A stretch of 64,000 nt of DNA from assembly GCF_000202635.1 (NCBI RefSeq), contig NC_015125.1:868001-932000 (forward strand), written 5' to 3'. The notes under the pieces were generated by a model, which worked only from the letters and a program-made list of their open reading frames with translations, did no database searches and was not told the DNA's origin. The translations under genes and the position numbers were made by a program. The DNA is from Microbacterium testaceum StLB037. GTDB taxonomy: Bacteria; Actinomycetota; Actinomycetes; Actinomycetales; Microbacteriaceae. Below are positions 1 through 64,000 of the stretch, in pieces. Each line of letters opens with the position of its first letter. The first letter of the stretch is position 1.

Positions 1-798
1 ACACGCCCAGCTTCGGTACGGGCGGCAGCGGCGCCACCGTCACCGGCACGCCATCGACGCGGCCGGTGCCGTCGCCGAAGTTCTGGATCTCCACGCTGCC
101 GTCGCGGTACGACCCGGACCCGTCGCCGAAGTTCTGGATCTCGACCGCTCCGGCGCGGTAGTTCCCCGCCCGTCGCCGAAGTTCTGGATGCTCTCGTCGC
201 CCCGGGCGCTGGTGCCGGACCCGTCGCCGAAGATCTGCACCTCACGGGTCGCATCGCGGTACGTGCCCGACCCGTCGCCGAAGTTCTGGATCGTCACGTC
301 GCCCGAGGCGTAGGAACCCGAGCCGTCCCCGAAGTTCTGGATCTCGACACCGCCGATCGTCGTCGAGCCCGACCCGTCGCCGAAGTTGCGGATGGTTCCG
401 TCCGGTCCCGTGTACGTGCCCGAGCCGTCGCCGTACAGCACCGCCGTTCCGGCTCCGGCGCTCACGCTCCCGGGAGCGTCGCACGAGGCGGAGCGGACGG
501 TGACGCCGGGCAGCGACGCCAGGGACGAGGCCGCCGCGATCGTGAAGGCCGACGCCGAGCCGTCGAGGAGCGCCAGATCGGGCAGGGTGAACAACGGCAC
601 GGGCGGGAACTCCCCCGCGTCGTAGCCTGCGACCCGGGCGATGTCGGTCTGCGGCACGGATGTTCCGGCGTCGGTCGGCGTCGAGGCGGCGGAGGTGGAT
701 GCCACCGGCTCCGCGCTGCACCCGACCAGGGCCAGGAGCGCGACGGCGGCTGCGGCGCCGAGGGCGCGGGCCGGAAGAGAGCGGGGGGAGGAACTCAT
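1..798 (-). CDS. FGDGSG-repeat lipoprotein, partial at left edge, one frameshift
   Basis: Probable surface lipoprotein of unknown function. The ATG at 798 is followed by a signal peptide ending in a lipobox (LVGC), so the mature protein should be lipid-anchored outside the membrane. The C-terminal half is a tandem repeat of about 17-21 residues with the core IQNFGDGSG. Near position 169 one base is missing relative to the repeat consensus: the plus strand reads CCCCGCCCGTCGCC where sibling repeats have CCCGACCCGTCGCC. The original frame then runs into non-repeat sequence and stops at 40. In the corrected frame two further repeats follow, then a Val/Pro-rich stretch open to the window edge. 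It lies 79 bp downstream of tsaE, where tsaB would be expected. Gene and repeats are certain; whether it is broken is not. Confidence 0.75.
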
Positions 799-805
799 GG
801 CATCC

Positions 806-811
806 ACCGTA
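806..811 (-). promoter_or_regulatory. -10 box of a leaderless lipoprotein transcript
   Basis: TACGGT on the minus strand, 7 nt before the ATG at 798, with no room for a ribosome binding site. Confidence 0.55.
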
Positions 812-877
812 TTGACCCGATGTCGCAGCCGTGTCGCCGGGATGTCGCTGTTTCGCGACACCCGCCGCGCGCCCCGG

Positions 878-1381
878 TCACGGGCGGCGGGAGATCGTCA
901 CCGTCCGCGGCGCGTCCGCGTCGAGGTCGAGCGTGTGCGGGGCGATCTCGCCACAGGCGTTGTCGACGCCGCGGCCCCCCACCTCGCGGTCGATCTCGAT
1001 CTCCCACCACGTGTCGGCGAGGTACTCCGCGACGCCGCGCCCCCACTCGACGATCACCGCGGATCGCGCCACGTCGATGTCGAGATCGTCGAGCTCGACC
1101 GCGGCCCCCAGGCGGTACGCGTCGACGTGCACGAGCGGCGTCCCCCCGACGAGCGAGGGGTGCGTGCGCGCGATCACGAAGGTCGGGCTCTGGACGGGAC
1201 CCCGGATGCCGAGACCCTCGCCGATCCCGCGGGTCAGGGTCGTCTTTCCGGCGCCGAGCGGGCCCGTCAGCACGACGACGTCGCCCGGTTCCAGCGCGCG
1301 ACCGAGCGCACGGCCGAGCTCTTCCATGTCGCCGGGGCCGTCGATCCGTCGCTCGCCGAGCAGGTCGTCGGGAACGCTCAC
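878..1381 (-). CDS. tsaE: tRNA threonylcarbamoyladenosine biosynthesis ATPase TsaE
   Basis: TsaE is the ATPase that works with TsaB and TsaD to make the t6A modification at position 37 of ANN-decoding tRNAs. The 167-residue product is the usual length. It shows a Walker A motif GPLGAGKTT at residues 40-48, the SPTFV segment, and the HVDAYRL segment typical of the family. Its start overlaps the end of alr by 4 bp, so it is probably translated from the acpS-alr-tsaE message. In related genomes tsaB, rimI and tsaD usually follow; here the next gene is the repeat lipoprotein. Confidence 0.95.
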   Translation of the reverse strand: MSVPDDLLGERRIDGPGDMEELGRALGRALEPGDVVVLTGPLGAGKTTLTRGIGEGLGIRGPVQSPTFVIARTHPSLVGGTPLVHVDAYRLGAAVELDDLDIDVARSAVIVEWGRGVAEYLADTWWEIEIDREVGGRGVDNACGEIAPHTLDLDADAPRTVTISRRP

Positions 1382-2499
1382 GCCCCGACCTCCCGCCGCG
1401 GCACGCGGGGACCCACGCGCGTGACGATCTCGTAGTCGATGGTGTCGGCGGCATCCCCCCAGTCCCGTGCCGCCGGCACGCCCAGAGTGGGATCGCCGAA
1501 GAGCACGACCTCGTCGCCGACGGACACGGGGTGGTCACCGACGTCGACGACGAACTGGTCCATCGCGACGCGTCCGGCGACCGGGAAGCGTCGCCCTCCG
1601 ATCACGACCGGCCCGCGGTCCGACGCCTGCCGCGGAACGCCGTCGGCATAGCCGAGGGGCACGAGGGCGAGGGTCGTGTCGCGCTCTGTCCGGTAGACGT
1701 AGCCGTAGGAGACTCCCGTCCCGGCCGGCACGCGGCGGACGGCCGACACCGCTCCGCGCAGCGTCATGGCGGGGCGCAGGCCCAGGTCGGCGGACGTCCG
1801 GTCGTGGAACGGCGAGATGCCGTAGATCCCGATGCCGATGCGGACGCCGGTCAAGCGCGCCTCGGGGAGGGCGATCGCGGCGTGCGTGGCGGCGATGTGC
1901 CGGAGCGGCGGGTTCAGACCGACGGATGCCGCGAGCACGACGCCCTCCTCGAAGCGGGCGAGCGCGGCGCGATCGTCCTCTTCGCTGGCGTTGGACAGGT
2001 GCGAGAACAACCCGACCACGCGGAGGCGCCCGATGCGCTCGAGACGCGCCGCCTCGGCGAACACGACGCGCCAGTCGGCGGGGGCGATGCCGTTGCGGGA
2101 CAGGCCCGTCTCGATCTTCAGGTGGACCGCGGCCGGGCGGTCGCCCTGCGCGGACTCACCCGCGCGGAGCAGCTGGTCGATGTCCGAGATGCCGAGCTCG
2201 ATGTCGTGGCGCACCGCCTCGACGAACGACGCCCCCGGAGCGTGCAGCCACGCGAAGAGCGGAGCGTGGATGCCCGCCCGCCGCAGGGCGAGGGCCTCGT
2301 CGATGTCGGACACGCCGATCCGCGTCGCTCCCCCGCGAAGAGCCGCCTGCGCGGCGCGGTGGGCCCCGTGACCGTAGCCGTCGGCCTTGACGACGGCAAT
2401 GACCTCGACCCCGGTGAGCCGCCGGAAATGGCGGACGTTCTCCGTGATCGCGTCGACGTCGATGAGTGCTTCGCGAAGCACCCCCGGTGCCATTCTCAT
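1378..2499 (-). CDS. alr: Alanine racemase (PLP-dependent)
   Basis: Interconverts L- and D-alanine, supplying D-Ala for peptidoglycan. At 373 residues it is full length. The PLP-binding lysine is K38 in VVKADGYGHG, and the second catalytic base is Y265 in GTGVSYGY, the same numbering as the Geobacillus enzyme. The ATG at 2499 overlaps the acpS stop codon (ATGA), so the two are translationally coupled; a second in-frame ATG two codons later could also serve. Part of the acpS-alr-tsaE operon. Confidence 0.97.
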   Translation of the reverse strand: MRMAPGVLREALIDVDAITENVRHFRRLTGVEVIAVVKADGYGHGAHRAAQAALRGGATRIGVSDIDEALALRRAGIHAPLFAWLHAPGASFVEAVRHDIELGISDIDQLLRAGESAQGDRPAAVHLKIETGLSRNGIAPADWRVVFAEAARLERIGRLRVVGLFSHLSNASEEDDRAALARFEEGVVLAASVGLNPPLRHIAATHAAIALPEARLTGVRIGIGIYGISPFHDRTSADLGLRPAMTLRGAVSAVRRVPAGTGVSYGYVYRTERDTTLALVPLGYADGVPRQASDRGPVVIGGRRFPVAGRVAMDQFVVDVGDHPVSVGDEVVLFGDPTLGVPAARDWGDAADTIDYEIVTRVGPRVPRREVGA

Positions 2500-2876
2500 G
2501 CGGTGTCCTCTCGGGCGGGCTGTGCGCCGGCTTCGGCGATCACGTAGGCGGTGGCGAGCCCCGCGTCATGCGACATCGACAGGTGCAGGGCGGTGATCCC
2601 GCGCGCGGCGACCGTGACCGCGGTCTCGCCGTGGAGCGCGAAGACCGGGCGACCCGAGGGCTCGGATGCCACCTCGATGTCGGTCCAATGCACGCCGTCC
2701 GACCCGCCGAGCGCCTTGATGAGCGCTTCCTTCGCGGCGTAGCGCGCGGCGAGCGAGCGGGGCTTCAGCACGCGCTCCGCCGGCCCGAACAGGCGGGGAA
2801 GCAGCCGCGGGGTCCGCGCGAGGTGCTCCTCGAAGCGCGGCACGTCGACCAGGTCGACGCCGATTCCGACGATCAT
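2496..2876 (-). CDS. acpS: Holo-[acyl-carrier-protein] synthase
   Basis: Transfers 4'-phosphopantetheine from CoA to the serine of acyl carrier protein. It is a 126-residue AcpS-type transferase with the N-terminal GIGVDLVDV motif (metal-binding D8) and the ARYAAKEA motif around E50. The ATG at 2876 was chosen over an upstream in-frame start because the protein then begins MIVGIGVDLV as in homologues and is preceded by the Shine-Dalgarno sequence GGAGGGGAGG. First gene of the acpS-alr-tsaE operon, separated from glmS by a strong hairpin. Confidence 0.95.
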   Translation of the reverse strand: MIVGIGVDLVDVPRFEEHLARTPRLLPRLFGPAERVLKPRSLAARYAAKEALIKALGGSDGVHWTDIEVASEPSGRPVFALHGETAVTVAARGITALHLSMSHDAGLATAYVIAEAGAQPAREDTA

Positions 2877-2930
2877 GCGTCCTCCCCTCCTGGCATCCCG
2901 TCCATTCTGCCGGGTGGCGCGGAACAAGAA

Positions 2931-2958
2931 GGGGCCGGATGCCACGGCATCCGGCCCC
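2931..2958 (-). terminator. Terminator downstream of glmS
   Basis: A perfect 13-bp stem (GGGGCCGGATGCC with its complement) around a 2-nt centre starts 15 bp after the glmS stop. On the minus strand it is followed by TTCTTGTT, as in an intrinsic terminator. It separates glmS from acpS. Confidence 0.85.
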
Positions 2959-2972
2959 ATTCTCGATCCGGC

Positions 2973-4823
2973 TTACTCGACCGTGACCGACTTCGCGAGG
3001 TTGCGCGGCTGGTCCACGTCGAGGCCCTTGGCCTCGGCCAGGCCCATCGCGAAGATGTGCAGCGGCACGACGGCCAGGAGCGGCTCGAAGAGCGGGGCCG
3101 CGAGCGGGATGCGGAGGACCTCGTCGGCGGCGGGGAGGACGGCCACGTCGCCCTCCTCGGCGATCGCGATCACGCGGGCACCGCGGGCACGGATCTCCTC
3201 GATGTTCGAGACGACCTTCTTGTGCATCTCGCCCGAGCCGCGCGGCGACGGCACGACGACGAACACCGGCTGGCCGGGTTCGATGAGGGCGATGGGGCCG
3301 TGCTTGAGCTCGCCGGCGGCGAAGCCCTCGGCGTGGATGTACGCCAGCTCCTTGAGCTTGAGCGCGCCTTCGAGGGCGATCGGGTAGCCGACGTTGCGGC
3401 CGAGGAACAGCACCGAGCGCGTGTCGGCCATCCAGTGCGCGAGCTGCTCGATGCGCGCCTGCTCGCTCTCGAGCACGCGGGCGATCTTGCCGGGAACGGC
3501 CTCGAGCTCGGTGACCGCCTCGACGGCGACCATCGCGTCGACGGCGCCGCGGATGCGCCCCACGTGGAGGGCGAGCAGGTACAGAGCGGTGATCTGCGCG
3601 ACGAACGCCTTCGTCGAGGCCACCGCGACCTCGGGGCCGGCGTGCGTGTAGACGATGGCATCCGACTCGCGCGGGATGGTGGCACCCTGCGTGTTGCAGA
3701 TCGACAGGGTCTTCGCGCCGCGCGAGCGGGCGTATTTCACGGCCATGAGCGTGTCCATGGTCTCGCCCGACTGGCTGATGGACACGACGAGGGTGCGCGC
3801 GCTGAGCACGGGGTCGCGGTAGCGGAACTCGTGCGCGAGCTCGACGTCGACGGGGACGCGCGTCCAGGTCTCGAGCGCGTACTTGCCGACCATTCCGGCG
3901 TACGCGGCCGTGCCGCACGCGATGACGAGGATGCGGTCGATGTCGGCGAGGAAGTCGTCCATCCCCTCCAGCTCGGGGATCTCGACGCGGCCCTCGTGGA
4001 TGCGACCGCGGATGGTGTTCGCGACCGCCTCGGGCTCCTCGGAGACCTCCTTGGCCATGAACGACGACCAGCCGCCCTTCTCGGCCGCGGACGCGTCCCA
4101 CGTGACCTCGAACGCCTCGACCTCGACGGGAGCGCCCGAGAAGTCGGTGACCTCGACGCCGTCGGGGGTGATCGCGACGATCTCGTCCTGGCCGATCGCG
4201 AGGGCGTTGCGCGTGTGCTCGACGAAGGCGGCGACGTCGGAGCCGAGGAAGTTCTCGCCCTCGCCGAGACCGATCACCAGCGGCGAGTTGCGGCGTGCGC
4301 CGACGACGAGACCCGGGTGGTCCTCGTGCATCGCGAGGAGCGTGTACGCCCCCTCGAGGCGCGAGACGACCGAGCGGAACGCCTGGACGAGATCCTTGGT
4401 CCGGGCGTACTCGCGACCGATCATGACCGCGGCGACCTCGGTGTCGGTCTCGCTGCGGAACGCGAACCCGTCGCCCACCAGCTCGCTCTTGAGTTCGGCG
4501 AAGTTCTCGATGATGCCGTTGTGGATGACGGCGAGCTTGTCGTCGTCGGCCAGGTGCGGGTGCGCGTTGGCATCCGTCGGCCCGCCGTGGGTGGCCCACC
4601 GCGTGTGGCCGATGCCCGTCGTGCCGTTCGGCATGGGCGACGCCTCGAGGTCGTCGCGGAGCACCGCGAGCTTCCCCGCGCGCTTGCGCATGCCGAGCGC
4701 TCCCTCACCGTCGATGACGGCGATGCCCGCGGAGTCGTACCCCCGGTATTCCAGCCGCGACAGACCCGCCAGAAGGATGTCCTGGCTCTGCCGGGGACCC
4801 ACGTAACCGATGATTCCGCACAT
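2973..4823 (-). CDS. glmS: Glutamine--fructose-6-phosphate aminotransferase (isomerizing)
   Basis: Makes glucosamine-6-phosphate from fructose-6-phosphate and glutamine, the entry step to UDP-GlcNAc. The 616-residue protein starts MCGIIGYVG, so the N-terminal nucleophile C2 is exposed after Met removal; that fixes the start at 4823 rather than further upstream. An N-terminal glutaminase domain (about 1-235, with RWATHG) is followed by two SIS domains (SQSGETMDT near 330-380) and a C-terminal ending LAKSVTVE. It lies 49 bp downstream of coaA on the same strand. GlmM, acting next in the pathway, is encoded at 6989-8344. Confidence 0.98.
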   Translation of the reverse strand: MCGIIGYVGPRQSQDILLAGLSRLEYRGYDSAGIAVIDGEGALGMRKRAGKLAVLRDDLEASPMPNGTTGIGHTRWATHGGPTDANAHPHLADDDKLAVIHNGIIENFAELKSELVGDGFAFRSETDTEVAAVMIGREYARTKDLVQAFRSVVSRLEGAYTLLAMHEDHPGLVVGARRNSPLVIGLGEGENFLGSDVAAFVEHTRNALAIGQDEIVAITPDGVEVTDFSGAPVEVEAFEVTWDASAAEKGGWSSFMAKEVSEEPEAVANTIRGRIHEGRVEIPELEGMDDFLADIDRILVIACGTAAYAGMVGKYALETWTRVPVDVELAHEFRYRDPVLSARTLVVSISQSGETMDTLMAVKYARSRGAKTLSICNTQGATIPRESDAIVYTHAGPEVAVASTKAFVAQITALYLLALHVGRIRGAVDAMVAVEAVTELEAVPGKIARVLESEQARIEQLAHWMADTRSVLFLGRNVGYPIALEGALKLKELAYIHAEGFAAGELKHGPIALIEPGQPVFVVVPSPRGSGEMHKKVVSNIEEIRARGARVIAIAEEGDVAVLPAADEVLRIPLAAPLFEPLLAVVPLHIFAMGLAEAKGLDVDQPRNLAKSVTVE

Positions 4824-4872
4824 AGCTTCCGAGTCTACGGGCGGTGGCTGGGCGAACCCCCTCGACGGCGGC

Positions 4873-5817
4873 CTAGAGCTTGCGCAACAGGACGGACTCG
4901 ACCGTGTGGTCGGCGCCCTTCTGCAGCACGAGCTTCGCGCGGTGCCGGGTGGGCAGCACGTTCTCCTCCAGGTTGGGGAGGTTGATCTCGCGCCAGAATC
5001 CGAGCGCGCGCTCCACCGCTTCCTCGTCGCTGATGTCCGCGAAGACGCGGAAGAACGAGGTCGGGTTCGTGAAGGCGTTGTCGCGCAGGGCGAGGAAGCG
5101 GTCGACGTACCAGCGCTCGATGTGGGCGGCGTCGGCATCCACGTAGATCGAGAAGTCGAACAGGTCGCTGACCGCGACCTCGTTCGGCGAGGGCGGCGGC
5201 TGCAGCACGTTCAGCCCCTCCACGATGACGACATCGGGGCGGTGCACCGTCACGTGCGCGTCGGGCATGATGTCGTACCGCACGTGGGAGTAGAACGGGG
5301 CGCGCACCTCCTCGGCCCCCGATTTGACCTCACTGAGGAACTCCACGAGCGCGCGACGGTCGTACGACTCGGGGAACCCCTTGCGGTCCATGAGACCGCG
5401 CCGCTCGAGCTCGGCGTTCGGGTAGAGGAAGCCGTCCGTGGTCACCAGCTCGACCCTCGGGGTGTCGGGCCAGCGGCTCATGAGCTCGCGCAGCAGGCGG
5501 GCGATGGTGGACTTGCCCACCGCGACCGACCCGGCGACCCCGATGACGAAGGGGGTCGTGGCATCCGGCTCCCCCAGGAAGGTGCTGGTGTCGGCGCCCA
5601 GTCGCCGGGTGGCGCGCGCGTAGAGGCTCAGCAGGCGGCTGAGCGGCAGGTAGACCTCGGCCACCTCGCGCTGGTCGAGGCGATCCCCGATCCCGCGCAG
5701 CTGCACGACCTCGGTCTCGGTGAGCGGCTGCTCGATCCCGCCGGCCATGCGCGCCCAGTCGGCTCGATCGATCTGTCGATAGGGGCTCAGCGACGGTGCA
5801 GCGGCGGTCTCGGACAC
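4873..5817 (-). CDS. coaA: Pantothenate kinase, type I
   Basis: Phosphorylates pantothenate in the first committed step of CoA synthesis. The 314-residue product has the P-loop [12 protein letters not shown] and the type I signatures [12 protein letters not shown] and [10 protein letters not shown]. It starts with GTG at 5817, directly behind a -10 box, consistent with a leaderless mRNA. It is divergent from the ppx gene and shares the 51-bp space between them. Confidence 0.96.
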
Positions 5818-5823
5818 GCGGCA

Positions 5824-5829
5824 ATGCTA
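5824..5829 (-). promoter_or_regulatory. -10 box of coaA
   Basis: TAGCAT on the minus strand ends 6 nt before the coaA GTG; no Shine-Dalgarno sequence fits between. Confidence 0.55.
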
Positions 5830-5856
5830 CTCGCGGGCTGATCGGCCCCTTCCCAC

Positions 5857-5862
5857 TACGCT
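5857..5862 (+). promoter_or_regulatory. -10 box of the ppx gene
   Basis: TACGCT, 6 nt before the GTG at 5869. Back-to-back with the coaA box 28 bp away. Confidence 0.55.
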
Positions 5863-5868
5863 CGGACC

Positions 5869-6798
5869 GTGCGTCTCGGAGTCCTCGACATCGGCTCGAA
5901 CACGGTGCACCTGCTCGTCGCGAACGCGCGAGCGGGAGGCCGTCCCACAGCCACCACCTCCCACCGTTCGGTGCTGCGCCTCATGCGCTATCTCCAGCCC
6001 GACGGATCGATCTCGCCCGAGGGCGTGAAGGGACTCGTGGATGCCGTGGCCGCGGCCTGCACAACGGCCAAAGCCGAGGGGGTCGACGAGCTCCTCGCGA
6101 CCGCGACCTCGGCCGTGCGCGAGGCGACCAACGGCGAAGAGGTCATCGCGCAGATCGAGGAGGTCCTCGGCCAGCCGCTGCAGGTCCTCGGCGGCGAGAC
6201 CGAGGCGCGGTTCACCTACCTCGCCGTGCGGCGGTGGTTCGGCTGGTCGGCCGGGCAGATCCTGCTCTTCGACATCGGCGGGGGCTCGCTCGAGATCGCG
6301 GGCGGTGCCGACGAGCTGCCCGACCTCGCCGAGTCGGTGCCGCTGGGCGCCGGACGCTCGACCGTGCAGTTCCTCCCCCACGACCCGCCGAGCGCCGACG
6401 AGATCGACGCGCTGCGCCAGCACGCAATGTCGGTGCTCGCACCGGTGGCCGAGCGCTTCGCCGCCCTCCCGCGCCCCGACCACGTCGTGGGCTCGTCGAA
6501 AGCCATCCGCTCGCTCGCCAAACTCGCCGGTTACCCCGTGCCGGGGTGGTCGGGCATCGACCGCATGGTCCTGCCCCGCAAGCAGCTCAAGGACTGGATC
6601 CCCCGTCTCGCGCAGATCCCCGCCGACGCGCGGGAGGCCCTGCCCGGCATCACCGCCGACCGGACGTTCCAGATCGTCGCGGCCGCGGTCGTCGTCGAGC
6701 GGGCGATGAAGGCGATGGACGTCGAGGAGCTGGAGGTCTCGCCCTGGGCCCTGCGCGAGGGCGTCCTCCTGCGCTACATCGAGTCGCTGGAGTACTGA
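5869..6798 (+). CDS. Ppx/GppA family phosphatase (exopolyphosphatase-like)
   Basis: Member of the ASKHA-fold Ppx/GppA family, which hydrolyses inorganic polyphosphate or pppGpp. It is 309 residues, the short actinobacterial form made of the two core domains without the C-terminal extension of E. coli Ppx. Visible motifs are LDIGSNTVHLLV at residues 5-16 (phosphate 1), SAVREATN, the catalytic-glutamate motif GGETEARFTYLAV and the second phosphate motif LFDIGGGSLEI. It is the only plus-strand gene inside the housekeeping block. Whether polyphosphate or pppGpp is preferred cannot be told from sequence. Confidence 0.9.
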   Translation: MRLGVLDIGSNTVHLLVANARAGGRPTATTSHRSVLRLMRYLQPDGSISPEGVKGLVDAVAAACTTAKAEGVDELLATATSAVREATNGEEVIAQIEEVLGQPLQVLGGETEARFTYLAVRRWFGWSAGQILLFDIGGGSLEIAGGADELPDLAESVPLGAGRSTVQFLPHDPPSADEIDALRQHAMSVLAPVAERFAALPRPDHVVGSSKAIRSLAKLAGYPVPGWSGIDRMVLPRKQLKDWIPRLAQIPADAREALPGITADRTFQIVAAAVVVERAMKAMDVEELEVSPWALREGVLLRYIESLEY

Positions 6799-6830
6799 GC
6801 GACGAAGGCTCAGAGACCCGATGAATCGAG

Positions 6831-6982
6831 GTCCCTGAGCCTGTCGGGTCCCTGAGCCTGTCGAAGGGACCGGACGCGCAACGACCGGTGGCTTCGACAG
6901 GCTCAGCCACCTGCCTCGAAGGTTCCCGAGCCCGTCCGAGGTCCCTGAGCCCGTGGAAGGTCCCTGAGCCCGTCGAAGGGAC
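6831..6982. repeat. Cluster of six CTGAGCC-GTCGAAGG palindromic repeats
   Basis: Between the convergent ppx and glmM genes, a unit of about 20 bp with core CTGAGCCTGTCGAAGG occurs six times (near 6831, 6848, 6889, 6923, 6940 and 6960). The third copy is inverted. Two copies are flanked by GGTCCC and GGGACC, so they can fold as hairpins. Later copies carry CCCGTCGAAGG variants. Similar GAGC(C/T)TGTCGAAGG-type intergenic repeats are, from memory, common in actinobacterial and some proteobacterial genomes. The position between converging genes suits transcription termination. Confidence 0.85.
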
Positions 6983-6988
6983 CGGGCT

Positions 6989-8344
6989 CTACAGCGCGAG
7001 GCGCTCCCGCACGACCTCGGCGAGCCGGTCCGCATGGGCGCGGGCCACGTCCTCCGACGCCGCCTCCACCATCACGCGCACGAGCGGCTCGGTCCCGGAC
7101 GCGCGCAGCAGCACGCGACCCGAATCACCGAGCTCTGCCGTCGACGCCGCGACGGCCGCCTGGACGCCCTCGTCGCCGACCCCGTCGCGGTCGACGCCGC
7201 GCACGTTCACGAGCACCTGCGGATACACCGTCATCAGCGACGCGAGCTCGGCGAGGGTCTTCCCCTGCCGCGCCATCTCGGCGACGACGTGGAGTCCGGT
7301 CAGCAGTCCGTCGCCCGTCGTCGCGAAGTCGCTCATGATGACGTGGCCCGACTGCTCGCCACCGAGGGAGTACCCGCCCTCGTTCATGGCCTCGAGCACG
7401 TACCGATCGCCCACGCCGGTCTGCAGGACCCGGATGCCGTGCGCTTCCATCGCGCGGTGCAGACCGAGGTTGCTCATGACCGTCGCCACGAGCGTGTCGT
7501 CGACGAGCGTCCCGCGCTCCTTCATCGCGACCGCGAGGATCGCCATGATCTGGTCGCCGTCGACGACGTTGCCCTGCGCGTCCACGGCGAGGCAGCGGTC
7601 GGCATCCCCGTCGTGGGCGATGCCGACGTCGGCTCCGAGGCGCACGACGGTCTCGGCGAGCACGTCGAGGTGCGTCGAGCCCACGCCGTCGTTGATGTTC
7701 AGGCCGTCGGGGTCGGCGCCGATGACGGTGACCGTCGCGCCCGCGTCCTTGAACGTCTCGGGAGACACCCCGGCGGCCGCGCCGTGCGCGCAGTCGAGGA
7801 CGACGTGGATGCCGTCGAGGCGGTGCGGCAGTGAGCCCAGCAGGTGCAGCACGTACCGGTCCTCGGCGTCGGCGAAGCGACGGATGCGGCCGACACCGGC
7901 GCCTGTGGGCTGCAGGCGCTCCCCCTCGAGGGCGCGCTCGATGCGCTGCTCCACGATGTCGGGGAGCTTGGTGCCGCCCCGGGCGAAGATCTTGATCCCG
8001 TTGTCGGGAGCGGGGTTGTGCGACGCCGACACCATCACGCCGAAGTCGGCGTCGCGGTCGGCGATGAGGAAAGCGGTGGCGGGGGTGGGGATGACACCCG
8101 CGTCGAGGACGTCGACGCCCGAGGAGGCGAGGCCCGCGGCGACCGCGGCCGAGAGGAACTCCCCCGAGACCCGCGGGTCGCGCGCGACGACCGCGGTGAG
8201 GCGGCGGCCTTCGGCCTTCCGCGCCTCCGCAGAACGGCCCTGGCCCAGGACGACGGCAGTCGCCTGGGCCAGGTGCAGCGCGAGTTCGGCGGTGAGGAGG
8301 CCGTTGGCCAGCCCCCGCACCCCGTCCGTGCCAAACAGAGGCAT
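6989..8344 (-). CDS. glmM: Phosphoglucosamine mutase
   Basis: Converts glucosamine-6-phosphate to glucosamine-1-phosphate for UDP-GlcNAc synthesis. The 451-residue protein begins [10 protein letters not shown], has the active-site phosphoserine loop SASHNP near residue 104, the metal-binding loop DGDADR, the sugar-binding GGEQSGH and the C-terminal phosphate loop [14 protein letters not shown]. It lies 14 bp downstream of rpsI and is probably co-transcribed with rplM-rpsI, as is common in Actinobacteria. Confidence 0.98.
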
Positions 8345-8358
8345 CCGGAGCGTCGAAC

Positions 8359-8829
8359 TCAGCGCTTGGAGTACTGAGGCGCCTTGCGGGCCTTCTTGAG
8401 ACCGGCCTTCTTGCGCTCCTTGACGCGAGCGTCGCGCGAGAGGAAGCCGGCCTTCTTCAGGGTCGGGCGGTTGTTCTCGGCGTCGATCTCGTTGAGCGCA
8501 CGGGCGATGCCCAGGCGCAGCGCGCCGGCCTGACCCGAGGGGCCACCACCGGAGATGCGGGCGATCACGTCGTACGAGCCCGCGAGCTCGAGCACCGTGA
8601 ACGGGTCGTTGATCAGCTGCTGGTGCAGCTTGTTCGGGAAGTAGTCCTCGATCGTGCGGCCGTTGACCGTGATCGTGCCCGAGCCGGGAACCAGGCGCAC
8701 GCGGGCGATGGCCTGCTTGCGACGGCCGACGGCTGCGCCGGGAACCGAGAGCACGGGGCGCTCGGTGGCGACGACGGACTGCTCGGCCGGCGTCTCGGTG
8801 CTGTAGTTGCTGGAGTCGATGTTCGACAC
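8359..8829 (-). CDS. rpsI: 30S ribosomal protein S9
   Basis: Ribosomal small-subunit protein. The 156-residue product has an N-terminal extension of about 30 residues and then the S9 core: [34 protein letters not shown] and the invariant C-terminal tail YSKR, which reaches the P-site tRNA. It starts with GTG at 8829, 24 bp after rplM. Confidence 0.98.
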
Positions 8830-8853
8830 TGTTTCGTCCTTATCCGGCGGCGC

Positions 8854-9300
8854 TTACTGGGCGACCTGGTCGAAGGTGTATGCCGTGGGCTGCTGGGCAC
8901 CGTGGGGGTGCTCGGCGCCGCGGTAGACCTTGAGCTTCTTGAGCTGCGCCGCGCCGAGGCTGTTCTTGGGCAGCATGCCGCGGATGGCCTTCTCGACCGC
9001 GCGGACAGGGTTCTTCTCGAGGAGTTCGTCGTAGGTGACGGACTTCAGACCGCCCGGGTAGCCCGAGTGGCGGTAGGCCTTCTTCTTCTGGAGCTTCTGA
9101 CCCGTGAGCGCCACCTTCTCGGCGTTGATCACGATGACGAAGTCGCCGGAGTCGATGTGGTTGGCGAAGGTCGCCTTGTGCTTGCCGCGGAGGAGGACCG
9201 CCGCGTGCGAGGCCAGACGGCCGAGAACGACGTCGGTGGCGTCGATAACGACCCACTCGCGCGTGACCTCAGCGGCCTTGGGGGTGAAAGTGCGCGTCAC
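8854..9300 (-). CDS. rplM: 50S ribosomal protein L13
   Basis: Early-assembling large-subunit protein, 148 residues, with the characteristic [22 protein letters not shown] and GMLPKN segments. GTG start at 9300 with an AAGAAAG-type Shine-Dalgarno about 12 nt upstream. First gene of the rplM-rpsI-glmM transcript. Confidence 0.98.
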
Positions 9301-9489
9301 AGTAGTGCTGCTTTCTTGATCGAACGGAGGAGTTCGTGAATCCCGCTCCGGTGGTCCGTTCCCGTGTCGAAGACCCGGGGAACAGGGCCGGTGGAGGGCT
9401 CACGTTCGGGCGACCTGCTCGCAGAGAGGCAGGCACCAAAGATCAAGACTACGTCATCCGGATGCCGAGACCAAACGCGGCTCGTTGCG
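9301..9489 (-). promoter_or_regulatory. Leader and promoter region of rplM-rpsI
   Basis: 189 bp without a gene. A TAGTCT box on the minus strand near 9448-9453 is a plausible -10 element and would give a leader of roughly 140 nt. The leader contains a small hairpin at 9321-9336 (CGAAC stem, 6-nt loop) shortly before the rplM start. No known ribosomal leader motif was recognised. Confidence 0.4.
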
Positions 9490-10257
9490 TCAGCCCCAGA
9501 GGGTCCCCACGGCGACGAGGGCGAGCCCGGTGGCGTTGAAGACGACGTGCGTCGCCACGGCCGCCCAGATGCGGCCGGTCCCGAGCACGAGCGCGGCCGC
9601 GACGACGCCGACCAGCACGAGCGCCCACACATCGGAGGCGGACATCGGCGCGACGAGGAGATGCGCGCCGACGAAGAACGCGCTCGAGATCGCCGCGGCC
9701 GCGACACCGCCGGCGACGCGGCCCGACCAGCGACGCACGACGGTGTACGCGCACACGAGCACGACCCCGCGGAAGAAGAGTTCCTCGAGCACCGGTGCCA
9801 CCGCGACCCCGGCGACGACGTCACCCGAGAAACCGTCCGGCAGCGTTCCCGGGATCGAGGGCGTCGAGGGCCAGGGCAACGACCCTCCCTCGCTCTGGGC
9901 GAGCGCCCCCTGACAGAACCGCAGGATCACCCCGAACACGACGCCGTACACGACGTCGAGCCCACGGAACCGCAGGAGGCCGAGCGGGCGGGACCGACTC
10001 CAGGCCACCACGACCGGAACCGCCGACGACATCCAGATCACGGCTTGCGCCGCGGCGGGAGCGTCGCCGACGGGGAGCAGGATGGAGACGGCTCGCGCGC
10101 CCAGGGCGCCGGCGCCCAGGGCGACCATCGCCCATCCGAGGAGGTCCGCGCCCCAGCGGGCTGTGCTCGCACCCCCTTCGCGCCAGGGGCGGTTCCGCCG
10201 GTGACGACGACGTCGCGACGGAGGAATGTCCGCAGCGGCGACATCGGGCAGGCGCAT
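9490..10257 (-). CDS. CPBP family intramembrane glutamic endopeptidase
   Basis: Polytopic membrane protein of 255 residues with the CPBP (Abi/Rce1-like) motif EELFFRG, the second-motif histidine region FFVGAHLL and the HVVFNATGLAL segment. About seven hydrophobic segments are visible. Members cleave membrane substrates or process peptides; the substrate here is unknown. The ATG at 10257 was chosen because a -10 box sits 7 nt upstream and the preceding residues are unstructured and Arg/Ser-rich. Confidence 0.85.
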   Translation of the reverse strand: MRLPDVAAADIPPSRRRRHRRNRPWREGGASTARWGADLLGWAMVALGAGALGARAVSILLPVGDAPAAAQAVIWMSSAVPVVVAWSRSRPLGLLRFRGLDVVYGVVFGVILRFCQGALAQSEGGSLPWPSTPSIPGTLPDGFSGDVVAGVAVAPVLEELFFRGVVLVCAYTVVRRWSGRVAGGVAAAAISSAFFVGAHLLVAPMSASDVWALVLVGVVAAALVLGTGRIWAAVATHVVFNATGLALVAVGTLWG

Positions 10258-10264
10258 GGGCGCC

Positions 10265-10270
10265 ACCGTA
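10265..10270 (-). promoter_or_regulatory. -10 box of the CPBP gene
   Basis: TACGGT on the minus strand, 7 nt before the ATG at 10257. Confidence 0.5.
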
Positions 10271-10430
10271 CGGCCGCTCCGGGACCGTGACGGCGAGCGT
10301 CGGGCGAGGAGGGGGCGCATGCCCGCCACACCCGCCCATCACCTCGCCCGCCCGAGACGCCAACCTCACCCCGCGGGCTCCCCGCGCCGGATGCCGACAC
10401 CCGGATGTCGACACCCGCGCGCGGGACGAC

Positions 10431-11267
10431 TCAGCGCCGCAGGAAGTCGAGGAGGACGCTGTTGAACTCGTCGGCGTGGCTGACGTTGACGCCGTGCGGC
10501 GCACCCGTGACGACGTGCAGCTCGCTGCCGGGAATGGCCGCGTGCGTCCGCGCGCCCGAGCCCTCGAGGGGCACGGTGGCGTCGCTGTCGCCGTGGATGA
10601 TCAAGGTCGGGACCGTCACGTGGGAGAGGTCCTCCCGGAAGTCCGTGGTGGCCCACGCCTCCATCGCCTTCAGGGAGGCGTGGTGATCGGCCTGGTGGGC
10701 GAGGCGTTCCGCCTCTGCCCGGTCGGCCTCCGTGACTTTCAGCTCGCCGTCCACCGAGAAGAAGCCCGTCGTGAAATCGCGGTAGAAGGCGTCTTCGTCG
10801 TCTTTCAGCGCCTGCTTCATGCCATCGGCCGTCTCGTCGTCCAACGGACCGTCGGGGTTGTCCTCGGTCTTCGCCAGGTACGGCGGCACGGCCGCGGCGA
10901 AGACGACGCTGCGGATGCGGTCCGCTCCGTGACGCGACAGATAGCGCGCGACCTCACCGCCGCCCATCGAGAACCCGACGAGGGTCACGTCGCGCAGGTC
11001 GAGTGCCGCGAGGACCGCCTCGAGGTCGTCGGAGAACGTGTCGTAGTCGTATCCCGTGCGGGGCTTGTCGCTGCGACCGAAACCGCGACGGTCGTAGGTC
11101 ACGACCCGATAGCCGGCGGATTCGAGGGCCGGGACCTGGGCCGCCCAGGACTCCCCGGACAGCGGCCAGCCGTGGAGGAGGACGACGGGCCGCCCGTCAC
11201 CCCCGGTGTCGTCGACATGCAGATCGATGTCGGTCAGAAGTCCGTGGTGTGCCGTGATCTCGCTCAT
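10431..11267 (-). CDS. Alpha/beta hydrolase, non-heme chloroperoxidase-like
   Basis: 278-residue single-domain hydrolase. HGWPLSGESW carries the oxyanion-hole HG motif, GFSMGGGEVARY is the nucleophile elbow (Ser), an Asp lies in the HGDSDATVP strand and the catalytic His is in GAPHGVNVSHADEFN. The pattern is that of the haloperoxidase/esterase subgroup; physiological substrates of these enzymes are rarely known. The ATG at 11267 matches the family N-terminus, upstream in-frame codons being unrelated. Divergent from the lipoprotein gene at 11410. Confidence 0.88.
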   Translation of the reverse strand: MSEITAHHGLLTDIDLHVDDTGGDGRPVVLLHGWPLSGESWAAQVPALESAGYRVVTYDRRGFGRSDKPRTGYDYDTFSDDLEAVLAALDLRDVTLVGFSMGGGEVARYLSRHGADRIRSVVFAAAVPPYLAKTEDNPDGPLDDETADGMKQALKDDEDAFYRDFTTGFFSVDGELKVTEADRAEAERLAHQADHHASLKAMEAWATTDFREDLSHVTVPTLIIHGDSDATVPLEGSGARTHAAIPGSELHVVTGAPHGVNVSHADEFNSVLLDFLRR

Positions 11268-11397
11268 GAGGACATGGTTCGATCCGTTTCTGAGCGAACG
11301 GGGACGGTTGACGCGGTACCGACGGGTTGGTAACGCCGAACCTGAACAGGAACATCGGGGCGAGCGCAACTCCACGTGCGCGCGCGGCGCGGTTCAC

Positions 11398-11403
11398 TAG
11401 CCT
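11398..11403 (+). promoter_or_regulatory. -10 box of the PepSY-like lipoprotein gene
   Basis: TAGCCT, 6 nt before the ATG at 11410. Confidence 0.5.
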
Positions 11404-11409
11404 CCGGGC

Positions 11410-11898
11410 ATGGCATCCCTTCGTCTTCCGCTCGCGGTTCTCGCGTCCGCGCCCCTCGCTCTCGGCCTGACGAGCTGCGCCTCCCCCACCACGAGTCCGG
11501 GCACCTCGGAGACGGTCGTCTCGGCCGTGGTGCGCGCGGAGTCCGACGCGGGCGGACGCGCCGTCGATCTCGACCGCGACGACGACGGGACGTGGGAGGT
11601 CCGCGTCGCCGCGAACGGGGGCGACACGGACCTCCGCATCAGCGCGGACGGAGGGGAGGTGCTCTCGCGGGACGCCGCGGACGCCCTCGACGCCGCGGAT
11701 CGCACCGCGCTCGAGAACGCAGGGACGACGATGGCGGATGCCGTACGGACTGCGGTTGCGGCCCACGGCGGCGGCAGCGTCGAAGAGGTCGAGATCGAGA
11801 GCGCGAGTGGCGCGCCGGTGTGGCAGGTGTCTTTCGACGACGGGGTGGACGTCGCGATCTCGCTCTCCGACGGAAGTGTCGTGACCGACGCGCCGTGA
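11410..11898 (+). CDS. PepSY-like lipoprotein
   Basis: Small secreted lipoprotein of 162 residues. The signal peptide ends in LTSCAS (lipobox Cys near residue 22). The mature part contains two repeats of a PepSY-like pattern, an amphipathic stretch followed by a W-E/Q-V strand pair (TWEVRV... and PVWQVSFDDGVDVAISL). Such domains are found in peptidase inhibitors and sensor partners, but no specific role can be assigned. Leaderless start. It ends only 20 bp before the ohrR operator. Confidence 0.65.
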   Translation: MASLRLPLAVLASAPLALGLTSCASPTTSPGTSETVVSAVVRAESDAGGRAVDLDRDDDGTWEVRVAANGGDTDLRISADGGEVLSRDAADALDAADRTALENAGTTMADAVRTAVAAHGGGSVEEVEIESASGAPVWQVSFDDGVDVAISLSDGSVVTDAP

Positions 11899-11908
11899 GG
11901 GAGCGGTT

Positions 11909-11932
11909 TAGATTGTGCACAATTCAATTGTG
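11909..11932 (+). promoter_or_regulatory. ohrR-ohr promoter with OhrR operator
   Basis: CACAATTCAATTGTG at 11918-11932 is a perfect inverted repeat (7-bp arms around one base) and closely matches the known OhrR operator TACAATT-N-AATTGTA. It sits inside a longer imperfect palindrome from 11912 to 11938. TAGATT at 11909-11914 is a likely -10, so a bound repressor would cover the transcription start. Confidence 0.85.
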
Positions 11933-11947
11933 TGCAATGCTTCTTTC

Positions 11948-12442
11948 ATGCCCGCCGTCGATGCTCTCGTCTGCTTCGCGCTCTACGCCGCGAATCGCAC
12001 GACGACCCAGGCCTACCGCGCCCTGCTCGAGCCGTGGAACCTGACGTATCCGCAGTACATCGCCCTCGTCACGCTCTGGAACGACGGCGATCAGACGGTG
12101 GGCAGCCTCGGCGAGGCGCTCCAGCTCGACTCGGGAACCCTGTCGCCGATGCTCACGCGTCTCCAGTCCGCGGGCTACGTGACGCGAGCACGCGACGAAC
12201 GCGACGAACGCGTGGTCACGATCTCCCTCACCCCGCGCGGCCACGAGCTGCGCACGGAACTGGCTCACGTGCCGCGGTGCATCGCACAGGGGTCGGGTAT
12301 CGAGGACGCCGACAGCGCGCGAGAGCTCATCGACGCCCTGCACCAGCTGACCGCTGCCATGCGCGATCTCCGCGACCACCCGGGCGATGCCGTCGCGGCA
12401 GAACGCGCAACGCGCGCTCCCTCGGTGCGCGACGCCTCCTGA
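11948..12442 (+). CDS. ohrR: OhrR, MarR-family organic hydroperoxide sensor
   Basis: Transcriptional repressor that senses organic hydroperoxides by oxidation of a reactive N-terminal cysteine. The 164-residue protein has that cysteine at C9 in VCFALYAANR and is closely similar along its length to Bacillus OhrR, including NLTYPQYIAL, the winged helix with SGTLSPMLTRL, and the wing RDERDERVV. Start at 11948 because homology begins there and the longer reading would start inside the operator. It is autoregulated, judging by the operator, and followed by its target ohr after 40 bp. Confidence 0.93.
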   Translation: MPAVDALVCFALYAANRTTTQAYRALLEPWNLTYPQYIALVTLWNDGDQTVGSLGEALQLDSGTLSPMLTRLQSAGYVTRARDERDERVVTISLTPRGHELRTELAHVPRCIAQGSGIEDADSARELIDALHQLTAAMRDLRDHPGDAVAAERATRAPSVRDAS

Positions 12443-12482
12443 AACCTCCGTCTTCCGCACCGTCCCCAGAAAGGAACACACC

Positions 12483-12902
12483 ATGGACGTTCTCTACACC
12501 GCTGAGGCACTGTCCACCGGACAGGGCCGCCTCGGCCACGTCTCGGCCGGCGACTACCTCGACCTCGAGGTCGCTCCCCCGAAGGAGCTCGGCGGCTCCG
12601 GCCAGGGCACCAACCCCGAGCAGCTCTTCGCGGCCGGCTACGCGGCGTGCTTCCACAGCGCCCTGCACTCCGTGGCCCGCGCGCAGAAGGTCACGATCGA
12701 GGACTCCTCGGTGGGTGGTCGCGTGCAGATCGGCCCGAACGGACAGGGCGGCTACCAGCTCGCCGTGCTCCTCGAGGTCGTCCTCCCCGGCATCGAGCAC
12801 GAGCTCGCCCAGCAGCTCGCCGACGCTGCGCACCAGGTGTGCCCCTACTCGAACGCCACGCGCGGCAACATCGACGTCACCGTCACCGTCTCGGACGACT
12901 GA
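12483..12902 (+). CDS. ohr: Organic hydroperoxide resistance protein Ohr
   Basis: Thiol-dependent peroxidase that reduces organic hydroperoxides in the cytoplasm using lipoylated proteins. At 139 residues it is full length, with the catalytic cysteine C56 (YAACFHSAL) and resolving cysteine C120 (QVCPYSNATR) plus the conserved Arg/Glu environment. AGAAAGGAAC lies about 8 nt before the ATG. Second gene of the ohrR-ohr operon. Confidence 0.96.
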   Translation: MDVLYTAEALSTGQGRLGHVSAGDYLDLEVAPPKELGGSGQGTNPEQLFAAGYAACFHSALHSVARAQKVTIEDSSVGGRVQIGPNGQGGYQLAVLLEVVLPGIEHELAQQLADAAHQVCPYSNATRGNIDVTVTVSDD

Positions 12903-12911
12903 CACCCGTCG

Positions 12912-12944
12912 GAGTGGGGGCGTCCGTCACCGACGCCCCCACTC
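12912..12944 (+). terminator. Terminator of ohrR-ohr
   Basis: A 13-bp perfect stem (GAGTGGGGGCGTC with its complement) with a 7-nt loop begins 10 bp after the ohr stop. The tract after it is CTGCTCC rather than a run of T, so strength is uncertain. Confidence 0.7.
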
Positions 12945-13005
12945 TGCTCCCTCCCCAACCCGTCAGGCCGAGAGGGCCGACACCCGGGCGATCGTGTCCG
13001 AGTCG

Positions 13006-13011
13006 TAGGGT
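13006..13011 (+). promoter_or_regulatory. -10 box of the NarL-type operon
   Basis: TAGGGT, 7 nt before the GTG at 13019. Confidence 0.5.
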
Positions 13012-13018
13012 GTGATGC

Positions 13019-13666
13019 GTGATCCGGGTCGTAGTCGTCGATGATGAGGCGCTCGTCCGTTCCGGGTTCGAGCTGATCCTCGGAGCCGCACCGGACATCC
13101 AGGTGGTCGCCGCGGTCGACGGAGACGTCGCGGTCGACACCATCCGGCGGGAACGTCCCGACGTGGTCCTCCTCGACATCCGGATGCCGGGACGCAGCGG
13201 CCTCGACATCCTCGCCGACCTTCGCCACGACGATCCCCGCCCGATCGTGGGCATCCTCACGACCTTCGACACCGACGAGTACATCGCCCGCGCCCTGCAC
13301 GACGGAGCGTCGGGTTTCCTCGTCAAGGACACGGCGCCCGAGCACCTCGCGGCCATGGTGCGCACCCTCGCCGCCGGTGGGGTCGTGCTGTCCCCCCAGG
13401 TGTCCCGCACGCTGGTCGACGGCTACACCGGCGCCCCCGATCGGGATGCCGTCCGACGCATCGCCCTCCTCACCGATCGAGAGCGCGACGTCCTCTCCCG
13501 CCTGCCGACCGGTGAATCCAACGCCGAGATCGGGCGACGCCTCCACCTCAGCGGAGCGACGGTCAAGGATCACGTCAGCGCGATCCTGTCGAAGCTGTCG
13601 GTGTCGACCCGACTCGAGGCGGCCCTGGTCTCGGAGCGGGCACACCCCCGCAGACATCGGACATGA
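13019..13666 (+). CDS. NarL/LuxR-type response regulator
   Basis: 215-residue response regulator. The receiver domain (about 1-120) has the acidic pair DDE near residue 8, the phospho-acceptor Asp in VVLLDIRMPG and the Lys in FLVKDTAP. The C-terminal LuxR helix-turn-helix (about 148-208) contains LTDRERDVLSRL and GATVKDHVSAILSKL. It overlaps the kinase gene by 4 bp (ATGA), the classic arrangement for a cognate pair in Actinobacteria. The signal and target genes are unknown. Confidence 0.93.
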   Translation: MIRVVVVDDEALVRSGFELILGAAPDIQVVAAVDGDVAVDTIRRERPDVVLLDIRMPGRSGLDILADLRHDDPRPIVGILTTFDTDEYIARALHDGASGFLVKDTAPEHLAAMVRTLAAGGVVLSPQVSRTLVDGYTGAPDRDAVRRIALLTDRERDVLSRLPTGESNAEIGRRLHLSGATVKDHVSAILSKLSVSTRLEAALVSERAHPRRHRT

Positions 13667-14793
13667 CGAGGTCCGCGCCGCGCGCCCTCCGCCGGATGAT
13701 GGGGACACGAACGTCCGCCGTCGTCGTCGACCTGGCGCTCGCCGCCGCCGCCTTCATCGACGTCGCCGTGTCCATCCCCTCGTGGTCGACGATCGAGACG
13801 GCGTTCGCGCTCGTCGCCGTCGCGGGGCTGCTCGTGCGGCGTCGGCTGCCCTGGGTCTCGTTCGCCCTCGTCCTCCCGGGCCTGGTCGTCGATTCCATGA
13901 CGATCGCCGCCCCGATCGCGCTGTACTCGGTCGCGGTGCGGACCCGTGGCATCCCGCCGCTCGTCGTCGCGGGGGCCGTCACCTTCGCGTGCTTCCTCCT
14001 CCCCGACTGGCAGCTCCCCTCCCTCGACTTCCTCGCGCCGTCCTTGCTTTACGCCCTGATGTACGCGGCGACCCCGATCGCGCTCGGCGCCCTCGTGCGC
14101 ACCCATCGCGAGCTCTCGGACCGCGTCGCCGACCTGTCGGCCGCGCGCGAGACCGAGCGCGAGAGGGAGAAGCAGGACGTCCTCCGACGCGAGCGCGCCC
14201 GAATCTCCCGCGAGATGCACGACGTCGTCTCGCACCAGGTGAGCCTCGTCGCCGTTCAAGCCGGGGCCCTGCAGGTGTCCTCGCCCGACCCCGAGTCACG
14301 GCGGGTCGCGCACGTCATCCGCTCTCTCGCCGTGCGCACGCTCGACGAGCTGCGGCAGATGGTGGGGGTCCTCCGCGCCGAGGGGGCGCGGACGGACTCG
14401 GACCGACCGCAGCCCACGCTGGACGACCTCCCCCGACTCGTCGAGGAGAGCGGCCTGGACACCGATCTGGATGTCAGCCTGCCCGTCGACCTCGCCCCGC
14501 CCCTGCAGCGCGCGGTGTACCGAACCGTGCAGGAGGGCCTGACCAACGCGCGCAAGCACGCTCCCGGGGCACGCGTCCGCGTCACCGCGGTGGCGACGAC
14601 GGCCGCGATCGACGTCGTCGTCCAGAACGACCCGCCGAGCCAGGAGGGTCTGCGCCTTCCCTCCAGCGGCACGGGGCTCGCGGGGCTTCGCGAACGCGCG
14701 GAGCTCCTCGGCGGACACCTCGACGCCGCCGCCCGCGACGGCGGGGGCTACCGGCTGCGGGTCACGATCCCGCGGCGCGACAGCGAGCACTGA
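13663..14793 (+). CDS. Sensor histidine kinase, NarX/DesK-like
   Basis: 376-residue membrane kinase partner of the preceding regulator. Four or five hydrophobic segments occupy residues 20-135 with no large extracytoplasmic domain. A HisKA_3 dimerisation helix follows, with the phospho-acceptor His near 186 in ISREMHDVVSHQ, then a HATPase_c domain with the N box YRTVQEGLTNARKHA and the G box GTGLAGLRERA. The lack of a periplasmic sensor suggests that it detects a membrane or intramembrane cue. Confidence 0.92.
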   Translation: MTRSAPRALRRMMGTRTSAVVVDLALAAAAFIDVAVSIPSWSTIETAFALVAVAGLLVRRRLPWVSFALVLPGLVVDSMTIAAPIALYSVAVRTRGIPPLVVAGAVTFACFLLPDWQLPSLDFLAPSLLYALMYAATPIALGALVRTHRELSDRVADLSAARETEREREKQDVLRRERARISREMHDVVSHQVSLVAVQAGALQVSSPDPESRRVAHVIRSLAVRTLDELRQMVGVLRAEGARTDSDRPQPTLDDLPRLVEESGLDTDLDVSLPVDLAPPLQRAVYRTVQEGLTNARKHAPGARVRVTAVATTAAIDVVVQNDPPSQEGLRLPSSGTGLAGLRERAELLGGHLDAAARDGGGYRLRVTIPRRDSEH

Positions 14794-14815
14794 CGAGCGC
14801 GGTCCGCGCGCATCC

Positions 14816-15892
14816 TCAGCTCAGCCGCAGCTCGGACTCGCTCTTGGGGTACGAGCGGCGCAGCCACTCTCCGAACCCGCGCTGCGAGAGACAGGCCGCC
14901 GCGTCGGTGCAGGTCACCACCGGGTCGTCGGCGGCGTAGGTCTCGTAGATCTGCACCTTGGTGTCGAGGACCGCCCCCTCGACGTTGACGGGTTCGTCCT
15001 GCGAGGGGTACCCCACGTAGTACGTGACCGCCTCGGGAGCGATGCCCGCCTGCGGGGCCAGGGCCCGCACGAGCGATCCGACGCACGAGTGGTCGGGGTG
15101 ATCCCCGTGCGCGAAGGCACTCTCGTGCGGGACGTTGGTCGTCACGTGGGTGGGTTGCGCGGCCCCGATGAGCTCGACGATCGACGCGGACAGACGGTCG
15201 CGGTCGTAGACGGTGGAGCCGTCCACCGAGGTCAGGGTCGCCGCCGAACCGTTGATCAGCTGCGTGAGCCCGGCATTGCCCGTGGCGGCGAAGCCCTCGG
15301 CATCCAGGCCTCCGTCCGGGAGTCGCAGGAAGGTCAGCGAGAGGCGCGGCTCATCGGAGGCGACGAACCGGGTCACGGCTGCCCCGCTGAGCAGCGTGAT
15401 CTGCTGCTCCTGCCAGGGCGCGGTGCTGCCCCGCATCTCGTCGTACGCGGCCCGGATCCCGTCCTCGCGCTGACGCGCGTACTCCAGGCCCTTCCCCGCG
15501 TCACCGGCGGTGATGAACACGGCGCGGACGGTGTGACCGGCGGCGATCGCCTCCGACAGAGCGGGGTTGGCGAAGATGATGTCGTCGTCGGCGTGGGCCC
15601 AGACGGCCATCCCCGTGTTCGTGCCGGGAGTCTCCGCGGCGGGAGAGGGCGGCAGCGGAGAGGGGACGGATGCCGCGGGGATGGGCGCCAGAGAGACCCA
15701 GGTCCCCACGGGGCCGGCGCTTCGTCGGATGTTCCGGTACACCAGCGCGCCCGCGCCGAGTCCGACGACCGCCAGACCGCCGATGAGCAGCCCGCGCCGG
15801 GTCAGCCTCATCCGGCGCGCTCGCTCGCGGGCGGTCTCGTCCGTCGCCGCGCTCGCCACCGTGTCGGGCGAGGATTCGTCGTCTGTGCCCAC
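14816..15892 (-). CDS. Membrane-anchored PIG-L family deacetylase (copy 1)
   Basis: Zinc-dependent N-acetylglucosaminyl-deacetylase-like protein (PIG-L/LmbE fold). An N-terminal tail of about 30 residues precedes one transmembrane helix (LLIGGLAVVGLGAGALVY), so the catalytic domain lies outside the membrane. The metal motif is AHADDD instead of the usual AHPDDD, with the downstream ligand in HGDHPDHSCVG. The C-terminus ends EWLRRSYPKSESEL, nearly identical to copy 2. GTG at 15892 is the chosen start; the frame is open upstream and an internal ATG at 15811 is also possible. Substrate unknown; extracytoplasmic GlcNAc glycans are likely. Confidence 0.8.
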   Translation of the reverse strand: MGTDDESSPDTVASAATDETARERARRMRLTRRGLLIGGLAVVGLGAGALVYRNIRRSAGPVGTWVSLAPIPAASVPSPLPPSPAAETPGTNTGMAVWAHADDDIIFANPALSEAIAAGHTVRAVFITAGDAGKGLEYARQREDGIRAAYDEMRGSTAPWQEQQITLLSGAAVTRFVASDEPRLSLTFLRLPDGGLDAEGFAATGNAGLTQLINGSAATLTSVDGSTVYDRDRLSASIVELIGAAQPTHVTTNVPHESAFAHGDHPDHSCVGSLVRALAPQAGIAPEAVTYYVGYPSQDEPVNVEGAVLDTKVQIYETYAADDPVVTCTDAAACLSQRGFGEWLRRSYPKSESELRLS

Positions 15893-16110
15893 GGCGGATC
15901 CGTCCTCTTGTTCTTCTTCACCGCACCGGTCGCACGTTCGGGTCGCCGGTTCGGGTCGTCTTCCGGCCTCGACGCTATCGCGGTCGGGGCACGGATTTCC
16001 CGCACCGCCGCGCATCTCCCCCGTTCGGCGGGGGACGACGAGCCGACCGGCTCACCTGCCGCATGGGTAACGCTCAGCGGACACCGAGACAACCTGGACA
16101 CACTCGCGGA

Positions 16111-16392
16111 ATGCAGACGTCCTCACCGCCGCGGTCTCTGTCCCCTGCCGCTCTCCGCGTCCGCGCGATCCTCTGGGAGTGGGACCCGATCGGGGTCCGC
16201 GACATCGGGGACGGGTGGCCCGACGACGAGTACGACGACCTGATCATCCCGATCCTCGAGGCACTGGCATCCGGTCCGGCGCTCGACGAGCTGGCGGCCG
16301 ACCTGCGTACCGTCATCGAGGTCGACTACGGTCTGCCGTCGCCGGATGGATGCCACGACGTCGCGGCCCTGCTCCTGCGCCTGGGTGACTGA
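16111..16392 (+). CDS. Small acidic hypothetical protein, DUF1871-like
   Basis: 93-residue soluble protein with the segment WEWDPIGVRDIG followed by a D/E-rich stretch (DDEYDDLIIPI) and the ending of a compact helical domain. This resembles the DUF1871 pattern of a WDPIGV core plus DEYD, a family of unknown function sometimes linked to immunity-type proteins. Placed between the two PIG-L paralogues on the opposite strand. ATG at 16111 chosen over an upstream start because conserved-looking sequence begins there. Confidence 0.6.
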   Translation: MQTSSPPRSLSPAALRVRAILWEWDPIGVRDIGDGWPDDEYDDLIIPILEALASGPALDELAADLRTVIEVDYGLPSPDGCHDVAALLLRLGD

Positions 16393-16407
16393 GAACCGAC
16401 GGCGCCG

Positions 16408-17487
16408 TCACGGCATCTGGAGTTCGTCCTCGGACTTCGGGTACGACCGCTGCAGCCACTCGCCGAACTTGCGCGTGCTCAGGCAGGCGTCTCGGTCGGC
16501 ACAGCGAATGACGTCGTCCTGCTGCGAGTAGACGCGATACGTCTCGACCTTGGCGTCGAGAGCCACCCCCTCGACGTTGCGCGGCAGATCCTCCGACGGG
16601 TATCCCACGAAGTAGCGCACCCCCGACCCGACACCGTCGAGGGGGCCGATCGCGTCACGCACCAGCGTGCCGACGACGGAGTGGTCCGGGTGGTCTCCAG
16701 GAGCGAAAGCGCTGCCCCGCGGGATGTGGGTGAGCGTCCGAGCCGGGCGGAGGGCCTCGGCGAACTCGGTCAAGCTCGCCGAGAGCTGGGGGGAACTCAC
16801 CGCCGGGCCACCGTCGATGGGGGCGAGGGGCGCGATGCTCCCGTCGAGCAGCTTGCTCATCGTGGCGTATCCCGTGGCCGCGAAACCGCCGTCGGTGATG
16901 TTCCCGTCCGGGAGCCGGACGAAGAAGACGGAGATCCGGCCGTCGCCTCGGGGCGTCAACCGATCGAGGCGCATCCCGCTGTCGAGCGTGATCTCGTTGT
17001 CATCCCAGAGCCCCTCGTTCCCCCGCATGACGTTGTAGGCGCGCAGGATGCCGAGTTCCCGCGCGTGCGTGTAATCGAGGCCGCGCCCCGCATCGCCGGC
17101 GGTGAGGAAGACGGTGCGGACGCACTGGCCCGCAGCGATCGCCTCCGAGATCGTGGGGTTCCCGAAGATGATGTCGTCGTCCGGGTGCGCCCACACCGTC
17201 AGCAGCGTGTCCCCGCCCGGGCAGGCCTCGGCCACCGGCGACGTCGGCGTCGGGGTGGGGGTGGGGGTGGGGGTGGGGGTCCGCGTCGGTGTGGAACCCG
17301 GGGGCGACGGCTCGGCATGCGGTGACGACGTGGGGGCGGCGGATGACTCGGTCCCGCCGAGACGAGTGAGCGCGATCGGAACGGCGACGGCCGCGCCCGC
17401 GACCACGACCACCGCCGTGATCGCCGAGACGAGGGCGATGCGTCGCCGTCGGCGCACGCGAGACGAGCGTGTCTGCGAGCGCGACAT
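16408..17487 (-). CDS. Membrane-anchored PIG-L family deacetylase (copy 2)
   Basis: 359-residue paralogue of the protein at 14816-15892. An Arg-rich N-terminus and one transmembrane helix (residues 16-38) are followed by a Ser/Pro/Thr linker with a TP dipeptide repeat, then the deacetylase domain with the canonical AHPDDD zinc motif and GDHPDHSVVG. The C-terminus EWLQRSYPKSEDEL matches copy 1. GGAAGG precedes the ATG by about 7 nt. Tandem placement and shared termini suggest duplication, with copy 2 keeping the standard metal site. Confidence 0.85.
   Translation of the reverse strand: MSRSQTRSSRVRRRRRIALVSAITAVVVVAGAAVAVPIALTRLGGTESSAAPTSSPHAEPSPPGSTPTRTPTPTPTPTPTPTSPVAEACPGGDTLLTVWAHPDDDIIFGNPTISEAIAAGQCVRTVFLTAGDAGRGLDYTHARELGILRAYNVMRGNEGLWDDNEITLDSGMRLDRLTPRGDGRISVFFVRLPDGNITDGGFAATGYATMSKLLDGSIAPLAPIDGGPAVSSPQLSASLTEFAEALRPARTLTHIPRGSAFAPGDHPDHSVVGTLVRDAIGPLDGVGSGVRYFVGYPSEDLPRNVEGVALDAKVETYRVYSQQDDVIRCADRDACLSTRKFGEWLQRSYPKSEDELQMP
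17253..17280. repeat. GGGGGT hexanucleotide repeat encoding Thr-Pro
   Basis: Short tandem GGGGGT units inside the linker of the second PIG-L gene encode the alternating Thr-Pro tract. Such a tract can change length by slippage in 6-bp steps, which would alter the linker without a frameshift. Confidence 0.6.
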
Positions 17488-17730
17488 CGGGTGGTCCTTC
17501 CGGCCGTGGTGCCCGGGAAGGGGGACATCCGGTCATCCGCTGCCCGAGTGTAGCGACACGTCGAATCGCCCCCGGCGAACGCCGGTCCGGGCCGCCGAGC
17601 GGGGCGTTACGAGGTGTGTCTCAGAAACATCGCGTTCACCCGAGGGTGATTCACTGGGTGAGATCCGCCTGTTATCGTTCAGCGGGGAGAAAGTGTTTTC
17701 CAGGCACCTTGGGGGAAAGGCCTACGAACT
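17488..17730 (+). promoter_or_regulatory. Promoter region of the first sugar transferase, with TCACCC-GGGTGA palindrome
   Basis: 243 bp between divergent genes. TCACCC-GA-GGGTGA at 17636-17649 is a perfect 6+6 palindrome; a shorter one (TCACTGGGTGA) follows at 17651-17661. The same palindrome lies at 28717-28730, upstream of the LuxR-type gene. A TTATCGT segment near 17673 may be the -10 and would give a leader of about 50 nt ending in AAAGG before the GTG at 17731. Confidence 0.5.
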
Positions 17731-19290
17731 GTGACGTCTGACCTGAGAGTCGACGCGACATCGACGTCGCAGGACATCTACGCCGGGGGTTCCGAGCCCG
17801 TCGTGGACAGCTCCGCGCCCTCGTCGCCGACCTCGGTCACCCATCATCCCCGGGACAGATGGCGTCTGCGGTATCGCCGGAATCTCTTCCTCACCGATCT
17901 CGCCTCCCTGGTGTGGGTCGTCTACGGCACGCAGCTGGTGTGGTTCGGAACCGGCAACGTCGCCGTCGCCGCCAACAAAGACGGTCGCATCACCGACCTG
18001 TCGTACTGGATCTTCTCGGCGCTGCTCATCGTCGCGTGGATGTGGGCCCTGTCCTTCGTCGACTCCCGCAGCGACCGCGTGATCGGCACCGGCTCACAGG
18101 AGTACGTGCGGATCGTGGACTCCAGTTTCCGCGTCTTCGGCGCCGTGGCGATCCTCGCGTTCCTGACACAGATCGACGTCGCGCGCGGGTACCTCCTCAT
18201 CTCCCTCCCGGCCGGCATCGCCGTCCTCGTCTTCACCCGCTGGCTCTGGCGCCAGTGGCTGATCGTCCAACGCTCCCAGGGCAAGTACTCCGCCAACGTC
18301 CTCCTCGTCGGCTCCCTCACCTCGGTCACGCAGCTGGCGAGGGAGTTCGCCCGCACCCCGAGCGCCGGATACCGCGTCGTCGGCGCCTGCGTGCCGAACG
18401 GCAAGATCGCCGACGTCATCCCCGGGACCGCCATTCCCGTGATGGGACACGTCGGGGACATCTCCCGAGCACTCTCCGCCACCGGTGCCGACACCGTCGC
18501 CGTCACGAGCGCCGACGAGCTCCCCGCCGACAAGGTGAAAGAGATCTCGTGGAGCCTCGAGGCCGGGCGCCAGCACCTCGTCCTCGCCCCGAGCATCATC
18601 GACATCGCCGGCCCGCGACTGCATACCCGGCCGGTCGCGGGGCTCCCCCTCATCCACGTCGAGACCCCGCGGTTCTCGCGCGGACAGGTGTTCCTCAAGC
18701 GCACCGTCGACCTCATCGCGAGCATCACCGGCGTCATCCTGCTGAGCCCGCTCCTGGCGTTCCTCGCCATCACCGTGCGCCTGTCGAGCAGCGGTCCGGT
18801 CTTCTTCCGCCAGACGCGCATCGGTTTCCACGGCACCGAGTTCACGATGATCAAGTTCCGGTCCATGGTCGTCAACGCCGAGGAACTGCTCGACGACCTC
18901 GCCGCGCAGCAGCGCGACTCGGGCAACGAGGTGTTGTTCAAGATGAAGAACGACCCTCGCGTGACCCCGATCGGCCGGGTGATGCGGAAGTTCAGCCTCG
19001 ATGAGCTGCCGCAGCTGTTCAACGTCATCGGTGGGTCCATGTCCCTCGTGGGCCCCCGCCCGCCGCTGCCGTCCGAGGTCGCCCAGTACGCCGACCACGT
19101 GCACCGCCGTTTCCTCGCCAAGCCCGGCATCACGGGACTGTGGCAGGTCAGCGGTCGATCTTCGCTCTCCTGGGAGGAGTCGGTCCGCCTGGACCTGTCC
19201 TACGTGGAGAACTGGACACTCCTGGGCGACTTCGTCATTCTCGGCAAGACCGCCCGCGCCGCCCTGGCGCCGGGCGATACCGCCGCGTGA
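17731..19290 (+). CDS. Polyprenyl glycosylphosphotransferase (exopolysaccharide priming sugar transferase), copy 1
   Basis: Initiates exopolysaccharide repeat-unit assembly by moving a sugar-1-phosphate from a nucleotide sugar to undecaprenyl phosphate. 519 residues: four or five N-terminal transmembrane helices (about 50-170), a Rossmann-like middle domain (about 185-300), one membrane segment (LIASITGVILLSPLLAFLAI) and the C-terminal catalytic domain with FRQTRIG, KFRSMV, the DELPQLFNV motif, SLVGPRPPLP and KPGITGLWQVSGRS. Followed 73 bp later by UDP-glucose dehydrogenase. A second transferase is at 25297. Confidence 0.92.
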   Translation: MTSDLRVDATSTSQDIYAGGSEPVVDSSAPSSPTSVTHHPRDRWRLRYRRNLFLTDLASLVWVVYGTQLVWFGTGNVAVAANKDGRITDLSYWIFSALLIVAWMWALSFVDSRSDRVIGTGSQEYVRIVDSSFRVFGAVAILAFLTQIDVARGYLLISLPAGIAVLVFTRWLWRQWLIVQRSQGKYSANVLLVGSLTSVTQLAREFARTPSAGYRVVGACVPNGKIADVIPGTAIPVMGHVGDISRALSATGADTVAVTSADELPADKVKEISWSLEAGRQHLVLAPSIIDIAGPRLHTRPVAGLPLIHVETPRFSRGQVFLKRTVDLIASITGVILLSPLLAFLAITVRLSSSGPVFFRQTRIGFHGTEFTMIKFRSMVVNAEELLDDLAAQQRDSGNEVLFKMKNDPRVTPIGRVMRKFSLDELPQLFNVIGGSMSLVGPRPPLPSEVAQYADHVHRRFLAKPGITGLWQVSGRSSLSWEESVRLDLSYVENWTLLGDFVILGKTARAALAPGDTAA

Positions 19291-19363
19291 AATCCCCGCG
19301 GTTCGCGGGTCCGCGACCGGGTGTCTCCGCGTCGCGTCGACAAAAATCTGAAAGGCTTCCATC

Positions 19364-20689
19364 GTGCGTTTGTCTGTAGTGGGGTGCGGTTACCTGGGTG
19401 CGGTGCACGCGGCGGCGATGGCTTCCATCGGCCATGAGGTCGTGGGCATCGACGTCGACGAGCGCAAGATCACCGCGCTGAGCAAGGGCGAGGCGCCGTT
19501 CTTCGAGCCCGGCCTTCAGGAGATCCTGACCGAGGGCATCGCGTCGGGTCGCCTGTCCTTCACGACCGACATGGCGGCGGCGCAGGGCGCGAAGGTCCAC
19601 TTCATCGGCGTGGGGACCCCGCAGCAGGCGGGTGGCTACGCCGCCGACCTCACGTACGTCAACGCCGCCGTCGACGGCCTGCTCCCCTACCTCTCGGAAG
19701 GCGATCTGGTCGCGGGCAAGTCCACTGTTCCGGTCGGCACGGCGGCGACGCTCGCCCCGCGCGTCTCCGAAACGGGGGCGACGCTCGTGTGGAACCCGGA
19801 GTTCCTCCGCGAGGGCTGGGCCGTTCAGGACACCATCGACCCCGACCGTCTGGTGGCCGGCGTCCCCTTCTCCGAGGGCGCTGCGACCCCCGAGGGCGAA
19901 CGCGCGGCGCAGATTCTCCGCGAGGTCTACCACCCCTCGATCGCCAAGGGCACTCCGTTCATCGTCACCGACTACGCGACGGCTGAGCTCGTGAAGGTGT
20001 CGGCCAACGCCTTCCTCGCGACGAAGATCAGCTTCATCAACGCGATCGCGGAGATCGCCGAGGTCACCGGTGCGGACGTGACGACCCTCGCCGACGCGAT
20101 CGGCCACGACGCGCGCATCGGTCGCCGGTTCCTCGGTGCGGGCATCGGCTTCGGTGGCGGCTGCCTGCCGAAGGACATCCGCGCGTTCTCCGCTCGCGCC
20201 GAAGAGCTCGGCCGCGGAGAATCGGTCGCGTTCCTGCGCGAGATCGACGCCATCAACCTGCGTCGGCGCGATCGCGCCGTCGAGCTGACGAGCGAGGCCC
20301 TCGGCGGGTCCGTCTTCCAGAAGAAGGTCACGGTGCTGGGCGCCGCCTTCAAGCCCCACAGCGACGACATCCGCGACTCCCCCGCTCTCGACGTGGCGGT
20401 CCGTCTGCACGGTCTCGGTGCCGACGTCACCCTCACCGACCCCGCGGCGATCGAGAACGCTCAGCGCGTCCACCCGCAGCTGACGTACGTGCACGACCGC
20501 GACGAAGCTCTGCGGGAGGCCGACGCCGTGATCGTCGTGACCGAGTGGGACGAGTACCGCCACCAGCTCGACCCCGCGTACGCGGCGACGCTGACGCGCG
20601 GTCACGTCGTGATCGACGGCCGCAACTGCCTCGACGCGGCCGCCTGGCGCGCCGCCGGGTGGACCTACCACGGCATGGGTCGCCCCTGA
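19364..20689 (+). CDS. UDP-glucose 6-dehydrogenase
   Basis: Oxidises UDP-glucose to UDP-glucuronate with NAD+ (UDP-glucose/GDP-mannose dehydrogenase family). 441 residues: N-terminal Rossmann motif GCGYLGAVHAA, STVPVGTA, NPEFLREGWAV, the catalytic cysteine in GFGGGCLPKDIRAF and a C-terminal UDP-binding domain ending in TEWDEY and DGRNCLD. GTG start with GAAAGG upstream. Placed directly after the priming sugar transferase, so it probably provides glucuronic acid for that polymer. Confidence 0.95.
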   Translation: MRLSVVGCGYLGAVHAAAMASIGHEVVGIDVDERKITALSKGEAPFFEPGLQEILTEGIASGRLSFTTDMAAAQGAKVHFIGVGTPQQAGGYAADLTYVNAAVDGLLPYLSEGDLVAGKSTVPVGTAATLAPRVSETGATLVWNPEFLREGWAVQDTIDPDRLVAGVPFSEGAATPEGERAAQILREVYHPSIAKGTPFIVTDYATAELVKVSANAFLATKISFINAIAEIAEVTGADVTTLADAIGHDARIGRRFLGAGIGFGGGCLPKDIRAFSARAEELGRGESVAFLREIDAINLRRRDRAVELTSEALGGSVFQKKVTVLGAAFKPHSDDIRDSPALDVAVRLHGLGADVTLTDPAAIENAQRVHPQLTYVHDRDEALREADAVIVVTEWDEYRHQLDPAYAATLTRGHVVIDGRNCLDAAAWRAAGWTYHGMGRP

Positions 20690-20701
20690 TCTCAGCGCTC
20701 G

Positions 20702-20731
20702 AAGACGCCCCGGCCCCGGCCGGGGCGTCTT
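20702..20731 (+). terminator. Terminator downstream of UDP-glucose dehydrogenase
   Basis: A 14-bp perfect GC-rich stem (AAGACGCCCCGGCC with its complement) with a 2-nt centre begins 13 bp after the stop and is followed by TTCGTCG. Confidence 0.85.
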
Positions 20732-20820
20732 TCGTCGTCGCGGCACCGCCCCCTGTGGACAGACCCCTCCACCGTTCGCGTGCGCATGTAAGAATGCCCT
20801 CTCACCCCGAAGGACATCCC

Positions 20821-20988
20821 ATGCTCTCCTCTCTTCCCCGCCCCCTCGTCCCGGAGCCGGCATACGACGACAGTGACCTCGGCTTCCCTCCCCGATGCTC
20901 GTCCTGCCTCCTGCCGATGGTCGAAAAGCTCACCGGCCGCTGCGCGCATTGGCGCTGCCCCGACTGCGGACATCTCCGTATCTCGTGA
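20821..20988 (+). CDS. Small zinc-ribbon protein
   Basis: 55-residue protein with two CxxC knuckles, CSSC and CPDC, separated by 21 residues, so probably a single zinc ribbon. It is preceded by GAAGGA 6 nt before the ATG and by TAAGAAT as a plausible -10 near 20788. Function unknown; it stands alone between a terminator and the next promoter. Confidence 0.65.
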   Translation: MLSSLPRPLVPEPAYDDSDLGFPPRCSSCLLPMVEKLTGRCAHWRCPDCGHLRIS

Positions 20989-20997
20989 CGCGACGGC

Positions 20998-21003
20998 TAC
21001 GCT
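20998..21003 (+). promoter_or_regulatory. -10 box of the AarF/UbiB-like gene
   Basis: TACGCT, 6 nt before the GTG at 21010. Confidence 0.5.
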
Positions 21004-21009
21004 GACCCC

Positions 21010-23004
21010 GTGGTCGTCAGCCTCCTCATCTCCGTCGCCGCCATCGTCTCGGCGGTGCTCGTGGGGTTCGTCGCCCGCCGCATCCTGGGGACGGCGGTGG
21101 GCTGGCCGCGCAGCATCGTCATCGGCCTGCTGGTCTTCTTCCTCGGCGTCCCCTTCGCCGATTGGGTGCTCCGTCAGACCGGGGCGTCTCCGGAACCCGC
21201 GGGCGAAGCCGGCCTCTGGCTGGCTCTGGTCGCCCTGGCGATCGCCTGGGTCTTCGCGCTCGGGGTGGCGACGCTGGTCGCGAGCGAGGCGATCTTCCCC
21301 ACGCGCCCCCTGCCGAATCCGATCGATCTCGTTCGCGCCGCGCTGCGGCAGCGGAAGCGCACGCGGCGGTACCTCGAGATCCTCGCCATCGCATCACGTC
21401 ACGGCGTGGGGTGGCTGTTCCACGGCGGACGCGCCCGCGTCGAGCAAGAGCTGAGCACGGCTGAAGAACGCGCGAACGCCATCGTGTCCACCATCAACGA
21501 CGCCGGAGTCAGCTTCGTCAAGCTCGGGCAGGTTCTCTCCACTCGACGCGACCTGATCCCGGAGCCGTATCTCAGCGCCCTCTCGAGCCTGCAGACCAAG
21601 GCGACGACGCTGCCGTGGGAGACGGTGCGAGAGGTCATCGAGAACGATCTGGGGACGTCGATCGACGAGGTGTACGCCGAGGTGGATCGCATCCCCCTCG
21701 CGGCCGCATCGGTGGCGCAAGTGCACCGGGCGCGACTCCTCGACGGGACCGACGTGGTCGTGAAGGTGCAACGCCCCGCCGCCCGCGCGCAGGTGGAAGC
21801 GGATGCCGACATCATCGGCCGTCTCGCCCATCGCGCCGAAGCGCGCACGAGAGTGGGCCGGGACCTCCACATCGAGTCGGTGGCGCGGGGATTCACCGCG
21901 ACGCTCCTCGAGGAGCTCGACTACCGCATCGAGGCGCGCAACACCGAGATGATTCGCTCCACGCTCGAACGGATCGACAAAGCGGAGCCGGACCGGCGCG
22001 GTTTCGTGTCCGTTCCCCATGTCTTCCCGAACGCGTCCGGCCCGCGGGTCCTCACCATGGAGCTCGTCGATGGCGCCGCACTGAGCGACTCGACGGATCG
22101 CCTGGCCGCCCTGGACCCGGAACAGCGCGATCGCCTGGCGCAGGTCCTCATGTCGACCGTCATCGAGCAGATCTTGGTGTACGGCGTGTTCCACGCCGAT
22201 CTGCACCCCGGCAACGTCCTCTTGAAGGAGGACGGCACCCTCGGCCTCATCGATTTCGGCGCGGTGGGGATCATCGAGCGCAGCCGCCGAGAGCACATGA
22301 CGGCTCTCCTCCTGGCCGCGCTGGGCGAGAACGATGTGGCCGCCACCGATGCACTCCTGCTCATCGTCGATGCGCCCGAGGACGTGGACCTCGAGGCCTT
22401 CCGGCACGATGTGGGCATCGTGCTCACGACAGAGCATCTGCGCACGGACGGCCAGGGCTCGATCTTCACGCGCATGGTCGATGTCATCCGTCAGCACCGG
22501 ATCGCCCTCCCGGGTGAGCTGGCCTCCGCTTTCCGCAGTTTCGCCACTCTGGAGGGCTGCCTGCGGGTCATCGTCGACGACTTCGACATGGTCGGGCGCG
22601 CACTGCCGTTGATGCCCGCACTCTTGCGGCGAACGCTCTCTGCGAAGCGATTGGCCACCGACCTCCAGGCCGGGGCCGTCATCTCGATGGCGCGCATCCA
22701 GCGCATGCCACGGCGCCTCGAGGCGCTCCTGACCGGAATCGAGAAGGGGTCCATCGGAGTCACCCTCCGCTCGAAGGACGGAACGGATGCCGGCGGCATC
22801 CTGAATCGCGTCACCGCCGAGGCTGCGTCGACGTTGGTGTCGATCGCTGCGGTCGTGATCGCGGTCGTGCTGATCATCTCGGGCGGAGGACCCGTCCTCG
22901 GCGGATCCGTCACCCTCTTCGCCGTCCTCGGCGCGGTGATCGGACTGTTCGGCTTCCTCGGGCTCCTGCGCATCGTGCGACGGACGTTCAGTCGCCGAGG
23001 CTGA
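21010..23004 (+). CDS. ABC1/AarF/UbiB family atypical kinase
   Basis: 664-residue member of the UbiB/ADCK family, which supports quinone or lipid metabolism. Three N-terminal transmembrane helices are followed by the atypical kinase domain with the KxGQ motif (FVKLGQVLSTRRDLIP), the Ala-rich loop PLAAASVAQVHRA, VVVKVQRP, the catalytic FHADLHPGNVLL near residue 396 and the DFG-like DFGAVG. Two C-terminal transmembrane helices resemble the UbiB tail. Substrate unknown; this is not evidence for ubiquinone, since Actinobacteria use menaquinone. Confidence 0.9.
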   Translation: MVVSLLISVAAIVSAVLVGFVARRILGTAVGWPRSIVIGLLVFFLGVPFADWVLRQTGASPEPAGEAGLWLALVALAIAWVFALGVATLVASEAIFPTRPLPNPIDLVRAALRQRKRTRRYLEILAIASRHGVGWLFHGGRARVEQELSTAEERANAIVSTINDAGVSFVKLGQVLSTRRDLIPEPYLSALSSLQTKATTLPWETVREVIENDLGTSIDEVYAEVDRIPLAAASVAQVHRARLLDGTDVVVKVQRPAARAQVEADADIIGRLAHRAEARTRVGRDLHIESVARGFTATLLEELDYRIEARNTEMIRSTLERIDKAEPDRRGFVSVPHVFPNASGPRVLTMELVDGAALSDSTDRLAALDPEQRDRLAQVLMSTVIEQILVYGVFHADLHPGNVLLKEDGTLGLIDFGAVGIIERSRREHMTALLLAALGENDVAATDALLLIVDAPEDVDLEAFRHDVGIVLTTEHLRTDGQGSIFTRMVDVIRQHRIALPGELASAFRSFATLEGCLRVIVDDFDMVGRALPLMPALLRRTLSAKRLATDLQAGAVISMARIQRMPRRLEALLTGIEKGSIGVTLRSKDGTDAGGILNRVTAEAASTLVSIAAVVIAVVLIISGGGPVLGGSVTLFAVLGAVIGLFGFLGLLRIVRRTFSRRG

Positions 23005-23115
23005 AGAATCGCCGAACTTTCGTGGCGCGGATGCGCCGCGTCCTGGGCGGGCGCCGCTACTGTGAGCAGCAGTCACCCTGTCGTTGCACCACCCGGACTC
23101 CAAAGGAGAAGTCCC

Positions 23116-23253
23116 ATGGTCGTCGCTTTCCTGGTTGCTCTGTTCGCCTGGATCGTCATCTCGCTCGCTGCCGGCATCGGCCTCGGCCGGATGATCGCGC
23201 GCTCCGAGACCGAAGACGGCCGTGTGCCGTCGCTCGTCACACGGAGCCTCTGA
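23116..23253 (+). CDS. 45-residue single-pass membrane protein
   Basis: One hydrophobic helix (VVAFLVALFAWIVISLAAGI) and a short charged tail. AAAGGAGAA lies 6 nt before the ATG. No known family recognised; the strong ribosome binding site and good helix argue that it is expressed. Confidence 0.55.
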   Translation: MVVAFLVALFAWIVISLAAGIGLGRMIARSETEDGRVPSLVTRSL

Positions 23254-23346
23254 CCCCACCCGTCGGCGCCTTGTCCGGTACGGGCACTGCGGGTCCATCG
23301 TGAGGCATGGCCCGCCCCGCACGCGCTCGCGACCGGCGAGGACTCG

Positions 23347-24018
23347 TCACACCCGAGTCTCGTGAGCGGAGGCGCGCGTCGCGGCCCGATACTCTCGGCG
23401 GGTTGTCGGCCGTGCGGATGAACCCCCATCCGTCCCGGGCTGCGCGAGTCCCGCCATCGCCTCGACGATGATGTCGACGGCGCTCGTCGCTTGTCGCTCG
23501 AACGCGGCCCAGACGGGCGCGTCCTGGCCGATCGGATCGAGGATGTCGTCCTCGCTCGCCGAGACGTGACGATCGCCGAAGCGTGCGCGCGCGGTCGCCG
23601 AGAGAACCGACGACCACTCGTTCAGCGAACCTGCCGGCCGAGCGATGTCGAGCAGCCTGGCGAACTCGCGGATCGTGAAGACGGCCCCTACGAGGTCGGG
23701 ACGCATCCCCAAGACGACGCGCCGGTGCGCGCGCTCGGCGCACAGCACGGCCGAGTTCTCCCTCAGCATCCGCTCGTCCAGACGACGCGTGCGATGCGCA
23801 TCCAGGGAGACGCCGTGCGCACGCGCGAGGGCCCGCGCTCCCTCCTCCGCGGGGCCTCCGGGACGAGCCGCTGTACCGGCGCTCTCGAGTTCGATCCCGG
23901 ACAGCCCCCTCCTCGTCAGCCTCTCCCGCAGGAGGTTCTCGACGAACGGCGATCGGATGGCGTTCGCCGTGCACACCACGATGATGTGCGGTCCGCCCGG
24001 GGCACGGTATGACGACAT
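23347..24018 (-). CDS. Low-molecular-weight protein tyrosine phosphatase-like
   Basis: 223 residues, longer than the usual 150 because of a C-terminal tail of about 35 residues. The P-loop is VCTANAIRSPF with nucleophile C16 and R22 (C-x5-R), and the general-acid region is DDILDPIGQD (DP motif). In capsule and exopolysaccharide loci such enzymes dephosphorylate the Tyr tail of Wzc-type kinases; one is encoded at 26839-28506. The ATG at 24018 matches the family start. The CTANAIRS loop departs from the usual CxGNxCRS, so the assignment to the arsenate reductase/LMW-PTP superfamily is secure but the substrate is not. Confidence 0.82.
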   Translation of the reverse strand: MSSYRAPGGPHIIVVCTANAIRSPFVENLLRERLTRRGLSGIELESAGTAARPGGPAEEGARALARAHGVSLDAHRTRRLDERMLRENSAVLCAERAHRRVVLGMRPDLVGAVFTIREFARLLDIARPAGSLNEWSSVLSATARARFGDRHVSASEDDILDPIGQDAPVWAAFERQATSAVDIIVEAMAGLAQPGTDGGSSARPTTRREYRAATRASAHETRV

Positions 24019-24181
24019 CGGAAAGACTCCTCCCGCGCGACGACACCGCGCCCGGCCAGTAAAACGCAGGTACCGACTGCTCCCGACCCGCCGTTCGCCT
24101 CCGTGGCCTCCGACCTTCGCGGGTGAACGCATCGGGCCGCCACGCACGACGACTTCCGTCCCGAATCCCGCAGCGGTGCCC

Positions 24182-24577
24182 TCAGCCGTCGAACCCCTCG
24201 GCGCGGTCGCGGGGCGGCGCCTCGCCACCTACGCCAGCAGCACCGTCGTCGACCGCTGCCGCCATGTCAGGGGCGTCGAGCAGCAGCCGACCCAGCGTGC
24301 GTGCGCCGGCGGCATCGATGGCGATGCTGCAGTCCGCGCCGAACTCCAGCGCGACCCACGACTCGGCGTCGTCGGGGCGGCGGACGACTCCCACCTCGAT
24401 CTCCGTGAAGACGCCGGCGCCTCCGACGAGTCCGTCGCGCACGCGCGCCGCGAAGCCGGTTCCCGCGCTCCGGTGAGTCTCATCGGCGGGATGCACCGTC
24501 TCACCGTGGTCCGTCGTGCACCACACGAACGCACACCGAGTCGCCTGCGCACGATGCTCTGCCGGAATTCGATTCAT
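24182..24577 (-). CDS. DUF6907-like hypothetical protein
   Basis: 131 residues. The N-terminal CAFVWCTTDHGETVHPADETHRS pattern, Cys/His/Asp spaced as in a small metal-binding site, fits actinobacterial DUF6907 proteins, whose role is unknown. The rest is a two-layer beta pattern (EIEVGVVRR, WVALEFGADCSIAID) followed by a helix (GARTLGRLLLDAPDM). The ATG at 24577 has AGAGG 8 nt upstream; a GTG at 24586 is an alternative. It follows the XRE regulator by 93 bp on the same strand and may be its partner. Confidence 0.65.
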   Translation of the reverse strand: MNRIPAEHRAQATRCAFVWCTTDHGETVHPADETHRSAGTGFAARVRDGLVGGAGVFTEIEVGVVRRPDDAESWVALEFGADCSIAIDAAGARTLGRLLLDAPDMAAAVDDGAAGVGGEAPPRDRAEGFDG

Positions 24578-24670
24578 GCCTGACACCTCTCTCGCAGGAC
24601 CGCCGCGTTCTGGACGGCCCCATCATCGGTGGGCACGCCCAAAGTGAACCACGACCCTCCGACATCGAGC

Positions 24671-24946
24671 TCAACGCCCGGGTGCCACGCCTCCCGGACG
24701 CGCGGGGATCAGTTCCTCGAGGGACATCTCCAGAACCTCGGCGAGCGCCACGAGCGTCTTGAGACGGGGGTTCGCCGGCGTCCCCGGGTTCGACTCGCCC
24801 TTCTCGAGCTTGCGATAGGTGAACGTCGCGAGCCCGGCCGCGTGGGCCACGTGCTCCTGCGACAGCCCTCGCTGCGCCCGCGCGCGGAGGAGCCGCTTCC
24901 CCAATTCGCGCGCGAAGTCGTTCCAGGGGTCGGCCTCGTCGGTCAT
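24671..24946 (-). CDS. XRE-family transcriptional regulator
   Basis: 91-residue Cro/CI-type DNA-binding protein: helix-turn-helix at about 14-70 with LGKRLLRARAQRGLSQEHVAHAAGL, TFTYRKLEKGESNP and LVALAEVLEMSLEELI. No effector domain, so it probably regulates itself and the DUF6907-like gene downstream. CATG-containing inverted repeats lie just upstream of its start. Confidence 0.88.
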   Translation of the reverse strand: MTDEADPWNDFARELGKRLLRARAQRGLSQEHVAHAAGLATFTYRKLEKGESNPGTPANPRLKTLVALAEVLEMSLEELIPARPGGVAPGR

Positions 24947-24976
24947 CGTCCCAGCTTGATCGGAGAGCCACGCTCA

Positions 24977-24994
24977 CATGAACATGTTTACATG
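24977..24994 (-). promoter_or_regulatory. Candidate XRE operator (CATG repeats)
   Basis: CATGAACATGTTTACATG contains three CATG units; CATGT-TT-ACATG at 24983-24994 is an inverted repeat. It lies 31-48 bp upstream of the XRE start codon and is strikingly AT-rich for this genome. Confidence 0.45.
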
Positions 24995-25296
24995 CCACTC
25001 CTTCCTCGGAGTCCGTCACCGCTCGCCGACGCGAGGAGGTGAGTGATCTCTCTCCGGGGGTGAGCGGGCAGGGGATCAGCGAAGGCACGCCTCGCACTCG
25101 CCACCGCGGCCGTCGATCCCGCGCCGATGCAGGCGTCCGGCGCGGACCCCCGCCCGGCCGTTTCACCCGCGCGCGGGCCTACCGAGCCACGACGGCCGGT
25201 GGCGAGTCGAGTGGCACAGTTCCGAGGCCCGCCGCATGTCGCGTGTCCCGGCGGCGGCCCCTTTCCTGACCCTCGGGCACCGTCAGCGGAGCATCT
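24995..25296. other. Intergenic region upstream of the second sugar transferase
   Basis: About 300 bp without a convincing gene. GGGTGA at 25058-25063 and TCACCC at 25163-25168 are half-sites of the palindrome seen upstream of the first transferase, here 100 bp apart. No clear -10 or Shine-Dalgarno precedes the ATG at 25297. One short frame across it has Arg-rich, low-quality composition and is rejected. Confidence 0.4.
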
Positions 25297-26769
25297 ATGA
25301 ACCTCGCCGTCTCAACTTTGTCTTCACCATCCCCCTCGACATCGACGTCGGCCGCTCGCTCGCCGGGGACGTCATGGCAGCGCCGCTATGCGCGGATCCT
25401 CACCGTGGTCGACACCCTCGTCGTCCTGGCGTCCGTGTTCGGAGCACAACTTCTCTGGCTGGGGCCGCACCCGTTGGAGGTCAGCTCGGCGCCCGTCAGC
25501 TACACCACCGTCTCGGTCCTGCTCTCCGGCGCGTGGCTCCTCGCTCTGAGTCTCAGCGGAAGCCGGCATCCCCGTGTCCTCGGGCACGGCATCACGGAGC
25601 ACCGTCTGATCCTCGGGGCCTCGCTGCAGCTCTTCGGCCTCGTCGCCATCGGCGCGTACCTCGGCAGCATCGACCTGTCTCGGGGTTACTTCCTGCTGAG
25701 CCTGCCCGCCGGCACCACCGTCCTCCTCGGCGCGCGGATGGCGTGTCGATCCTGGCTGGTCGCTCAGAGGCGCAAGGGGTCCATGGCGACGCGCGTGGTG
25801 TTGCTGGGCGGAGAGCAGGAGAACCGCCGGGTCGCCGCCGAGCTGGACCGCCACCCCGCCGTGGGCTTCACGGTCGTGGGAGCGCACACCCTCACCGCAG
25901 AGGCGGTCGCCGGCGGCTGGACTGACCGTCACTCCCGCCGACTGCGGGAGCGTCTCGATGACCTGCGGGCGGACAGCGTGCTCGTGACGGGAGGATCGCA
26001 TCTCCAACCGCAAGACATCAGACGCATCGGCTGGATCCTCGAGCCGGGTCGGCAGCACCTCATCGTCGCCGTCAATCTCGCCGATGTCGCGGGACCGCGC
26101 ATCCACACCCGCCCCGTCGCGGGTCTTCCCCTGGTCCACATCGAGACGCCGCAGTACTCCACGACGCAGAAAGTGCTCAAGCGCGCCTTCGACATCATCG
26201 GCTCGGCGACACTCATCCTGCTCCTCTCCCCGGTCCTGCTCGCATTGGCCGCGCTGGTCCGGATGTCGAGCCCGGGCCGCGTGCTCTATCGCCAGCAGCG
26301 TGTCGGTCAGGGTGGGTCGCACTTCGGGATGCTCAAGTTCCGGTCGATGGTCGACGGCGCGGATGCGCGCCTGCACGAGCTGCTCGCCGAGCAGGGGCGC
26401 GAAGGGACGCCTCTGTTCAAGGTCGAGAACGACCCCCGCATCACGAGCGTCGGACGATGGCTGCGCAAGTACTCACTCGACGAACTGCCCCAGCTGTTCA
26501 ACGTGCTGAGTGGGCATATGAGCCTGGTCGGACCGCGGCCCCAGCGCGACGCGGAGGTCGCGTTCTACGACGACGACGCCCGCCGACGCCTCATCGTCCG
26601 TCCGGGTATGAGCGGGCTGTGGCAGGTCAGCGGACGCTCGGCGCTCGCGTGGGACGACGCCATCCGACTCGACCTGTTCTACGTCGAGAACTGGTCGTTG
26701 GTCGGGGACATCGTCATCCTCGCGCGCACCTTCAAGGCGGTGATCGCTCCCGGAGCGACCGCGCATTGA
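25297..26769 (+). CDS. Polyprenyl glycosylphosphotransferase (exopolysaccharide priming sugar transferase), copy 2
   Basis: 490-residue paralogue of the protein at 17731-19290 with the same layout: N-terminal transmembrane helices (about 35-150), a nucleotide-binding-like middle domain, a membrane segment and the catalytic domain with YRQQRVGQGG, LKFRSMVDGA, the DELPQLFNV motif, SLVGPRPQRD and RPGMSGLWQVSGRSAL. Having two primers suggests two polymers or alternative first sugars. It ends at an exceptional hairpin and is convergent with the tyrosine-kinase gene. Confidence 0.92.
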   Translation: MNLAVSTLSSPSPSTSTSAARSPGTSWQRRYARILTVVDTLVVLASVFGAQLLWLGPHPLEVSSAPVSYTTVSVLLSGAWLLALSLSGSRHPRVLGHGITEHRLILGASLQLFGLVAIGAYLGSIDLSRGYFLLSLPAGTTVLLGARMACRSWLVAQRRKGSMATRVVLLGGEQENRRVAAELDRHPAVGFTVVGAHTLTAEAVAGGWTDRHSRRLRERLDDLRADSVLVTGGSHLQPQDIRRIGWILEPGRQHLIVAVNLADVAGPRIHTRPVAGLPLVHIETPQYSTTQKVLKRAFDIIGSATLILLLSPVLLALAALVRMSSPGRVLYRQQRVGQGGSHFGMLKFRSMVDGADARLHELLAEQGREGTPLFKVENDPRITSVGRWLRKYSLDELPQLFNVLSGHMSLVGPRPQRDAEVAFYDDDARRRLIVRPGMSGLWQVSGRSALAWDDAIRLDLFYVENWSLVGDIVILARTFKAVIAPGATAH

Positions 26770-26770
26770 C

Positions 26771-26832
26771 CACACGCGAGAGGGGGAAGGGCGCCGATCT
26801 GCGGATCGGCGCCCTTCCCCCTCTCGCGTGTG
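26771..26832. terminator. Bidirectional 29-bp perfect hairpin
   Basis: Positions 26771-26799 and 26804-26832 are exact inverted repeats of 29 bp around the 4-nt loop TGCG, between the convergent transferase and kinase genes (stops at 26769 and 26839). No T tract follows on either side. It works as a two-way terminator on position alone; the length and perfection are unusual. Confidence 0.85.
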
Positions 26833-26838
26833 AGTGTG

Positions 26839-28506
26839 TCAGGGACGACGTCGGCGACGCACGCCGACCGCCGCTTCCTGCGCGGAGACGGCGGGTTTCG
26901 TCGCCACGACCGCGCTTTCGCGGTCTTCGCCCGTCGTGTCACCCGATTGCCCTCCTGCCGTCCTCCGCTGCGAGAGGGTGCGCAGTCCACTGACGTTGTC
27001 AGGGGGCAGGGCCGCACGGCGGCGCGGACCCGGGTCCGCCACGGCCTCCGCGTCGTCGTCGGGCCGACGCTTCGCGCTCCCGAACCACCCCCGCCGCCAC
27101 CAGGATCGTCGCGCCCCTGACGCAGCGCCGTACCCGTAATAGCCGGCGTACTGCGACCCGTAGTAGCTCGAATCGACGCCGCGGAGCGGGACACGGTTCA
27201 AGACGACGCCGAGGAGCCGGCCGCGCGTCTTGCCGATGTTGTCCGACGCGCGCACGAGCATGTCGTCCGTCGTGCGCCCCGCCGTGACCACGAGGACAGC
27301 GCCGTCGGCCCAGCTCGCGATCACCGCGGCGTCGGCGACCGCGAGAGTCGGCGGCGAATCGATGACGACGATCATGTCGTCGGACAGTCTTCGCGCGAGC
27401 TGCTGCATGCGCTGCGAGCCGACCATCTCCGTCGGGTTGGGCGGCGTGCGCCCCGCGGCGACCACGAAGAGTCGGCCGTGTTCGTCCACCTGATGGGCGA
27501 CCTGTTCGATCTGCGCGCGCCCGGCGAGGACATCCGACAGCCCCACGTCATCCGAGAAGCCGAACATCCCGCCCAGGACAGGGCGACGCATGTCCGCGTC
27601 GATGAGGATCACCGACCGACCTGTGGCCGCAATGCTCACCGCGAGGTTCGCCGCGGTGGTCGACTTGCCGTCTCCGGGAAGCGGGCTGGTGATCACGATG
27701 ACCTTCGCCGGGTGGTCGACATCGACGTACTGGAGGTTGGTGCGCAGCTCACGCATCGCCTCCTTGTGCGCGAACGATCCGCGGCCGTCTTTGATGTCGT
27801 CGAACGAGAAGACCGCGCGTCCGGAGGCGAGCTCTTTGTCGACCGGCAGCACACCGACCACGGACGTGTCCACCGCTTCCGTGATGTCGCGGGCCGCACG
27901 CAGACGGCGATCGAACGCCCGCCGCACGAGCGCGAACACGACGCCCAGGATCGCGCCGGCGATCGCGCCGATCGCCACGTTCAGACGCACGTTCGGAGAC
28001 GATGGCGACGTGGGGAGTCGAGCCGAATCCCCCGCCACCAGTCGGACCGCGCCCTGCCCCGAACCCGCAGAGTTCAAACCGTCGACCTGCTTCGTCATTC
28101 CGCGGATCCACGCCTCGGCGAGGTCTCGGGCGGCCTCCGGCGTCGGGCCCGCCGCATCCACACGAACATTGACCGTGTCCACCGGGTTGGACACCTGGAT
28201 GCGCTGCACGAGCGACTCCGGGCTGTCCGACAGGCCCAGATCCTCTTTCGCCGCTTCCGCGACGCTGCGCCAGTACCCCATGTCGATGAACGACTTGACC
28301 TTCGACAACGCCAGCTGGTCACCCGCCAGAGCCGCGCCGGTCGAGTTGTCCGATGACATCGCGGCGACGTATCCGCTCGCGTCGGCGGTGTACACCCGGG
28401 GCTGAAGCGCACTCCACCCCAACCCGGCGAGGCCTCCGACCACGGTCAGGGCGACGATCGCCTTCCAGTAGGCCCGCAAGACGCGAACCACCCTCTGCAT
28501 GTCCAC
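26839..28506 (-). CDS. Wzc-like bacterial tyrosine kinase / polysaccharide co-polymerase
   Basis: 555 residues. An N-terminal Wzz-type chain-length domain is bounded by two transmembrane helices (about 15-33 and 175-195). It is fused to a cytoplasmic BY-kinase domain with Walker A SPLPGDGKST (274-283), Walker A' LIDADMRR and Walker B VIDSPP. A tyrosine cluster at 448-459 (six Tyr in 12 residues) is the likely autophosphorylation site, followed by a basic and disordered tail. Such proteins control length and export of surface polysaccharide. GTG start with AAAGG about 9 nt upstream. Its counter-enzyme may be the phosphatase at 23347. Confidence 0.92.
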   Translation of the reverse strand: MDMQRVVRVLRAYWKAIVALTVVGGLAGLGWSALQPRVYTADASGYVAAMSSDNSTGAALAGDQLALSKVKSFIDMGYWRSVAEAAKEDLGLSDSPESLVQRIQVSNPVDTVNVRVDAAGPTPEAARDLAEAWIRGMTKQVDGLNSAGSGQGAVRLVAGDSARLPTSPSSPNVRLNVAIGAIAGAILGVVFALVRRAFDRRLRAARDITEAVDTSVVGVLPVDKELASGRAVFSFDDIKDGRGSFAHKEAMRELRTNLQYVDVDHPAKVIVITSPLPGDGKSTTAANLAVSIAATGRSVILIDADMRRPVLGGMFGFSDDVGLSDVLAGRAQIEQVAHQVDEHGRLFVVAAGRTPPNPTEMVGSQRMQQLARRLSDDMIVVIDSPPTLAVADAAVIASWADGAVLVVTAGRTTDDMLVRASDNIGKTRGRLLGVVLNRVPLRGVDSSYYGSQYAGYYGYGAASGARRSWWRRGWFGSAKRRPDDDAEAVADPGPRRRAALPPDNVSGLRTLSQRRTAGGQSGDTTGEDRESAVVATKPAVSAQEAAVGVRRRRRP

Positions 28507-28831
28507 TCGTGTCCGCCTTTCGCACGACCGGCGACGAGCCGCCGAGCCGGACGCAGCATAGGCACACCGCCTCCACGCTCCCGGACACCCCCGTCCCTAC
28601 GTGGACAGGCGAGGGGCGACGGCGCGGTTTCCGCTTCCGCCGAGGAAGAGGGTGTGATGCCGCGAGGGTGACGAGGGGATGACGGCAGGGATGAAAGACC
28701 CTCCGTTCGGCCGGTGTCACCCGCGGGTGACCTCAATGATCGTCACTGCGCGTTCGTCGCGTGAATCACCGGCTCGTCCCTCCCTCAGACCGAGGCGAAG
28801 GGGGCGACGGTCACTGAGTTGGAGACACCCG
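28507..28831. promoter_or_regulatory. Divergent regulatory region with a 16-bp perfect palindrome
   Basis: 325 bp between the tyrosine kinase and the LuxR regulator. GTCACCCGCGGGTGAC at 28716-28731 is a perfect 16-bp palindrome whose TCACCC-N2-GGGTGA core also occurs upstream of the first sugar transferase. A further GGGTGA lies at 28666-28671. The regulator encoded next door is the obvious candidate to bind it. No gene seen. Confidence 0.55.
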
Positions 28832-31303
28832 ATGCTGATCGACCTGGACACCTCACCCTCTGCCTCGCGAGCCTCGCGCCGCTCGAGCCGCTTCTGGACC
28901 CCTCGCTGCGACACGGTCTCGACACTGAAAGACAGCGTCACGAGCGACGTCGTGCTCCTGCGCGGACCCGCCGGGTCGGGGAAGACCTCATTGCTCCGGC
29001 AGTTCGCGACGGCGCTCGCGGACGCTCCAGAGGTGGGGGTTCAGCTGATCGACGCCGAGCAGACCTCTCCCGACGTGTTCGAGAAGGTGGCCGCGGCTTT
29101 CCGCGACGGTCCGGCGCAGCACATCCTGCTCGTCGACAACCTGACCGACAGATCGGGTCTCACCTCGGAGCACCTCCTCGACGCACTGCGCGCGGACCCC
29201 GCCCTCCGCGTGGTCGTGGCCACGCGACACGTCACCCGGCTCGAAAGTCCGCTGGTCGCGCTCGAGTTCGACGTCCACGTGCTCCCGCCCTCCGACCTGT
29301 TGATGTCGCGTTCCGAACTCGCCGTCGTGTTCGAGCTGAACGGGGTGGATGCCACGGATGCGGCGCTCGACACCCTGATGACGCGCACCCACGGCTGGCC
29401 GGCGCTCGCGCAACTGGTGAGTTCTCGGCTCCGCCTCGAGGGGCTCTCGCTGCGCAGCCGAGACGAGGCGGAGTCGGCCGCCGAGCACGCGACTCGCTCC
29501 CTGACCGGCGACATGGAGCAGCACCTGACGATTCCCGTCACCGACGAGCTCAGGCTGCTGGCCGTCGCTCCGTTCATCAACGTCGAGTTGGCCGACGCCA
29601 TCGGGATCGACCCCACGACCGGGACGACGCAACAGCTCCTCACCGAATTGCAGGATGCCGGTTTCGTCTGGCCGAGTTCCACGCGCCTCGTGCTCGCCGA
29701 ACCCGTACGGGCCCAGTGGCTGCGCGAGATCGAAGCGCGACAGCCCGCATTGGTCGAGCGCACCCGGCTGCGGCTTCTGGAGCATCTCGTCGCCACCGGC
29801 GAGCCTTTGCGGGCGGCGCAGTTGGCCGCCGATTCGGGACAGTGGGTCACTCTCGCTTCTGTGCTCCGTTCGTCCGGAGCAGAGATCTGGGCTCGCGACG
29901 CCGCCGCCTTCCGCTCGTTGATCGCCGTCCTCCGCTCACACGCAGGCTCCGAGCCGATCGCGGTCGACACCCTTCTGACCCTGGACGCGGAGACGGCCAC
30001 GTCGTCCGAGGTACCCGCCGCCATCATCGGCGCGCTCGGCAAGGTGCCCGAGGCGAGGGCCGCCTCGCACGGCAACATCCCCGGCCTGACCTTGCGCGTG
30101 AGCCTCCTGCGGGCTGCGGGGCGCTTCGCCCTGGCCACGGAGTCGGCGGCTCTGCTGCTCGATGCCCTTCGGCGTCGTCAGGACCTCCCCGCCGATGTCG
30201 TCGTGGAGGGGTGGTATCAGGTCGCGATGACCCACTTCGCGATGGGGAGACTGCGCGACGCCTCTCTGTCCATGGGGCACGTCGAACGGATGGCTCCTCC
30301 GCCGCAACGGATCCGTGCGACCGGGACACTCGCCGTGATCGCGCTGCTCGAAGGAGACGTCCGCGGCGCCGAAGTCCTCGTCGAGCGCACGCGCGACGAC
30401 AACTGGTTCGACACGCCGTGGGGCGAGGCCATCCGTCTCGCTGACGCCTGGCTGTCGCTCGAGCGGGGCGACGCGCACGAAGCGCGACGAATCCTCGAAA
30501 CGGTTCCGGCGACCACCTCCGCACGGGAGCTCTGGCCCTTCGCGGCCTCGACGCAAGCCCTCGCGTTCCTGCTCTCCGGAGCGGCTCCCGACGCGCTCGG
30601 CGTCCTGCGCTCCTGGGGTACGCGGGCCCGGAGCACGCCCCCGTCACACTTCCAATCGACGCAGATGCTCACGGCACGGGCGAAGGTCCTCATCGCCCTC
30701 CGGCAGGCGCGGAAGGCGTTGGCCCTCTTCGAGGGGCCGTTCGGTCTGTCCTCGGCGACGGCCCCGGCGATCGCGCTCTCCCAGCTCTATGCGGGCCGCG
30801 CACATGAGGCGTTCGTGATGAGCGTGAAGTGGGGGATCCACCAGGAGTCCTCCCCTCGCGCTTCCCTGGAGAGCATGGTGGTGAGCATCGTGGCCGACAT
30901 TCGGCTCAACGGCTCCGCCGCGCAGCGCAGCACCGTGGAGCGCGCCGAGGCCATCAGCCTCCGCTTCGATCTGTGGAGTCCCTGGAGCGCGGTGGCGCCG
31001 GAGGACCGGGCGATGGTGATCGGTGCGCTCTCGAGCGCCGCCCGAGAGCGCGTCGCGGCGCGCGATTCATTCTTCGCGTCATCCGTCAGTGTTCCGCATC
31101 TCACCAAGCGGGAACAGGTCGTCCTGGCTCAGCTGACGCCCGCGTCGACGATCGCCGACATCGCTCGGGTTCTCGTGGTGTCGCCGAACACCGTGAAGAC
31201 GCAACTGCAGAGCCTTTACCGCAAACTCGAGGTCTCGGACCGCGCCAGCGCCATCCGCGCGGCGCACGCCTGGGGCCTGATCGAGAACGACAACGAGGGG
31301 TGA
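28832..31303 (+). CDS. Large LuxR-family (MalT-like, STAND ATPase) transcriptional regulator
   Basis: 823 residues. The P-loop GPAGSGKTS at about 47-55 and the Walker B-like ILLVDNL begin an NTPase module; the middle is helical TPR-like sequence. The C-terminal LuxR helix-turn-helix (about 755-815) contains LTKREQVVLAQL and SPNTVKTQLQSLYRKLEV. This is the architecture of MalT-type signal-dependent activators. ATG at 28832 chosen because GGAG sits 7 nt upstream; the frame is open further upstream. It is divergent from the tyrosine kinase and within the exopolysaccharide region, so control of polymer genes is likely. Confidence 0.88.
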   Translation: MLIDLDTSPSASRASRRSSRFWTPRCDTVSTLKDSVTSDVVLLRGPAGSGKTSLLRQFATALADAPEVGVQLIDAEQTSPDVFEKVAAAFRDGPAQHILLVDNLTDRSGLTSEHLLDALRADPALRVVVATRHVTRLESPLVALEFDVHVLPPSDLLMSRSELAVVFELNGVDATDAALDTLMTRTHGWPALAQLVSSRLRLEGLSLRSRDEAESAAEHATRSLTGDMEQHLTIPVTDELRLLAVAPFINVELADAIGIDPTTGTTQQLLTELQDAGFVWPSSTRLVLAEPVRAQWLREIEARQPALVERTRLRLLEHLVATGEPLRAAQLAADSGQWVTLASVLRSSGAEIWARDAAAFRSLIAVLRSHAGSEPIAVDTLLTLDAETATSSEVPAAIIGALGKVPEARAASHGNIPGLTLRVSLLRAAGRFALATESAALLLDALRRRQDLPADVVVEGWYQVAMTHFAMGRLRDASLSMGHVERMAPPPQRIRATGTLAVIALLEGDVRGAEVLVERTRDDNWFDTPWGEAIRLADAWLSLERGDAHEARRILETVPATTSARELWPFAASTQALAFLLSGAAPDALGVLRSWGTRARSTPPSHFQSTQMLTARAKVLIALRQARKALALFEGPFGLSSATAPAIALSQLYAGRAHEAFVMSVKWGIHQESSPRASLESMVVSIVADIRLNGSAAQRSTVERAEAISLRFDLWSPWSAVAPEDRAMVIGALSSAARERVAARDSFFASSVSVPHLTKREQVVLAQLTPASTIADIARVLVVSPNTVKTQLQSLYRKLEVSDRASAIRAAHAWGLIENDNEG

Positions 31304-31327
31304 CGACGCTGTCGCCGCGCCGGTCCG

Positions 31328-31546
31328 TCAGCGACGATCGGCGCGGCGACGATCGGCGCGGCGACGGTCGGAACGGCGACGGGCACGCACGGCCACGAAT
31401 CGAGCGACGACGAGAAGAACCAGGGTGAGCAGCACTCCGGGGAACGTCAGCGGGACACCCGCTCCCCGGAGGACGGCGAGCACGACGAGCAGCGCGGCGA
31501 CCGGGGCGACCCACACGAGGATGCGCCAGAGCAGTCGTCGGTTCAC
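31328..31546 (-). CDS. Small membrane protein with RRRADRR repeat tail
   Basis: 72 residues: two hydrophobic segments (LWRILVWVAPVAALLVVLAV and GVLLTLVLLVVARFVAV) and a highly basic C-terminus made of a DRRRA repeat, predicted cytoplasmic. GTG start directly behind a -10 box. Unknown function. The tail is encoded by a 15-bp tandem repeat. Confidence 0.6.
   Translation of the reverse strand: MNRRLLWRILVWVAPVAALLVVLAVLRGAGVPLTFPGVLLTLVLLVVARFVAVRARRRSDRRRADRRRADRR
31331..31377. repeat. 15-bp tandem repeat, three copies
   Basis: CGACGATCGGCGCGG is repeated twice exactly and once with changes (CGACGGTCGGAACGG), all within the 3' end of the small membrane protein gene. The unit is a multiple of 3, so copy-number change keeps the frame. 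Confidence 0.8.
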
Positions 31547-31552
31547 GCGTCC

Positions 31553-31558
31553 ACGCTA
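31553..31558 (-). promoter_or_regulatory. -10 box of the small membrane protein gene
   Basis: TAGCGT on the minus strand, 6 nt before the GTG at 31546. Confidence 0.5.
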
Positions 31559-31677
31559 ACGGTTCGTCCCGCGCGTTCGCGCCGGGTCACGATGCGCGTA
31601 CTGTCCGTCACCCTCGAGGATGACTCCGCTCTCGCGATGTCCTCCCCGGTGCTGACGCGGCGGGAAGCCGCGCTTCG

Positions 31678-31683
31678 TAGCGT
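31678..31683 (+). promoter_or_regulatory. -10 box of the ABC exporter operon
   Basis: TAGCGT, 6 nt before the ATG at 31690. Confidence 0.5.
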
Positions 31684-31689
31684 GAACTC

Positions 31690-32454
31690 ATGATCACTTC
31701 GCCCATCGACGACGGCTTCGCCGCCCGCGTCGAGAACCTCACGAAGACCTTCGGCGACGGAGCCAACGCCGTCCACGCGCTCGACGGCGTCTCCCTCAGC
31801 GTCCGCCGCGGCGAGTTCGTCGCAATCATGGGTCCCTCCGGGTCTGGAAAGTCGACGCTCATGCACGTCATGGCGGGTCTCGACGCGCCCACGAGCGGAC
31901 GCGCCTGGCTCGGCAGCCAGGAGATCACCGGCCTGTCGGACGCCGAGCTGACCGTCCTGCGCCGCCGCCGCGTCGGGTTCGTCTTCCAGGCCTTCAACCT
32001 CGTTCCGACTCTCACCGCCGATGAGAACATCCGCTTGCCGTTCGATCTCGACGCCCGGCGCCCCACGGCCCAGGAGGAGTCGAGGATCGCGACCCTCGTC
32101 GACGCTCTGGGGTTGAAAGCGCGGATGAACCACCGTCCGGATCAGCTGAGCGGCGGCCAGCAGCAGCGCGTCGCCATCGCCCGTGCCCTCGCGACGGCCC
32201 CCGACCTCGTCTTCGCCGACGAGCCGACCGGCAACCTCGACTCGCGGTCCGGCCGCGAGGTGCTGCTGCTCCTGCGCACCGCAGCCCAGGAGTTCGGCCA
32301 GTCGATCGCCATGGTCACCCATGACCCCGTCGCCGCGAGCCGCGCGGATCGAGTGGTCTTCGTGGCCGACGGCCGCATCATCGCCGACAAGCCCGCGCAG
32401 ACCGCCGAGGAGATCTCGACGTTCATGCTCCGCGCGGAAGGGGCCGTGGCATGA
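31690..32454 (+). CDS. ABC transporter ATP-binding protein (MacB/LolD type)
   Basis: 254-residue ATPase of the MacB/FtsE/LolD class. Walker A is GPSGSGKST, the signature LSGGQQQRVAIARAL, and Walker B LVFADEPTGNLD, the last being typical of this class. It pairs with the FtsX-type permease that starts 4 bp before its stop. Such mechanotransmission exporters move lipoproteins, peptides or antibiotics; the cargo here is unknown. Confidence 0.95.
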   Translation: MITSPIDDGFAARVENLTKTFGDGANAVHALDGVSLSVRRGEFVAIMGPSGSGKSTLMHVMAGLDAPTSGRAWLGSQEITGLSDAELTVLRRRRVGFVFQAFNLVPTLTADENIRLPFDLDARRPTAQEESRIATLVDALGLKARMNHRPDQLSGGQQQRVAIARALATAPDLVFADEPTGNLDSRSGREVLLLLRTAAQEFGQSIAMVTHDPVAASRADRVVFVADGRIIADKPAQTAEEISTFMLRAEGAVA

Positions 32455-33896
32455 GCACCGCCGCTCGCACCCGTCCGGGCCGCACCGCGTGGCTCCGTGA
32501 GCCCGGCATGGCGGCCACGGTTCTGGTCGGTGCCATCTCGACCGCGTTCGGGGTCGTCCTCCTCTCCGTGACCGAGTACCTGGCCACCCTCATCCAGGCC
32601 CAACCCCAGCTGCAGGGCGTCGATGCGGTGCGGGCCGCTCTCACGATCGTCACGTCCGTGCTCGTCGGCCTGTCGATCTACGTCGGCGCGATCGTCACGG
32701 CGAACACCTTCGCCACCGTCGTCGCCGGGCGGACCCGTCGCATCGCGCTTCTGCGTCTGCTGGGATCGTCCGCGCGACGCGAACGGCTGGTCCTGGCCCG
32801 CCAAGGTCTCGTCCTGGGGACTCTCGGTGCGGCGGCCGGGCTGATCGGAGGGCTCGCCGTGTCGGTCGTGGGGCTCCGGCTCGCATCCGACGCGTGGGGA
32901 CTCCGCGTGGACTGGGCGATCCTCCGTCCCGATCTGGCGGCACCGTCCATCGCCGTCATCCTCGTCACCTGGGCGGCCGCGTGGATCGGCTCCCGTCGGG
33001 TCGGCGTGGTCACCCCCCTCCAAGCGTTGTCCAACTCGGTCGAGGCTCCGCGCGACCGGGTGGTCGCCCGTCGCGGTCGGCACCTCACGGCGGCGGCGCT
33101 GGTCGCTGTCGGCGCCGCCCTGTTGGCGGTGGGCATCGTGATGGGCGGGGTGTCGTCATCCGGGATCCTGTTCGCGTTCGCGGGGGGCGCCCTCTCGTTC
33201 TCGGGCATCGCGCTCGGGGCCACGCTCTTCATGCCCCCGGCCCTTCGGGCGGTCGGCGGACTGTTCGGACGCAGCGTCGTCGCACGGATGGCCGCCGCCA
33301 ACGCCCTGCGGCACTCGGAGCGCTCGTCCCGCATGGCCATCGGGGTGGTGATGGGGGTCACCCTGGTGACCATGTTCGCGGTCGCATCGACGACGTCCAC
33401 CCGCTTCTTCCACGTCGTCCTCGGGGAGGAGATCCCCGCGGAGCTCTCGCTGTCGGTCGACGTCTTCACGGGCGTGATGATGGGTCTCGTCGGCGTCTCG
33501 GCCGTGATCGCCGCCGTCGGCGTCGTGAACCTCTTGATGCTCGGCATCCTGCAGCGACAGCGCGAACTCGGCCTTCTCCGGGCCCTCGGACTCTCGGTGC
33601 GGCAGGTTCGCACGATGGTGGTCTGGGAGGCGACGCATGTCGTCGTCACATCGGTGACCATCGGCCTGCTGCTCGGCACGGTCTACGGCTGGGCGGGAGC
33701 GCAATCCCTCTTCGGATGGATGCCGCACGCCGCCGGGCTCGTGGACGGGCCGGTGTTCGTCGCGCCGGCGATCCCGGCATCCATCGTTCTCACGGTCGTC
33801 GCAGCGACGGCCGCGCTCACGCTGGTCGCGTCGATCGTGCCCGCCCGCCTGGCGACCCGACTCAGCCCGGTGAGGTCCCTGGCGGCACAGGTCTGA
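32451..33896 (+). CDS. ABC transporter permease, FtsX-like
   Basis: 481-residue permease with two FtsX-type repeats and about eight transmembrane helices, including the conserved QRQRELGLLRALGLS cytoplasmic motif before the last bundle. Overlaps the ATPase gene by ATGA. There is no large periplasmic domain like that of MacB, which is the usual actinobacterial form with duplicated FtsX units. Confidence 0.93.
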   Translation: MSTAARTRPGRTAWLREPGMAATVLVGAISTAFGVVLLSVTEYLATLIQAQPQLQGVDAVRAALTIVTSVLVGLSIYVGAIVTANTFATVVAGRTRRIALLRLLGSSARRERLVLARQGLVLGTLGAAAGLIGGLAVSVVGLRLASDAWGLRVDWAILRPDLAAPSIAVILVTWAAAWIGSRRVGVVTPLQALSNSVEAPRDRVVARRGRHLTAAALVAVGAALLAVGIVMGGVSSSGILFAFAGGALSFSGIALGATLFMPPALRAVGGLFGRSVVARMAAANALRHSERSSRMAIGVVMGVTLVTMFAVASTTSTRFFHVVLGEEIPAELSLSVDVFTGVMMGLVGVSAVIAAVGVVNLLMLGILQRQRELGLLRALGLSVRQVRTMVVWEATHVVVTSVTIGLLLGTVYGWAGAQSLFGWMPHAAGLVDGPVFVAPAIPASIVLTVVAATAALTLVASIVPARLATRLSPVRSLAAQV

Positions 33897-33898
33897 GG

Positions 33899-34567
33899 TC
33901 AGGAGGTGGCGGCGCGCTCGTCCGCCGCCACCTGCAGACCGAAGACTCCGAACCAGGCGATGGCGAGCGTCGCCGCCGTGAACTCCAGATTGCCGCCGAG
34001 AACCGTGTCGCCCCGGAACAGCGAGATCATGGCGCCCGTGAAGGACGTCGCGCCCACAGCGACGAGGGTGGCGATGCTCGCGGCGCGCATCCACGGGCGG
34101 CGGCGCAGAGTCGCGACCTGGGCCATCGCGATGATCGCCAGGACGAATCCGGTGACCGCGGACGTGATGTGGACGAGATCCTGCGGGAGCGCGCCGGGCG
34201 TGAACGGAACAGGGCACCCGGGCGAGCACGTCACGACGGAGGCGAGCGCGAAGCAGAGGCCGCAGGCGACGAGCGTCGTCGCGATCGGCCACCCCACTCG
34301 ATACGGGCGCGTACTCCCCACCACGGCTCGATCGACGAGGACGGTGGCGACGGCCAGCAGGAGCAACGCCAGGTTGAACACCGGCGCAGTGGACATCCCG
34401 GTCGCGCCGAGTTGGCTCACGTAGTGAACGCTCGGTTCCCACGATCGCGTCAGCCAGATGAGCGCGGCGCTGGCGAACGCCGCGCCCGAACCGACCGTCG
34501 CCAGCACGACAGCATGCTCTCGCCGGACCCGGGGGGTGCCCGTGGACCGCTCTGTCGTCTGGGTCAT
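33899..34567 (-). CDS. DUF998 family membrane protein
   Basis: 222 residues with six hydrophobic segments and the DUF998 pattern of an early SQLGATGM motif after the first helix and a C-terminal WFGVFGLQVA. Function unknown. It is convergent with the ABC permease, with 2 bp between the stops. An 11-bp hairpin (33904-33914 with 33923-33933) inside its last codons may terminate both. Confidence 0.78.
   Translation of the reverse strand: MTQTTERSTGTPRVRREHAVVLATVGSGAAFASAALIWLTRSWEPSVHYVSQLGATGMSTAPVFNLALLLLAVATVLVDRAVVGSTRPYRVGWPIATTLVACGLCFALASVVTCSPGCPVPFTPGALPQDLVHITSAVTGFVLAIIAMAQVATLRRRPWMRAASIATLVAVGATSFTGAMISLFRGDTVLGGNLEFTAATLAIAWFGVFGLQVAADERAATS
33904..33933. terminator. Hairpin in the 3' end of the DUF998 gene
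   Basis: Perfect 11-bp stem AGGTGGCGGCG with an 8-nt loop, coding within the last 12 codons of the DUF998 gene and 8 bp past the ABC permease stop. Possible shared terminator; no T run. Confidence 0.5.
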
Positions 34568-35128
34568 TCAGCTCTCCGCGCGTCGTCAGGGGCCTGGCAA
34601 CCATACCGTGCGGCCACGCGTCGGCTCGGTTCGCCTCGGGGATGACGTGCACGCCGGCGCGGGGTGATTTCACCCCGGCCGCGCTGGCGGCACCGGCGGG
34701 AGCCGTCGGATGCTGATTCAGCGGGCAGAGCCTGCGGGGCGTGACCGTGCCGGGGGGCCGTGTCGCCGCCGCCGCGGCTCTGCTCGTCTCCCTCCGGACG
34801 GCCCCCGGGCGAGGGGTCTCACCCCTCACCGCGTGAGCAAAAACACCGAGGGGGGCGATTGTCCGGGTGAGGAATGCGTCCTCGACCGCGTCGAGACCCA
34901 CCGCACGTGCGAGTCTCGTCACGAGCGATCCTGAGTGGTTCTCCCCCAAGCACCCTCTTCTCCACGGTCGCTCGCCCCCAGGATGCGCGGTCTCGCTCCA
35001 CGGCACCCGGTTGTCGAGACCGCGCATCCCCTTTGGAACCTCCTTCGAACTCCCCCACCGCTGCTCTCGTGCGGTTGAATCGGAGGGGCGTCCGCGATCC
35101 GGACGCGACACCGCGAGGAGGACTGCCC
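34568..35128. other. Structured 561-bp non-coding region
   Basis: No convincing gene. It contains GGGGTGA-TT-TCACCCC (34661-34676) and GAGGGGT-CTC-ACCCCTC (34811-34827), with another GGGTGA at 34865. A 15-bp perfect stem lies at 34981-34995 with 35015-35029 (19-nt loop), followed by CCTTTGG. The last hairpin is 100 bp upstream of the DivIVA-like gene and could act as an attenuator or terminator. Several GGGTGA half-sites match those of the exopolysaccharide palindromes. Confidence 0.5.
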
Positions 35129-36499
35129 GTGACCGACGACCGCGACATCGCGAACGACCGCCCCGAGGGGACGGAAGGCGCCGACAACGACGCCTTCCTC
35201 GACGAGCTGTTGTCGACGGCGGAGGATTCCGACGGCACGACGGTCTTCCCGGTGGGCTTCCGCGGATACGACCGCGAGGCCGTCGACGAGGCGATCCGGC
35301 AGCTCGCCGATCGCGTGCGGAGGGCCGCCGAGGAGACGCAGGATGCCAAGCGGCGCGCCGAAGCGATGTTCGCGCAGCAGCGCGCCGAGCACGACGCCGA
35401 GCTCGAGGAGTCCGCCCACCGCTACTCCGAGGAGGTCACCCAGCTTCAGGAGCAGCTTCGCGCGGCGGCGGCACGAGCCGCCGATGCCGAGTCGCAGGTC
35501 CACGCCCTGTCGGACGAGTTCGCGACACGCGACGACGACGACCCTCAACGGGGTCGCGAACACTTCGACGCCATCCTCCGGGTCGCCGAAGAACAGGCCG
35601 GTGTTCTCGTGCAGAACGCGGTCGGACAGGCGGAACGACTCCTGGCCAGTGCACACGACGAGGCCGCGTCGATCCGCGACGAGGCCATCGCCGATCAGAA
35701 CCGCCTCCGCGCCGAAGCGCAGCACGATGCCGATCAGGTGCACCTGCGCATCGAGACCGAGTCGACCGCGCATTCCGCCCGACTCGAGCGGGAGCGCGCT
35801 CACGCGGCCGAGAAGGTGGCGCAGGCCGAGCGCGAGGCCGTCGCGATCCGCACCGAGGCGGAGAAGGGCGCGGCCGCGCTGCGCTCGATGGTGTCGCGAG
35901 AGACCGGCGAGCTGCGGGCGAAGGCCGAGCGTGACGTCCGCGAGATGACCGCGCGCGTGCTCGAGTTCGAAGAGTCGCTGACCCGTCGACAGGACGAGGC
36001 GCAACAGGAGTTCCTCGTCCTGCACAACCAAGCCGTCGCTCACGCCGAGCGCATCACGGGTGATGCGAGCGAACAGGTGGCCGCCGCTCTCGAGCACGCA
36101 CGGCGCATCTCCGCCCGTGCAGACGATTACGAACGCCTCGCTCGCGCCCAGGCGCAGCAGGCCGAGGCCGATGCGCAGGTGCGCGCTCGGGAGATCCTCG
36201 ACGGTTCCCGCGAGCGGGCTCAGCGCATCGCCGACAAGATCACCGAGCACGCGGCATCCGTCCTCCGGGATGCCGAGGACCGCACGCGCGACCTGCGGTG
36301 GCAGCAGCAGCAGGTCGGGAGCTTCATGACCGAAATGAACGAGCTGCTCCGCGCGACACCGCGGGGTGGGTCCGCGGGCGTCGACTTCGCCGACGAGGGC
36401 GCCACGGGCGACGACACCGCGGACGACTCCCCGAGGGAGGGCGCCGTCGAGGAGAACGACGGCGACGCGGTCCGCGCCGAGGAGACGGAGCGCGACTGA
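35129..36499 (+). CDS. DivIVA-domain coiled-coil protein
   Basis: 456 residues. After an acidic N-terminus a DivIVA-like motif (FPVGFRGYDREAVDEAI, about 36-52) begins, followed by a nearly continuous coiled coil rich in Ala, Glu, Arg and Gln to about 400, and an acidic tail. Such proteins localise to membranes or septa and organise polar growth and cell-wall synthesis in Actinobacteria. GTG start with GAGGAGG about 8 nt upstream. It is a relative of Wag31-type proteins, not clearly the essential DivIVA itself. Confidence 0.82.
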   Translation: MTDDRDIANDRPEGTEGADNDAFLDELLSTAEDSDGTTVFPVGFRGYDREAVDEAIRQLADRVRRAAEETQDAKRRAEAMFAQQRAEHDAELEESAHRYSEEVTQLQEQLRAAAARAADAESQVHALSDEFATRDDDDPQRGREHFDAILRVAEEQAGVLVQNAVGQAERLLASAHDEAASIRDEAIADQNRLRAEAQHDADQVHLRIETESTAHSARLERERAHAAEKVAQAEREAVAIRTEAEKGAAALRSMVSRETGELRAKAERDVREMTARVLEFEESLTRRQDEAQQEFLVLHNQAVAHAERITGDASEQVAAALEHARRISARADDYERLARAQAQQAEADAQVRAREILDGSRERAQRIADKITEHAASVLRDAEDRTRDLRWQQQQVGSFMTEMNELLRATPRGGSAGVDFADEGATGDDTADDSPREGAVEENDGDAVRAEETERD

Positions 36500-36552
36500 G
36501 CCGCGACTCCTCACCCCGGGGCGCCTGATGTCGCCGGCGAGGGTGGTCGGGG

Positions 36553-37104
36553 TCAGTCGCCCCGACGTCCGCGCCGACTCTTGGAGATGACGAGCACCGC
36601 GCCGATCCCGATCACGGCGGCGGCGACCAGGGGCACGAGCACGAAGACCAGCCGACCGTTCTCCGCCTCCGCGTCGGGCTCCGCTTGTGCCGAATCGTCC
36701 CCCGCAGCGGGTGAGTTCGCCGGAGTCGCGGGCTCGGGGGTCGATTGCTTGGCGACCGTCACGGTGGCTTCGACGCGCGAAGCCGACCCGATGTCCGCGG
36801 AGACGAGCAGGTCTCCGCTGCGCGTCGCGGTGACGTCGACGCGCGCCTCACCGTTCGTCACGGCGACGTCCGCCGCGCCGGATCCGTCCGGAGAGAACGA
36901 GCCGCCGTCGGCGGGGTCGAGCACGAACCGCACCGATTCGACCCCGTCCAGCCCCGAGACCGTCACGGTGGCCGTTTCGCCGGCGGCGATCTCTGAGGGC
37001 GAAACCGTCACCCGGGGCGCAGAGGACGCGTGCGCGGTGGTCGGGAGCGCGAGGGTGGTGAGCGTCAGAAGAGCAAGGAGAAGTCGAGCGATTCCGCTGC
37101 GCAT
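36553..37104 (-). CDS. Secreted, membrane-anchored Ig-like domain protein
   Basis: 183 residues: signal peptide ending near THA-SSA, one beta-sandwich (Ig-like) domain about 25-115 with the GETATVTVSGL and ADIGS strands, a Pro/Ala/Glu linker, then a transmembrane helix (LVFVLVPLVAAAVIGIGAVLVI) and a basic RRGRRGD tail. This is a cell-surface stalk topology without an LPxTG signal. AAGGGA precedes the ATG by 7 nt, deciding the start. Function unknown. Confidence 0.72.
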   Translation of the reverse strand: MRSGIARLLLALLTLTTLALPTTAHASSAPRVTVSPSEIAAGETATVTVSGLDGVESVRFVLDPADGGSFSPDGSGAADVAVTNGEARVDVTATRSGDLLVSADIGSASRVEATVTVAKQSTPEPATPANSPAAGDDSAQAEPDAEAENGRLVFVLVPLVAAAVIGIGAVLVISKSRRGRRGD

Positions 37105-37235
37105 GAACGGTCCCTTCGTCGTTTCCGGCGACGGTAACCGCGCGGAGCGGTGGCGTCCCGCCCGTAGACGGAGGAGGCGGAGGCGGGTAGGGGCCTCTCG
37201 CACTTAGGCTGATGTCCGAGGCGAAGGGAGACGCG

Positions 37236-37472
37236 ATGACCTCGAGAAGTTCGCTCCCGCTCGGCGCTGCGCTCAGTGCCGCTGCGGCATTCGTGTTCGC
37301 CACGCCGACGCTGTTCCTGCCGCCGGACGCTCATGCGTCGGTGAAGCTCGTCTTCATCGTCGGGGGTTCGATCCTCTTCGCGACCGCCGTGACCCGCGTG
37401 CGGTCGGAAAATCACGCCACCAAGGGGGCGAGCGCCGACGCGTCGACCCCGGAGGACGTCACGCCCGAGTGA
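37236..37472 (+). CDS. Small two-helix membrane protein
   Basis: 78 residues with two hydrophobic helices (LGAALSAAAAFVFATPTLFL and VKLVFIVGGSILFATAV) and an acidic tail. The ATG at 37236 is favoured by GAAGGGAG 6 nt upstream; the upstream ATG at 37212 lies 1 nt after a TAGGCT box that more likely is the promoter. Family unknown. Confidence 0.6.
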   Translation: MTSRSSLPLGAALSAAAAFVFATPTLFLPPDAHASVKLVFIVGGSILFATAVTRVRSENHATKGASADASTPEDVTPE

Positions 37473-37510
37473 TCAGACGCGGCCCCGACGCACGCCGGGG
37501 CCGGAGACCG

Positions 37511-37879
37511 TCACGCAGCGCGGACCAGCGACCGCTGCGCGGAGGAACGGGCAGGCGTCTTGGCCGGAGCGGCGGCCTGCTTCTCGACGGTGACGTCGAG
37601 GCTGAGACCGCGGGAAGAGTTGGCGTCGTTGGCGAGGCGCTTGAGCAGCTCCTGGTCGAGAGCCTCGGGCTGCTCCGAGTCGAAGACGAACCGGAGGGGG
37701 ATCGCGGGCTGGAGCCAGATCGTGGAACGTCCGCCCGGCTCGTCCGCCCGGTGCGTCCAGGAGAGGGTGAAGCTCTCGCCGCGGCGGAGCTTGGTGGCCG
37801 CGACCACCTTCACGTGAGCGAGCATCCGGTCGTCGATCTCGATCGGCTCGGGGGTCGTTCCGTAGAACAGCTTCGCCAT
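37511..37879 (-). CDS. DUF7882-type small protein (copy A)
   Basis: 122 residues. MAKLFYGTTPEPIEIDD, KLRRGESFTLSW and RSTIWLQPAIPLRFVF mark a compact beta-rich family that, from memory, is common in Microbacteriaceae (now DUF7882, formerly mis-named ATP-dependent DNA ligase). Function unknown. Two more copies lie at 57425 and 58399 in this window. It is divergent from a MarR gene, and its -10 region matches that of copy B. Copy A adds an Ala-rich tail of about 25 residues. Confidence 0.75.
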   Translation of the reverse strand: MAKLFYGTTPEPIEIDDRMLAHVKVVAATKLRRGESFTLSWTHRADEPGGRSTIWLQPAIPLRFVFDSEQPEALDQELLKRLANDANSSRGLSLDVTVEKQAAAPAKTPARSSAQRSLVRAA

Positions 37880-37914
37880 GATGCTTTCCTCTCCTCGTTG
37901 CTTGGTAATGAACT

Positions 37915-37930
37915 TACTAGGTAGACTAGC
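37915..37930. promoter_or_regulatory. Candidate MarR operator upstream of DUF7882 copy A
   Basis: TACTAGGTAGACTAGC overlaps the DUF7882 promoter. 11 of 16 bases match TACTAGATCGCCTAAC at 57787-57802, in the same position before copy B. The minus strand reads CTAGTAAGTT here and CTAGTAAAAT there, giving aligned -10 boxes. Confidence 0.55.
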
Positions 37931-37975
37931 GAATAGGCAAGCGAGATATAAGGAACATTCTCCGAAGGGGTTTCC

Positions 37976-38521
37976 ATGACCGACATCGCCACGGATCCCC
38001 CGTCGTACTGGTTCAGCGACAGCGCGGAAGACGATCGCGGTGCGCGAGTGATGGAGGCCCTCCGCGCCTACCGGGCAGCGGAGATGTCCATGCGACGACG
38101 CACTCAGGCATCCATGTCGATGGGCGAGAACGAGATGCTCGTGCTGCGCTTTCTCACGCGGCACGGACGACGGAGCCGCGACGTGACCCCGATCGATCTC
38201 GCGCGCTACCTCGGTATCTCGACCGCGTCCATGACCGCGCTGCTCGACCGTCTGGAGAGATCCGGCCACCTCGAACGACGACCGCACCCCAGCGACCGAC
38301 GGAAGGTGCTCGTGGCCGCGACGCCTCACACCGAGGACGAGATGCGCGAGGTTCTCGGTTCCATGCACGCGCAGATGATGCTCGCGACGCACGGGATGAC
38401 CGAGGCCGAGACGACCGCCGTCACCCGGTTCCTCGAGCGCATGCGTACCGCGGTCGACGGCGTGGGCACCGGTCCCGCGTCGAATCCTCCGGCGACGGCG
38501 ATCCCGGACGTCGCCGCATGA
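37976..38521 (+). CDS. MarR-family regulator divergent from DUF7882 copy A
   Basis: 181 residues with a winged helix-turn-helix (about 45-120) containing YLGISTASMTALLDRLERSGHLERRPHPSDRRKV. GAAGGGG 5 nt before the ATG. The disordered Ala/Pro tail is atypical. Its stop overlaps the start of the transglutaminase-like gene (ATGA). The shared promoter region suggests autoregulation together with the DUF7882 gene. Confidence 0.88.
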   Translation: MTDIATDPPSYWFSDSAEDDRGARVMEALRAYRAAEMSMRRRTQASMSMGENEMLVLRFLTRHGRRSRDVTPIDLARYLGISTASMTALLDRLERSGHLERRPHPSDRRKVLVAATPHTEDEMREVLGSMHAQMMLATHGMTEAETTAVTRFLERMRTAVDGVGTGPASNPPATAIPDVAA

Positions 38522-39312
38522 CCACGCACGTCGCGGCGCGCCTCGACCTTCGCGTCGAAAGCGAAGCCGAGGCGATCTTCTCCATCGCCGTCGCGCAGGG
38601 GTGGGCCGCCTCCGAAGAGCTGTCGCTCACGGTGGGGGCACGCTCTGTCGCGGTGGATGAACTCGTCGACGACCACGGAACGCGCCTGCGCCGTGCGACC
38701 TTGCCCGTGGGGGACGTCGTGGTGAGCTATCGCGCCGAGGCCGAACGCCCGTCCGAGCCGGCGGCATCCGGTGTCGTCGACCCGTTGAGGTACCTGCGTC
38801 CCAGCCGGTTCGTCCCTTCGGACGAACTCGCCGCCACGGCCCTGTCGTGGTTCGGCGGCGCGAGCCCCGCGGAGAACGTCCGCAGAATCCCCGAGTGGGT
38901 CTTCACCCACGTGTCCTACACACCGGGCTCGAGCGGACCGACCGACACGGCCATCCACACCCTGCTGTCGCGCCGGGGAGTCTGCCGCGACTACGCGCAT
39001 CTCACGGCGGGGCTCCTGCGCGCCGTCGGTGTGCCCGCACGTCTCGCGTCGGTCTACGCGCCGGGGCTCGATCCCATGGACTTCCACGCGGTCGTCGAGG
39101 CCTTCGTGGACGGACGGTGGGAAGTCGTGGATGCCACGCGGCTCGCGCCCCGCACGGATTATGTTCGGATCGCCACCGGACGGGACGCCGCCGACACCGC
39201 GTTCCTCACGACTCTCTCCGGCACGGCCGTCCTCGAGGGCCTCGAGGTGATGGCCGTCGCCGGCGACGATCTCTCGGCCGACGATCCGACCGTGAGCGTG
39301 CTCCTTCCCTGA
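38518..39312 (+). CDS. Transglutaminase-like cysteine protease domain protein
   Basis: 264 residues. The transglutaminase core is at about 95-215 with catalytic triad C156 (RRGVCRDYAHL), H190 (DFHAVVEAF) and D205 (VVDATRLAP). An N-terminal beta domain matches the bacterial transglutaminase N region. No signal peptide, so cytoplasmic. Translationally coupled to the MarR gene, an unusual pairing. Many bacterial members are amidases or peptidases rather than cross-linking enzymes. Confidence 0.88.
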   Translation: MTTHVAARLDLRVESEAEAIFSIAVAQGWAASEELSLTVGARSVAVDELVDDHGTRLRRATLPVGDVVVSYRAEAERPSEPAASGVVDPLRYLRPSRFVPSDELAATALSWFGGASPAENVRRIPEWVFTHVSYTPGSSGPTDTAIHTLLSRRGVCRDYAHLTAGLLRAVGVPARLASVYAPGLDPMDFHAVVEAFVDGRWEVVDATRLAPRTDYVRIATGRDAADTAFLTTLSGTAVLEGLEVMAVAGDDLSADDPTVSVLLP

Positions 39313-39351
39313 CTCCCCCTCGCGGTGGAGTCGCTCGGAATCGAATCTCGC

Positions 39352-39357
39352 TACCGT
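39352..39357 (+). promoter_or_regulatory. -10 box of the DUF2207 gene
   Basis: TACCGT, 6 nt before the ATG at 39364. Confidence 0.5.
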
Positions 39358-39363
39358 CGAAGG

Positions 39364-41214
39364 ATGGATGCCGCCGCCTCGACCACCCGGCCCCGTCGGG
39401 CCGCGCTCGCCGCCGTGTTCGCCCTCGCGCTGCTGCTGCTGGTTTTCGCGGGGGCGCCGTCCGCGCGGGCGGACGTGAACGACTTCACCTTCGACTCGTT
39501 CGACGCCGACATGCTCCTGACCCGGGCGCCGGACGGGCACGCGGCGCTGAAGGTCACGGAGACGATCGTCGCGCGCTTCCCGGATGAGGATCAGAACAAG
39601 GGCATCGTCCGCGTCATCCCCGACACCTACAACGACATCGCGCTGCACACCGAGATCGTGTCGGTCACGGACGGATCCGGTTCACCGGTGCCGTACGAGG
39701 TGGAGGAAAGCCGTCGTGAGCTGCGTGTGCTCACCGGGGATGACACCTACGTCCGCGGCGTGCAGACCTACGTCATCTCATACACGCAACGAGACACGAT
39801 CCGCTCTTTCGTCGACACCGACGCCGACGAGTTCTACCGCGACATCAACGGCACCGACGGAGAACAGCCCTTCGGGGAGGTCAGTGCCCGACTCCGGGTC
39901 GATGCCGACCTGGCGGATGCCGCGCTCGACGGCGCCGCGTCCTGCTATCAGGGTCGGATGGGCTCGAACACCCCGTGCGACATCTCCCGCGCGGGAGGAT
40001 CGGGCGGTCCCCTCAGCTGGTCCGCCCGCGCCACGGATCTCGGCCCGGGCGAGAACATGACCATCGCGGTCGGCTTCGCGCGAGGCACGTTCGTCCCCGG
40101 CGAGGTCTCCCGCACCCCTCTCGAGCAGTTCTCGTTCGACAACGCCCCCCTGCTCGGTGGTGTCTCCGTCGGCGCCGTCGGGCTGGGCGTCGCCGGGCTG
40201 GCAGCAGCTCTGGTCGCCCGCCGGAAAGGGCGGGATGCCGAGGGCCGAGGGGTGATCGTCCCCGAGTACGGTCCCCCGGATGACGTCGACGTCCTCGAGG
40301 GGGCCGAGCTGGTGCAGCGAGGCCGAGCCGGAGTACCCGCGGCCATTCTCGACGCGGCGATCGCCGGTCACCTCCGCATCATCGACGATCCCCTGGATGC
40401 CAAGAGGCTGACCCTGGAACTGGTCCGGACGGACGACGCCACCCCACTCCACCGTGGCGTGCTGACCGCCGTCTTCGGAGCGGATGCCGAACCGGGAGCC
40501 CGCGTATCGCTCGGCGCCCACAACCAGGACGCCGCGACCGCTCTGCAGGCGCTCCCGCGGGCAGCAGCCGCAGAACTCCGGCGGCGGGGCTGGACGGAGC
40601 GTCCCCGGCACGGTCGATCCGCCCTCGCCATCGCACTCGCCATCGGGGCCTTCGTCGTCGCGGTCGCGACGCTCATCGTCGCCGCGGCGGGGACGGACCC
40701 CTCGTGGTGGCAGGTCGCCGCTGTTCCGGTGACGGTGGTCATCGGCATCCTGAGCTTCGTGTTCCTGCGCTATCGGGACCGGGTGACGGATGCCGGAACG
40801 GCGGCCCGCGACCACCTCAAGGGCTTACGCGACTACCTGGCACTCGCCGAAGCCGACCGGCTGCGCATCCTGCAGAGCCCCGAGGGGGCCGAGCGGCGAC
40901 CGGTCGACGCGAACGATCCGACCCAGGTGCTCCACCTCTACGAACGTCTCCTGCCGTGGGCCGTCGTCTGGGGTGTGGAGAAGGAGTGGGCGGAGGCGCT
41001 CGACACCCGCGTGCGCGAGACCGGCGATGACCTCCCCTGGTACGCCGCGACGAACGGCTTTTCGACGGCGGCCTTCTCGTCCACGTTCAGCTCCCTGCAG
41101 TCGGCGAGCACCCCCGTCACGACGAGCAGCGGTTCGGGGAGCTTCTCGGGCGGGTCGTTCGGGGGCGGTTTCTCCGGGGGCGGGATGGGCGGGGGCAGCG
41201 TCGGCGGCCGCTGA
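39364..41214 (+). CDS. DUF2207 domain-containing membrane protein
   Basis: 616 residues: signal peptide or first helix (about 12-35), an extracytoplasmic beta-rich DUF2207 domain to about 250, a transmembrane helix (VSVGAVGLGVAGLAAALVA), a cytoplasmic winged-helix-like region, a two-helix hairpin near 420-470, and a C-terminal Gly/Ser-rich tail (SFSGGSFGGGFSGGG). That tail is the hallmark of the family, of unknown function. A leaderless start agrees with the ATG at 39364. Confidence 0.85.
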   Translation: MDAAASTTRPRRAALAAVFALALLLLVFAGAPSARADVNDFTFDSFDADMLLTRAPDGHAALKVTETIVARFPDEDQNKGIVRVIPDTYNDIALHTEIVSVTDGSGSPVPYEVEESRRELRVLTGDDTYVRGVQTYVISYTQRDTIRSFVDTDADEFYRDINGTDGEQPFGEVSARLRVDADLADAALDGAASCYQGRMGSNTPCDISRAGGSGGPLSWSARATDLGPGENMTIAVGFARGTFVPGEVSRTPLEQFSFDNAPLLGGVSVGAVGLGVAGLAAALVARRKGRDAEGRGVIVPEYGPPDDVDVLEGAELVQRGRAGVPAAILDAAIAGHLRIIDDPLDAKRLTLELVRTDDATPLHRGVLTAVFGADAEPGARVSLGAHNQDAATALQALPRAAAAELRRRGWTERPRHGRSALAIALAIGAFVVAVATLIVAAAGTDPSWWQVAAVPVTVVIGILSFVFLRYRDRVTDAGTAARDHLKGLRDYLALAEADRLRILQSPEGAERRPVDANDPTQVLHLYERLLPWAVVWGVEKEWAEALDTRVRETGDDLPWYAATNGFSTAAFSSTFSSLQSASTPVTTSSGSGSFSGGSFGGGFSGGGMGGGSVGGR

Positions 41215-41216
41215 GG

Positions 41217-41906
41217 TCACTCGGCGACGCGGATGACCTCGGCGATCACCCGCGGGTCCGCGAGCACGCGGAAGTGCCCGCCGGTCGCCAGGCGGACGTT
41301 CGTCGCCCCGGCCAGCTCGCTCCCCTCGGGGATGTGCGGATCGAAGGCGCCGTACACCGAGGTGATGCGGGTGTTCACCGTCGCGGCCGCCGCGAGCGCG
41401 CGCATCGTCGCGTCACCGGAGCGGAAGGCACGGAGCGACGGGGTCGGCATGAGACGGCTGTAGCGCGACCCGCCGAACGGCGTGGCCACGGCGACCATCG
41501 CGCGCACGCGATCCCCCGCCGGGTCGAACGCCATGAGGTGTTTGCCGATGAGTCCGCCCTTGCTGTGCGCGACCACGACGACGTCGTCGAGGTCCCGAGC
41601 GACGAGAAGTCGGGCGACCCGGGCGGCGGATTCCGCGATGGGTCGGCGGTTCCCGCCGAGTTCGGTGACGACGTGGATGGGGTGTCCCCGACCGTGGAGG
41701 GCACGCGCGAGAGGCTCGAGGAACCTCCACGTCTCGTAGATGCCGGGAAGGAGCAGGATCGGTACGCCGTCGCCATCGGCGAGGTCTTCGGCCCGGTCTC
41801 GTCCGCCCATCCCGCGCAGCTGTGCGACGGCGGCGTAGAGGTAGTCCCGCACCCACCACCCACCGTTTCGGGCAAGGGCGACGAGTCGCGTCGGGGCCGA
41901 GGGCAT
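41217..41906 (-). CDS. Alpha/beta hydrolase (lipase/triacylglycerol-lipase-like)
   Basis: 229 residues. LLLPGIYETW starts the core, AHSKGGLIG is the nucleophile elbow (Ser), an Asp lies in GAFDPHIP and the catalytic His is in GGHFRVLADP. No signal peptide. GGAGG sits 8 nt before the ATG at 41906, which is preferred over an ATG 18 bp upstream. Convergent with the DUF2207 gene with 2 bp between the stops. Confidence 0.85.
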   Translation of the reverse strand: MPSAPTRLVALARNGGWWVRDYLYAAVAQLRGMGGRDRAEDLADGDGVPILLLPGIYETWRFLEPLARALHGRGHPIHVVTELGGNRRPIAESAARVARLLVARDLDDVVVVAHSKGGLIGKHLMAFDPAGDRVRAMVAVATPFGGSRYSRLMPTPSLRAFRSGDATMRALAAAATVNTRITSVYGAFDPHIPEGSELAGATNVRLATGGHFRVLADPRVIAEVIRVAE

Positions 41907-42007
41907 GCCTCCATCCTCCGCCACGGTCTCCCCCGCGGGTCGCGGGTTGCGCGGCGGCCGGCGACCCCTCCGGGACGCGACGATGCGCGAAGCGGCGCCC
42001 GGACACG

Positions 42008-42013
42008 TAGAGT
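42008..42013 (+). promoter_or_regulatory. -10 box upstream of the leader ORF and glycosyltransferase
   Basis: TAGAGT, 7 nt before an ATG at 42021 that opens an 11-residue reading frame. Confidence 0.5.
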
Positions 42014-42020
42014 CGCCCGA

Positions 42021-42056
42021 ATGGACACGCCCGACATCCCCGCCGGCACCGCATGA
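42021..42056 (+). CDS. 11-residue leader ORF overlapping the glycosyltransferase start
   Basis: MDTPDIPAGTA followed by TGA; the stop overlaps the glycosyltransferase ATG as ATGA. The ATG is exactly where a leaderless transcript from the -10 box would begin, and the glycosyltransferase lacks its own Shine-Dalgarno. It may serve as a ribosome loading device by translational coupling. Expression is an inference. Confidence 0.4.
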   Translation: MDTPDIPAGTA

Positions 42057-43495
42057 CGGTTCTCCCTCCCGGTCGCCAGTTCGCCCTCACCTGGGGAATC
42101 CCGCATGACTTCGGCGGACTGACCGCCGCGATGCTGCAGCGGTCCCGCATGTTCGATCGGCGTGGAGGCGCCCCCGTCCATGTCTTGACGTGTGACGATC
42201 GGGAGGATTCCGCCGACATCGCGGATGAGCTCGCCCGGCGTCGGGCCCTGTCGGACGGCGTCCGTCTCACGAACCTCTGGGATTGGGTCCGGGACAACGA
42301 TCTCGACGGACGACGCGTGCGGGAGGCCGACGGGTTCGCTCCCCTGTCGTCGTCCGCGGCCGAGGAGCGGACGGCCGGTGTGCTCCGACGTCGCGTCCGC
42401 ACGGGCGCGGACGGCGCCGTCCTCCAGATCGACCATCTACGTGCAGACGGCACGCTCGCGGCGAGCGATCGCCGCGACGTCCCGCGCGCCTCGGGCAGGG
42501 TGCGTCGCGTGGTCGTCACGTGCGACCACACGGGGTCGCCGAGGGCGGCATGGAACGGGGTGCGCGAGCTGTACCGCGCGTGGCTGGACCGTCTCACCGG
42601 CGGCGAGCGCTCCTTCCTTCTCGTCGACAGCAAGGCGATGGCGCGCTTCGCGGCGGACTACCGACGCCCGCACGTCGTGGTGGTGCACGTGGTCCACGGC
42701 TCGCACCTCACCGACGACGGGACGGCGATCCGCCCCTCCCGCGCCGAGGTGTTCGCCCGGCTCGGCGCCTTCGACGCGGTGGTCTTCTGCACCGATCGAC
42801 AAGTGCGCGACGTCCGGCGCCACGCGGGCCGCCTCCCCCTGCTGGCCGCCGTGGCCCATCCGGTCGCGATCCCGCCGGGCGTCGACGTCGCGGCGCCTCG
42901 GCGCGGGGCGGTCGTGCTCTCCCGACTGGCGGGCATCAAACGCGTCGAGGACGCGATCGACGCGGTGCGCCTGGCCCGCCGCGAGCAGCCCACCCTCGAG
43001 CTCGACGTCTATGGAGACGGCCCGAGCCGGGCGCGGCTCGAGGCACGCGCCGGAGGCGACCCGTCCATCCGCTTCCGAGGGTTCGATCCCGCCGCCACGG
43101 AATCTCTGGCGAGGGCTTCGGTGCTGCTCATGACCAGTCGATCGGAGGCGTTCTCGATGGTCGTTGCGGAGGCCATGGCATCCGGATGTCTTCCCATCGC
43201 GTACGACGTACCGTACGGGCCACGGGAGCTCATCGACGACGGAGGGACGGGGTGGCTCGTACCGCCCGGGGACGTGGCGGCTCTCGCCGACACCCTGGCG
43301 AGGGCCACGGCTCTGGACGACGTCGCGCTCTCGCGGATGCGTCGTGCGGCCATCGCACGGGCCCGGCTCTACAGCGCGGAAGCGATCCTCGAGCGATGGG
43401 CGCGCACGCTCACCCGCGCCGCCCGCCGGCAGGGCCTGCGTCGACGCACATGGAGATTCCGTGAGGTCCTCCGGCGCCGCCTTCGAGTTCGCTGA
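42053..43495 (+). CDS. Glycosyltransferase family 4 (TagE/GtfA-like)
   Basis: 480-residue cytosolic GT-B enzyme. The N-terminal half is large and variable, as in poly(glycerol phosphate) alpha-glucosyltransferases. The C-terminal GT4 domain (about 270-450) has VLSRLAGIKRVEDAI, VYGDGPSRARLE, SRSEAFSMVVAEAMASG with the E-x7-E type motif, and GWLVPPGD. Likely adds glucose or another sugar to a wall polymer. It has no partner glycosyltransferase nearby; translation is probably coupled to the 11-residue leader ORF. Confidence 0.85.
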   Translation: MTVLPPGRQFALTWGIPHDFGGLTAAMLQRSRMFDRRGGAPVHVLTCDDREDSADIADELARRRALSDGVRLTNLWDWVRDNDLDGRRVREADGFAPLSSSAAEERTAGVLRRRVRTGADGAVLQIDHLRADGTLAASDRRDVPRASGRVRRVVVTCDHTGSPRAAWNGVRELYRAWLDRLTGGERSFLLVDSKAMARFAADYRRPHVVVVHVVHGSHLTDDGTAIRPSRAEVFARLGAFDAVVFCTDRQVRDVRRHAGRLPLLAAVAHPVAIPPGVDVAAPRRGAVVLSRLAGIKRVEDAIDAVRLARREQPTLELDVYGDGPSRARLEARAGGDPSIRFRGFDPAATESLARASVLLMTSRSEAFSMVVAEAMASGCLPIAYDVPYGPRELIDDGGTGWLVPPGDVAALADTLARATALDDVALSRMRRAAIARARLYSAEAILERWARTLTRAARRQGLRRRTWRFREVLRRRLRVR

Positions 43496-43658
43496 ATCCG
43501 GTCCCCTTCGACGCGGATCGGCGTAGCGTTCTTCTCACCCAGCTCCGGCATTGCCGGCGCGGATGACGCCGAACACCGGCGCGTGCGACGACCCTCGTCC
43601 GTTGAGCCTCTCCCCCACCTGGCTCCGGACGGGGGCCGCCGCCTTTTCGGAGGGCTCC

Positions 43659-43817
43659 TCAGCGGTCCTCACCGTAGGCGCGGATGCTGCGCAGGTCGTC
43701 CTCGACGGCGGCGTCGGCCGACCGCTGCTCTTGCGCGCCCGCCTTCTTCTCCTGCGGCGCCGCTTCCGTGGCGCCGTCCATGACGGGGGCGTCCTGGGTC
43801 TCTTCGCGATCGGTCAT
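43659..43817 (-). CDS. 52-residue acidic hypothetical protein
   Basis: Short, hydrophilic and charged (MTDREETQDAPVM start, DDLRSIRAYGEDR end), with no predicted fold. GAGGAGG 6 nt before the ATG at 43817 decides the start and argues for translation. Located 88 bp downstream of the MMPL gene on the same strand. Confidence 0.55.
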   Translation of the reverse strand: MTDREETQDAPVMDGATEAAPQEKKAGAQEQRSADAAVEDDLRSIRAYGEDR

Positions 43818-43905
43818 GGGGTCCTCCTCGGATTCGGTGGTCACCGGCATCCTCACGCCCGCCGTCCCGTCGCGCCGGGGGCTTGCGCCGACGAACCCGG
43901 GATGC

Positions 43906-46509
43906 TCAGCCGTGGTGCGCGGGGTGGCGGCGCTCGAGTGCAGACCCCTCGACGTCGACGTTGGGGATGAGACGGTCCAGCCACCGCGGCAGCCACCAGG
44001 CCGCCCCGCCGACGACGTGCATGATCGCCGGCACGAGCAGCATGCGCACGAGGAAGGCGTCGAGCAGCACGCCGAGCGCGAGGCCCAGACCGAACGACTT
44101 GATGATCACGGCCTCGGAGGTGATGAAGCCCGAGAACACCGCGATCATAATGATCGCCGCCGCCGCCACGACCGTGCGCCCCGCCCGGAAGCCCAGCGCG
44201 ACCGCCAGACGCGGCTTCGCTCCGTGCGCCCACGCCTCGCGCATGCCCGTGGTGAGGAACAACTGGTAGTCCATGGCCAGGCCGAACAGGATGCCGACGA
44301 GGATCACCGGCAGGAAGCTCAGGATCGGGCCGGGATTGTGCACCCCGAACAGATCGCCGAGCCAGCCCCACTGGAACACCGCGGTGACCGCGCCGAAGGT
44401 GGCGAACAGCGAAAGGACGAAGCCTCCCGTGGCGATCAGCGGAACCAGCAGCGAGCGGAACACCGCCACCATGATGAGGAACGACAGCCCGACCACGACG
44501 ATCAGGTAGATCGGCAGGACGTCGGCCAGGCCTTCGGAGATGTCGATGTTGATCGCGGCCGCGCCCGCCACCCCCAGCTCGATGTCCCCGTTCACCGGCG
44601 GCAGGCTGCGCAGATCGCGCACGAGCTGCTCGGTCGACACCGCGTTCGGCCCCTCCTTCGGAATGACCTGGAACGCGGCGAGCGTGCGGTCGTCGGAGAC
44701 GGCGACGGGGGCGACCGCGGCGACGTCGTCCTGATCGAACAGCTCGCGGGCGATCTGGAGCTGCAGGCCCTGCACGTCGGCTTCCGCGGTGCCCTCCGGA
44801 AGGGCGGCGGTGACGAGGAGCGGCGCGTTGGATCCGGCGCCGAACGCCTGCTCGCTCCAGGTGAAGGCCTTGTACCCCGAGGAGTCCTCGGCCTCCGACC
44901 CGCCGTCGGGCAGGCCGAGACGCATCGACAGCGCGGGGATGGCGATGACCAGCAGAGCCGCGATGGCCACCGCCATGGTGACGACCGCGCGCAGGGTCGA
45001 CATGGGGCGCACCGGGCGCCCGCTCGTCGCGACCGGGGCCGTCTCGGTGCGCGCGGCGCGGCGCGGGTGTTCGTCGGCGTCGACCGACGCCGCCCGCGCG
45101 GCGCGTCGCGGATGCTCGACGGCATCGGCCGCCGCCGCAGCCTTCGCGCGCGCCTTGCGGCTGAGGATGCGCGTGCCCGCGAGTCCCAGCAGCGCCGGAG
45201 TCAGCGAGACCGCGATCAGGACGGCGACGAGCACGCTCACCCCGCCGGCCGTCCCCATGAGGCCCAGGAAGGGGATGCCGGTGATGTTGAGTGCCAGCAG
45301 GGCGACGATGACCGTCGACCCGGCGAAGACGACCGCGTTGCCCGCCGTGCCGTTCGCGAGGCCGATCGACTCCACGACATCCGCGCCCTGCAGGAGCTGC
45401 CGGCGGTGGCGGTACAGGATGAACAGCGCGTAGTCGATGCCGACAGCCAGCCCCAGCATCACGCCGAGGAACGGGGTGACGGATGCCATCTGCACCACGC
45501 CCGAGAACGACAGGGTCGCCATCGCGCCGATGGCGACGCCCACGATCGCCGTCACGATCGGGAACGACGCGGCGAGGAGCGAACCGAGGACGACCAGGAG
45601 GACGACTCCGGCGACCGCAACGCCGATGACCTCGCCCACACCGAAGATCTCGGGGATTCCCTGCGAGATCTCGGTGTTGAAGGCGACGTCGGCGCCGGCG
45701 ACGGGCTCGGAGAAGTGGTCGACGACGGCTTCCTTCGAGGTCTCGGGGAGTTGGAGCCGCGGCTTGTCGAAGGAGACGTTGACGATCGCGGTGGAACCGT
45801 CGTCGGACACGAGCCGGATGGCATCCGCGAACGACAGCAGTTCCGAGCCGTCGGCGAGCTGCGCCTCCTGTGCCGCGATCTGCGTGAGCCCGTCGGTCAC
45901 CTGCGTCTGCTGCTGCTCGAGGGTCGCCCGCTGCTGATCGAGCTGGGCCTGCTGCTCGTCGAGAGCGCTGAGTTGAGCCTGCTTCTGCGCGGCGGGCAGG
46001 GGCGCGGCCTCGATCTGGGCGCGCCCGGCGTCCAGCTGCTGCTGCCCCGCGTCGAGCTGGGCCTTGCCCGCTTCGAGCTGCTGCTGTCCGGACTCCGCCT
46101 GAGCACGGGCGTCGGCGAGCTGCTGGCGACCGTCGACGACCTGTTGCCGCTGATCGTCGAGCTGCTGCTGTGTCGAGAACGGGTCGGTCACCCGCGCGAC
46201 GTCGGGGAGGTCGCCCGCCGACGAGACGAGGGCGCTGATCTCGCTCTTCTGCTCGTCGGTGAGCGCCGATCCGTCCGTGGTGCGGAACACGACGGAGCCC
46301 GAGGCTCCGCTGAAGTCGGGCAGTTCATCCTGCAGCTTCGCGATGACGTCCCCGGAGGCCGTGCCCGGGATGTCGAAGCTCGAGCTGAGCCCCTTGAAGC
46401 CGAGGAGGAAGCCTCCGACCACGACCCCGAGGATGACGGTCCACGCGACGATCACCGTCCACGCGCGGCGAGCCGCGAAAGTCCCGAGACGGTGCAGCAG
46501 TTCAGCCAT
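43906..46509 (-). CDS. MMPL family (RND-type) membrane exporter
   Basis: 867 residues with the RND/MMPL layout: a first helix (TVIVAWTVILGVVVGGFLLGF), a large extracytoplasmic loop, helices 2-6, a second extracytoplasmic loop and helices 8-12. In the first loop a long Gln/Leu coiled coil (about residues 110-225; encoded around 45840-46180) replaces the usual porter domain. Such proteins export lipids, siderophores or drugs. ATG at 46509 with GAGGAA upstream. Divergent from a TetR regulator that probably controls it. Confidence 0.9.
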   Translation of the reverse strand: MAELLHRLGTFAARRAWTVIVAWTVILGVVVGGFLLGFKGLSSSFDIPGTASGDVIAKLQDELPDFSGASGSVVFRTTDGSALTDEQKSEISALVSSAGDLPDVARVTDPFSTQQQLDDQRQQVVDGRQQLADARAQAESGQQQLEAGKAQLDAGQQQLDAGRAQIEAAPLPAAQKQAQLSALDEQQAQLDQQRATLEQQQTQVTDGLTQIAAQEAQLADGSELLSFADAIRLVSDDGSTAIVNVSFDKPRLQLPETSKEAVVDHFSEPVAGADVAFNTEISQGIPEIFGVGEVIGVAVAGVVLLVVLGSLLAASFPIVTAIVGVAIGAMATLSFSGVVQMASVTPFLGVMLGLAVGIDYALFILYRHRRQLLQGADVVESIGLANGTAGNAVVFAGSTVIVALLALNITGIPFLGLMGTAGGVSVLVAVLIAVSLTPALLGLAGTRILSRKARAKAAAAADAVEHPRRAARAASVDADEHPRRAARTETAPVATSGRPVRPMSTLRAVVTMAVAIAALLVIAIPALSMRLGLPDGGSEAEDSSGYKAFTWSEQAFGAGSNAPLLVTAALPEGTAEADVQGLQLQIARELFDQDDVAAVAPVAVSDDRTLAAFQVIPKEGPNAVSTEQLVRDLRSLPPVNGDIELGVAGAAAINIDISEGLADVLPIYLIVVVGLSFLIMVAVFRSLLVPLIATGGFVLSLFATFGAVTAVFQWGWLGDLFGVHNPGPILSFLPVILVGILFGLAMDYQLFLTTGMREAWAHGAKPRLAVALGFRAGRTVVAAAAIIMIAVFSGFITSEAVIIKSFGLGLALGVLLDAFLVRMLLVPAIMHVVGGAAWWLPRWLDRLIPNVDVEGSALERRHPAHHG

Positions 46510-46594
46510 GAAGGGGTTCCTCTCGTGCGGTGCACGAGAGAGCACCGTCGGCTCCGACCAGTCGCCGCAAAGATAACACGGACCGTCTCGTCTT

Positions 46595-46615
46595 TTCTGA
46601 GCCGGTCGTTCAGAA
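46595..46615. promoter_or_regulatory. Candidate TetR operator
   Basis: TTCTGA-N9-TCAGAA inverted repeat between the divergent MMPL and TetR genes, ending 8 bp before the TetR ATG. AT-rich for the genome. Confidence 0.55.
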
Positions 46616-46623
46616 TATGTGTC

Positions 46624-47193
46624 ATGGCTCTTCCGCGCAGTGGCCCCGTCCGCAGTGAGGCCGCCCGGTTGGCGATCGTCGAAGCGGCGGCGGCGCTCTT
46701 CGCCGAGGGTGGGTACGACCACCTCACGATCGAGGGCATCGCTCGACGGGCGGGCGTGGGCAAACAGACGATCTACCGGTGGTGGTCGAGCAAGGGCGAC
46801 ATCATCGCCGAGGCGATCCTCGAGGGGCATCTCCTCGACGGCCGGCGTCACCTGCCCGACACCGGTGACGCACGCGCCGACCTCGCCACGTGGCTGACCG
46901 ACCTGTTCACGCTGCGCGCGAGCCCCGACGGGGAGGGACTGCTGCGTTCGTTCGTCGCCGCGGCCGCGGGAAGCGCGGAGACCGGCCGGCGCCTGCGCAC
47001 AGCGATCCTCGCGGCGCCCCTCATGGAACGCCTGTCCCAGGCCCTGGGTGGCACGACCGGACCACGATTGGAGGCCGCCGCCGAGGCCCTGCTCGGCGCG
47101 GTGATCCTGCGAGCCCTCAGCCGCGAGGACTTCGACGCCGACGACATGCACACTCTCGTCGACGTCATCGTGGGAGGGCCTCGGCACGGGTAG
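46624..47193 (+). CDS. TetR-family transcriptional regulator
   Basis: 189 residues with the N-terminal TetR helix-turn-helix (AIVEAAAALFAEGGYDHLTIEGIARRAGVGKQTIYRWW core, about 15-60) and a helical ligand domain with PLMERLSQAL. Divergently transcribed from the MMPL exporter over 114 bp, the typical repressor and pump arrangement. A TTCTGA/TCAGAA inverted repeat lies between them. Confidence 0.92.
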   Translation: MALPRSGPVRSEAARLAIVEAAAALFAEGGYDHLTIEGIARRAGVGKQTIYRWWSSKGDIIAEAILEGHLLDGRRHLPDTGDARADLATWLTDLFTLRASPDGEGLLRSFVAAAAGSAETGRRLRTAILAAPLMERLSQALGGTTGPRLEAAAEALLGAVILRALSREDFDADDMHTLVDVIVGGPRHG

Positions 47194-47242
47194 CACAGCC
47201 CGCATATCGGGGTCCAGCCCCCGTTCTCGCCCGCGCGTCCGC

Positions 47243-47248
47243 TAGAAT
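47243..47248 (+). promoter_or_regulatory. -10 box of the terC riboswitch transcript
   Basis: TAGAAT, placing the transcription start about 7 nt downstream, immediately before the riboswitch. Confidence 0.6.
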
Positions 47249-47257
47249 CGCACCCAG

Positions 47258-47353
47258 CAAGGGGAGTACTCCCGCCGCGACGTTCTCGTCAATACGGCCA
47301 CGCCATCGTGGACCCGGGACGTCGGCCCATCTCGCCGGGTGGAGGAGACCTTG
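47258..47353 (+). promoter_or_regulatory. yybP-ykoY manganese riboswitch
   Basis: The 5' segment AAGGGGAGTACTCCCG and the 3' segment GGTGGAGGAGACCTTGG match the conserved core strands of the yybP-ykoY element. Between them the stem CGGCC...CGGG region and the CGTCAATACGG segment fit the actinobacterial variant. The element controls Mn2+-export genes and senses Mn2+. It precedes a TerC gene, the most common actinobacterial partner. Confidence 0.88.
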
Positions 47354-47390
47354 GTGTCTTGTCGTACACCTGTTTCCCTTGGAGGTCTCC

Positions 47391-48413
47391 GTGGGTGTCA
47401 CCCCGCTCATCTGGATCATCACGATCGCCGTGACGATCGCGTTCTTCGTGTTCGAGTTCTTCGTCCACGTCCGTAAGCCCCACGAGCCGACGATCGGCGA
47501 ATCCGCCCGTTGGTCGGCCTTCTACATCGGTCTGGCTCTGCTCTTCGGCGTCGGCGTCGGCGTCTTCTCGGGCTGGACGTTCGGCGGGGAGTACTTCGCC
47601 GGCTACCTCACCGAGAAGGCCCTGTCGATCGACAACCTCTTCGTGTTCCTGATCATCATGACCGGGTTCGCGGTGCCGAAGAAGTACCAGCAGAAGGTGC
47701 TGATGATCGGCATCGTCATCGCCCTCATCATGCGCGGCGCGTTCATCGCCGTCGGCGCGGCCCTGATCGAGAACTTCTCCTGGATCTTCTACCTCTTCGG
47801 CGCGCTCCTGCTCGTGCTCGCCTACCGGCAGGCGTTCTCGCACGGCGAGAGCGACCCGGCCAACGGCAAGTTCATGCAGTTCGTCCGCCGCATCCTCCCC
47901 GTCTCCGAGGAGTACAACAGCGACAAGCTGACGGTGCGGAAGGACGGCAAGCGCTTCGTCACCCCGATGCTGCTCGTGATCGTCGCGATCGGGTTCATCG
48001 ACCTCGTCTTCGCCGTCGACTCCATCCCGGCGATCTACGGCCTGACGAAGGAGGCGTACATCGTCTTCACCGCCAACGCCTTCGCGCTGATGGGGCTGCG
48101 CCAGCTGTACTTCCTCATCGGCGGCCTGCTGGAGCGTCTCGTCTACCTCGCGCAGGGCCTGGCCGTCATCCTCGCGTTCATCGGCGTGAAGCTGGTTTTC
48201 CACGCCCTGCACGTCAACGAGGTGCCGTTCATCAACGGTGGCGAACCGCTGCTGTGGGTGCCCGAGATCCCGATCTGGTTCTCCCTTCTGTTCATCGCGG
48301 CGACGGTGGCGGTGGCCACTTGGCTGAGTCTGCGCAAGACCCGCAACGACGCGCAGAAGGTCGACCGGACGACCTTCGACGACGAGAAGGTCATTCACGC
48401 ACCGGAGGACTGA
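47391..48413 (+). CDS. TerC family integral membrane protein, probable Mn2+ exporter
   Basis: 340 residues with eight or nine transmembrane helices and the family motifs EKALSIDNLFVFL (acidic metal residues), EEYNSDKLTVR, FAVDSIPAIYGLT and ANAFALMGLRQLYFL. GTG start at 47391 with GGAGG 6 nt upstream; the frame stays open further upstream but that is riboswitch sequence. Alx/MntP-like TerC proteins export manganese, matching the riboswitch ahead of it. Confidence 0.93.
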   Translation: MGVTPLIWIITIAVTIAFFVFEFFVHVRKPHEPTIGESARWSAFYIGLALLFGVGVGVFSGWTFGGEYFAGYLTEKALSIDNLFVFLIIMTGFAVPKKYQQKVLMIGIVIALIMRGAFIAVGAALIENFSWIFYLFGALLLVLAYRQAFSHGESDPANGKFMQFVRRILPVSEEYNSDKLTVRKDGKRFVTPMLLVIVAIGFIDLVFAVDSIPAIYGLTKEAYIVFTANAFALMGLRQLYFLIGGLLERLVYLAQGLAVILAFIGVKLVFHALHVNEVPFINGGEPLLWVPEIPIWFSLLFIAATVAVATWLSLRKTRNDAQKVDRTTFDDEKVIHAPED

Positions 48414-48423
48414 CCACTCGGCG

Positions 48424-48451
48424 ACGGGCCCGCGACACACCGCGGGCCCGT
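48424..48451 (+). terminator. Terminator of terC
   Basis: An 11-bp perfect stem ACGGGCCCGCG with an ACACAC loop starts 11 bp after the stop and is followed by TGCCGT. Confidence 0.75.
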
Positions 48452-48504
48452 TGCCGTACCCGAAGCCGACGCGCAACCCCGGCGAACGCCGGGAGCACGG
48501 GTCC

Positions 48505-48510
48505 TACCGT
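48505..48510 (+). promoter_or_regulatory. -10 box of the F420-dependent oxidoreductase gene
   Basis: TACCGT, 7 nt before the ATG at 48518. Confidence 0.5.
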
Positions 48511-48517
48511 GACCGAC

Positions 48518-49483
48518 ATGACGCGATTCGGATACACCCTCATGACCGAACAGAGCGGCCCGCGGGAGCTCGTCGACTACGCGGTCGGCGCCGAGCGCGC
48601 GGGCTACGACTTCCTGGTCTCCAGCGACCACTACTCCCCGTGGCTCACCAGCCAGGGACACGCCCCCTACGCCTGGACGGTGCTCGGCGCCGTCGCGCAC
48701 GCGACCTCGAACGTCGAGCTGATGACGTACGTCACGTGCCCCACCGTGCGCTACCACCCGGCGGTGGTCGCGCAGAAGGCCGCCACTCTGCAGCTGCTGT
48801 CCGACGGCCGCTTCACCCTCGGGCTCGGCTCGGGCGAGAACCTCAACGAGCACGTCGTCGGCGAAGGCTGGCCCGCGGTGCACGCGCGCCAGGACATGCT
48901 GGTGGAAGCCATCGAGATCATCCGCGCCCTGCACACCGGCGACCTCGTCACCTACGACGGCGAGTACTTCCGCGTCGACTCGGCCCGCGTGTGGGACGCG
49001 CCCGACGGAGGAGTGCCGATCGGAGTCGCCGTGTCCGGAGAGCACTCCATCGCGCGCTTCGCCCCGCTGGGCGACCACCTCATCACCACCGAACCCGACG
49101 CCGGGGTCGTGCAGGGCTGGGACGAGCACCACGAGGGCGAGTCGCGCAAGATCGGTCAGATCCCGATCAGCTGGGACCCCGACAAGGATGCCGCGATCGC
49201 CCGCGCGCACGACCAGTTCCGCTGGTTCGCGGGAGGGTGGGCCGTCAACGCCGACCTGCCGACCCCGGCCGGCTTCGCCGGAGCGTCCCAGTTCGTGCGC
49301 CCCGAGGACGTGGCGGAGTCCATCGCGTGCGGGCCCGACCTCGACGAGCTCGCCGAGAGCGTCCGCCCGTTCATCGACGCGGGTTTCACCGACATCGCGA
49401 TCGTGCAGGTCGGCGACGAGCAGCAGCAGCGCTTCGTGGACGAGATCGCCGAGCCGCTCCTGGAGAAGCTCCGCGCCCTATAG
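48518..49483 (+). CDS. LLM-class F420-dependent oxidoreductase
   Basis: 321-residue luciferase-like (TIM-barrel) enzyme close to F420-dependent glucose-6-phosphate dehydrogenase relatives. It has the N-terminal FGYTLMTEQSGP, SSDHYSPW, LGLGSGENLNEHVVG and EIIRALHTGDLVTYDGEYF segments. Such enzymes transfer hydride between coenzyme F420 and diverse substrates; this one is the TIGR03557-type subgroup by pattern. ATG at 48518 fits the leaderless -10; GTG at 48509 overlaps that box. Confidence 0.9.
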   Translation: MTRFGYTLMTEQSGPRELVDYAVGAERAGYDFLVSSDHYSPWLTSQGHAPYAWTVLGAVAHATSNVELMTYVTCPTVRYHPAVVAQKAATLQLLSDGRFTLGLGSGENLNEHVVGEGWPAVHARQDMLVEAIEIIRALHTGDLVTYDGEYFRVDSARVWDAPDGGVPIGVAVSGEHSIARFAPLGDHLITTEPDAGVVQGWDEHHEGESRKIGQIPISWDPDKDAAIARAHDQFRWFAGGWAVNADLPTPAGFAGASQFVRPEDVAESIACGPDLDELAESVRPFIDAGFTDIAIVQVGDEQQQRFVDEIAEPLLEKLRAL

Positions 49484-49491
49484 GCCGGGGG

Positions 49492-49521
49492 CCGGGCACG
49501 CTCAGCGCGGGGCGTGCCCGG
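49492..49521 (+). terminator. Terminator of the F420 oxidoreductase gene
   Basis: A 10-bp perfect stem CCGGGCACGC with a 10-nt loop followed by TTTCG. It overlaps the last codons of the convergent XRE gene. Confidence 0.7.
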
Positions 49522-50371
49522 TTTCGATCACCCACTGCTCGAGCCGCCACGCCGGAATCCGGAACACCCGCGCCACGTCGGCGACGGCGTGGCCGCCTTC
49601 GACGATGGATGCCACGGCGAACTCCTGCAGGGAGCGGAAGTCACGGCCGGCCAGCGCGCCGGTCCGCAGGTCGGAGAACGTCCGGGGCGCGGCCTTCGCG
49701 GGGGAACCCGGGGCCACGAAGACGTACGCGGAATTCTCGCGCATCCCGTGGGCGAGCGCGTAGTCGTGCGCGCGCGTCGCGGCCGGGCTCGCGCCGTGCG
49801 GCAAGACCGCGGCCGGGGGCGCCGCCACAGGCGGAACGGGGGCGGACACCGCGAGGGCCACGGGCTCCGGCTCCGACGCGGCGACCATCACGGGGACGGG
49901 CTCCGGCTCCGACGCGACGACCGCCGCGGGCACGACCCACGGAGCGGGCGGGAGTGGCCCGCCCCACACCTTCTCGGTCGCCTCGAACACCGGCTCCGCG
50001 GAGACGCCCCCCGACGGCTCGGACGCGCTGGCCCAGGGAGCGGGAGGGAGGTCTCCGCCCCACGTCACGGCGCTCGGGACGACGTACGGGCTCGACGGCT
50101 CGGCATCCTGATCGAGGTGGTTCCTCGCGGACGGGTCCGCGAAGAGGTCGGCGAGGCCGATCTCGAAGGTTTCGGCGAGCGCGAGGAGCGTCGCCAACGA
50201 TGCGGCGGTGCGTCCCGCCTCCACGCCGCGAAGGCGGCCCTCCGACAGTCCCGCTTCGTAGGCGAGATCGCTCAGCGACAGGCCGCGGTCGCGCCGCAGA
50301 CCCCGCACCCGGTCGGCCAGCGCCCGGAGCACTCCCTCGAGGCGGTCGTCGGGATCCAGCTCGTCGCTCAT
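49502..50371 (-). CDS. XRE regulator with Pro-rich linker and C-terminal helix-turn-helix-like twin domain
   Basis: 289 residues. The N-terminal Cro/CI helix-turn-helix (about 15-75) has GLSLSDLAYEAGLSEGRLRGVEAGR. A Pro/Ala/Val linker (about 95-215) carries internal repeats (WGGxLPPAPW twice, ASEPEPV twice). The C-terminal domain (229-281) matches the tail of the membrane protein encoded next to it: 34 of 53 aligned residues identical. The pattern VADVARVFRIPAWRLEQWV resembles a transposase-type helix-turn-helix. Its ATG overlaps the stop of that gene by 4 bp. Likely a regulator working with it; no such two-domain architecture is known to me. Confidence 0.8.
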   Translation of the reverse strand: MSDELDPDDRLEGVLRALADRVRGLRRDRGLSLSDLAYEAGLSEGRLRGVEAGRTAASLATLLALAETFEIGLADLFADPSARNHLDQDAEPSSPYVVPSAVTWGGDLPPAPWASASEPSGGVSAEPVFEATEKVWGGPLPPAPWVVPAAVVASEPEPVPVMVAASEPEPVALAVSAPVPPVAAPPAAVLPHGASPAATRAHDYALAHGMRENSAYVFVAPGSPAKAAPRTFSDLRTGALAGRDFRSLQEFAVASIVEGGHAVADVARVFRIPAWRLEQWVIETGHAPR

Positions 50372-52482
50372 CGGGTCCCCCTCGTCGTGGCCGCGCGCTC
50401 GGCGAGGACATCATCCACCCACTGCTGAAGACGCCACTGCTGAATCCGGAACAGTCGCGAAATGGTCGACACGGAATACCCTCCTTCGACGACGGCGGCG
50501 ATGGCGAACTCGCGGAGCGACGCGAAGGTGCGCCCCTCGAGGGCGCCCGTACGAAGATCCGCGAACGATCGGGGCCGCGAGGTCCCCGGGGCACGCGGCC
50601 CGCGGGGACGCGGTGGAACCGTGTGCGGGGTACCGAGAGAGCCACCGGTCGCGTCCGCGACGGGCGGGGCCGCGATCGGCCGAGCAGGGGCCGCGACGCC
50701 CGCCACCGCGGGAACGGCTTCCGGGACGGGCAGGGCGTGATAGGACGCGACCTGCTCCTCGCCGTGCCGAAGCAGAGCCTCGCGGAGAAGCTCGCGCAGC
50801 CGTCGATGTTCTCGACGCCGCTTCCACAGCACGGGCACCCCGATCGCGGGGACGAGCAGCACGAGCGCCCACATCCACATCATGGGGTGCTCGTTCATCC
50901 ATCCGACCCAGGCCCACTGGAAGGTCCAGTCGCTCTCGTCGTTGCCGGCCTGCATCGAACGCGAACCCGACCACATCGCGACCGCATCCTGCCCGACCCC
51001 GTGGAAGGTGTTCCCGGTGATGTCGGCGCGCGCGTCCTCCGCGAGCTCGACGGCCGATCCCGTGGTCGCGGTCAGGTCGTTCCCGCTCATCACGACCGCG
51101 GCCCCGGTGATCTCGGTCGCGATCCGACGCCCCACGATGCGCGAGTCCGAGACGGTGGCATCCGTGATCCGGCCGGCGATGTCCAAGCCGCGCAGCTCGC
51201 TCGATGAGAGGTCGGCGTTCGTCACCGCCAGTCCCGTGGACGGTCCCTCGACGAGGACGGCCGTGCGCGCCTCGTCGACCGTCGACTGTCGGATCTCGGT
51301 CTTGTCGGTCGAGATCACGCGGACGCCGCCGTCCCGGTTGTCGTGCACGCGCGAGTCCACCATCGTGAAATCGCTCGACGGCGTCAGCCCGTACCCGCCC
51401 GTCGTCGGTCCGTCGGCCAGCGCGGATCCGTCGACCCGAACGCCCCAGCCGGCTGCTCCCTCCACCGTGACCCCGGTGAGACGGAGAGCCCGCGACTGGC
51501 GGGACAGCGCGATCCCGTCCGAGCCCGAATCACGGACGCTGCTGCGCTCCACGCGGAAGTCGTGACCGCCGTTGGTCAGTTCGATGCCGGTGAGGGTCGA
51601 GTCGCTGATCGTCGAGTCGGAGATGCCGACTCCGGTGCTCTCCGACGCGAAGAACCCGTAGTGGAGTCCCGTCGTCGTCGAGTTCGCGAGCTGCGCGGTG
51701 GCATCCACCGTGCCGCTGCCCGTGATCGCGAGTCCCCCGGTGCGCCCGCTCCAATAGCCGAGGTCCGCGAAGTCGGCGAAGCTCGCCGCGAGGACGCCGT
51801 CTCGAACGCGGACGTACGCGCGTCCGTCAGCCTCGTCCGTGTCGGGGGCGGCGATCGTGTCGTCCCACGACGTGATCCGGAACGGAGAGCCGTCGGCGCC
51901 GCCGAACCGCACGGTGCCGCCCCACCCGACGATGCTCGTGCTCGCTGTGGGAGAGCTCGTCATCCGCAGCGTCGCGCCGGGGGCGGCGAGGTTCAGGTCG
52001 GCTCCCGACCGGACGACGACGTTCCGCTGCAGCGTGTAGGTGGTCGCGTCGTCCTGGCGGACCGCGCCGAGAGCGACGAGGTCGGCCAGGCCGTACCCCG
52101 CGGGTTGGCCGTTCTTGGCGCCGAGCACGACGGTGTTCCACGAGTCGATCAGCGCGGGGTCGGCGCTCCCCAGCGCGGCGACGGCGGACAGGCGCGTGTC
52201 TTCGGCGGCCACGCGATCGGCCGCCGTCTGCGGCTCGGCCCCGGGTTCGGCCGCATCGGAGCTCGCGGTCGGCGAGGGCGCGGGTCCGATGAGGGCGGCG
52301 CTCGAGCGGGCATCGTTGTTCAGCCAGGGCAGGAATGTGCCGGTGTGCACGAAATTGCCCACGAGGATCACTCCCGCGACGAGCACGACCACGGCGACCA
52401 GCATGAAGACGCGCGCGACACCGCGGAGGGCGAAGTGACTGTCTCCGCGCTCCTGCGCCGTGATCGCACCGTCGTCAGCCAT
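50368..52482 (-). CDS. Two-pass membrane protein: extracytoplasmic beta-helix and cytoplasmic helix-turn-helix-like tail
   Basis: 704 residues. The N-terminus is cytoplasmic (20 residues), helix 1 at about 24-44, a large extracytoplasmic region to 533, helix 2 at about 534-553 (MMWMWALVLLVPAIGVPVLW), then a very basic stretch, a Pro-rich linker and the 53-residue domain at 637-689 shared with the XRE regulator. The region 140-500 is a right-handed parallel beta-helix of pectate-lyase/mannuronan-epimerase type, with regular VxIsxStIsds turns and repeated G-L/I-x-L/V rungs. Seen: topology and shared domain. Inferred: senses or binds a polysaccharide outside and signals inside. Overlaps the GT2 gene by 8 bp. 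Confidence 0.82.
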   Translation of the reverse strand: MADDGAITAQERGDSHFALRGVARVFMLVAVVVLVAGVILVGNFVHTGTFLPWLNNDARSSAALIGPAPSPTASSDAAEPGAEPQTAADRVAAEDTRLSAVAALGSADPALIDSWNTVVLGAKNGQPAGYGLADLVALGAVRQDDATTYTLQRNVVVRSGADLNLAAPGATLRMTSSPTASTSIVGWGGTVRFGGADGSPFRITSWDDTIAAPDTDEADGRAYVRVRDGVLAASFADFADLGYWSGRTGGLAITGSGTVDATAQLANSTTTGLHYGFFASESTGVGISDSTISDSTLTGIELTNGGHDFRVERSSVRDSGSDGIALSRQSRALRLTGVTVEGAAGWGVRVDGSALADGPTTGGYGLTPSSDFTMVDSRVHDNRDGGVRVISTDKTEIRQSTVDEARTAVLVEGPSTGLAVTNADLSSSELRGLDIAGRITDATVSDSRIVGRRIATEITGAAVVMSGNDLTATTGSAVELAEDARADITGNTFHGVGQDAVAMWSGSRSMQAGNDESDWTFQWAWVGWMNEHPMMWMWALVLLVPAIGVPVLWKRRREHRRLRELLREALLRHGEEQVASYHALPVPEAVPAVAGVAAPARPIAAPPVADATGGSLGTPHTVPPRPRGPRAPGTSRPRSFADLRTGALEGRTFASLREFAIAAVVEGGYSVSTISRLFRIQQWRLQQWVDDVLAERAATTRGTR

Positions 52483-53752
52483 GGGACGTCTCCGTCCCCT
52501 GCGACACGAGCCCGAGGCTCTCGGCGGACTGCCCCTCGCCGCCGAGGCTCGCCTCCGTCTGCCCCTCGCCGCCCTGACTATCGGCCGACCGGGTCAGCCA
52601 TCCCTGCTTGTTCATCGTGAAGAGGGCGTAGACCTTGACCGGAAGCGAGATGAAGATGATGACGAGCGTCACGAGCGGAAGGAGGACGATGTCCTCGGGG
52701 CGACGCCACAGGTGCGACATGCCGCGGATGCCACGACCGACGAAGAGCCACACGATGGCGAGCCCGAGTCCGAGGAGGGGATGCTCGGCCCTCGTCGCCA
52801 GCACGACGTACGCCAACGCGACGAACATGGTGAACGGGGTCAGCAGGATCTGCATCATCGTGATCTGCGAGATGAGCGGCACCTTGAAGACCCAGCCGTG
52901 CCGGATCGCGGTCAGGTAGCAGCGGAACGAGTTCCGGCTCCAGCGCACCCGCTGCTTGACGAAGGCGCGGAACGTGCCGGGGAACATCGAGAGGGCGCGG
53001 GCGCTGTCCTGGTGCGCGACGCGGAAGCCCTGGGAGAGCACGAGCCATGTCATCCGGCCATCGTCGCCCGCGATGCATTCCTTGCCGAAGAAGATCTCGT
53101 GCTCGAGGTCTTCCACGCGCGGTTGGATCACCGAGGTGCGGTACGCCGCGGTCCGCCCGGAAGCGCAGATGATGCCGCCGAAGCGCCCCATCGCCGGGGC
53201 GTAGTCCGTGTACCGGAGGTCGATGATCCAGTCGGCCACGCGACGCCACACGCTCGACTTCGGCAGATAGACGTTCTGTCGTGTACTGACCGCTCCGACC
53301 GCGGGATCGATGAACGGCATCTGCACGGCATCCAGCATCCCGTCCTCCCACGCCGTGTCGGAGTCGACGAAGAGGATCAGCTCGGTGTCGACCATCCGGA
53401 TGCCGACCCCCAACGCCGAGCGCTTCCCCCGGTGGTGGAACATCACGACGTCCACGGACGGCAGGCCGAGCGCCTCGATCCGGGACTGCGCCTCCACATC
53501 GGCCACGTCGAGGACGATGACGATCCGGGACGGGCCCTGCCGGACCCAGGTCTGCAGACAGCGCAACAGCACGTCGGGGTCCTCGTGGAACGAGGGCACG
53601 ACCACCGTGGTCGTCGTGCGGTAGAGGTTCTTCACGGGGCGCGCCGTCGCGGCGAGGATCTTGCGGACGAGCCAGAAACCCCACGAGACGATGCCGAGGT
53701 AGCCGAACGGCAGCACCCACATCAACTGCTCGCCGAAGGACGCGTCGGCCAT
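52475..53752 (-). CDS. Processive GT2 polysaccharide synthase (hyaluronan/cellulose synthase-like)
   Basis: 425-residue membrane glycosyltransferase. A helix (about 8-28) precedes the GT2 domain with VVVPSFHEDPDVLL, the D in VLDVADV, the metal motif VDSDTAW, the catalytic GDDGRMTWLVLS and the processivity motif KQRVRW (QxxRW), followed by four C-terminal helices. The tail carries a GGEGQ repeat. There is no PilZ domain. This is the organisation of HasA/NodC/alginate Alg8-type synthases; the polymer cannot be told from sequence. GAGGGGA precedes the ATG at 53752 by 5 nt. Confidence 0.88.
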   Translation of the reverse strand: MADASFGEQLMWVLPFGYLGIVSWGFWLVRKILAATARPVKNLYRTTTTVVVPSFHEDPDVLLRCLQTWVRQGPSRIVIVLDVADVEAQSRIEALGLPSVDVVMFHHRGKRSALGVGIRMVDTELILFVDSDTAWEDGMLDAVQMPFIDPAVGAVSTRQNVYLPKSSVWRRVADWIIDLRYTDYAPAMGRFGGIICASGRTAAYRTSVIQPRVEDLEHEIFFGKECIAGDDGRMTWLVLSQGFRVAHQDSARALSMFPGTFRAFVKQRVRWSRNSFRCYLTAIRHGWVFKVPLISQITMMQILLTPFTMFVALAYVVLATRAEHPLLGLGLAIVWLFVGRGIRGMSHLWRRPEDIVLLPLVTLVIIFISLPVKVYALFTMNKQGWLTRSADSQGGEGQTEASLGGEGQSAESLGLVSQGTETSHG

Positions 53753-53824
53753 CACTCTCCCCTCGCGCGTTCGGGTAACGCGATTCGATGCCCGGGGGAG
53801 ACACTGAAGGCTACCGCGTACAGG

Positions 53825-54826
53825 TCACCGACAGGGGATGTTCCCCGCGGACGCGCCCCCGGGGACGCTGTTGTCGCACGAGACGACATTCCCCGCCGAG
53901 CGCGCGTCCCCCACCAGATGGACGCCCACTCCGCCCGCTCCCGGCTGCAGAGTGCTGGTCGCGACCGTGTTGTCCGACCCCCACGGCGAGACGATCACGT
54001 GCACGGACACGGCATCCACCGGCCCCGTGACGGTGCTCCCCTCGATCGACCAGCCCGAACCCTTGAGGTCGACGGCGCTGTCCACGACGGCGTCCGGGCC
54101 GACCGCGAGGACGGAGCCGCGGACGATCCCCCCGGTCGTGCCTTCTTTGACGTCGAGCGCCTCGGCCGTGGTGTCCCGCACCTCCAGCCGCTCGAAGACA
54201 TTGCGATCGCTGCGATCCGGCTCGCACGAGGTGTACCGGCACCAGTTCGCCTCGGCCGAGCCCACGTACACGCCCTCGCCGTACTTCGCGTCCGTGAGAC
54301 CGGTGCGCTCGACGACGGTGTCCTCGACGTGATTGTCGCTGCTCGCGGCGCGAAGGTGCAGCCCTTCCTGCCCCACATCCGAGATGCGCAGGCGCGCGAG
54401 CTCGGTGTGGGAGCTGGCATCCAGGACCACACCCTTCTGTCCCCCGCGGACCGTCAGGTCGTGCACCTGCCAGTACGACGCTCCGTCGAGGTGGAGCGCG
54501 TAGCCGTCCTCCGCTCCCCCGGCGTCGAGGACGGTGCCCGCTACCCCGCACAGGACGATCGGGCGATCCGCCTGGCCGGACGTCGAGATGCGGAACCGCC
54601 CCGAGTAGGTCACCGGCGACAGTTGGAGGACGGCTCCCGGAGCCGCGGCATCCAGAGCACTCTGCAGGTTCTCCGCACCGGGCGGCACGTCGACCGCCCC
54701 CGGAGCGCACGGAGACACCGCCGGAGAGAGGGATGCCGCCGGCTCCGGCGCGCACCCCGCCAGCGCTGCACCCCCCGCGGCGAGCACGACGAGCAGCGCG
54801 AGCGAGGAGCGGGCGGCGCGAGACAT
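53825..54826 (-). CDS. Right-handed beta-helix lipoprotein
   Basis: 333 residues. Lipobox LAGC near residue 24, then a parallel beta-helix domain of the pectate lyase/chondroitinase-B-like fold (DLTVRGGQKGVVLDAS, LRISDVGQEGLHLRAAS) with many Asp and Arg facing out. Two Cys pairs near the middle (NWC..TSC) and at the C-terminus may form disulfides. Such proteins bind, epimerise or cleave polysaccharides. First gene of the operon with the GT2 synthase, which begins 72 bp downstream. Confidence 0.85.
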   Translation of the reverse strand: MSRAARSSLALLVVLAAGGAALAGCAPEPAASLSPAVSPCAPGAVDVPPGAENLQSALDAAAPGAVLQLSPVTYSGRFRISTSGQADRPIVLCGVAGTVLDAGGAEDGYALHLDGASYWQVHDLTVRGGQKGVVLDASSHTELARLRISDVGQEGLHLRAASSDNHVEDTVVERTGLTDAKYGEGVYVGSAEANWCRYTSCEPDRSDRNVFERLEVRDTTAEALDVKEGTTGGIVRGSVLAVGPDAVVDSAVDLKGSGWSIEGSTVTGPVDAVSVHVIVSPWGSDNTVATSTLQPGAGGVGVHLVGDARSAGNVVSCDNSVPGGASAGNIPCR

Positions 54827-54917
54827 CGCGTCGAGTATCTCAGCAGCCCGACGGCGACGCTCCCGGATCCCCGCTCTCGGGGAAGCGGTCCAGATCCGGG
54901 GCGCGCCGCCGTCCGGC

Positions 54918-55409
54918 TCAGGCTCCGTCGCGCAGGTCGCGGAAGAAGCTGTCGATGTGCGCGCGGAGGGCGTCGATGCGTCGATCGCGTGCCGCAGCGG
55001 CGTCGTGGCCGAGGTAGGCCGGCGGATCCAGGCGTCGGACGTTGCGCGAGCACTCGAAGTTCGCGCAGAGCAGGGTTCCGACGGTGTTGCCGGCGCGGCC
55101 CGCCTTGCCCGCGCGCCGCGCGGAGAAGAAGACGACGTCGTTCGGCAGGGTCACGTCGGCGCACCACGAGCACTGCGGGCGCGACCGCGTCGGCTGCTCG
55201 GCCTGGCGCAGTTGCAGCCCGACCGGTGTGCCATCGATCTCGGCGACGACGAACCCGAGGAGGGGCGTCTTGGGGTCACGCCATCCGAAATAGTCCAGGC
55301 GGTCCCAGTCGTTCGCCGCGAGATCGGTCGGGACGACGAGCGCGCTGCGTTCGCGCGTCGAGACGTTGACGAAGGAGGAGCGTACGGAGGCAGGGGTGAG
55401 AGCGTGCAT
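54918..55409 (-). CDS. FBP-domain (FusB/EF-G-binding-like) zinc-finger protein
   Basis: 163 residues. An N-terminal helical half (TPASVRSSFVNVS, LDYFGWRDPK) and a C-terminal treble-clef zinc finger with C-x2-C (CSWC) and the later Cys pair (CANFEC). The pattern fits actinobacterial FBP_C domain proteins related to the FusB group, which bind elongation factor G. No resistance phenotype is implied. The start at 55409 fits the family. Separated from the polysaccharide operon by 91 bp and probably independent. Confidence 0.83.
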   Translation of the reverse strand: MHALTPASVRSSFVNVSTRERSALVVPTDLAANDWDRLDYFGWRDPKTPLLGFVVAEIDGTPVGLQLRQAEQPTRSRPQCSWCADVTLPNDVVFFSARRAGKAGRAGNTVGTLLCANFECSRNVRRLDPPAYLGHDAAAARDRRIDALRAHIDSFFRDLRDGA

Positions 55410-55459
55410 GAGAAGTCCCGTCGAGGGGCTGCGCGACCATCATCGGCGCAGCGAGAGTC

Positions 55460-55482
55460 CGCGCGCGGTTCGACCGCGCGCG
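55460..55482. terminator. Very stable CG hairpin upstream of the FBP gene
   Basis: A 10-bp perfect stem CGCGCGCGGT with a 3-nt TCG loop, in the 278-bp space (55410-55687) between the FBP gene and the pyridoxamine-oxidase gene. The rest of the space holds a second short hairpin at 55660-55676 (TGGGGG/CCCCCA) 12 bp after the oxidase stop. No gene was seen there. Confidence 0.5.
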
Positions 55483-55687
55483 AGGGGAAGACCCCGTTCC
55501 GCCGTGGGGAATCGAGGGGTCGAGAGAGGCGCAGCCCGAGAGGTCGGGCCCGCGCCCGCGCCGGTCACCCGGCGAGGGAAACAGCGCGGTCGGCGCCTCT
55601 GCCGCCGGCGTTCTGCACGCCGACGACCCCCTCACGCCCGGAGGGCATCGACGAGGTGATGGGGGACATCCCCCCAGAGTACGCCGC

Positions 55688-56065
55688 TCAGGCGCGGAAC
55701 TGCTGAGAACCCAGAACGCGCTCGACGGCCATCTCGAGAACGACCCGCTCGGGGTTGACCCGGGGCTGGCGGTACCGCGTCGCATACAGCTCGACAGCGT
55801 GCGCGACGGCCTCGGGGTCGTCCGTGACGCGCGCTGTCCCCTCGAAGCTGATCCACCGGGCCCCGTCGACCGAGCACACCGCGGCACGGCCGCTGCGCTC
55901 GGCGTTGACGAACTTCTGGGTTCCCCGAGAGCCGATGATCCGCACGAGGCCGTCCTCGTAGGTGAATCCCACGGGCACCGCGTGGATCCGCCCGTGTCGT
56001 CCCACGGTCGAGAGCGTCGCCAGGTGGTACTCGCGGAGGAAGGAGAACGCGTCGTCGGTCAGCAC
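55688..56065 (-). CDS. Pyridoxamine 5'-phosphate oxidase-like F420/flavin protein
   Basis: 125-residue split-barrel protein of the PNPOx-like/F420-binding group: FLREYHLATLSTVGRHGRIHAVPVGF, LVRIIGSRGTQKFVNAERSGRAA and AVERVLGSQQFRA. Too short for true PdxH; members reduce or bind F420 or flavin. GTG start at 56065 overlaps the end of the 2'-5' RNA ligase-like gene by 7 bp. Confidence 0.85.
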   Translation of the reverse strand: MLTDDAFSFLREYHLATLSTVGRHGRIHAVPVGFTYEDGLVRIIGSRGTQKFVNAERSGRAAVCSVDGARWISFEGTARVTDDPEAVAHAVELYATRYRQPRVNPERVVLEMAVERVLGSQQFRA

Positions 56066-56601
56066 GGTTCCAGCGTGCCACGTCCGGCTATGTGCGTGAT
56101 GGTGCGGGACGCGGCATCCCAGCGCCGGAGGCGGGTGGCGCGCACGGGCACCTCCCCTCCCCCGGTGTCGGCGAGGACCGCGAGCGCCTCGCCCACGCGT
56201 TCGAGGGGCACCCGTCGCGCCAGGGTGACATGGGGTGTCCACCCCCCGGGCGCGGTGTGGTCGTGACCCTCGACCGCCCCCGCGCGGGAGTGCACCGCCG
56301 CGTGCAGCTCGAGCAGCGACGCGGAGGGGACGACCGACCGCGCGATGACCCGGTTGCGTCCGACACCGAACAGGAGCGGGGCTCCCAGGGTGAGGGCGAG
56401 GGGCAGCATGTCCTCGAGCCCGGTGCCGTCCACTTCTTCGAGGAACGGGCGCACGAGCATCGTCACGTGGGGCCGATTGCTGGCGCCCTGGTGCTGCGCT
56501 TGACTCGGAAGACCGGCGTCGAGGAGAGCGTGCCACTCGCGCCGCACGGCGGCATCGGACGCGGCGTCGAAGGTGAGCTCGAGGCTCACGACCGTGCTCA
56601 C
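56059..56601 (-). CDS. 2'-5' RNA ligase superfamily (2H phosphoesterase) protein
   Basis: 180 residues with two H-x-T/S-x motifs, RPHVTMLV and WTPHVTLARR, the hallmark of 2H phosphoesterases. Substrate unknown; RNA ends or cyclic phosphates are typical. GTG start at 56601, 7 bp after the DoxX-like gene. The last codons overlap the oxidase start. Confidence 0.85.
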   Translation of the reverse strand: MSTVVSLELTFDAASDAAVRREWHALLDAGLPSQAQHQGASNRPHVTMLVRPFLEEVDGTGLEDMLPLALTLGAPLLFGVGRNRVIARSVVPSASLLELHAAVHSRAGAVEGHDHTAPGGWTPHVTLARRVPLERVGEALAVLADTGGGEVPVRATRLRRWDAASRTITHIAGRGTLEPC

Positions 56602-56608
56602 CGCGGCG

Positions 56609-56986
56609 TCAGCGCGTCGACCACCAGGCCGCCGCGACGAGGACGGGCTGGAAGAAGAGCCGCACGAAGCGCTTGCGGTCGGTGTCGAGTCCGAACGCGG
56701 AGCGACCCTTGCGCCACTGGTCGACGTTCCCGGGGAAGATCGCGACGAAGAAGGCGGCGAGGGCGGCACCGACCCGGCGTCGCTCCCGGGGCAGCGCGAT
56801 CAGGGCGAGACCGAAGCCCGCCTCGACGACTCCGGATGCCACGACCACGAGGTCGCGATCCAGGGGAAGGTCCTCGACCAGAGCGTCGGGCACCTGCGCC
56901 TGGAAGTCCCGGCGAGCGAACGTGAGGTGCGACACCCCGGCGAAGATCATGGCCAGCGCGAGCGACCACCGTACGACCGTTTTCAT
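56609..56986 (-). CDS. DoxX family membrane protein
   Basis: 125 residues with four hydrophobic helices, the DoxX/DoxD-like bundle (WSLALAMIFAGVSHLTF, VVEAGFGLALIALP). Members act with electron-transfer or thiol systems; role here unknown. Leaderless ATG at 56986. First gene of a three-gene minus-strand operon with the 2'-5' RNA ligase-like and PNPOx-like genes. Confidence 0.82.
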   Translation of the reverse strand: MKTVVRWSLALAMIFAGVSHLTFARRDFQAQVPDALVEDLPLDRDLVVVASGVVEAGFGLALIALPRERRRVGAALAAFFVAIFPGNVDQWRKGRSAFGLDTDRKRFVRLFFQPVLVAAAWWSTR

Positions 56987-56992
56987 GCCCTC

Positions 56993-56998
56993 ACCGTA
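56993..56998 (-). promoter_or_regulatory. -10 box of the DoxX operon
   Basis: TACGGT on the minus strand, 6 nt before the ATG at 56986. Confidence 0.5.
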
Positions 56999-57131
56999 AC
57001 TCCGGGGCGCGCGGGGACGATGGGCTTGACGACGGCGCTCTCGCGTACGCGAGGGGGTCGGTTCGCGCAACCCCCGGCCCGTCCCCGCAACGCAGGGTTT
57101 GACTGTGACCACGCCGGAGAGGAGGGGCCGC

Positions 57132-57428
57132 ATGACGATCACGGACATGCCGCGGGTCACGACCGACGACGCAGACGTCGACGGGCTCCTCGCGCGCGCC
57201 GCCGACGGCGACCGACAGGCGTTCGGGATGTTCTACGATCTCACCGCCCCTCGCGTCTACGCGCTGCTGCTCGCCGTGACACGGGACGCGGCTCGCGCCG
57301 ACGCTCTGCTGGAAGAGGTGTACGTCGAGGCCTGGGAGCGCGCTGTGGTCCGCGGGATGCCACGCTGCCCCGCGCAGGAGTGGGTCGCGCTCCTGGCGCA
57401 CCGGCGCGCCGCGGACGCGAAGCTCTAA
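57132..57428 (+). CDS. Truncated ECF sigma factor-like protein (region 2 only)
   Basis: 98 residues. LLARAADGDRQAFGMFYDLT and RVYALLLAVTRDAARADALL match sigma-70 region 2 of SigK-type ECF factors. There is no region 4 for -35 recognition, and the protein ends soon after region 2. GAGGAGGGG precedes the ATG, so it is translated well. It may be an anti-regulator, a degraded factor, or bind core polymerase without promoter specificity. Its stop overlaps that of the convergent DUF7882 gene by 3 bp. Confidence 0.7.
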   Translation: MTITDMPRVTTDDADVDGLLARAADGDRQAFGMFYDLTAPRVYALLLAVTRDAARADALLEEVYVEAWERAVVRGMPRCPAQEWVALLAHRRAADAKL

Positions 57429-57748
57429 GCGGAGACGGCGGGCGACGTCTCCGCCGCCCCGATGTCGACGGTCAATCCGCCGGACGAGTTCGCCGAGTTG
57501 GCGTACGTCTGCAACAGGGTCGGATCGAGCATCTCCGGCTCGGTCTCGGCGAAGACGAACCGCAGCGGGATCGAGGGCTGGAGCCAGATGGTGCTCCGCC
57601 CGACCGATTCACCTTCGGGATGCCGCCACGACAGCGTGAAACTCTCTCCGCGTCGAAGCTTCGTCGCGATCACGACCTTGATGTGCGCGAGCACACGATC
57701 CGGCATGCGAATCGGGTCTGGGGAGGACCCGTAGAACAAGGAGCCCAT
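57425..57748 (-). CDS. DUF7882-type small protein (copy B)
   Basis: 107 residues, highly similar to copy A: MGSLFYGSSPDPIRM, KLRRGESFTLSW, RSTIWLQPSIPLRFVF. GGAAGGAGG precedes the ATG at 57748. Promoter with TAAAAT directly behind TACTAGATCGCCTAAC. Divergent from a MarR gene. Confidence 0.75.
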   Translation of the reverse strand: MGSLFYGSSPDPIRMPDRVLAHIKVVIATKLRRGESFTLSWRHPEGESVGRSTIWLQPSIPLRFVFAETEPEMLDPTLLQTYANSANSSGGLTVDIGAAETSPAVSA

Positions 57749-57938
57749 ATCGGGCCTCCTTCCGGAGATCGTGTCGAAGAAAATTTTACTAGATCGCCTA
57801 ACTATCACCTAGCGAAATAAGGGACTCGCCCGCGCCTTCGTCTGAACTACCGGCGACGACGCGAGATTCGTAGGCCTGCGTGAATCTCGTTCGCCTAACT
57901 AGACTGTCCGCTCGGGCGGTCAGGGCGACGGGAGAACG
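57749..57938. promoter_or_regulatory. Divergent promoter region with TCGCCTAACTA direct repeats
   Basis: The 11-bp sequence TCGCCTAACTA occurs at 57794-57804 and again at 57891-57901, one in front of each divergent gene. The first is embedded in TACTAGATCGCCTAAC, matched before copy A at 37915. Probable sites for the MarR protein encoded at 57939. Confidence 0.6.
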
Positions 57939-58394
57939 ATGACGATCGTGGAGAACGAGGATCCTTCGACGGTGGCCGCCCGCGCCGTCGAACGCCTGCG
58001 GCTGGCCGAGGCGCGCCTCGCCCGGCGACGCCAGACCGACTGCGGCCCGAGTGAGAACGCGCGAGCCGCCATGCGCCTCATCCTCGAACGTGCCGACGAA
58101 GGACTCACGGTCACCCCCACGGAGATCGCTCAAGCGCTGGGAGTCTCGACGGCGTCCGTCACGGGCATGCTCGACCGCTTGCACGCCGGAGGCCTGATCG
58201 GATTCATCGCGAACCCCGACGACCGGCGCAGCAAGTTCGTCATCCCGTTCGACCGATCCACCGACGCGGACGCCATCGACCCGGTGACGGCGCGCATCCG
58301 GGAATACGCCCTCAGCCTGCCCGCCGACGCGGCGGGCCACATCGCGACCTTCCTCGATCAGGTGCGCGAGGTCGTCGACGCGGAGTGCGGCTGA
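57939..58394 (+). CDS. MarR-family regulator divergent from DUF7882 copy B
   Basis: 151 residues. Winged helix-turn-helix with EIAQALGVSTASVTGMLDRLHAGGLIGFIANPDDRRSKF, resembling the regulator at 37976 (GISTASMTALLDRL). GGAGAA lies 3 nt before the ATG. It sits between DUF7882 copies B and C, converging with C. Confidence 0.88.
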   Translation: MTIVENEDPSTVAARAVERLRLAEARLARRRQTDCGPSENARAAMRLILERADEGLTVTPTEIAQALGVSTASVTGMLDRLHAGGLIGFIANPDDRRSKFVIPFDRSTDADAIDPVTARIREYALSLPADAAGHIATFLDQVREVVDAECG

Positions 58395-58398
58395 CGGC

Positions 58399-58719
58399 TC
58401 AGGCCGAGCGGACCTCGGGAGAATCGGCTTCCGGTTCGGCGATGACGCTCAACCCGTTGGCGGAACTCGCTTCGTGCATCAACTCGTCGATCCATCGCCT
58501 GTTCAGCTGGGGTGCGCGACTTCCGTAGAAGTGGAAGACGAGCGGAATGGACGGGTGAATCCAGAGCGTGCGCGTCCCGCTCCCGTCACCGACGGGGAAA
58601 TGGAACATGAAGGGCTCGCCGCGGCGCAGCTTGTTCATGAACACCATGCGCAGGTGGGAAAGCGTTCGATCCTCGATATCGAAGGAATGACCCAACGCGT
58701 TGTAAACCAGTTTTCCCAC
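58399..58719 (-). CDS. DUF7882-type small protein (copy C)
   Basis: 106 residues, more divergent than A and B: MGKLVYNALGHSFDIED, NKLRRGEPFMFHFPVG and TLWIHPSIPLVFHFYG, with a changed KLRRGE loop context. GTG start at 58719 behind a leaderless-type -10. Convergent with the MarR gene with 4 bp between the stops. Confidence 0.72.
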   Translation of the reverse strand: MGKLVYNALGHSFDIEDRTLSHLRMVFMNKLRRGEPFMFHFPVGDGSGTRTLWIHPSIPLVFHFYGSRAPQLNRRWIDELMHEASSANGLSVIAEPEADSPEVRSA

Positions 58720-58725
58720 GAATGC

Positions 58726-58731
58726 AGACTA
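58726..58731 (-). promoter_or_regulatory. -10 box of DUF7882 copy C
   Basis: TAGTCT on the minus strand, 6 nt before the GTG at 58719. Confidence 0.5.
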
Positions 58732-58793
58732 CATCTCCGTGCGTGATTAATTATCCGCTCGCACGAGCCGCCCTCGGTGGGGCCGCGCTCGGA

Positions 58794-58799
58794 TAGAGT
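58794..58799 (+). promoter_or_regulatory. -10 box of the GH6 gene
   Basis: TAGAGT, 6 nt before the GTG at 58806. Confidence 0.5.
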
Positions 58800-58805
58800 C
58801 CATCC

Positions 58806-59832
58806 GTGGGGAGAGCGCACCGCCCGAGTCGGCCGCGCCGCCGCATTCCACGGGTCGTCCTCCTCGTGGGTGCCGTGGTGGTCGTCGTCGCGCTCATCGC
58901 CGGGATCGCCGTGGTCGGGAGCCTCGTCTCTTCGCTCTTCCAGACCCTGGGGGCTCGCCCTCCCGCGGTGGACACGAAGATCGTCGCTCCGGATGAGTCG
59001 AAGGCTGCGATCGCGGCCAATGACCCGTCCGCCACGCCCGAGCAGGCCGCGGCCGCGAAGTGGCTCGCCGCCCAGCCCACGACCTACTGGCTGACACCCG
59101 AGATCGACCCCGTCGACGAGATCTGGGACCGGATCGCGCATCTGGCTTCCGAAGCACGGGATCAGGATGCCTCCCTCTCGGTCGCCGTATACGGATTGCC
59201 CGATCGCGACTGCGGGAACCACTCCGCCGGCGGACTGGACCCCGATTCGTATCGAGAGTGGACGAAGCGGATCGGCGACGCGCTGCGCAACGCCCCGGAC
59301 ATCCAGAAGATCGTCATCCTCGAGCCGGACAGCATCGCTCTGTCCTCGTCCTGCGGGTCGCCGTCGGATCGTGCGGGGTACCTCCGCACGGCCGTCGAGA
59401 ACATCCGCGGCACGAACACGTGGATCTACCTCGACGGAGGGCACTCCGCGTGGCATCCCGTCGACGAGATGGCGTCGCTCATCTCCTCCACCGGACTCAT
59501 CGGGGATGTCCAGGGGCATCGCGCTCAACGTGTCGAACTATCAGGACACGGCCGCCGAGTTCGCCTACGCCCACGCGCTTTCCGAGAAGCTCGGAGGAAC
59601 GCACGCCGTCATCGACACGTCTCGCAACGGTGCGGGCCCGGCGGGATCGGAATGGTGCAACCCTCCGGGTCGGCTCGTGGGCCCCGCCGGGGGCTCCTTC
59701 GGCGACGGGGTGGTCGACACCACGCTCTGGATCAAACCGGCCGGAGAGAGCGACGGCGAGTGCAATGGCGGACCCCCCGCGGGCACCTGGTGGCCCGAAG
59801 CCGCGGTCGAACTCACACGCGAGAGCCGCTGA
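58806..59832 (+). pseudogene. GH6 family endoglucanase/cellobiohydrolase, frameshifted
   Basis: An N-terminal membrane anchor (about 16-40) is followed by a GH6 catalytic domain with YGLPDRDCGNHSAGG (catalytic acid Asp), ILEPDSIA, YLDGGHSAWH and, in the second frame, VIDTSRNG, EWCNPPGR and LWIKPAGESDG. GH6 enzymes cut beta-1,4-glucan. The reading frame breaks at GGGG in 59513-59516: removing one G joins GDVQG to IALNVSNYQD and gives an uninterrupted 341-residue protein ending at 59832. Everything else is intact. So either an artefact, a recent mutation or a programmed shift. It lies near GT2 synthases. Confidence 0.8.
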
Positions 59833-59968
59833 CGCACGCGGCCCCCACCACCGCCACCCCGCCCGGGGGTGCCCGGAAGTGTGTAAAAATGTGGCTCGGT
59901 CCGTGTGACCGCCGTGTCTCGGGGGAGAACGCGGGCACGTTTCCGTGCGAACCAGAAGAGTGGGTGCG

Positions 59969-60949
59969 ATGAGCGACAGCACGGAGATGCTGAAGACGGC
60001 CGTGATCGTCGAGGACGACCCGGATATCCGGCACCTCCTCGTCGAGGTCTTGGAGGCGGCGGGGTTCTCGACGGTGTCCGTCGGAAACGGGATCGACGGC
60101 GTCCGCGCCGTGATCGCCTACCAGCCCCTCATCACGACGCTCGACGTCAACATGCCCGGCATCGACGGCTTCGAGGCGGCGCGACGAATCCGTCAGCAGA
60201 GCGACACGTACATCATCATGCTCACGGGGCTCGAGGAAGAGGCCGACGTCGTCCTCGGCCTCGGTGCCGGAGCCGACGAGTACGTGGTGAAGCCCTTCCG
60301 CCCGCGCGAGCTGCGCGCCCGGATCGAAGCCCTCCTGCGCCGTCCGCGCTCCGGAAGCGGAGCGTCCGCGGCCGCGCCGCGACAGGACAGTGTGGGTCCG
60401 TCCTTCCCGGCCGCACGACCTGCCGATCCGCAGGCGCCCGCCGCCGCAGCGCCGCCGACCGCTCCCCCGCCCAGCGCGTCGAGCGTCCCGGTCGTGGTCC
60501 CGTCCTCCCAGGGCCCGGAGCCGCGGGAGTCCGTCGGCAGCGAACTCGCGCCGCGCCCCTCCTCCGACGCCGTCGTCCGCTCGCCCGGGGCTGTCACGCC
60601 GACGGGCGGCCCGTGGATCGTCCATCGCGACCTCCACCTCGACCCGGACAGCAGGATCGTGCTGGTCGGCGGGGAGGAACTCGAGCTCACGCGTACCGAG
60701 TTCGACCTGCTGGCCACCCTGATGGAGTCCAAGCGACGCGTGCGGAGCAAAGCCGACCTGACGCTCGTGCTCCGGGGGGAGTCCTACGTCACCAGCTACT
60801 TCGTCGGAGAGGCCGACAAGCGGGCGATCGAGGCCCATATGACGAACCTCCGGCGCAAGCTCGGCGACAATCCCGCCAACCCGCGATACATCGAGACCGT
60901 CCGCGGGGTGGGATACCGCCTCACGTCGGAGCTGATGGCCGCGCCCTGA
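59969..60949 (+). CDS. OmpR/PhoB-type response regulator with long linker
   Basis: 326 residues. The receiver domain (about 8-125) has VEDDPDIR, the phospho-Asp in TLDVNMPG and the Lys in VVKPFRP. The winged-helix DNA-binding domain is at the C-terminus (TRTEFDLLATLMESKRRV and MTNLRRKLGDNPANPRYIETVRGVGYRL). About 85 residues of Pro/Ala/Ser linker separate them, far longer than usual. AGAAGAG precedes the ATG. There is no kinase gene beside it, so it is an orphan in this window. Convergent with the GT2 gene. Confidence 0.92.
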   Translation: MSDSTEMLKTAVIVEDDPDIRHLLVEVLEAAGFSTVSVGNGIDGVRAVIAYQPLITTLDVNMPGIDGFEAARRIRQQSDTYIIMLTGLEEEADVVLGLGAGADEYVVKPFRPRELRARIEALLRRPRSGSGASAAAPRQDSVGPSFPAARPADPQAPAAAAPPTAPPPSASSVPVVVPSSQGPEPRESVGSELAPRPSSDAVVRSPGAVTPTGGPWIVHRDLHLDPDSRIVLVGGEELELTRTEFDLLATLMESKRRVRSKADLTLVLRGESYVTSYFVGEADKRAIEAHMTNLRRKLGDNPANPRYIETVRGVGYRLTSELMAAP

Positions 60950-60970
60950 TCCTGACGCCTCACGCATACG

Positions 60971-61008
60971 ACGGATGCCTCGACCCTCCCCAGGGCCGAG
61001 GCATCCGT
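60971..61008 (+). terminator. Terminator of the response regulator gene
   Basis: A 12-bp perfect stem ACGGATGCCTCG with a 14-nt loop, followed by GTTTCT. It lies between the convergent regulator and GT2 genes. Confidence 0.8.
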
Positions 61009-61048
61009 GTTTCTGACGCGTTCGGGTCGCGATCAGATCGGGGGTCCG

Positions 61049-62524
61049 TCAGACCTTGAAGCCGTGGTGGCGACGGACGAGCTTGGAGAACATCAGGAGG
61101 GTCTGGAGGACGGTGACGACACCGACGATCGGCCAGCCGATCCAGAGGATCGAGGACTGCACCATCGGGCCGACCACGACCCAGATCACGGCGAGCGCGA
61201 CCGCGACGGCGATCAGGACGACCATCGGGGTCCAGTGCCCGAGTCCGCCACCGCGTTCGGCCTTCGCCTGCATCGCCCAGTTGTCGACCTTCTTCCGCGA
61301 GAGGAAGCGCGTCCACGAGCGGACGAAGTGGCTGATGCGGATCCACATGAAGATCTCCGCCGGGAAGAACAGGACGGCGAAGAGGATGTCGCGGCGGTTG
61401 ACGGCCTTCATGGTGCGGGCGATGCGCAGGTTCAGGAGCATGGCGATCACGGGCGGGATGAGCCACAGCGGCGAGAAGACGAACGCGCCGATCGACAGCG
61501 AGCCGGCCAGGAGCGTCAGGAAGGCGACGCGGACGAAGAGGTTCGTCAGCATGCCGAAGTTCTCGAACCAGCGCAGGCGCAGGTTGGGGTGGAACGGCTG
61601 GCCCTTCGTGTCGCCACGCTGCCCCGGCCACATGAGCTCGATCGCGCCGTAGGTCCATTTCACCTGCTGGGCGTCGTAGCCGGAGAGCGTCGTCATGCCG
61701 CCCACGTCGGCGCGGGCGTAGGGGCTGATCTTGGTCAGGTAACCGGCGCTCTTGATCTGCAGCGACAGGAGCGAGTCCTCGACCTCCGAGTCCTTCACCC
61801 ACGGCGTGACCTGGTGGTTCTGCTTCATCGCCTCGCGGAGCGCGTTGGTCGAGAAGATCGAGAACTGGCCGCCGAGGACGGCCATGTTGCGGCCACGGAG
61901 CATGTTCTGGAGGTTGAACGCCGCGAACTGCGTGCGCTGGCCGGCGGTCAGGAACTTTCCGATGAGGCCCTTGATGGGTCGGTCGTCGATCGTGTAGATC
62001 GCGGAGATGCCGCCGATGCGCGAGTCGGAGACCGCCTCGGTCTCGAGGTACTCGACGGCCTTGCTGTCGGCGATGGTGTCTCCGTCGACGCCGAGCAGGT
62101 AGTCGTAGCCCTCGACGAGCGAGTACCCGTAGTTGAGTGCGCCGACCTTCTTGTCGGGGTTCTTGCCGATGTCGTGGACGAACACCTCGGTGAACTGCTC
62201 ACCGAGCTCGGTGACGACCTCGTGCGGGCCGCTGTACTCCGAGGCGATCTTCACCGTGTTGTCCGAGGTGTTGTTGACGACGACGTGGATGACGTCGGGC
62301 ACGCGGGTCTGACCGAGCAGCGCCTCGATCACGTCGGCGATCGACTCCTCCTCGTTGTACGCGGGGATGACGCAGCCGATCGTCGAGCGGTGGACCGAGG
62401 TGTTCTCCAGGACCGCCGCGAAGTCGTCGGCGAAACCGTGCTCCGAAGCCGCTGCGCCGGTCACGTCGTCGGACGTGTAGGCGAGCGCCTTGGTGTGGGG
62501 GGCGAAGCTGCGCGCATCGGTCAT
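61049..62524 (-). CDS. GT2 membrane glycosyltransferase (cellulose synthase-like), second copy
   Basis: 491 residues. The GT2 domain has VIPAYNEEES, the metal motif VDGDTIAD, the catalytic ED in DSEVEDSLLSL and the processive QQVKW (QxxRW type), then about five C-terminal helices. The N-terminus of about 45 residues is disordered. Closer to cellulose-synthase-like/poly-GlcNAc enzymes than the copy at 52475. Neighbours are a GH6 glucanase, a response regulator and a degenerate GGDEF-like membrane protein, so a beta-glycan product is a reasonable inference. Confidence 0.88.
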   Translation of the reverse strand: MTDARSFAPHTKALAYTSDDVTGAAASEHGFADDFAAVLENTSVHRSTIGCVIPAYNEEESIADVIEALLGQTRVPDVIHVVVNNTSDNTVKIASEYSGPHEVVTELGEQFTEVFVHDIGKNPDKKVGALNYGYSLVEGYDYLLGVDGDTIADSKAVEYLETEAVSDSRIGGISAIYTIDDRPIKGLIGKFLTAGQRTQFAAFNLQNMLRGRNMAVLGGQFSIFSTNALREAMKQNHQVTPWVKDSEVEDSLLSLQIKSAGYLTKISPYARADVGGMTTLSGYDAQQVKWTYGAIELMWPGQRGDTKGQPFHPNLRLRWFENFGMLTNLFVRVAFLTLLAGSLSIGAFVFSPLWLIPPVIAMLLNLRIARTMKAVNRRDILFAVLFFPAEIFMWIRISHFVRSWTRFLSRKKVDNWAMQAKAERGGGLGHWTPMVVLIAVAVALAVIWVVVGPMVQSSILWIGWPIVGVVTVLQTLLMFSKLVRRHHGFKV

Positions 62525-62674
62525 GGCGATTGTCTTTCCTGTTCGGAGGGGTGGCGTGTCGGCCATGTCCCACTCTGGTAGGTTCACCGCAAGACGCCCG
62601 CCGCGATCCGGCATCGTCCCCGCAAGATTTCCGCAAGATCCGCTCAGGGGAGCAGAAGCAGAAAGCGCCCGCCG
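62525..62674. promoter_or_regulatory. Divergent promoter region of GT2 and GGDEF-like genes
   Basis: 150 bp between divergent starts. No clear operator was seen. The minus-strand side contains GGAAAGAC before the GT2 ATG, a plausible ribosome binding site. Confidence 0.35.
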
Positions 62675-63748
62675 ATGGCCGTCCTCGATCTCATCGCCGC
62701 CATCGCCGCCGCTGCAGTCGCCGTGACCGTGCTCTTCCTCGCACACGGACGCCACGGCGACGACCGCGGCGGGCCGCGCGCCGAACTGGTCCGCTACTTC
62801 GGAGTCGCGGCGCTGGCCGCGCTCGCGTGCGCTTTCCTCAACGTCCTCGAAGAAACGGGCGGCGGCACGTTCGCCGCCGCCGTGGGCAACGCGACGAACG
62901 TGTTGGCCCCCGGGCTGGCCTGGGCCGGAATGCGACGCCTGAACGCACGGCCGGCGATCGGGGCCATCAGCGCGGGCGCGGGCGCGATCCTCATGCTGGC
63001 CGTGACCTACGTCGTCTCCCTCGACGAGGCGATCCTCCTGAAGACCGCCGCCATCGCGGCTTTCAGCGCGTTGACGGCGATCGAAGCGCGCCGCCGACCG
63101 GTGAGCGCCATCGGGGGGACGGTCCTCCTCGCGTGGGCGATGGGAGTCTTCGCGCTCTACAACGCCGGCCGGCTGATCCTCGCCGCGACCGCAGGCATGT
63201 ACTCGCCCCTCTGGGAGAGGGTGGGGTCCGCCGAGATCACGTCGGTGGCGAGCGCGCTCGCGATCGTGGTCGTGACCGCGGCCACCGTTCAGATGGGCCG
63301 CCAGCTCGACGACGACCCCGCTCCCGGCACACGGGCCCATGACCGCGGCGCTCTGCGACAGGAGGCCGCCGCCCTTCTGCGCGTGCACCCCGCTGTCGCC
63401 GTGGTCGTCGTGCGGCTGCCCGAACTCGACCTCATCCGGGCCGCCCACAGTTCAGACCGCGCCGACCAGATGCTGGCCTCTCTCGCCGCCGCCGCCCACG
63501 CGGCGATCCCCGACGTCGCCGCGGGGATACCCGCTCGCGACACGGTGTTCCTTCTTCTCTCCGCCGACATCGACGGCGGGCACGTCGAGGACTCCGTCAG
63601 CGAGGCATTCGCCGCCACCATGCCGTCGATCGGGTACGACGACACCCCCGATCTCTCGTTCGAGCATCACCGCGTGGATGACGTCGAAGGGGTGTCGCTG
63701 CTCATGGAGAGCCGACGCCTCCGCCCGCGTCAGGGCCTCGCGCACTGA
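62675..63748 (+). CDS. Membrane protein with degenerate GGDEF-like C-terminal domain
   Basis: 357 residues. Seven hydrophobic helices span residues 1-205; the C-terminal 130 residues follow the fold of a diguanylate cyclase (AVVVVRLPELDLIRAAHSS, ADQMLASLAAAAHAAI, DTVFLLLSADI). The GGDEF signature is absent (AGIPARDTVF instead), so catalysis is unlikely. It may bind nucleotide or act as a sensor. Divergent from the GT2 synthase and possibly its regulator. Confidence 0.6.
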   Translation: MAVLDLIAAIAAAAVAVTVLFLAHGRHGDDRGGPRAELVRYFGVAALAALACAFLNVLEETGGGTFAAAVGNATNVLAPGLAWAGMRRLNARPAIGAISAGAGAILMLAVTYVVSLDEAILLKTAAIAAFSALTAIEARRRPVSAIGGTVLLAWAMGVFALYNAGRLILAATAGMYSPLWERVGSAEITSVASALAIVVVTAATVQMGRQLDDDPAPGTRAHDRGALRQEAAALLRVHPAVAVVVVRLPELDLIRAAHSSDRADQMLASLAAAAHAAIPDVAAGIPARDTVFLLLSADIDGGHVEDSVSEAFAATMPSIGYDDTPDLSFEHHRVDDVEGVSLLMESRRLRPRQGLAH

Positions 63749-63811
63749 GCAGCGAAGCGGCGGGCCCGAGCCGGGCTCGATCCTGCTGCTGCTCCCGCGC
63801 TCGGGACGGGC

Positions 63812-64000
63812 TCAACCGCCGGTCTGGCCCCATCCCGGTGCACGACCGCTGGTGTCGGTCGTCGCGCTCTGCGGGGCGGCCTGCGCCCCGCCCGTCGAGA
63901 TCGCGATCGGGAGGTACTGGTAGACCGTCTGCTGGCTGAAGGAGGTGTCGGTGTTCGCCGCCCCCTCGACGGCGACGTTCATCGCGAACTCGAGCGTGAT
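63812..64000 (-). CDS. Unknown protein, C-terminal part only, runs off right edge
   Basis: Only the last 62 codons lie in the window. They read ITLEFAMNVAVEGAANTD... through a Gln-rich stretch to a Gly/Thr-rich, probably disordered tail ending GWGQTGG. No domain can be recognised. Codon use is typical of the window. Confidence 0.6.
   Translation of the reverse strand: MTLEFAMNVAVEGAANTDTSFSQQTVYQYLPIAISTGGAQAAPQSATTDTSGRAPGWGQTGG

Follow-up and report, generated by a model that had tools for sequence, protein, structure and literature searches.

A membrane-anchored beta-helix protein related to mannuronan epimerases carries a transposase-type helix-turn-helix tail: a candidate exopolysaccharide receptor in Microbacterium

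Introduction

Transmembrane transcription regulators, of the ToxR/CadC type and others, are widespread (PMC10269533). Among enzymes that tailor uronate polymers, the alginate epimerase AlgE has the catalytic residues Y149, D152, H154 and D178 (PMC8824271), and the lyase PsAly is known from a crystal structure (PDB 6kfn, PMC6796002).

We analyzed a 64,000-nucleotide stretch of the Microbacterium testaceum StLB037 genome (hereafter, the window) that encodes P0001, a protein with features of both kinds of system. Our tentative reading, held at slightly under even confidence, is that P0001 is a non-catalytic epimerase-fold receptor for the polymer made by its own operon and signals through a helix-turn-helix (HTH) tail.

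Results

The open frame for P0001 noted in the preliminary description was confirmed and lies on the minus strand. Long plus-strand frames overlap the same region (for example, 51343-52620), a common feature of GC-rich DNA; conservation favours the minus-strand gene. The features of the locus are as follows.

54827..54839, minus strand: conserved GATACTCGACGCG abutting the ATG of the lyase gene on its upstream side (10 loci compared)
53825..54826, minus strand: PsAly-like beta-helix uronate lyase and probable lipoprotein (PDB 6kfn, E 4e-39)
52475..53755, minus strand: GT2 glycosyltransferase of the processive type (NodC/hyaluronan-synthase-like), overlapping P0001 by 8 bases
50368..52482, minus strand: P0001, 704-aa membrane beta-helix protein with a predicted cytoplasmic HTH tail (open frame, Pfam, hydropathy)
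49502..50371, minus strand: XRE-family regulator, 289 aa, sharing 4 bases with P0001 and closing the putative operon
49514..49687, minus strand: second copy of the tail, carried by the XRE regulator at about residues 229-286 (E 1e-22, with 59% identity across 61 aa)
19364..20689, plus strand: nucleotide-sugar dehydrogenase (UDP-glucose/GDP-mannose type), candidate precursor enzyme, unlinked to the operon here

The gene row thus reads, in order, alginate-lyase-like lipoprotein, processive GT2 synthase, P0001 and XRE regulator, and we regard these four genes as a putative, probably co-transcribed operon. The GATACTCGACGCG element was found in all 10 loci examined, with G or C as the third base from its end, and the window holds one site where, with one mismatch allowed, chance alone would give 0.67; it is probably the -10 element of a leaderless promoter. 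A search for a shared operator upstream of the operon in the 10 loci gave no convincing candidate. The words shared there were two 6-mers, CGCCGC and GCGGCA (against 0.29 in mononucleotide shuffles), and one 7-mer, CGCGACG (against 0.13 in shuffles); these counts are somewhat higher than in the shuffles, but the words are typical of GC-rich coding DNA and do not convince as operators.

Of 80 loci, 71 have a GT2 gene upstream, on the same strand and at a distance of no more than 1.6 kb, and 74 have a lyase homologue. For the dehydrogenase, 54 of the 80 relatives have a homologue in the corresponding locus; L012-L022 have none. The adjacency of the GT2 and beta-helix genes is conserved across Actinomycetota, Streptomyces loci included, whether or not the tail is present. 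Nine active-site residues of the lyase are kept in 87 of 87 aligned proteins, comprising the 53825-54826 product and its homologues (after removal of matches that were shorter than 180 aa or exceeded E 1e-15), and a lipobox, LAGC, was seen by eye. Of the parts of a Pseudomonas-type alginate operon, the GT2, the lyase and an epimerase-fold protein are found here, with the dehydrogenase about 29 kb away. The synthase/beta-helix pair, usually accompanied by the lyase and often by the dehydrogenase, is described here as a candidate polyuronate exopolysaccharide system. The lyase and synthase genes, together with the resemblance to epimerases described below, support the earlier suggestion that the beta-helix is of a kind that binds or modifies polysaccharide.

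The layout of P0001 itself is given below.

52363..52419, minus strand: TM helix 1, residues 22-40 (hydropathy)
50938..52095, minus strand: beta-helix region, predicted to be extracytoplasmic, with limits that family conservation puts at about residues 130-515 (Pfam and AlgE4/AlgG profile match)
51733..51762, minus strand: family motif, LGYWSGRTGG in P0001, residues 241-250 (alignment A1)
51574..51576, minus strand: Thr303, aligned with the catalytic His of the epimerases (family alignment)
50827..50883, minus strand: TM helix 2 (TM2), residues 534-552, with an Arg-rich stretch after it (hydropathy)
50404..50574, minus strand: OrfA-type HTH tail, predicted cytoplasmic, about residues 637-693 (tail profile, Pfam, hhalign)

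The preliminary description had placed two TM helices at about residues 24-44 and 534-553, close to where hydropathy puts them. Exactly two TM segments are present in 47 of 47 non-partial proteins of the set P0001-P0048 (P0034, a partial protein, was left out). In these 47 proteins, the mean net charge is -1.7 before TM2 and +4.3 after it, and Lys/Arg are richer after TM2 in every case; the tail is therefore predicted to lie inside the cell, and this charge signature supports the cytoplasmic placement proposed earlier. The domain assignments in P0001 are based on profiles. Two Pfam families score above cut-off, Beta_helix (E 3e-20, residues 250-422) and NosD (E 4e-11, residues 367-493), and together with the family profile they bear out the predicted large extracytoplasmic right-handed beta-helix. 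At the sequence level, P0001 combines TM helices and a DNA-binding-type domain in one protein.

Taken alone, the 59-aa tail of P0001 matched Pfam HTH families weakly, below the cut-off (E 0.004-0.01), and the unrelated CPSase_L_D3 scored likewise (E 0.0055). Across 24 diverse tails at E<=1, HTH_Tnp_1 matched 17 (best 6.5e-6), HTH_23 seven (best 6.7e-6) and CPSase_L_D3 four (best 0.0055). Comparison of the tail profile with 11 IS3 OrfA-type HTHs by hhalign gave 96.9% and E 1.8e-10 over 45 columns of the HTH core, against 0.5% in a control with the HTH of the neighbouring XRE regulator, which rules out the tail as a copy of the latter. When the tail profile was searched against PDB sequences, no match was significant, the best being a purine repressor at E 0.08. 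The tail has both the HTH profile and the conserved Trp in helix 3 that mark IS3 OrfA-type HTHs, and the C-terminal domain previously noted as DNA-binding-like can be assigned by profile comparison to an HTH family. Among separate tail proteins, L159 matched HTH_Tnp_1 below the cut-off (E 0.0014) and L150 matched nothing in Pfam at E 0.1.

The mean charge of helix 3 is -0.55 in P0001-type and -0.37 in XRE proteins, versus +1.12 in OrfA-like HTHs. The corresponding values are +1.8, +1.3 and +2.8 for the arm before the HTH, and +1.9, +1.5 and -0.2 for helix 2. The HTH core is near neutral in all three groups and carries -0.8 in other tail proteins. The anchored comparison thus shows the basic charge on helix 2, not helix 3, with helix 3 of the tail slightly acidic.

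The domain order of P0001 recurs in other Microbacteriaceae, where the preliminary description had proposed to look for it: a profile search found the tail on 47 of the 48 proteins P0001-P0048, the exception being the partial P0034, and tail-bearing homologues reach down to 36% identity to P0001, which rules out a chance extension as the origin of the tail. Tails from Herbiconiux and Glaciihabitans scored E 7e-5 to 1e-3 and then entered tail alignment A3, making later matches to them matches by construction. This genome encodes the tail twice only, in P0001 and in the XRE regulator beside it. Other Microbacterium proteins also end in a P0001-type tail. Elsewhere, small tail proteins are encoded divergently from the dehydrogenase gene (L159, L162, L164) or the lyase gene (L024, L025), and such a divergent position is a usual location for a regulator; the tail is also found, as judged by eye, on proteins with one N-terminal TM segment and on small low-complexity proteins. 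In 198 genomes of the genus, 13 of the 17 with a P0001 homologue have a second tail protein, which is absent from the other four, and a tail protein is found in 18 of the 181 without a P0001 homologue (Fisher p 4e-9, kinship ignored). In genomes of the latter kind, XRE-tail genes occur near an FBP_C gene (L151, L155, L160). Among the 11 closest loci, L012-L022, the P0001-type and XRE genes are adjacent in nine, and contig ends interrupt the remaining two, L017 and L022.

The HTH of RodZ has MreB, not DNA, as its docking partner, and P0001 might similarly be a synthase subunit or scaffold that guides the polymer, its tail serving as a protein-docking module. Such a role would suit a GT2-beta-helix adjacency that holds with or without the tail, the occurrence of the tail on one-TM and low-complexity proteins, and a helix 3 that is not basic. 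We consider it unlikely, however: the closest match to the tail profile is a transposase HTH, the XRE regulator has the tail too, and it is missing from relatives that share the synthase. It is more improbable still that the P0001 tail does not bind DNA and instead pairs with the XRE tail, the regulator being held at the membrane or released according to polymer occupancy. The overlap of the two genes, their shared tail and their proximity in L012-L022 are in keeping with such pairing, but the four genomes that have a P0001 homologue and no second tail protein argue against it, as do the XRE-tail genes that persist near FBP_C without a P0001 homologue.

The receptor reading that we prefer draws also on the beta-helix. 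The best PDB matches to the family profile are AlgE4 (E 3e-9) and AlgG (E 5e-9); a PDB search with the P0001 sequence alone found nothing significant (best E 0.24), the epimerases being reached by the family profile only. As judged by this profile, the P0001 beta-helix is closest to mannuronan C5-epimerases, with their fold and AlgG/AlgE similarity. The family motif (search pattern LG[FY]WSGRTG) includes L241, G242, G246, R247, T248 and G250, invariant across all 78 rows of alignment A1, and over these rows no column has His at >=80%. For wider comparison, five beta-helix matches shorter than 330 aa were dropped (231 to 226), and near-copies and pieces of <=380 aa were removed for the tree set (226 to 165).

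The column aligned with the catalytic His holds His in 110 of 118 tail-less and in 0 of 47 tail-bearing representatives (Thr in P0001), with the caveat that the alignment register may slip in beta-helix repeats. Across the tail clade, Thr-Asn mostly stands in place of His-Arg (Thr 40/47, Asn 35/47). The eight tail-less representatives without His are L026, P0060, P0076, P0085, P0091, P0095, P0099 and L034. L026, with a broken frame, is a tail-clade member scored as having no tail in the conservation comparison and the tree; P0034 and L022, at contig ends, are tail-clade members so scored in the D214/R221/R247 comparison only, and all three lack His. D214, R221 and R247 are conserved in both groups alike. 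At the other catalytic positions of the tail-bearing representatives, Asp occupies the D152 column in 1 of 47 and the column that we align with D178 in 37 of 47, and Tyr is outside the six commonest residues in the Y149 column. P0001 and the tail clade do not retain the mannuronan C5-epimerase catalytic set. Among the His-bearing relatives (n=110), Tyr is outside the seven commonest residues and the first Asp of the epimerase motif occurs in two; these relatives are therefore not established as epimerases either. In the tree, the tail clade forms one group (Microbacteriaceae, Nocardioides). Tail gain and His loss fall on one branch, and their association is therefore a single event.

That P0001 is still an enzyme, modifying or cleaving the polymer via a different active site with the tail setting only level or place, could appeal to the Arg/Asp/Trp core motifs and the Thr-Asn pair kept in the tail clade, but we consider it improbable: the catalytic-type His is missing from all 47 tail-bearing representatives, no His column of alignment A1 reaches 80%, and the same gene row already includes a lyase whose active site is intact.

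Discussion

Computation supports the gene layout, the topology signature, the fold and HTH families, the shared tail, the His loss and the lyase active site. A sensor with its own DNA-binding output fits this sequence evidence, and is strengthened by the His loss of the tail clade and the tail on the XRE regulator. We infer that P0001 is a membrane-anchored, mannuronan-epimerase-like beta-helix protein turned into a receptor. Its beta-helix, outside the cell beside the GT2 synthase, would probably bind the newly extruded chain, which may be rich in uronate; without the catalytic-type His, it would not epimerise this ligand by the known mechanism. TM2 would then relay polymer occupancy into the cytoplasm, where the OrfA-type HTH tail would bind DNA and act on transcription of its presumed targets, the polysaccharide genes, directly or together with the tail-sharing XRE regulator. 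Several findings weigh against this reading: the search upstream of the operon gave no convincing operator, the PDB search with the tail profile fell short of significance, tail gain and His loss amount to a single event, tail proteins exist in 18 of the 198 genomes without any P0001 homologue while 4 of the 17 with one have no second tail protein, and the His-bearing relatives are themselves not established as epimerases. Somewhat doubtful, in our estimate, is the broader proposal that one Actinomycetota branch made a pseudoenzyme receptor from a tailoring enzyme, losing the His and gaining a transposase-like HTH, and thereby acquired one-component sensing of its own nascent exopolysaccharide, coupled to the XRE regulator by the shared tail.

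To our knowledge, how cells gauge a polymer that is being extruded is largely an open question, and Gram-positive uronate polymers have been little studied. The loci compared here group a lyase homologue with a synthase, an epimerase-fold protein and, in many cases, a dehydrogenase, which opens such questions to direct testing, and the shared tail gives access to a regulatory module specific to this lineage.

The preliminary description called P0001 a new one-component signalling architecture. As a claim about a class this goes too far, since transmembrane regulators are widespread (PMC10269533); the sensor type and the shared tail do look new, and neither an epimerase-like beta-helix sensor nor this tail was found in the literature searched. 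Like P0001, such regulators have a DNA-binding-type domain inside and another domain outside. Unlike ToxR/CadC-type proteins, P0001 has a predicted HTH that is C-terminal and of the transposase OrfA type, two TM segments and an outer beta-helix of apparent epimerase ancestry. With AlgG and AlgE4, its best PDB profile matches, it shares a right-handed beta-helix and an associated GT2 synthase and lyase, but it is anchored in the membrane at both ends, and the tail clade does not preserve the motif's catalytic Tyr, Asp and His. The likeness to PsAly (PDB 6kfn, PMC6796002) belongs to the partner gene 53825-54826, with its nine active-site residues, and not to P0001. The HTH of IS3 OrfA aligns with the core of the tail; in contrast to OrfA, the tail comes without a transposase, has a slightly acidic helix 3 and is preceded by an additional conserved arm, PR[ST]F.DLR.G.L.GR.

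Architecture and predicted topology of P0001

A single long minus-strand gene occupies the place where the preliminary description had put a membrane protein with an external beta-helix. It lies within a gene row that forms a putative operon:

53825-54826 (-), lyase
52475-53755 (-), GT2 enzyme
50368-52482 (-), P0001, the 704-residue protein studied here
49502-50371 (-), XRE regulator

Both transmembrane helices claimed for P0001 are present, at residues 22-40 and 534-552, as is a right-handed beta-helix (Pfam Beta_helix, E 3e-20; NosD, E 4e-11), and a tail of about 57 residues forms the C-terminus. Mean net charge in the 47 non-partial proteins of the closest beta-helix set (P0001-P0048) is -1.7 before the second transmembrane helix and +4.3 after it; this positive charge predicts a cytoplasmic tail and an external beta-helix, in agreement with the topology first proposed. 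The closest proteins and loci to P0001 carry Microbacterium names.

The C-terminal tail

At E<=1, the tail was found at two places only in the whole genome, in P0001 and in the adjoining XRE regulator (59% identity over 61 residues). It is present in 47/48 of P0001-P0048 and in 76 of the 77 XRE homologues P0122-P0198, and was found in 0/73 of the more distant beta-helix proteins P0049-P0121. HTH_Tnp_1 matches 17 of 24 tails (E<=1). When searched against 394 genomes from the class, a tail profile hit 37. Among the 26 weaker hits represented by loci (L096-L121), 22 resemble IS3 OrfA frames by eye, one of them with eleven copies in a single genome. In profile-profile comparison, the tail scored 96.9% (E 1.8e-10) against 11 IS3 OrfA-type frames, a comparison not wholly independent because the frames were chosen via the tail profile, and 0.5% against the XRE HTH. 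On these matches we interpret the tail as an HTH of OrfA type plus a conserved extra arm, although a tail-profile search of the PDB gave no significant match, which counts against this reading.

Other tail carriers in the genus, typed by eye, include proteins with a single N-terminal transmembrane segment, small low-complexity proteins, and XRE-like proteins outside the reach of the window's XRE query. Small tail genes are divergent from the dehydrogenase gene in L159, L162 and L164 and from the lyase gene in L024 and L025, with gaps of about 130-225 bases (starts estimated for the latter two). A conserved leader, about CCTCACCCGAAGAGGACGTC, part of which is probably a ribosome-binding site, lies 5' of their starts and persists in L025 despite a different frame relative to the start:

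L159:7330-7600, stretch with the leader of the small tail gene
L162:8380-8600, the same
L164:8560-8840, the same
L024:5440-5680, the same
L025:5470-5720, the same

The linker between HTH and tail in the XRE regulator (window 49502-50371 (-)) and its homologues contains repeated WGG[DE]LPPAPW-like motifs, of which the first shows almost no variation in alignment A2. Small tail proteins elsewhere have a different W-rich motif in common, DASLLWPDAHLLAEPPPGYQPLEMPAAWEP.

A P0001 homologue (E<=1e-40) is present in 17 of 198 genomes from the genus, and all of these belong to the 35 with a tail (E<=1e-8). A second tail protein occurs in 13 of the 17, and 18 of the 181 genomes lacking a P0001 homologue encode a tail protein (odds ratio 29, p 4e-9, with no adjustment for kinship). 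The XRE-tail gene of certain tail-only genomes (L151, L155, L160) lies 0.25-1.2 kb from the FBP_C gene, which flanks the gene row in the window, so the regulator can survive the loss of the rest of the row, or be older than it.

The beta-helix and the histidine column

The best solved relatives by family profile are the mannuronan C5-epimerases 2pyg (AlgE4, E 3e-9) and 4nk8 (AlgG, E 5e-9). AlgG is also the protein of structure 4NK6 (PMC4432689), and H154 is the catalytic His of AlgE (residue roles in PMC8824271). In both alignments, the column of P0001 Thr303 receives the catalytic His. In an alignment of 226 proteins, His occupies this column in 141/152 tail-less and 0/74 tail-bearing proteins, and in 110/118 and 0/47, respectively, once near-copies are removed; the 47 tail-bearing representatives have Thr (40), Ala (3), Ser (2) or Gly (2). 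The register is supported by a Glaciihabitans protein that is more distant and has the motif YGFDPHD, the His of which aligns at this column, although the protein's branch in the tree is very long. Glaciihabitans locus L033 (350-3200) contains a tail-bearing P0001 relative together with a second GT2 gene (350-1507), behind which comes a beta-helix protein whose YGFDPHD epimerase motif is intact.

The residue adjoining the His column is Arg in 105/118 tail-less and Asn in 35/47 tail-bearing representatives; because Asn predominates there, the replacement in the tail clade has the look of a conserved substitution, not of decay. Tail-bearing and tail-less proteins alike have near-invariant D214, R221 and R247. 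Since the epimerase motif's first Asp occurs in 2 of the 110 His-bearing representatives, and Tyr is outside the seven commonest residues at its motif column, we do not call the His-bearing relatives epimerases either.

When 165 representatives are placed in a maximum-likelihood tree (quick search, SH-aLRT support only), the 47 tail-bearing proteins form a single group (support 100) that includes one nominally tail-less row, L026, with its tail in another frame. As read from this single group, tail gain and His loss are one shared event, which puts the link between them beyond statistical test. In Actinomadura and related genera, two tandem tail-less beta-helix membrane proteins follow a single GT2 gene (L053, L055, L059, L065, L066, L069, L076, L078, L080, L088, L090, L091 and others); the tandem proteins split into two groups in the tree.

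The gene row

The P0001 gene shares 8 bases with the GT2 gene upstream of it and 4 with the XRE gene downstream. The GT2 enzyme most resembles processive synthases: it matches the NodC model at E 3e-38, below the model's cut-off, and hyaluronan synthases at E 8e-20 or weaker. The lead gene product strongly resembles PsAly, an alginate lyase of known structure (6kfn, E 4e-39). With positions mapped via alignment to PsAly and residue roles taken from PMC6796002, K128, H154, R156, E181, Y184, E216, D219, K221 and K252 are conserved in 87/87 of the lyase homologues aligned, among them that of the window, D250 in 83, H278 in 84 and Q276 in 74; the window's lyase has Ser at Q276.

Immediately 5' of the lyase ATG stands GATACTCGAC[GC]CG, conserved in 10/10 loci examined (L019 and L022, whose stretches lack the region, are left out) and consistent with a leaderless transcript. 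GC-rich inverted repeats lie upstream of the lyase promoter at several loci (window 54840-54918; L012-L016); by eye they resemble a terminator for the FBP_C gene, though one that lacks a clear T run.

Scanning one genome per species yielded 152 relatives, and the analysis covered the 80 best loci. In 71/80 a same-strand GT2 gene lies no more than 1.6 kb upstream; among the other nine, six have the match <=700 bases from the start of the stretch covered, L028, matched by tail only, has a GT2 gene, and L026 and L044 show none. A lyase homologue occurs anywhere in the locus in 74/80, and a nucleotide-sugar dehydrogenase in 54/80, including L026 and L030 at only 28-29% identity; in the 11 closest loci, L012-L022, a dehydrogenase was found in none. 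The window contains exopolysaccharide-type genes (17731-28506) about 20-30 kb from the operon:

17731-19290, polyprenyl glycosylphosphotransferase, exopolysaccharide-type
19364-20689, nucleotide-sugar dehydrogenase, about 29 kb from the gene row
26839-28506, chain-length-regulator-like protein, judged by eye

We regard the gene row as a candidate exopolysaccharide system and infer its polymer to be a polyuronate. Elsewhere in the window, two adjacent small frames (57425-57808 and 58399-58719 (-)) are alike by eye, each containing a DR.L.H...V-like stretch.

Proposed mechanism and comparison with known systems

We tentatively favour, at somewhat short of an even chance, a receptor that links an epimerase-fold ectodomain to an HTH tail acting on polysaccharide genes. 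The ectodomain, with no catalysis by the known route, would bind nascent polymer; occupancy would be relayed via the second transmembrane helix to the tail, which would act on the polysaccharide genes together with its XRE partner. That P0001 is instead a synthase scaffold, its HTH serving for docking, seems to us unlikely. Sequestration of the XRE protein by tail-tail pairing is more doubtful still, and we give the same low weight to an enzyme using another active site. The receptor reading and these three alternatives are not mutually exclusive, and their probabilities need not sum to one.

The matches listed in a literature search, whose coverage mostly excludes subscription journals, include none on P0001, the tail or the gene row. 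A Streptomyces synteny study makes only passing mention of beta-helix proteins (PMC13118837), and a survey of biofilm polysaccharide operons places alginate operons largely in Pseudomonas (PMC7112194). Transmembrane transcription regulators are a known class, with 50,302 reported across 9,673 genomes (PMC10269533). Compared with the IS3 OrfA HTH, the charge pattern of the tail is reversed, with a slightly acidic helix 3 and a basic helix 2.
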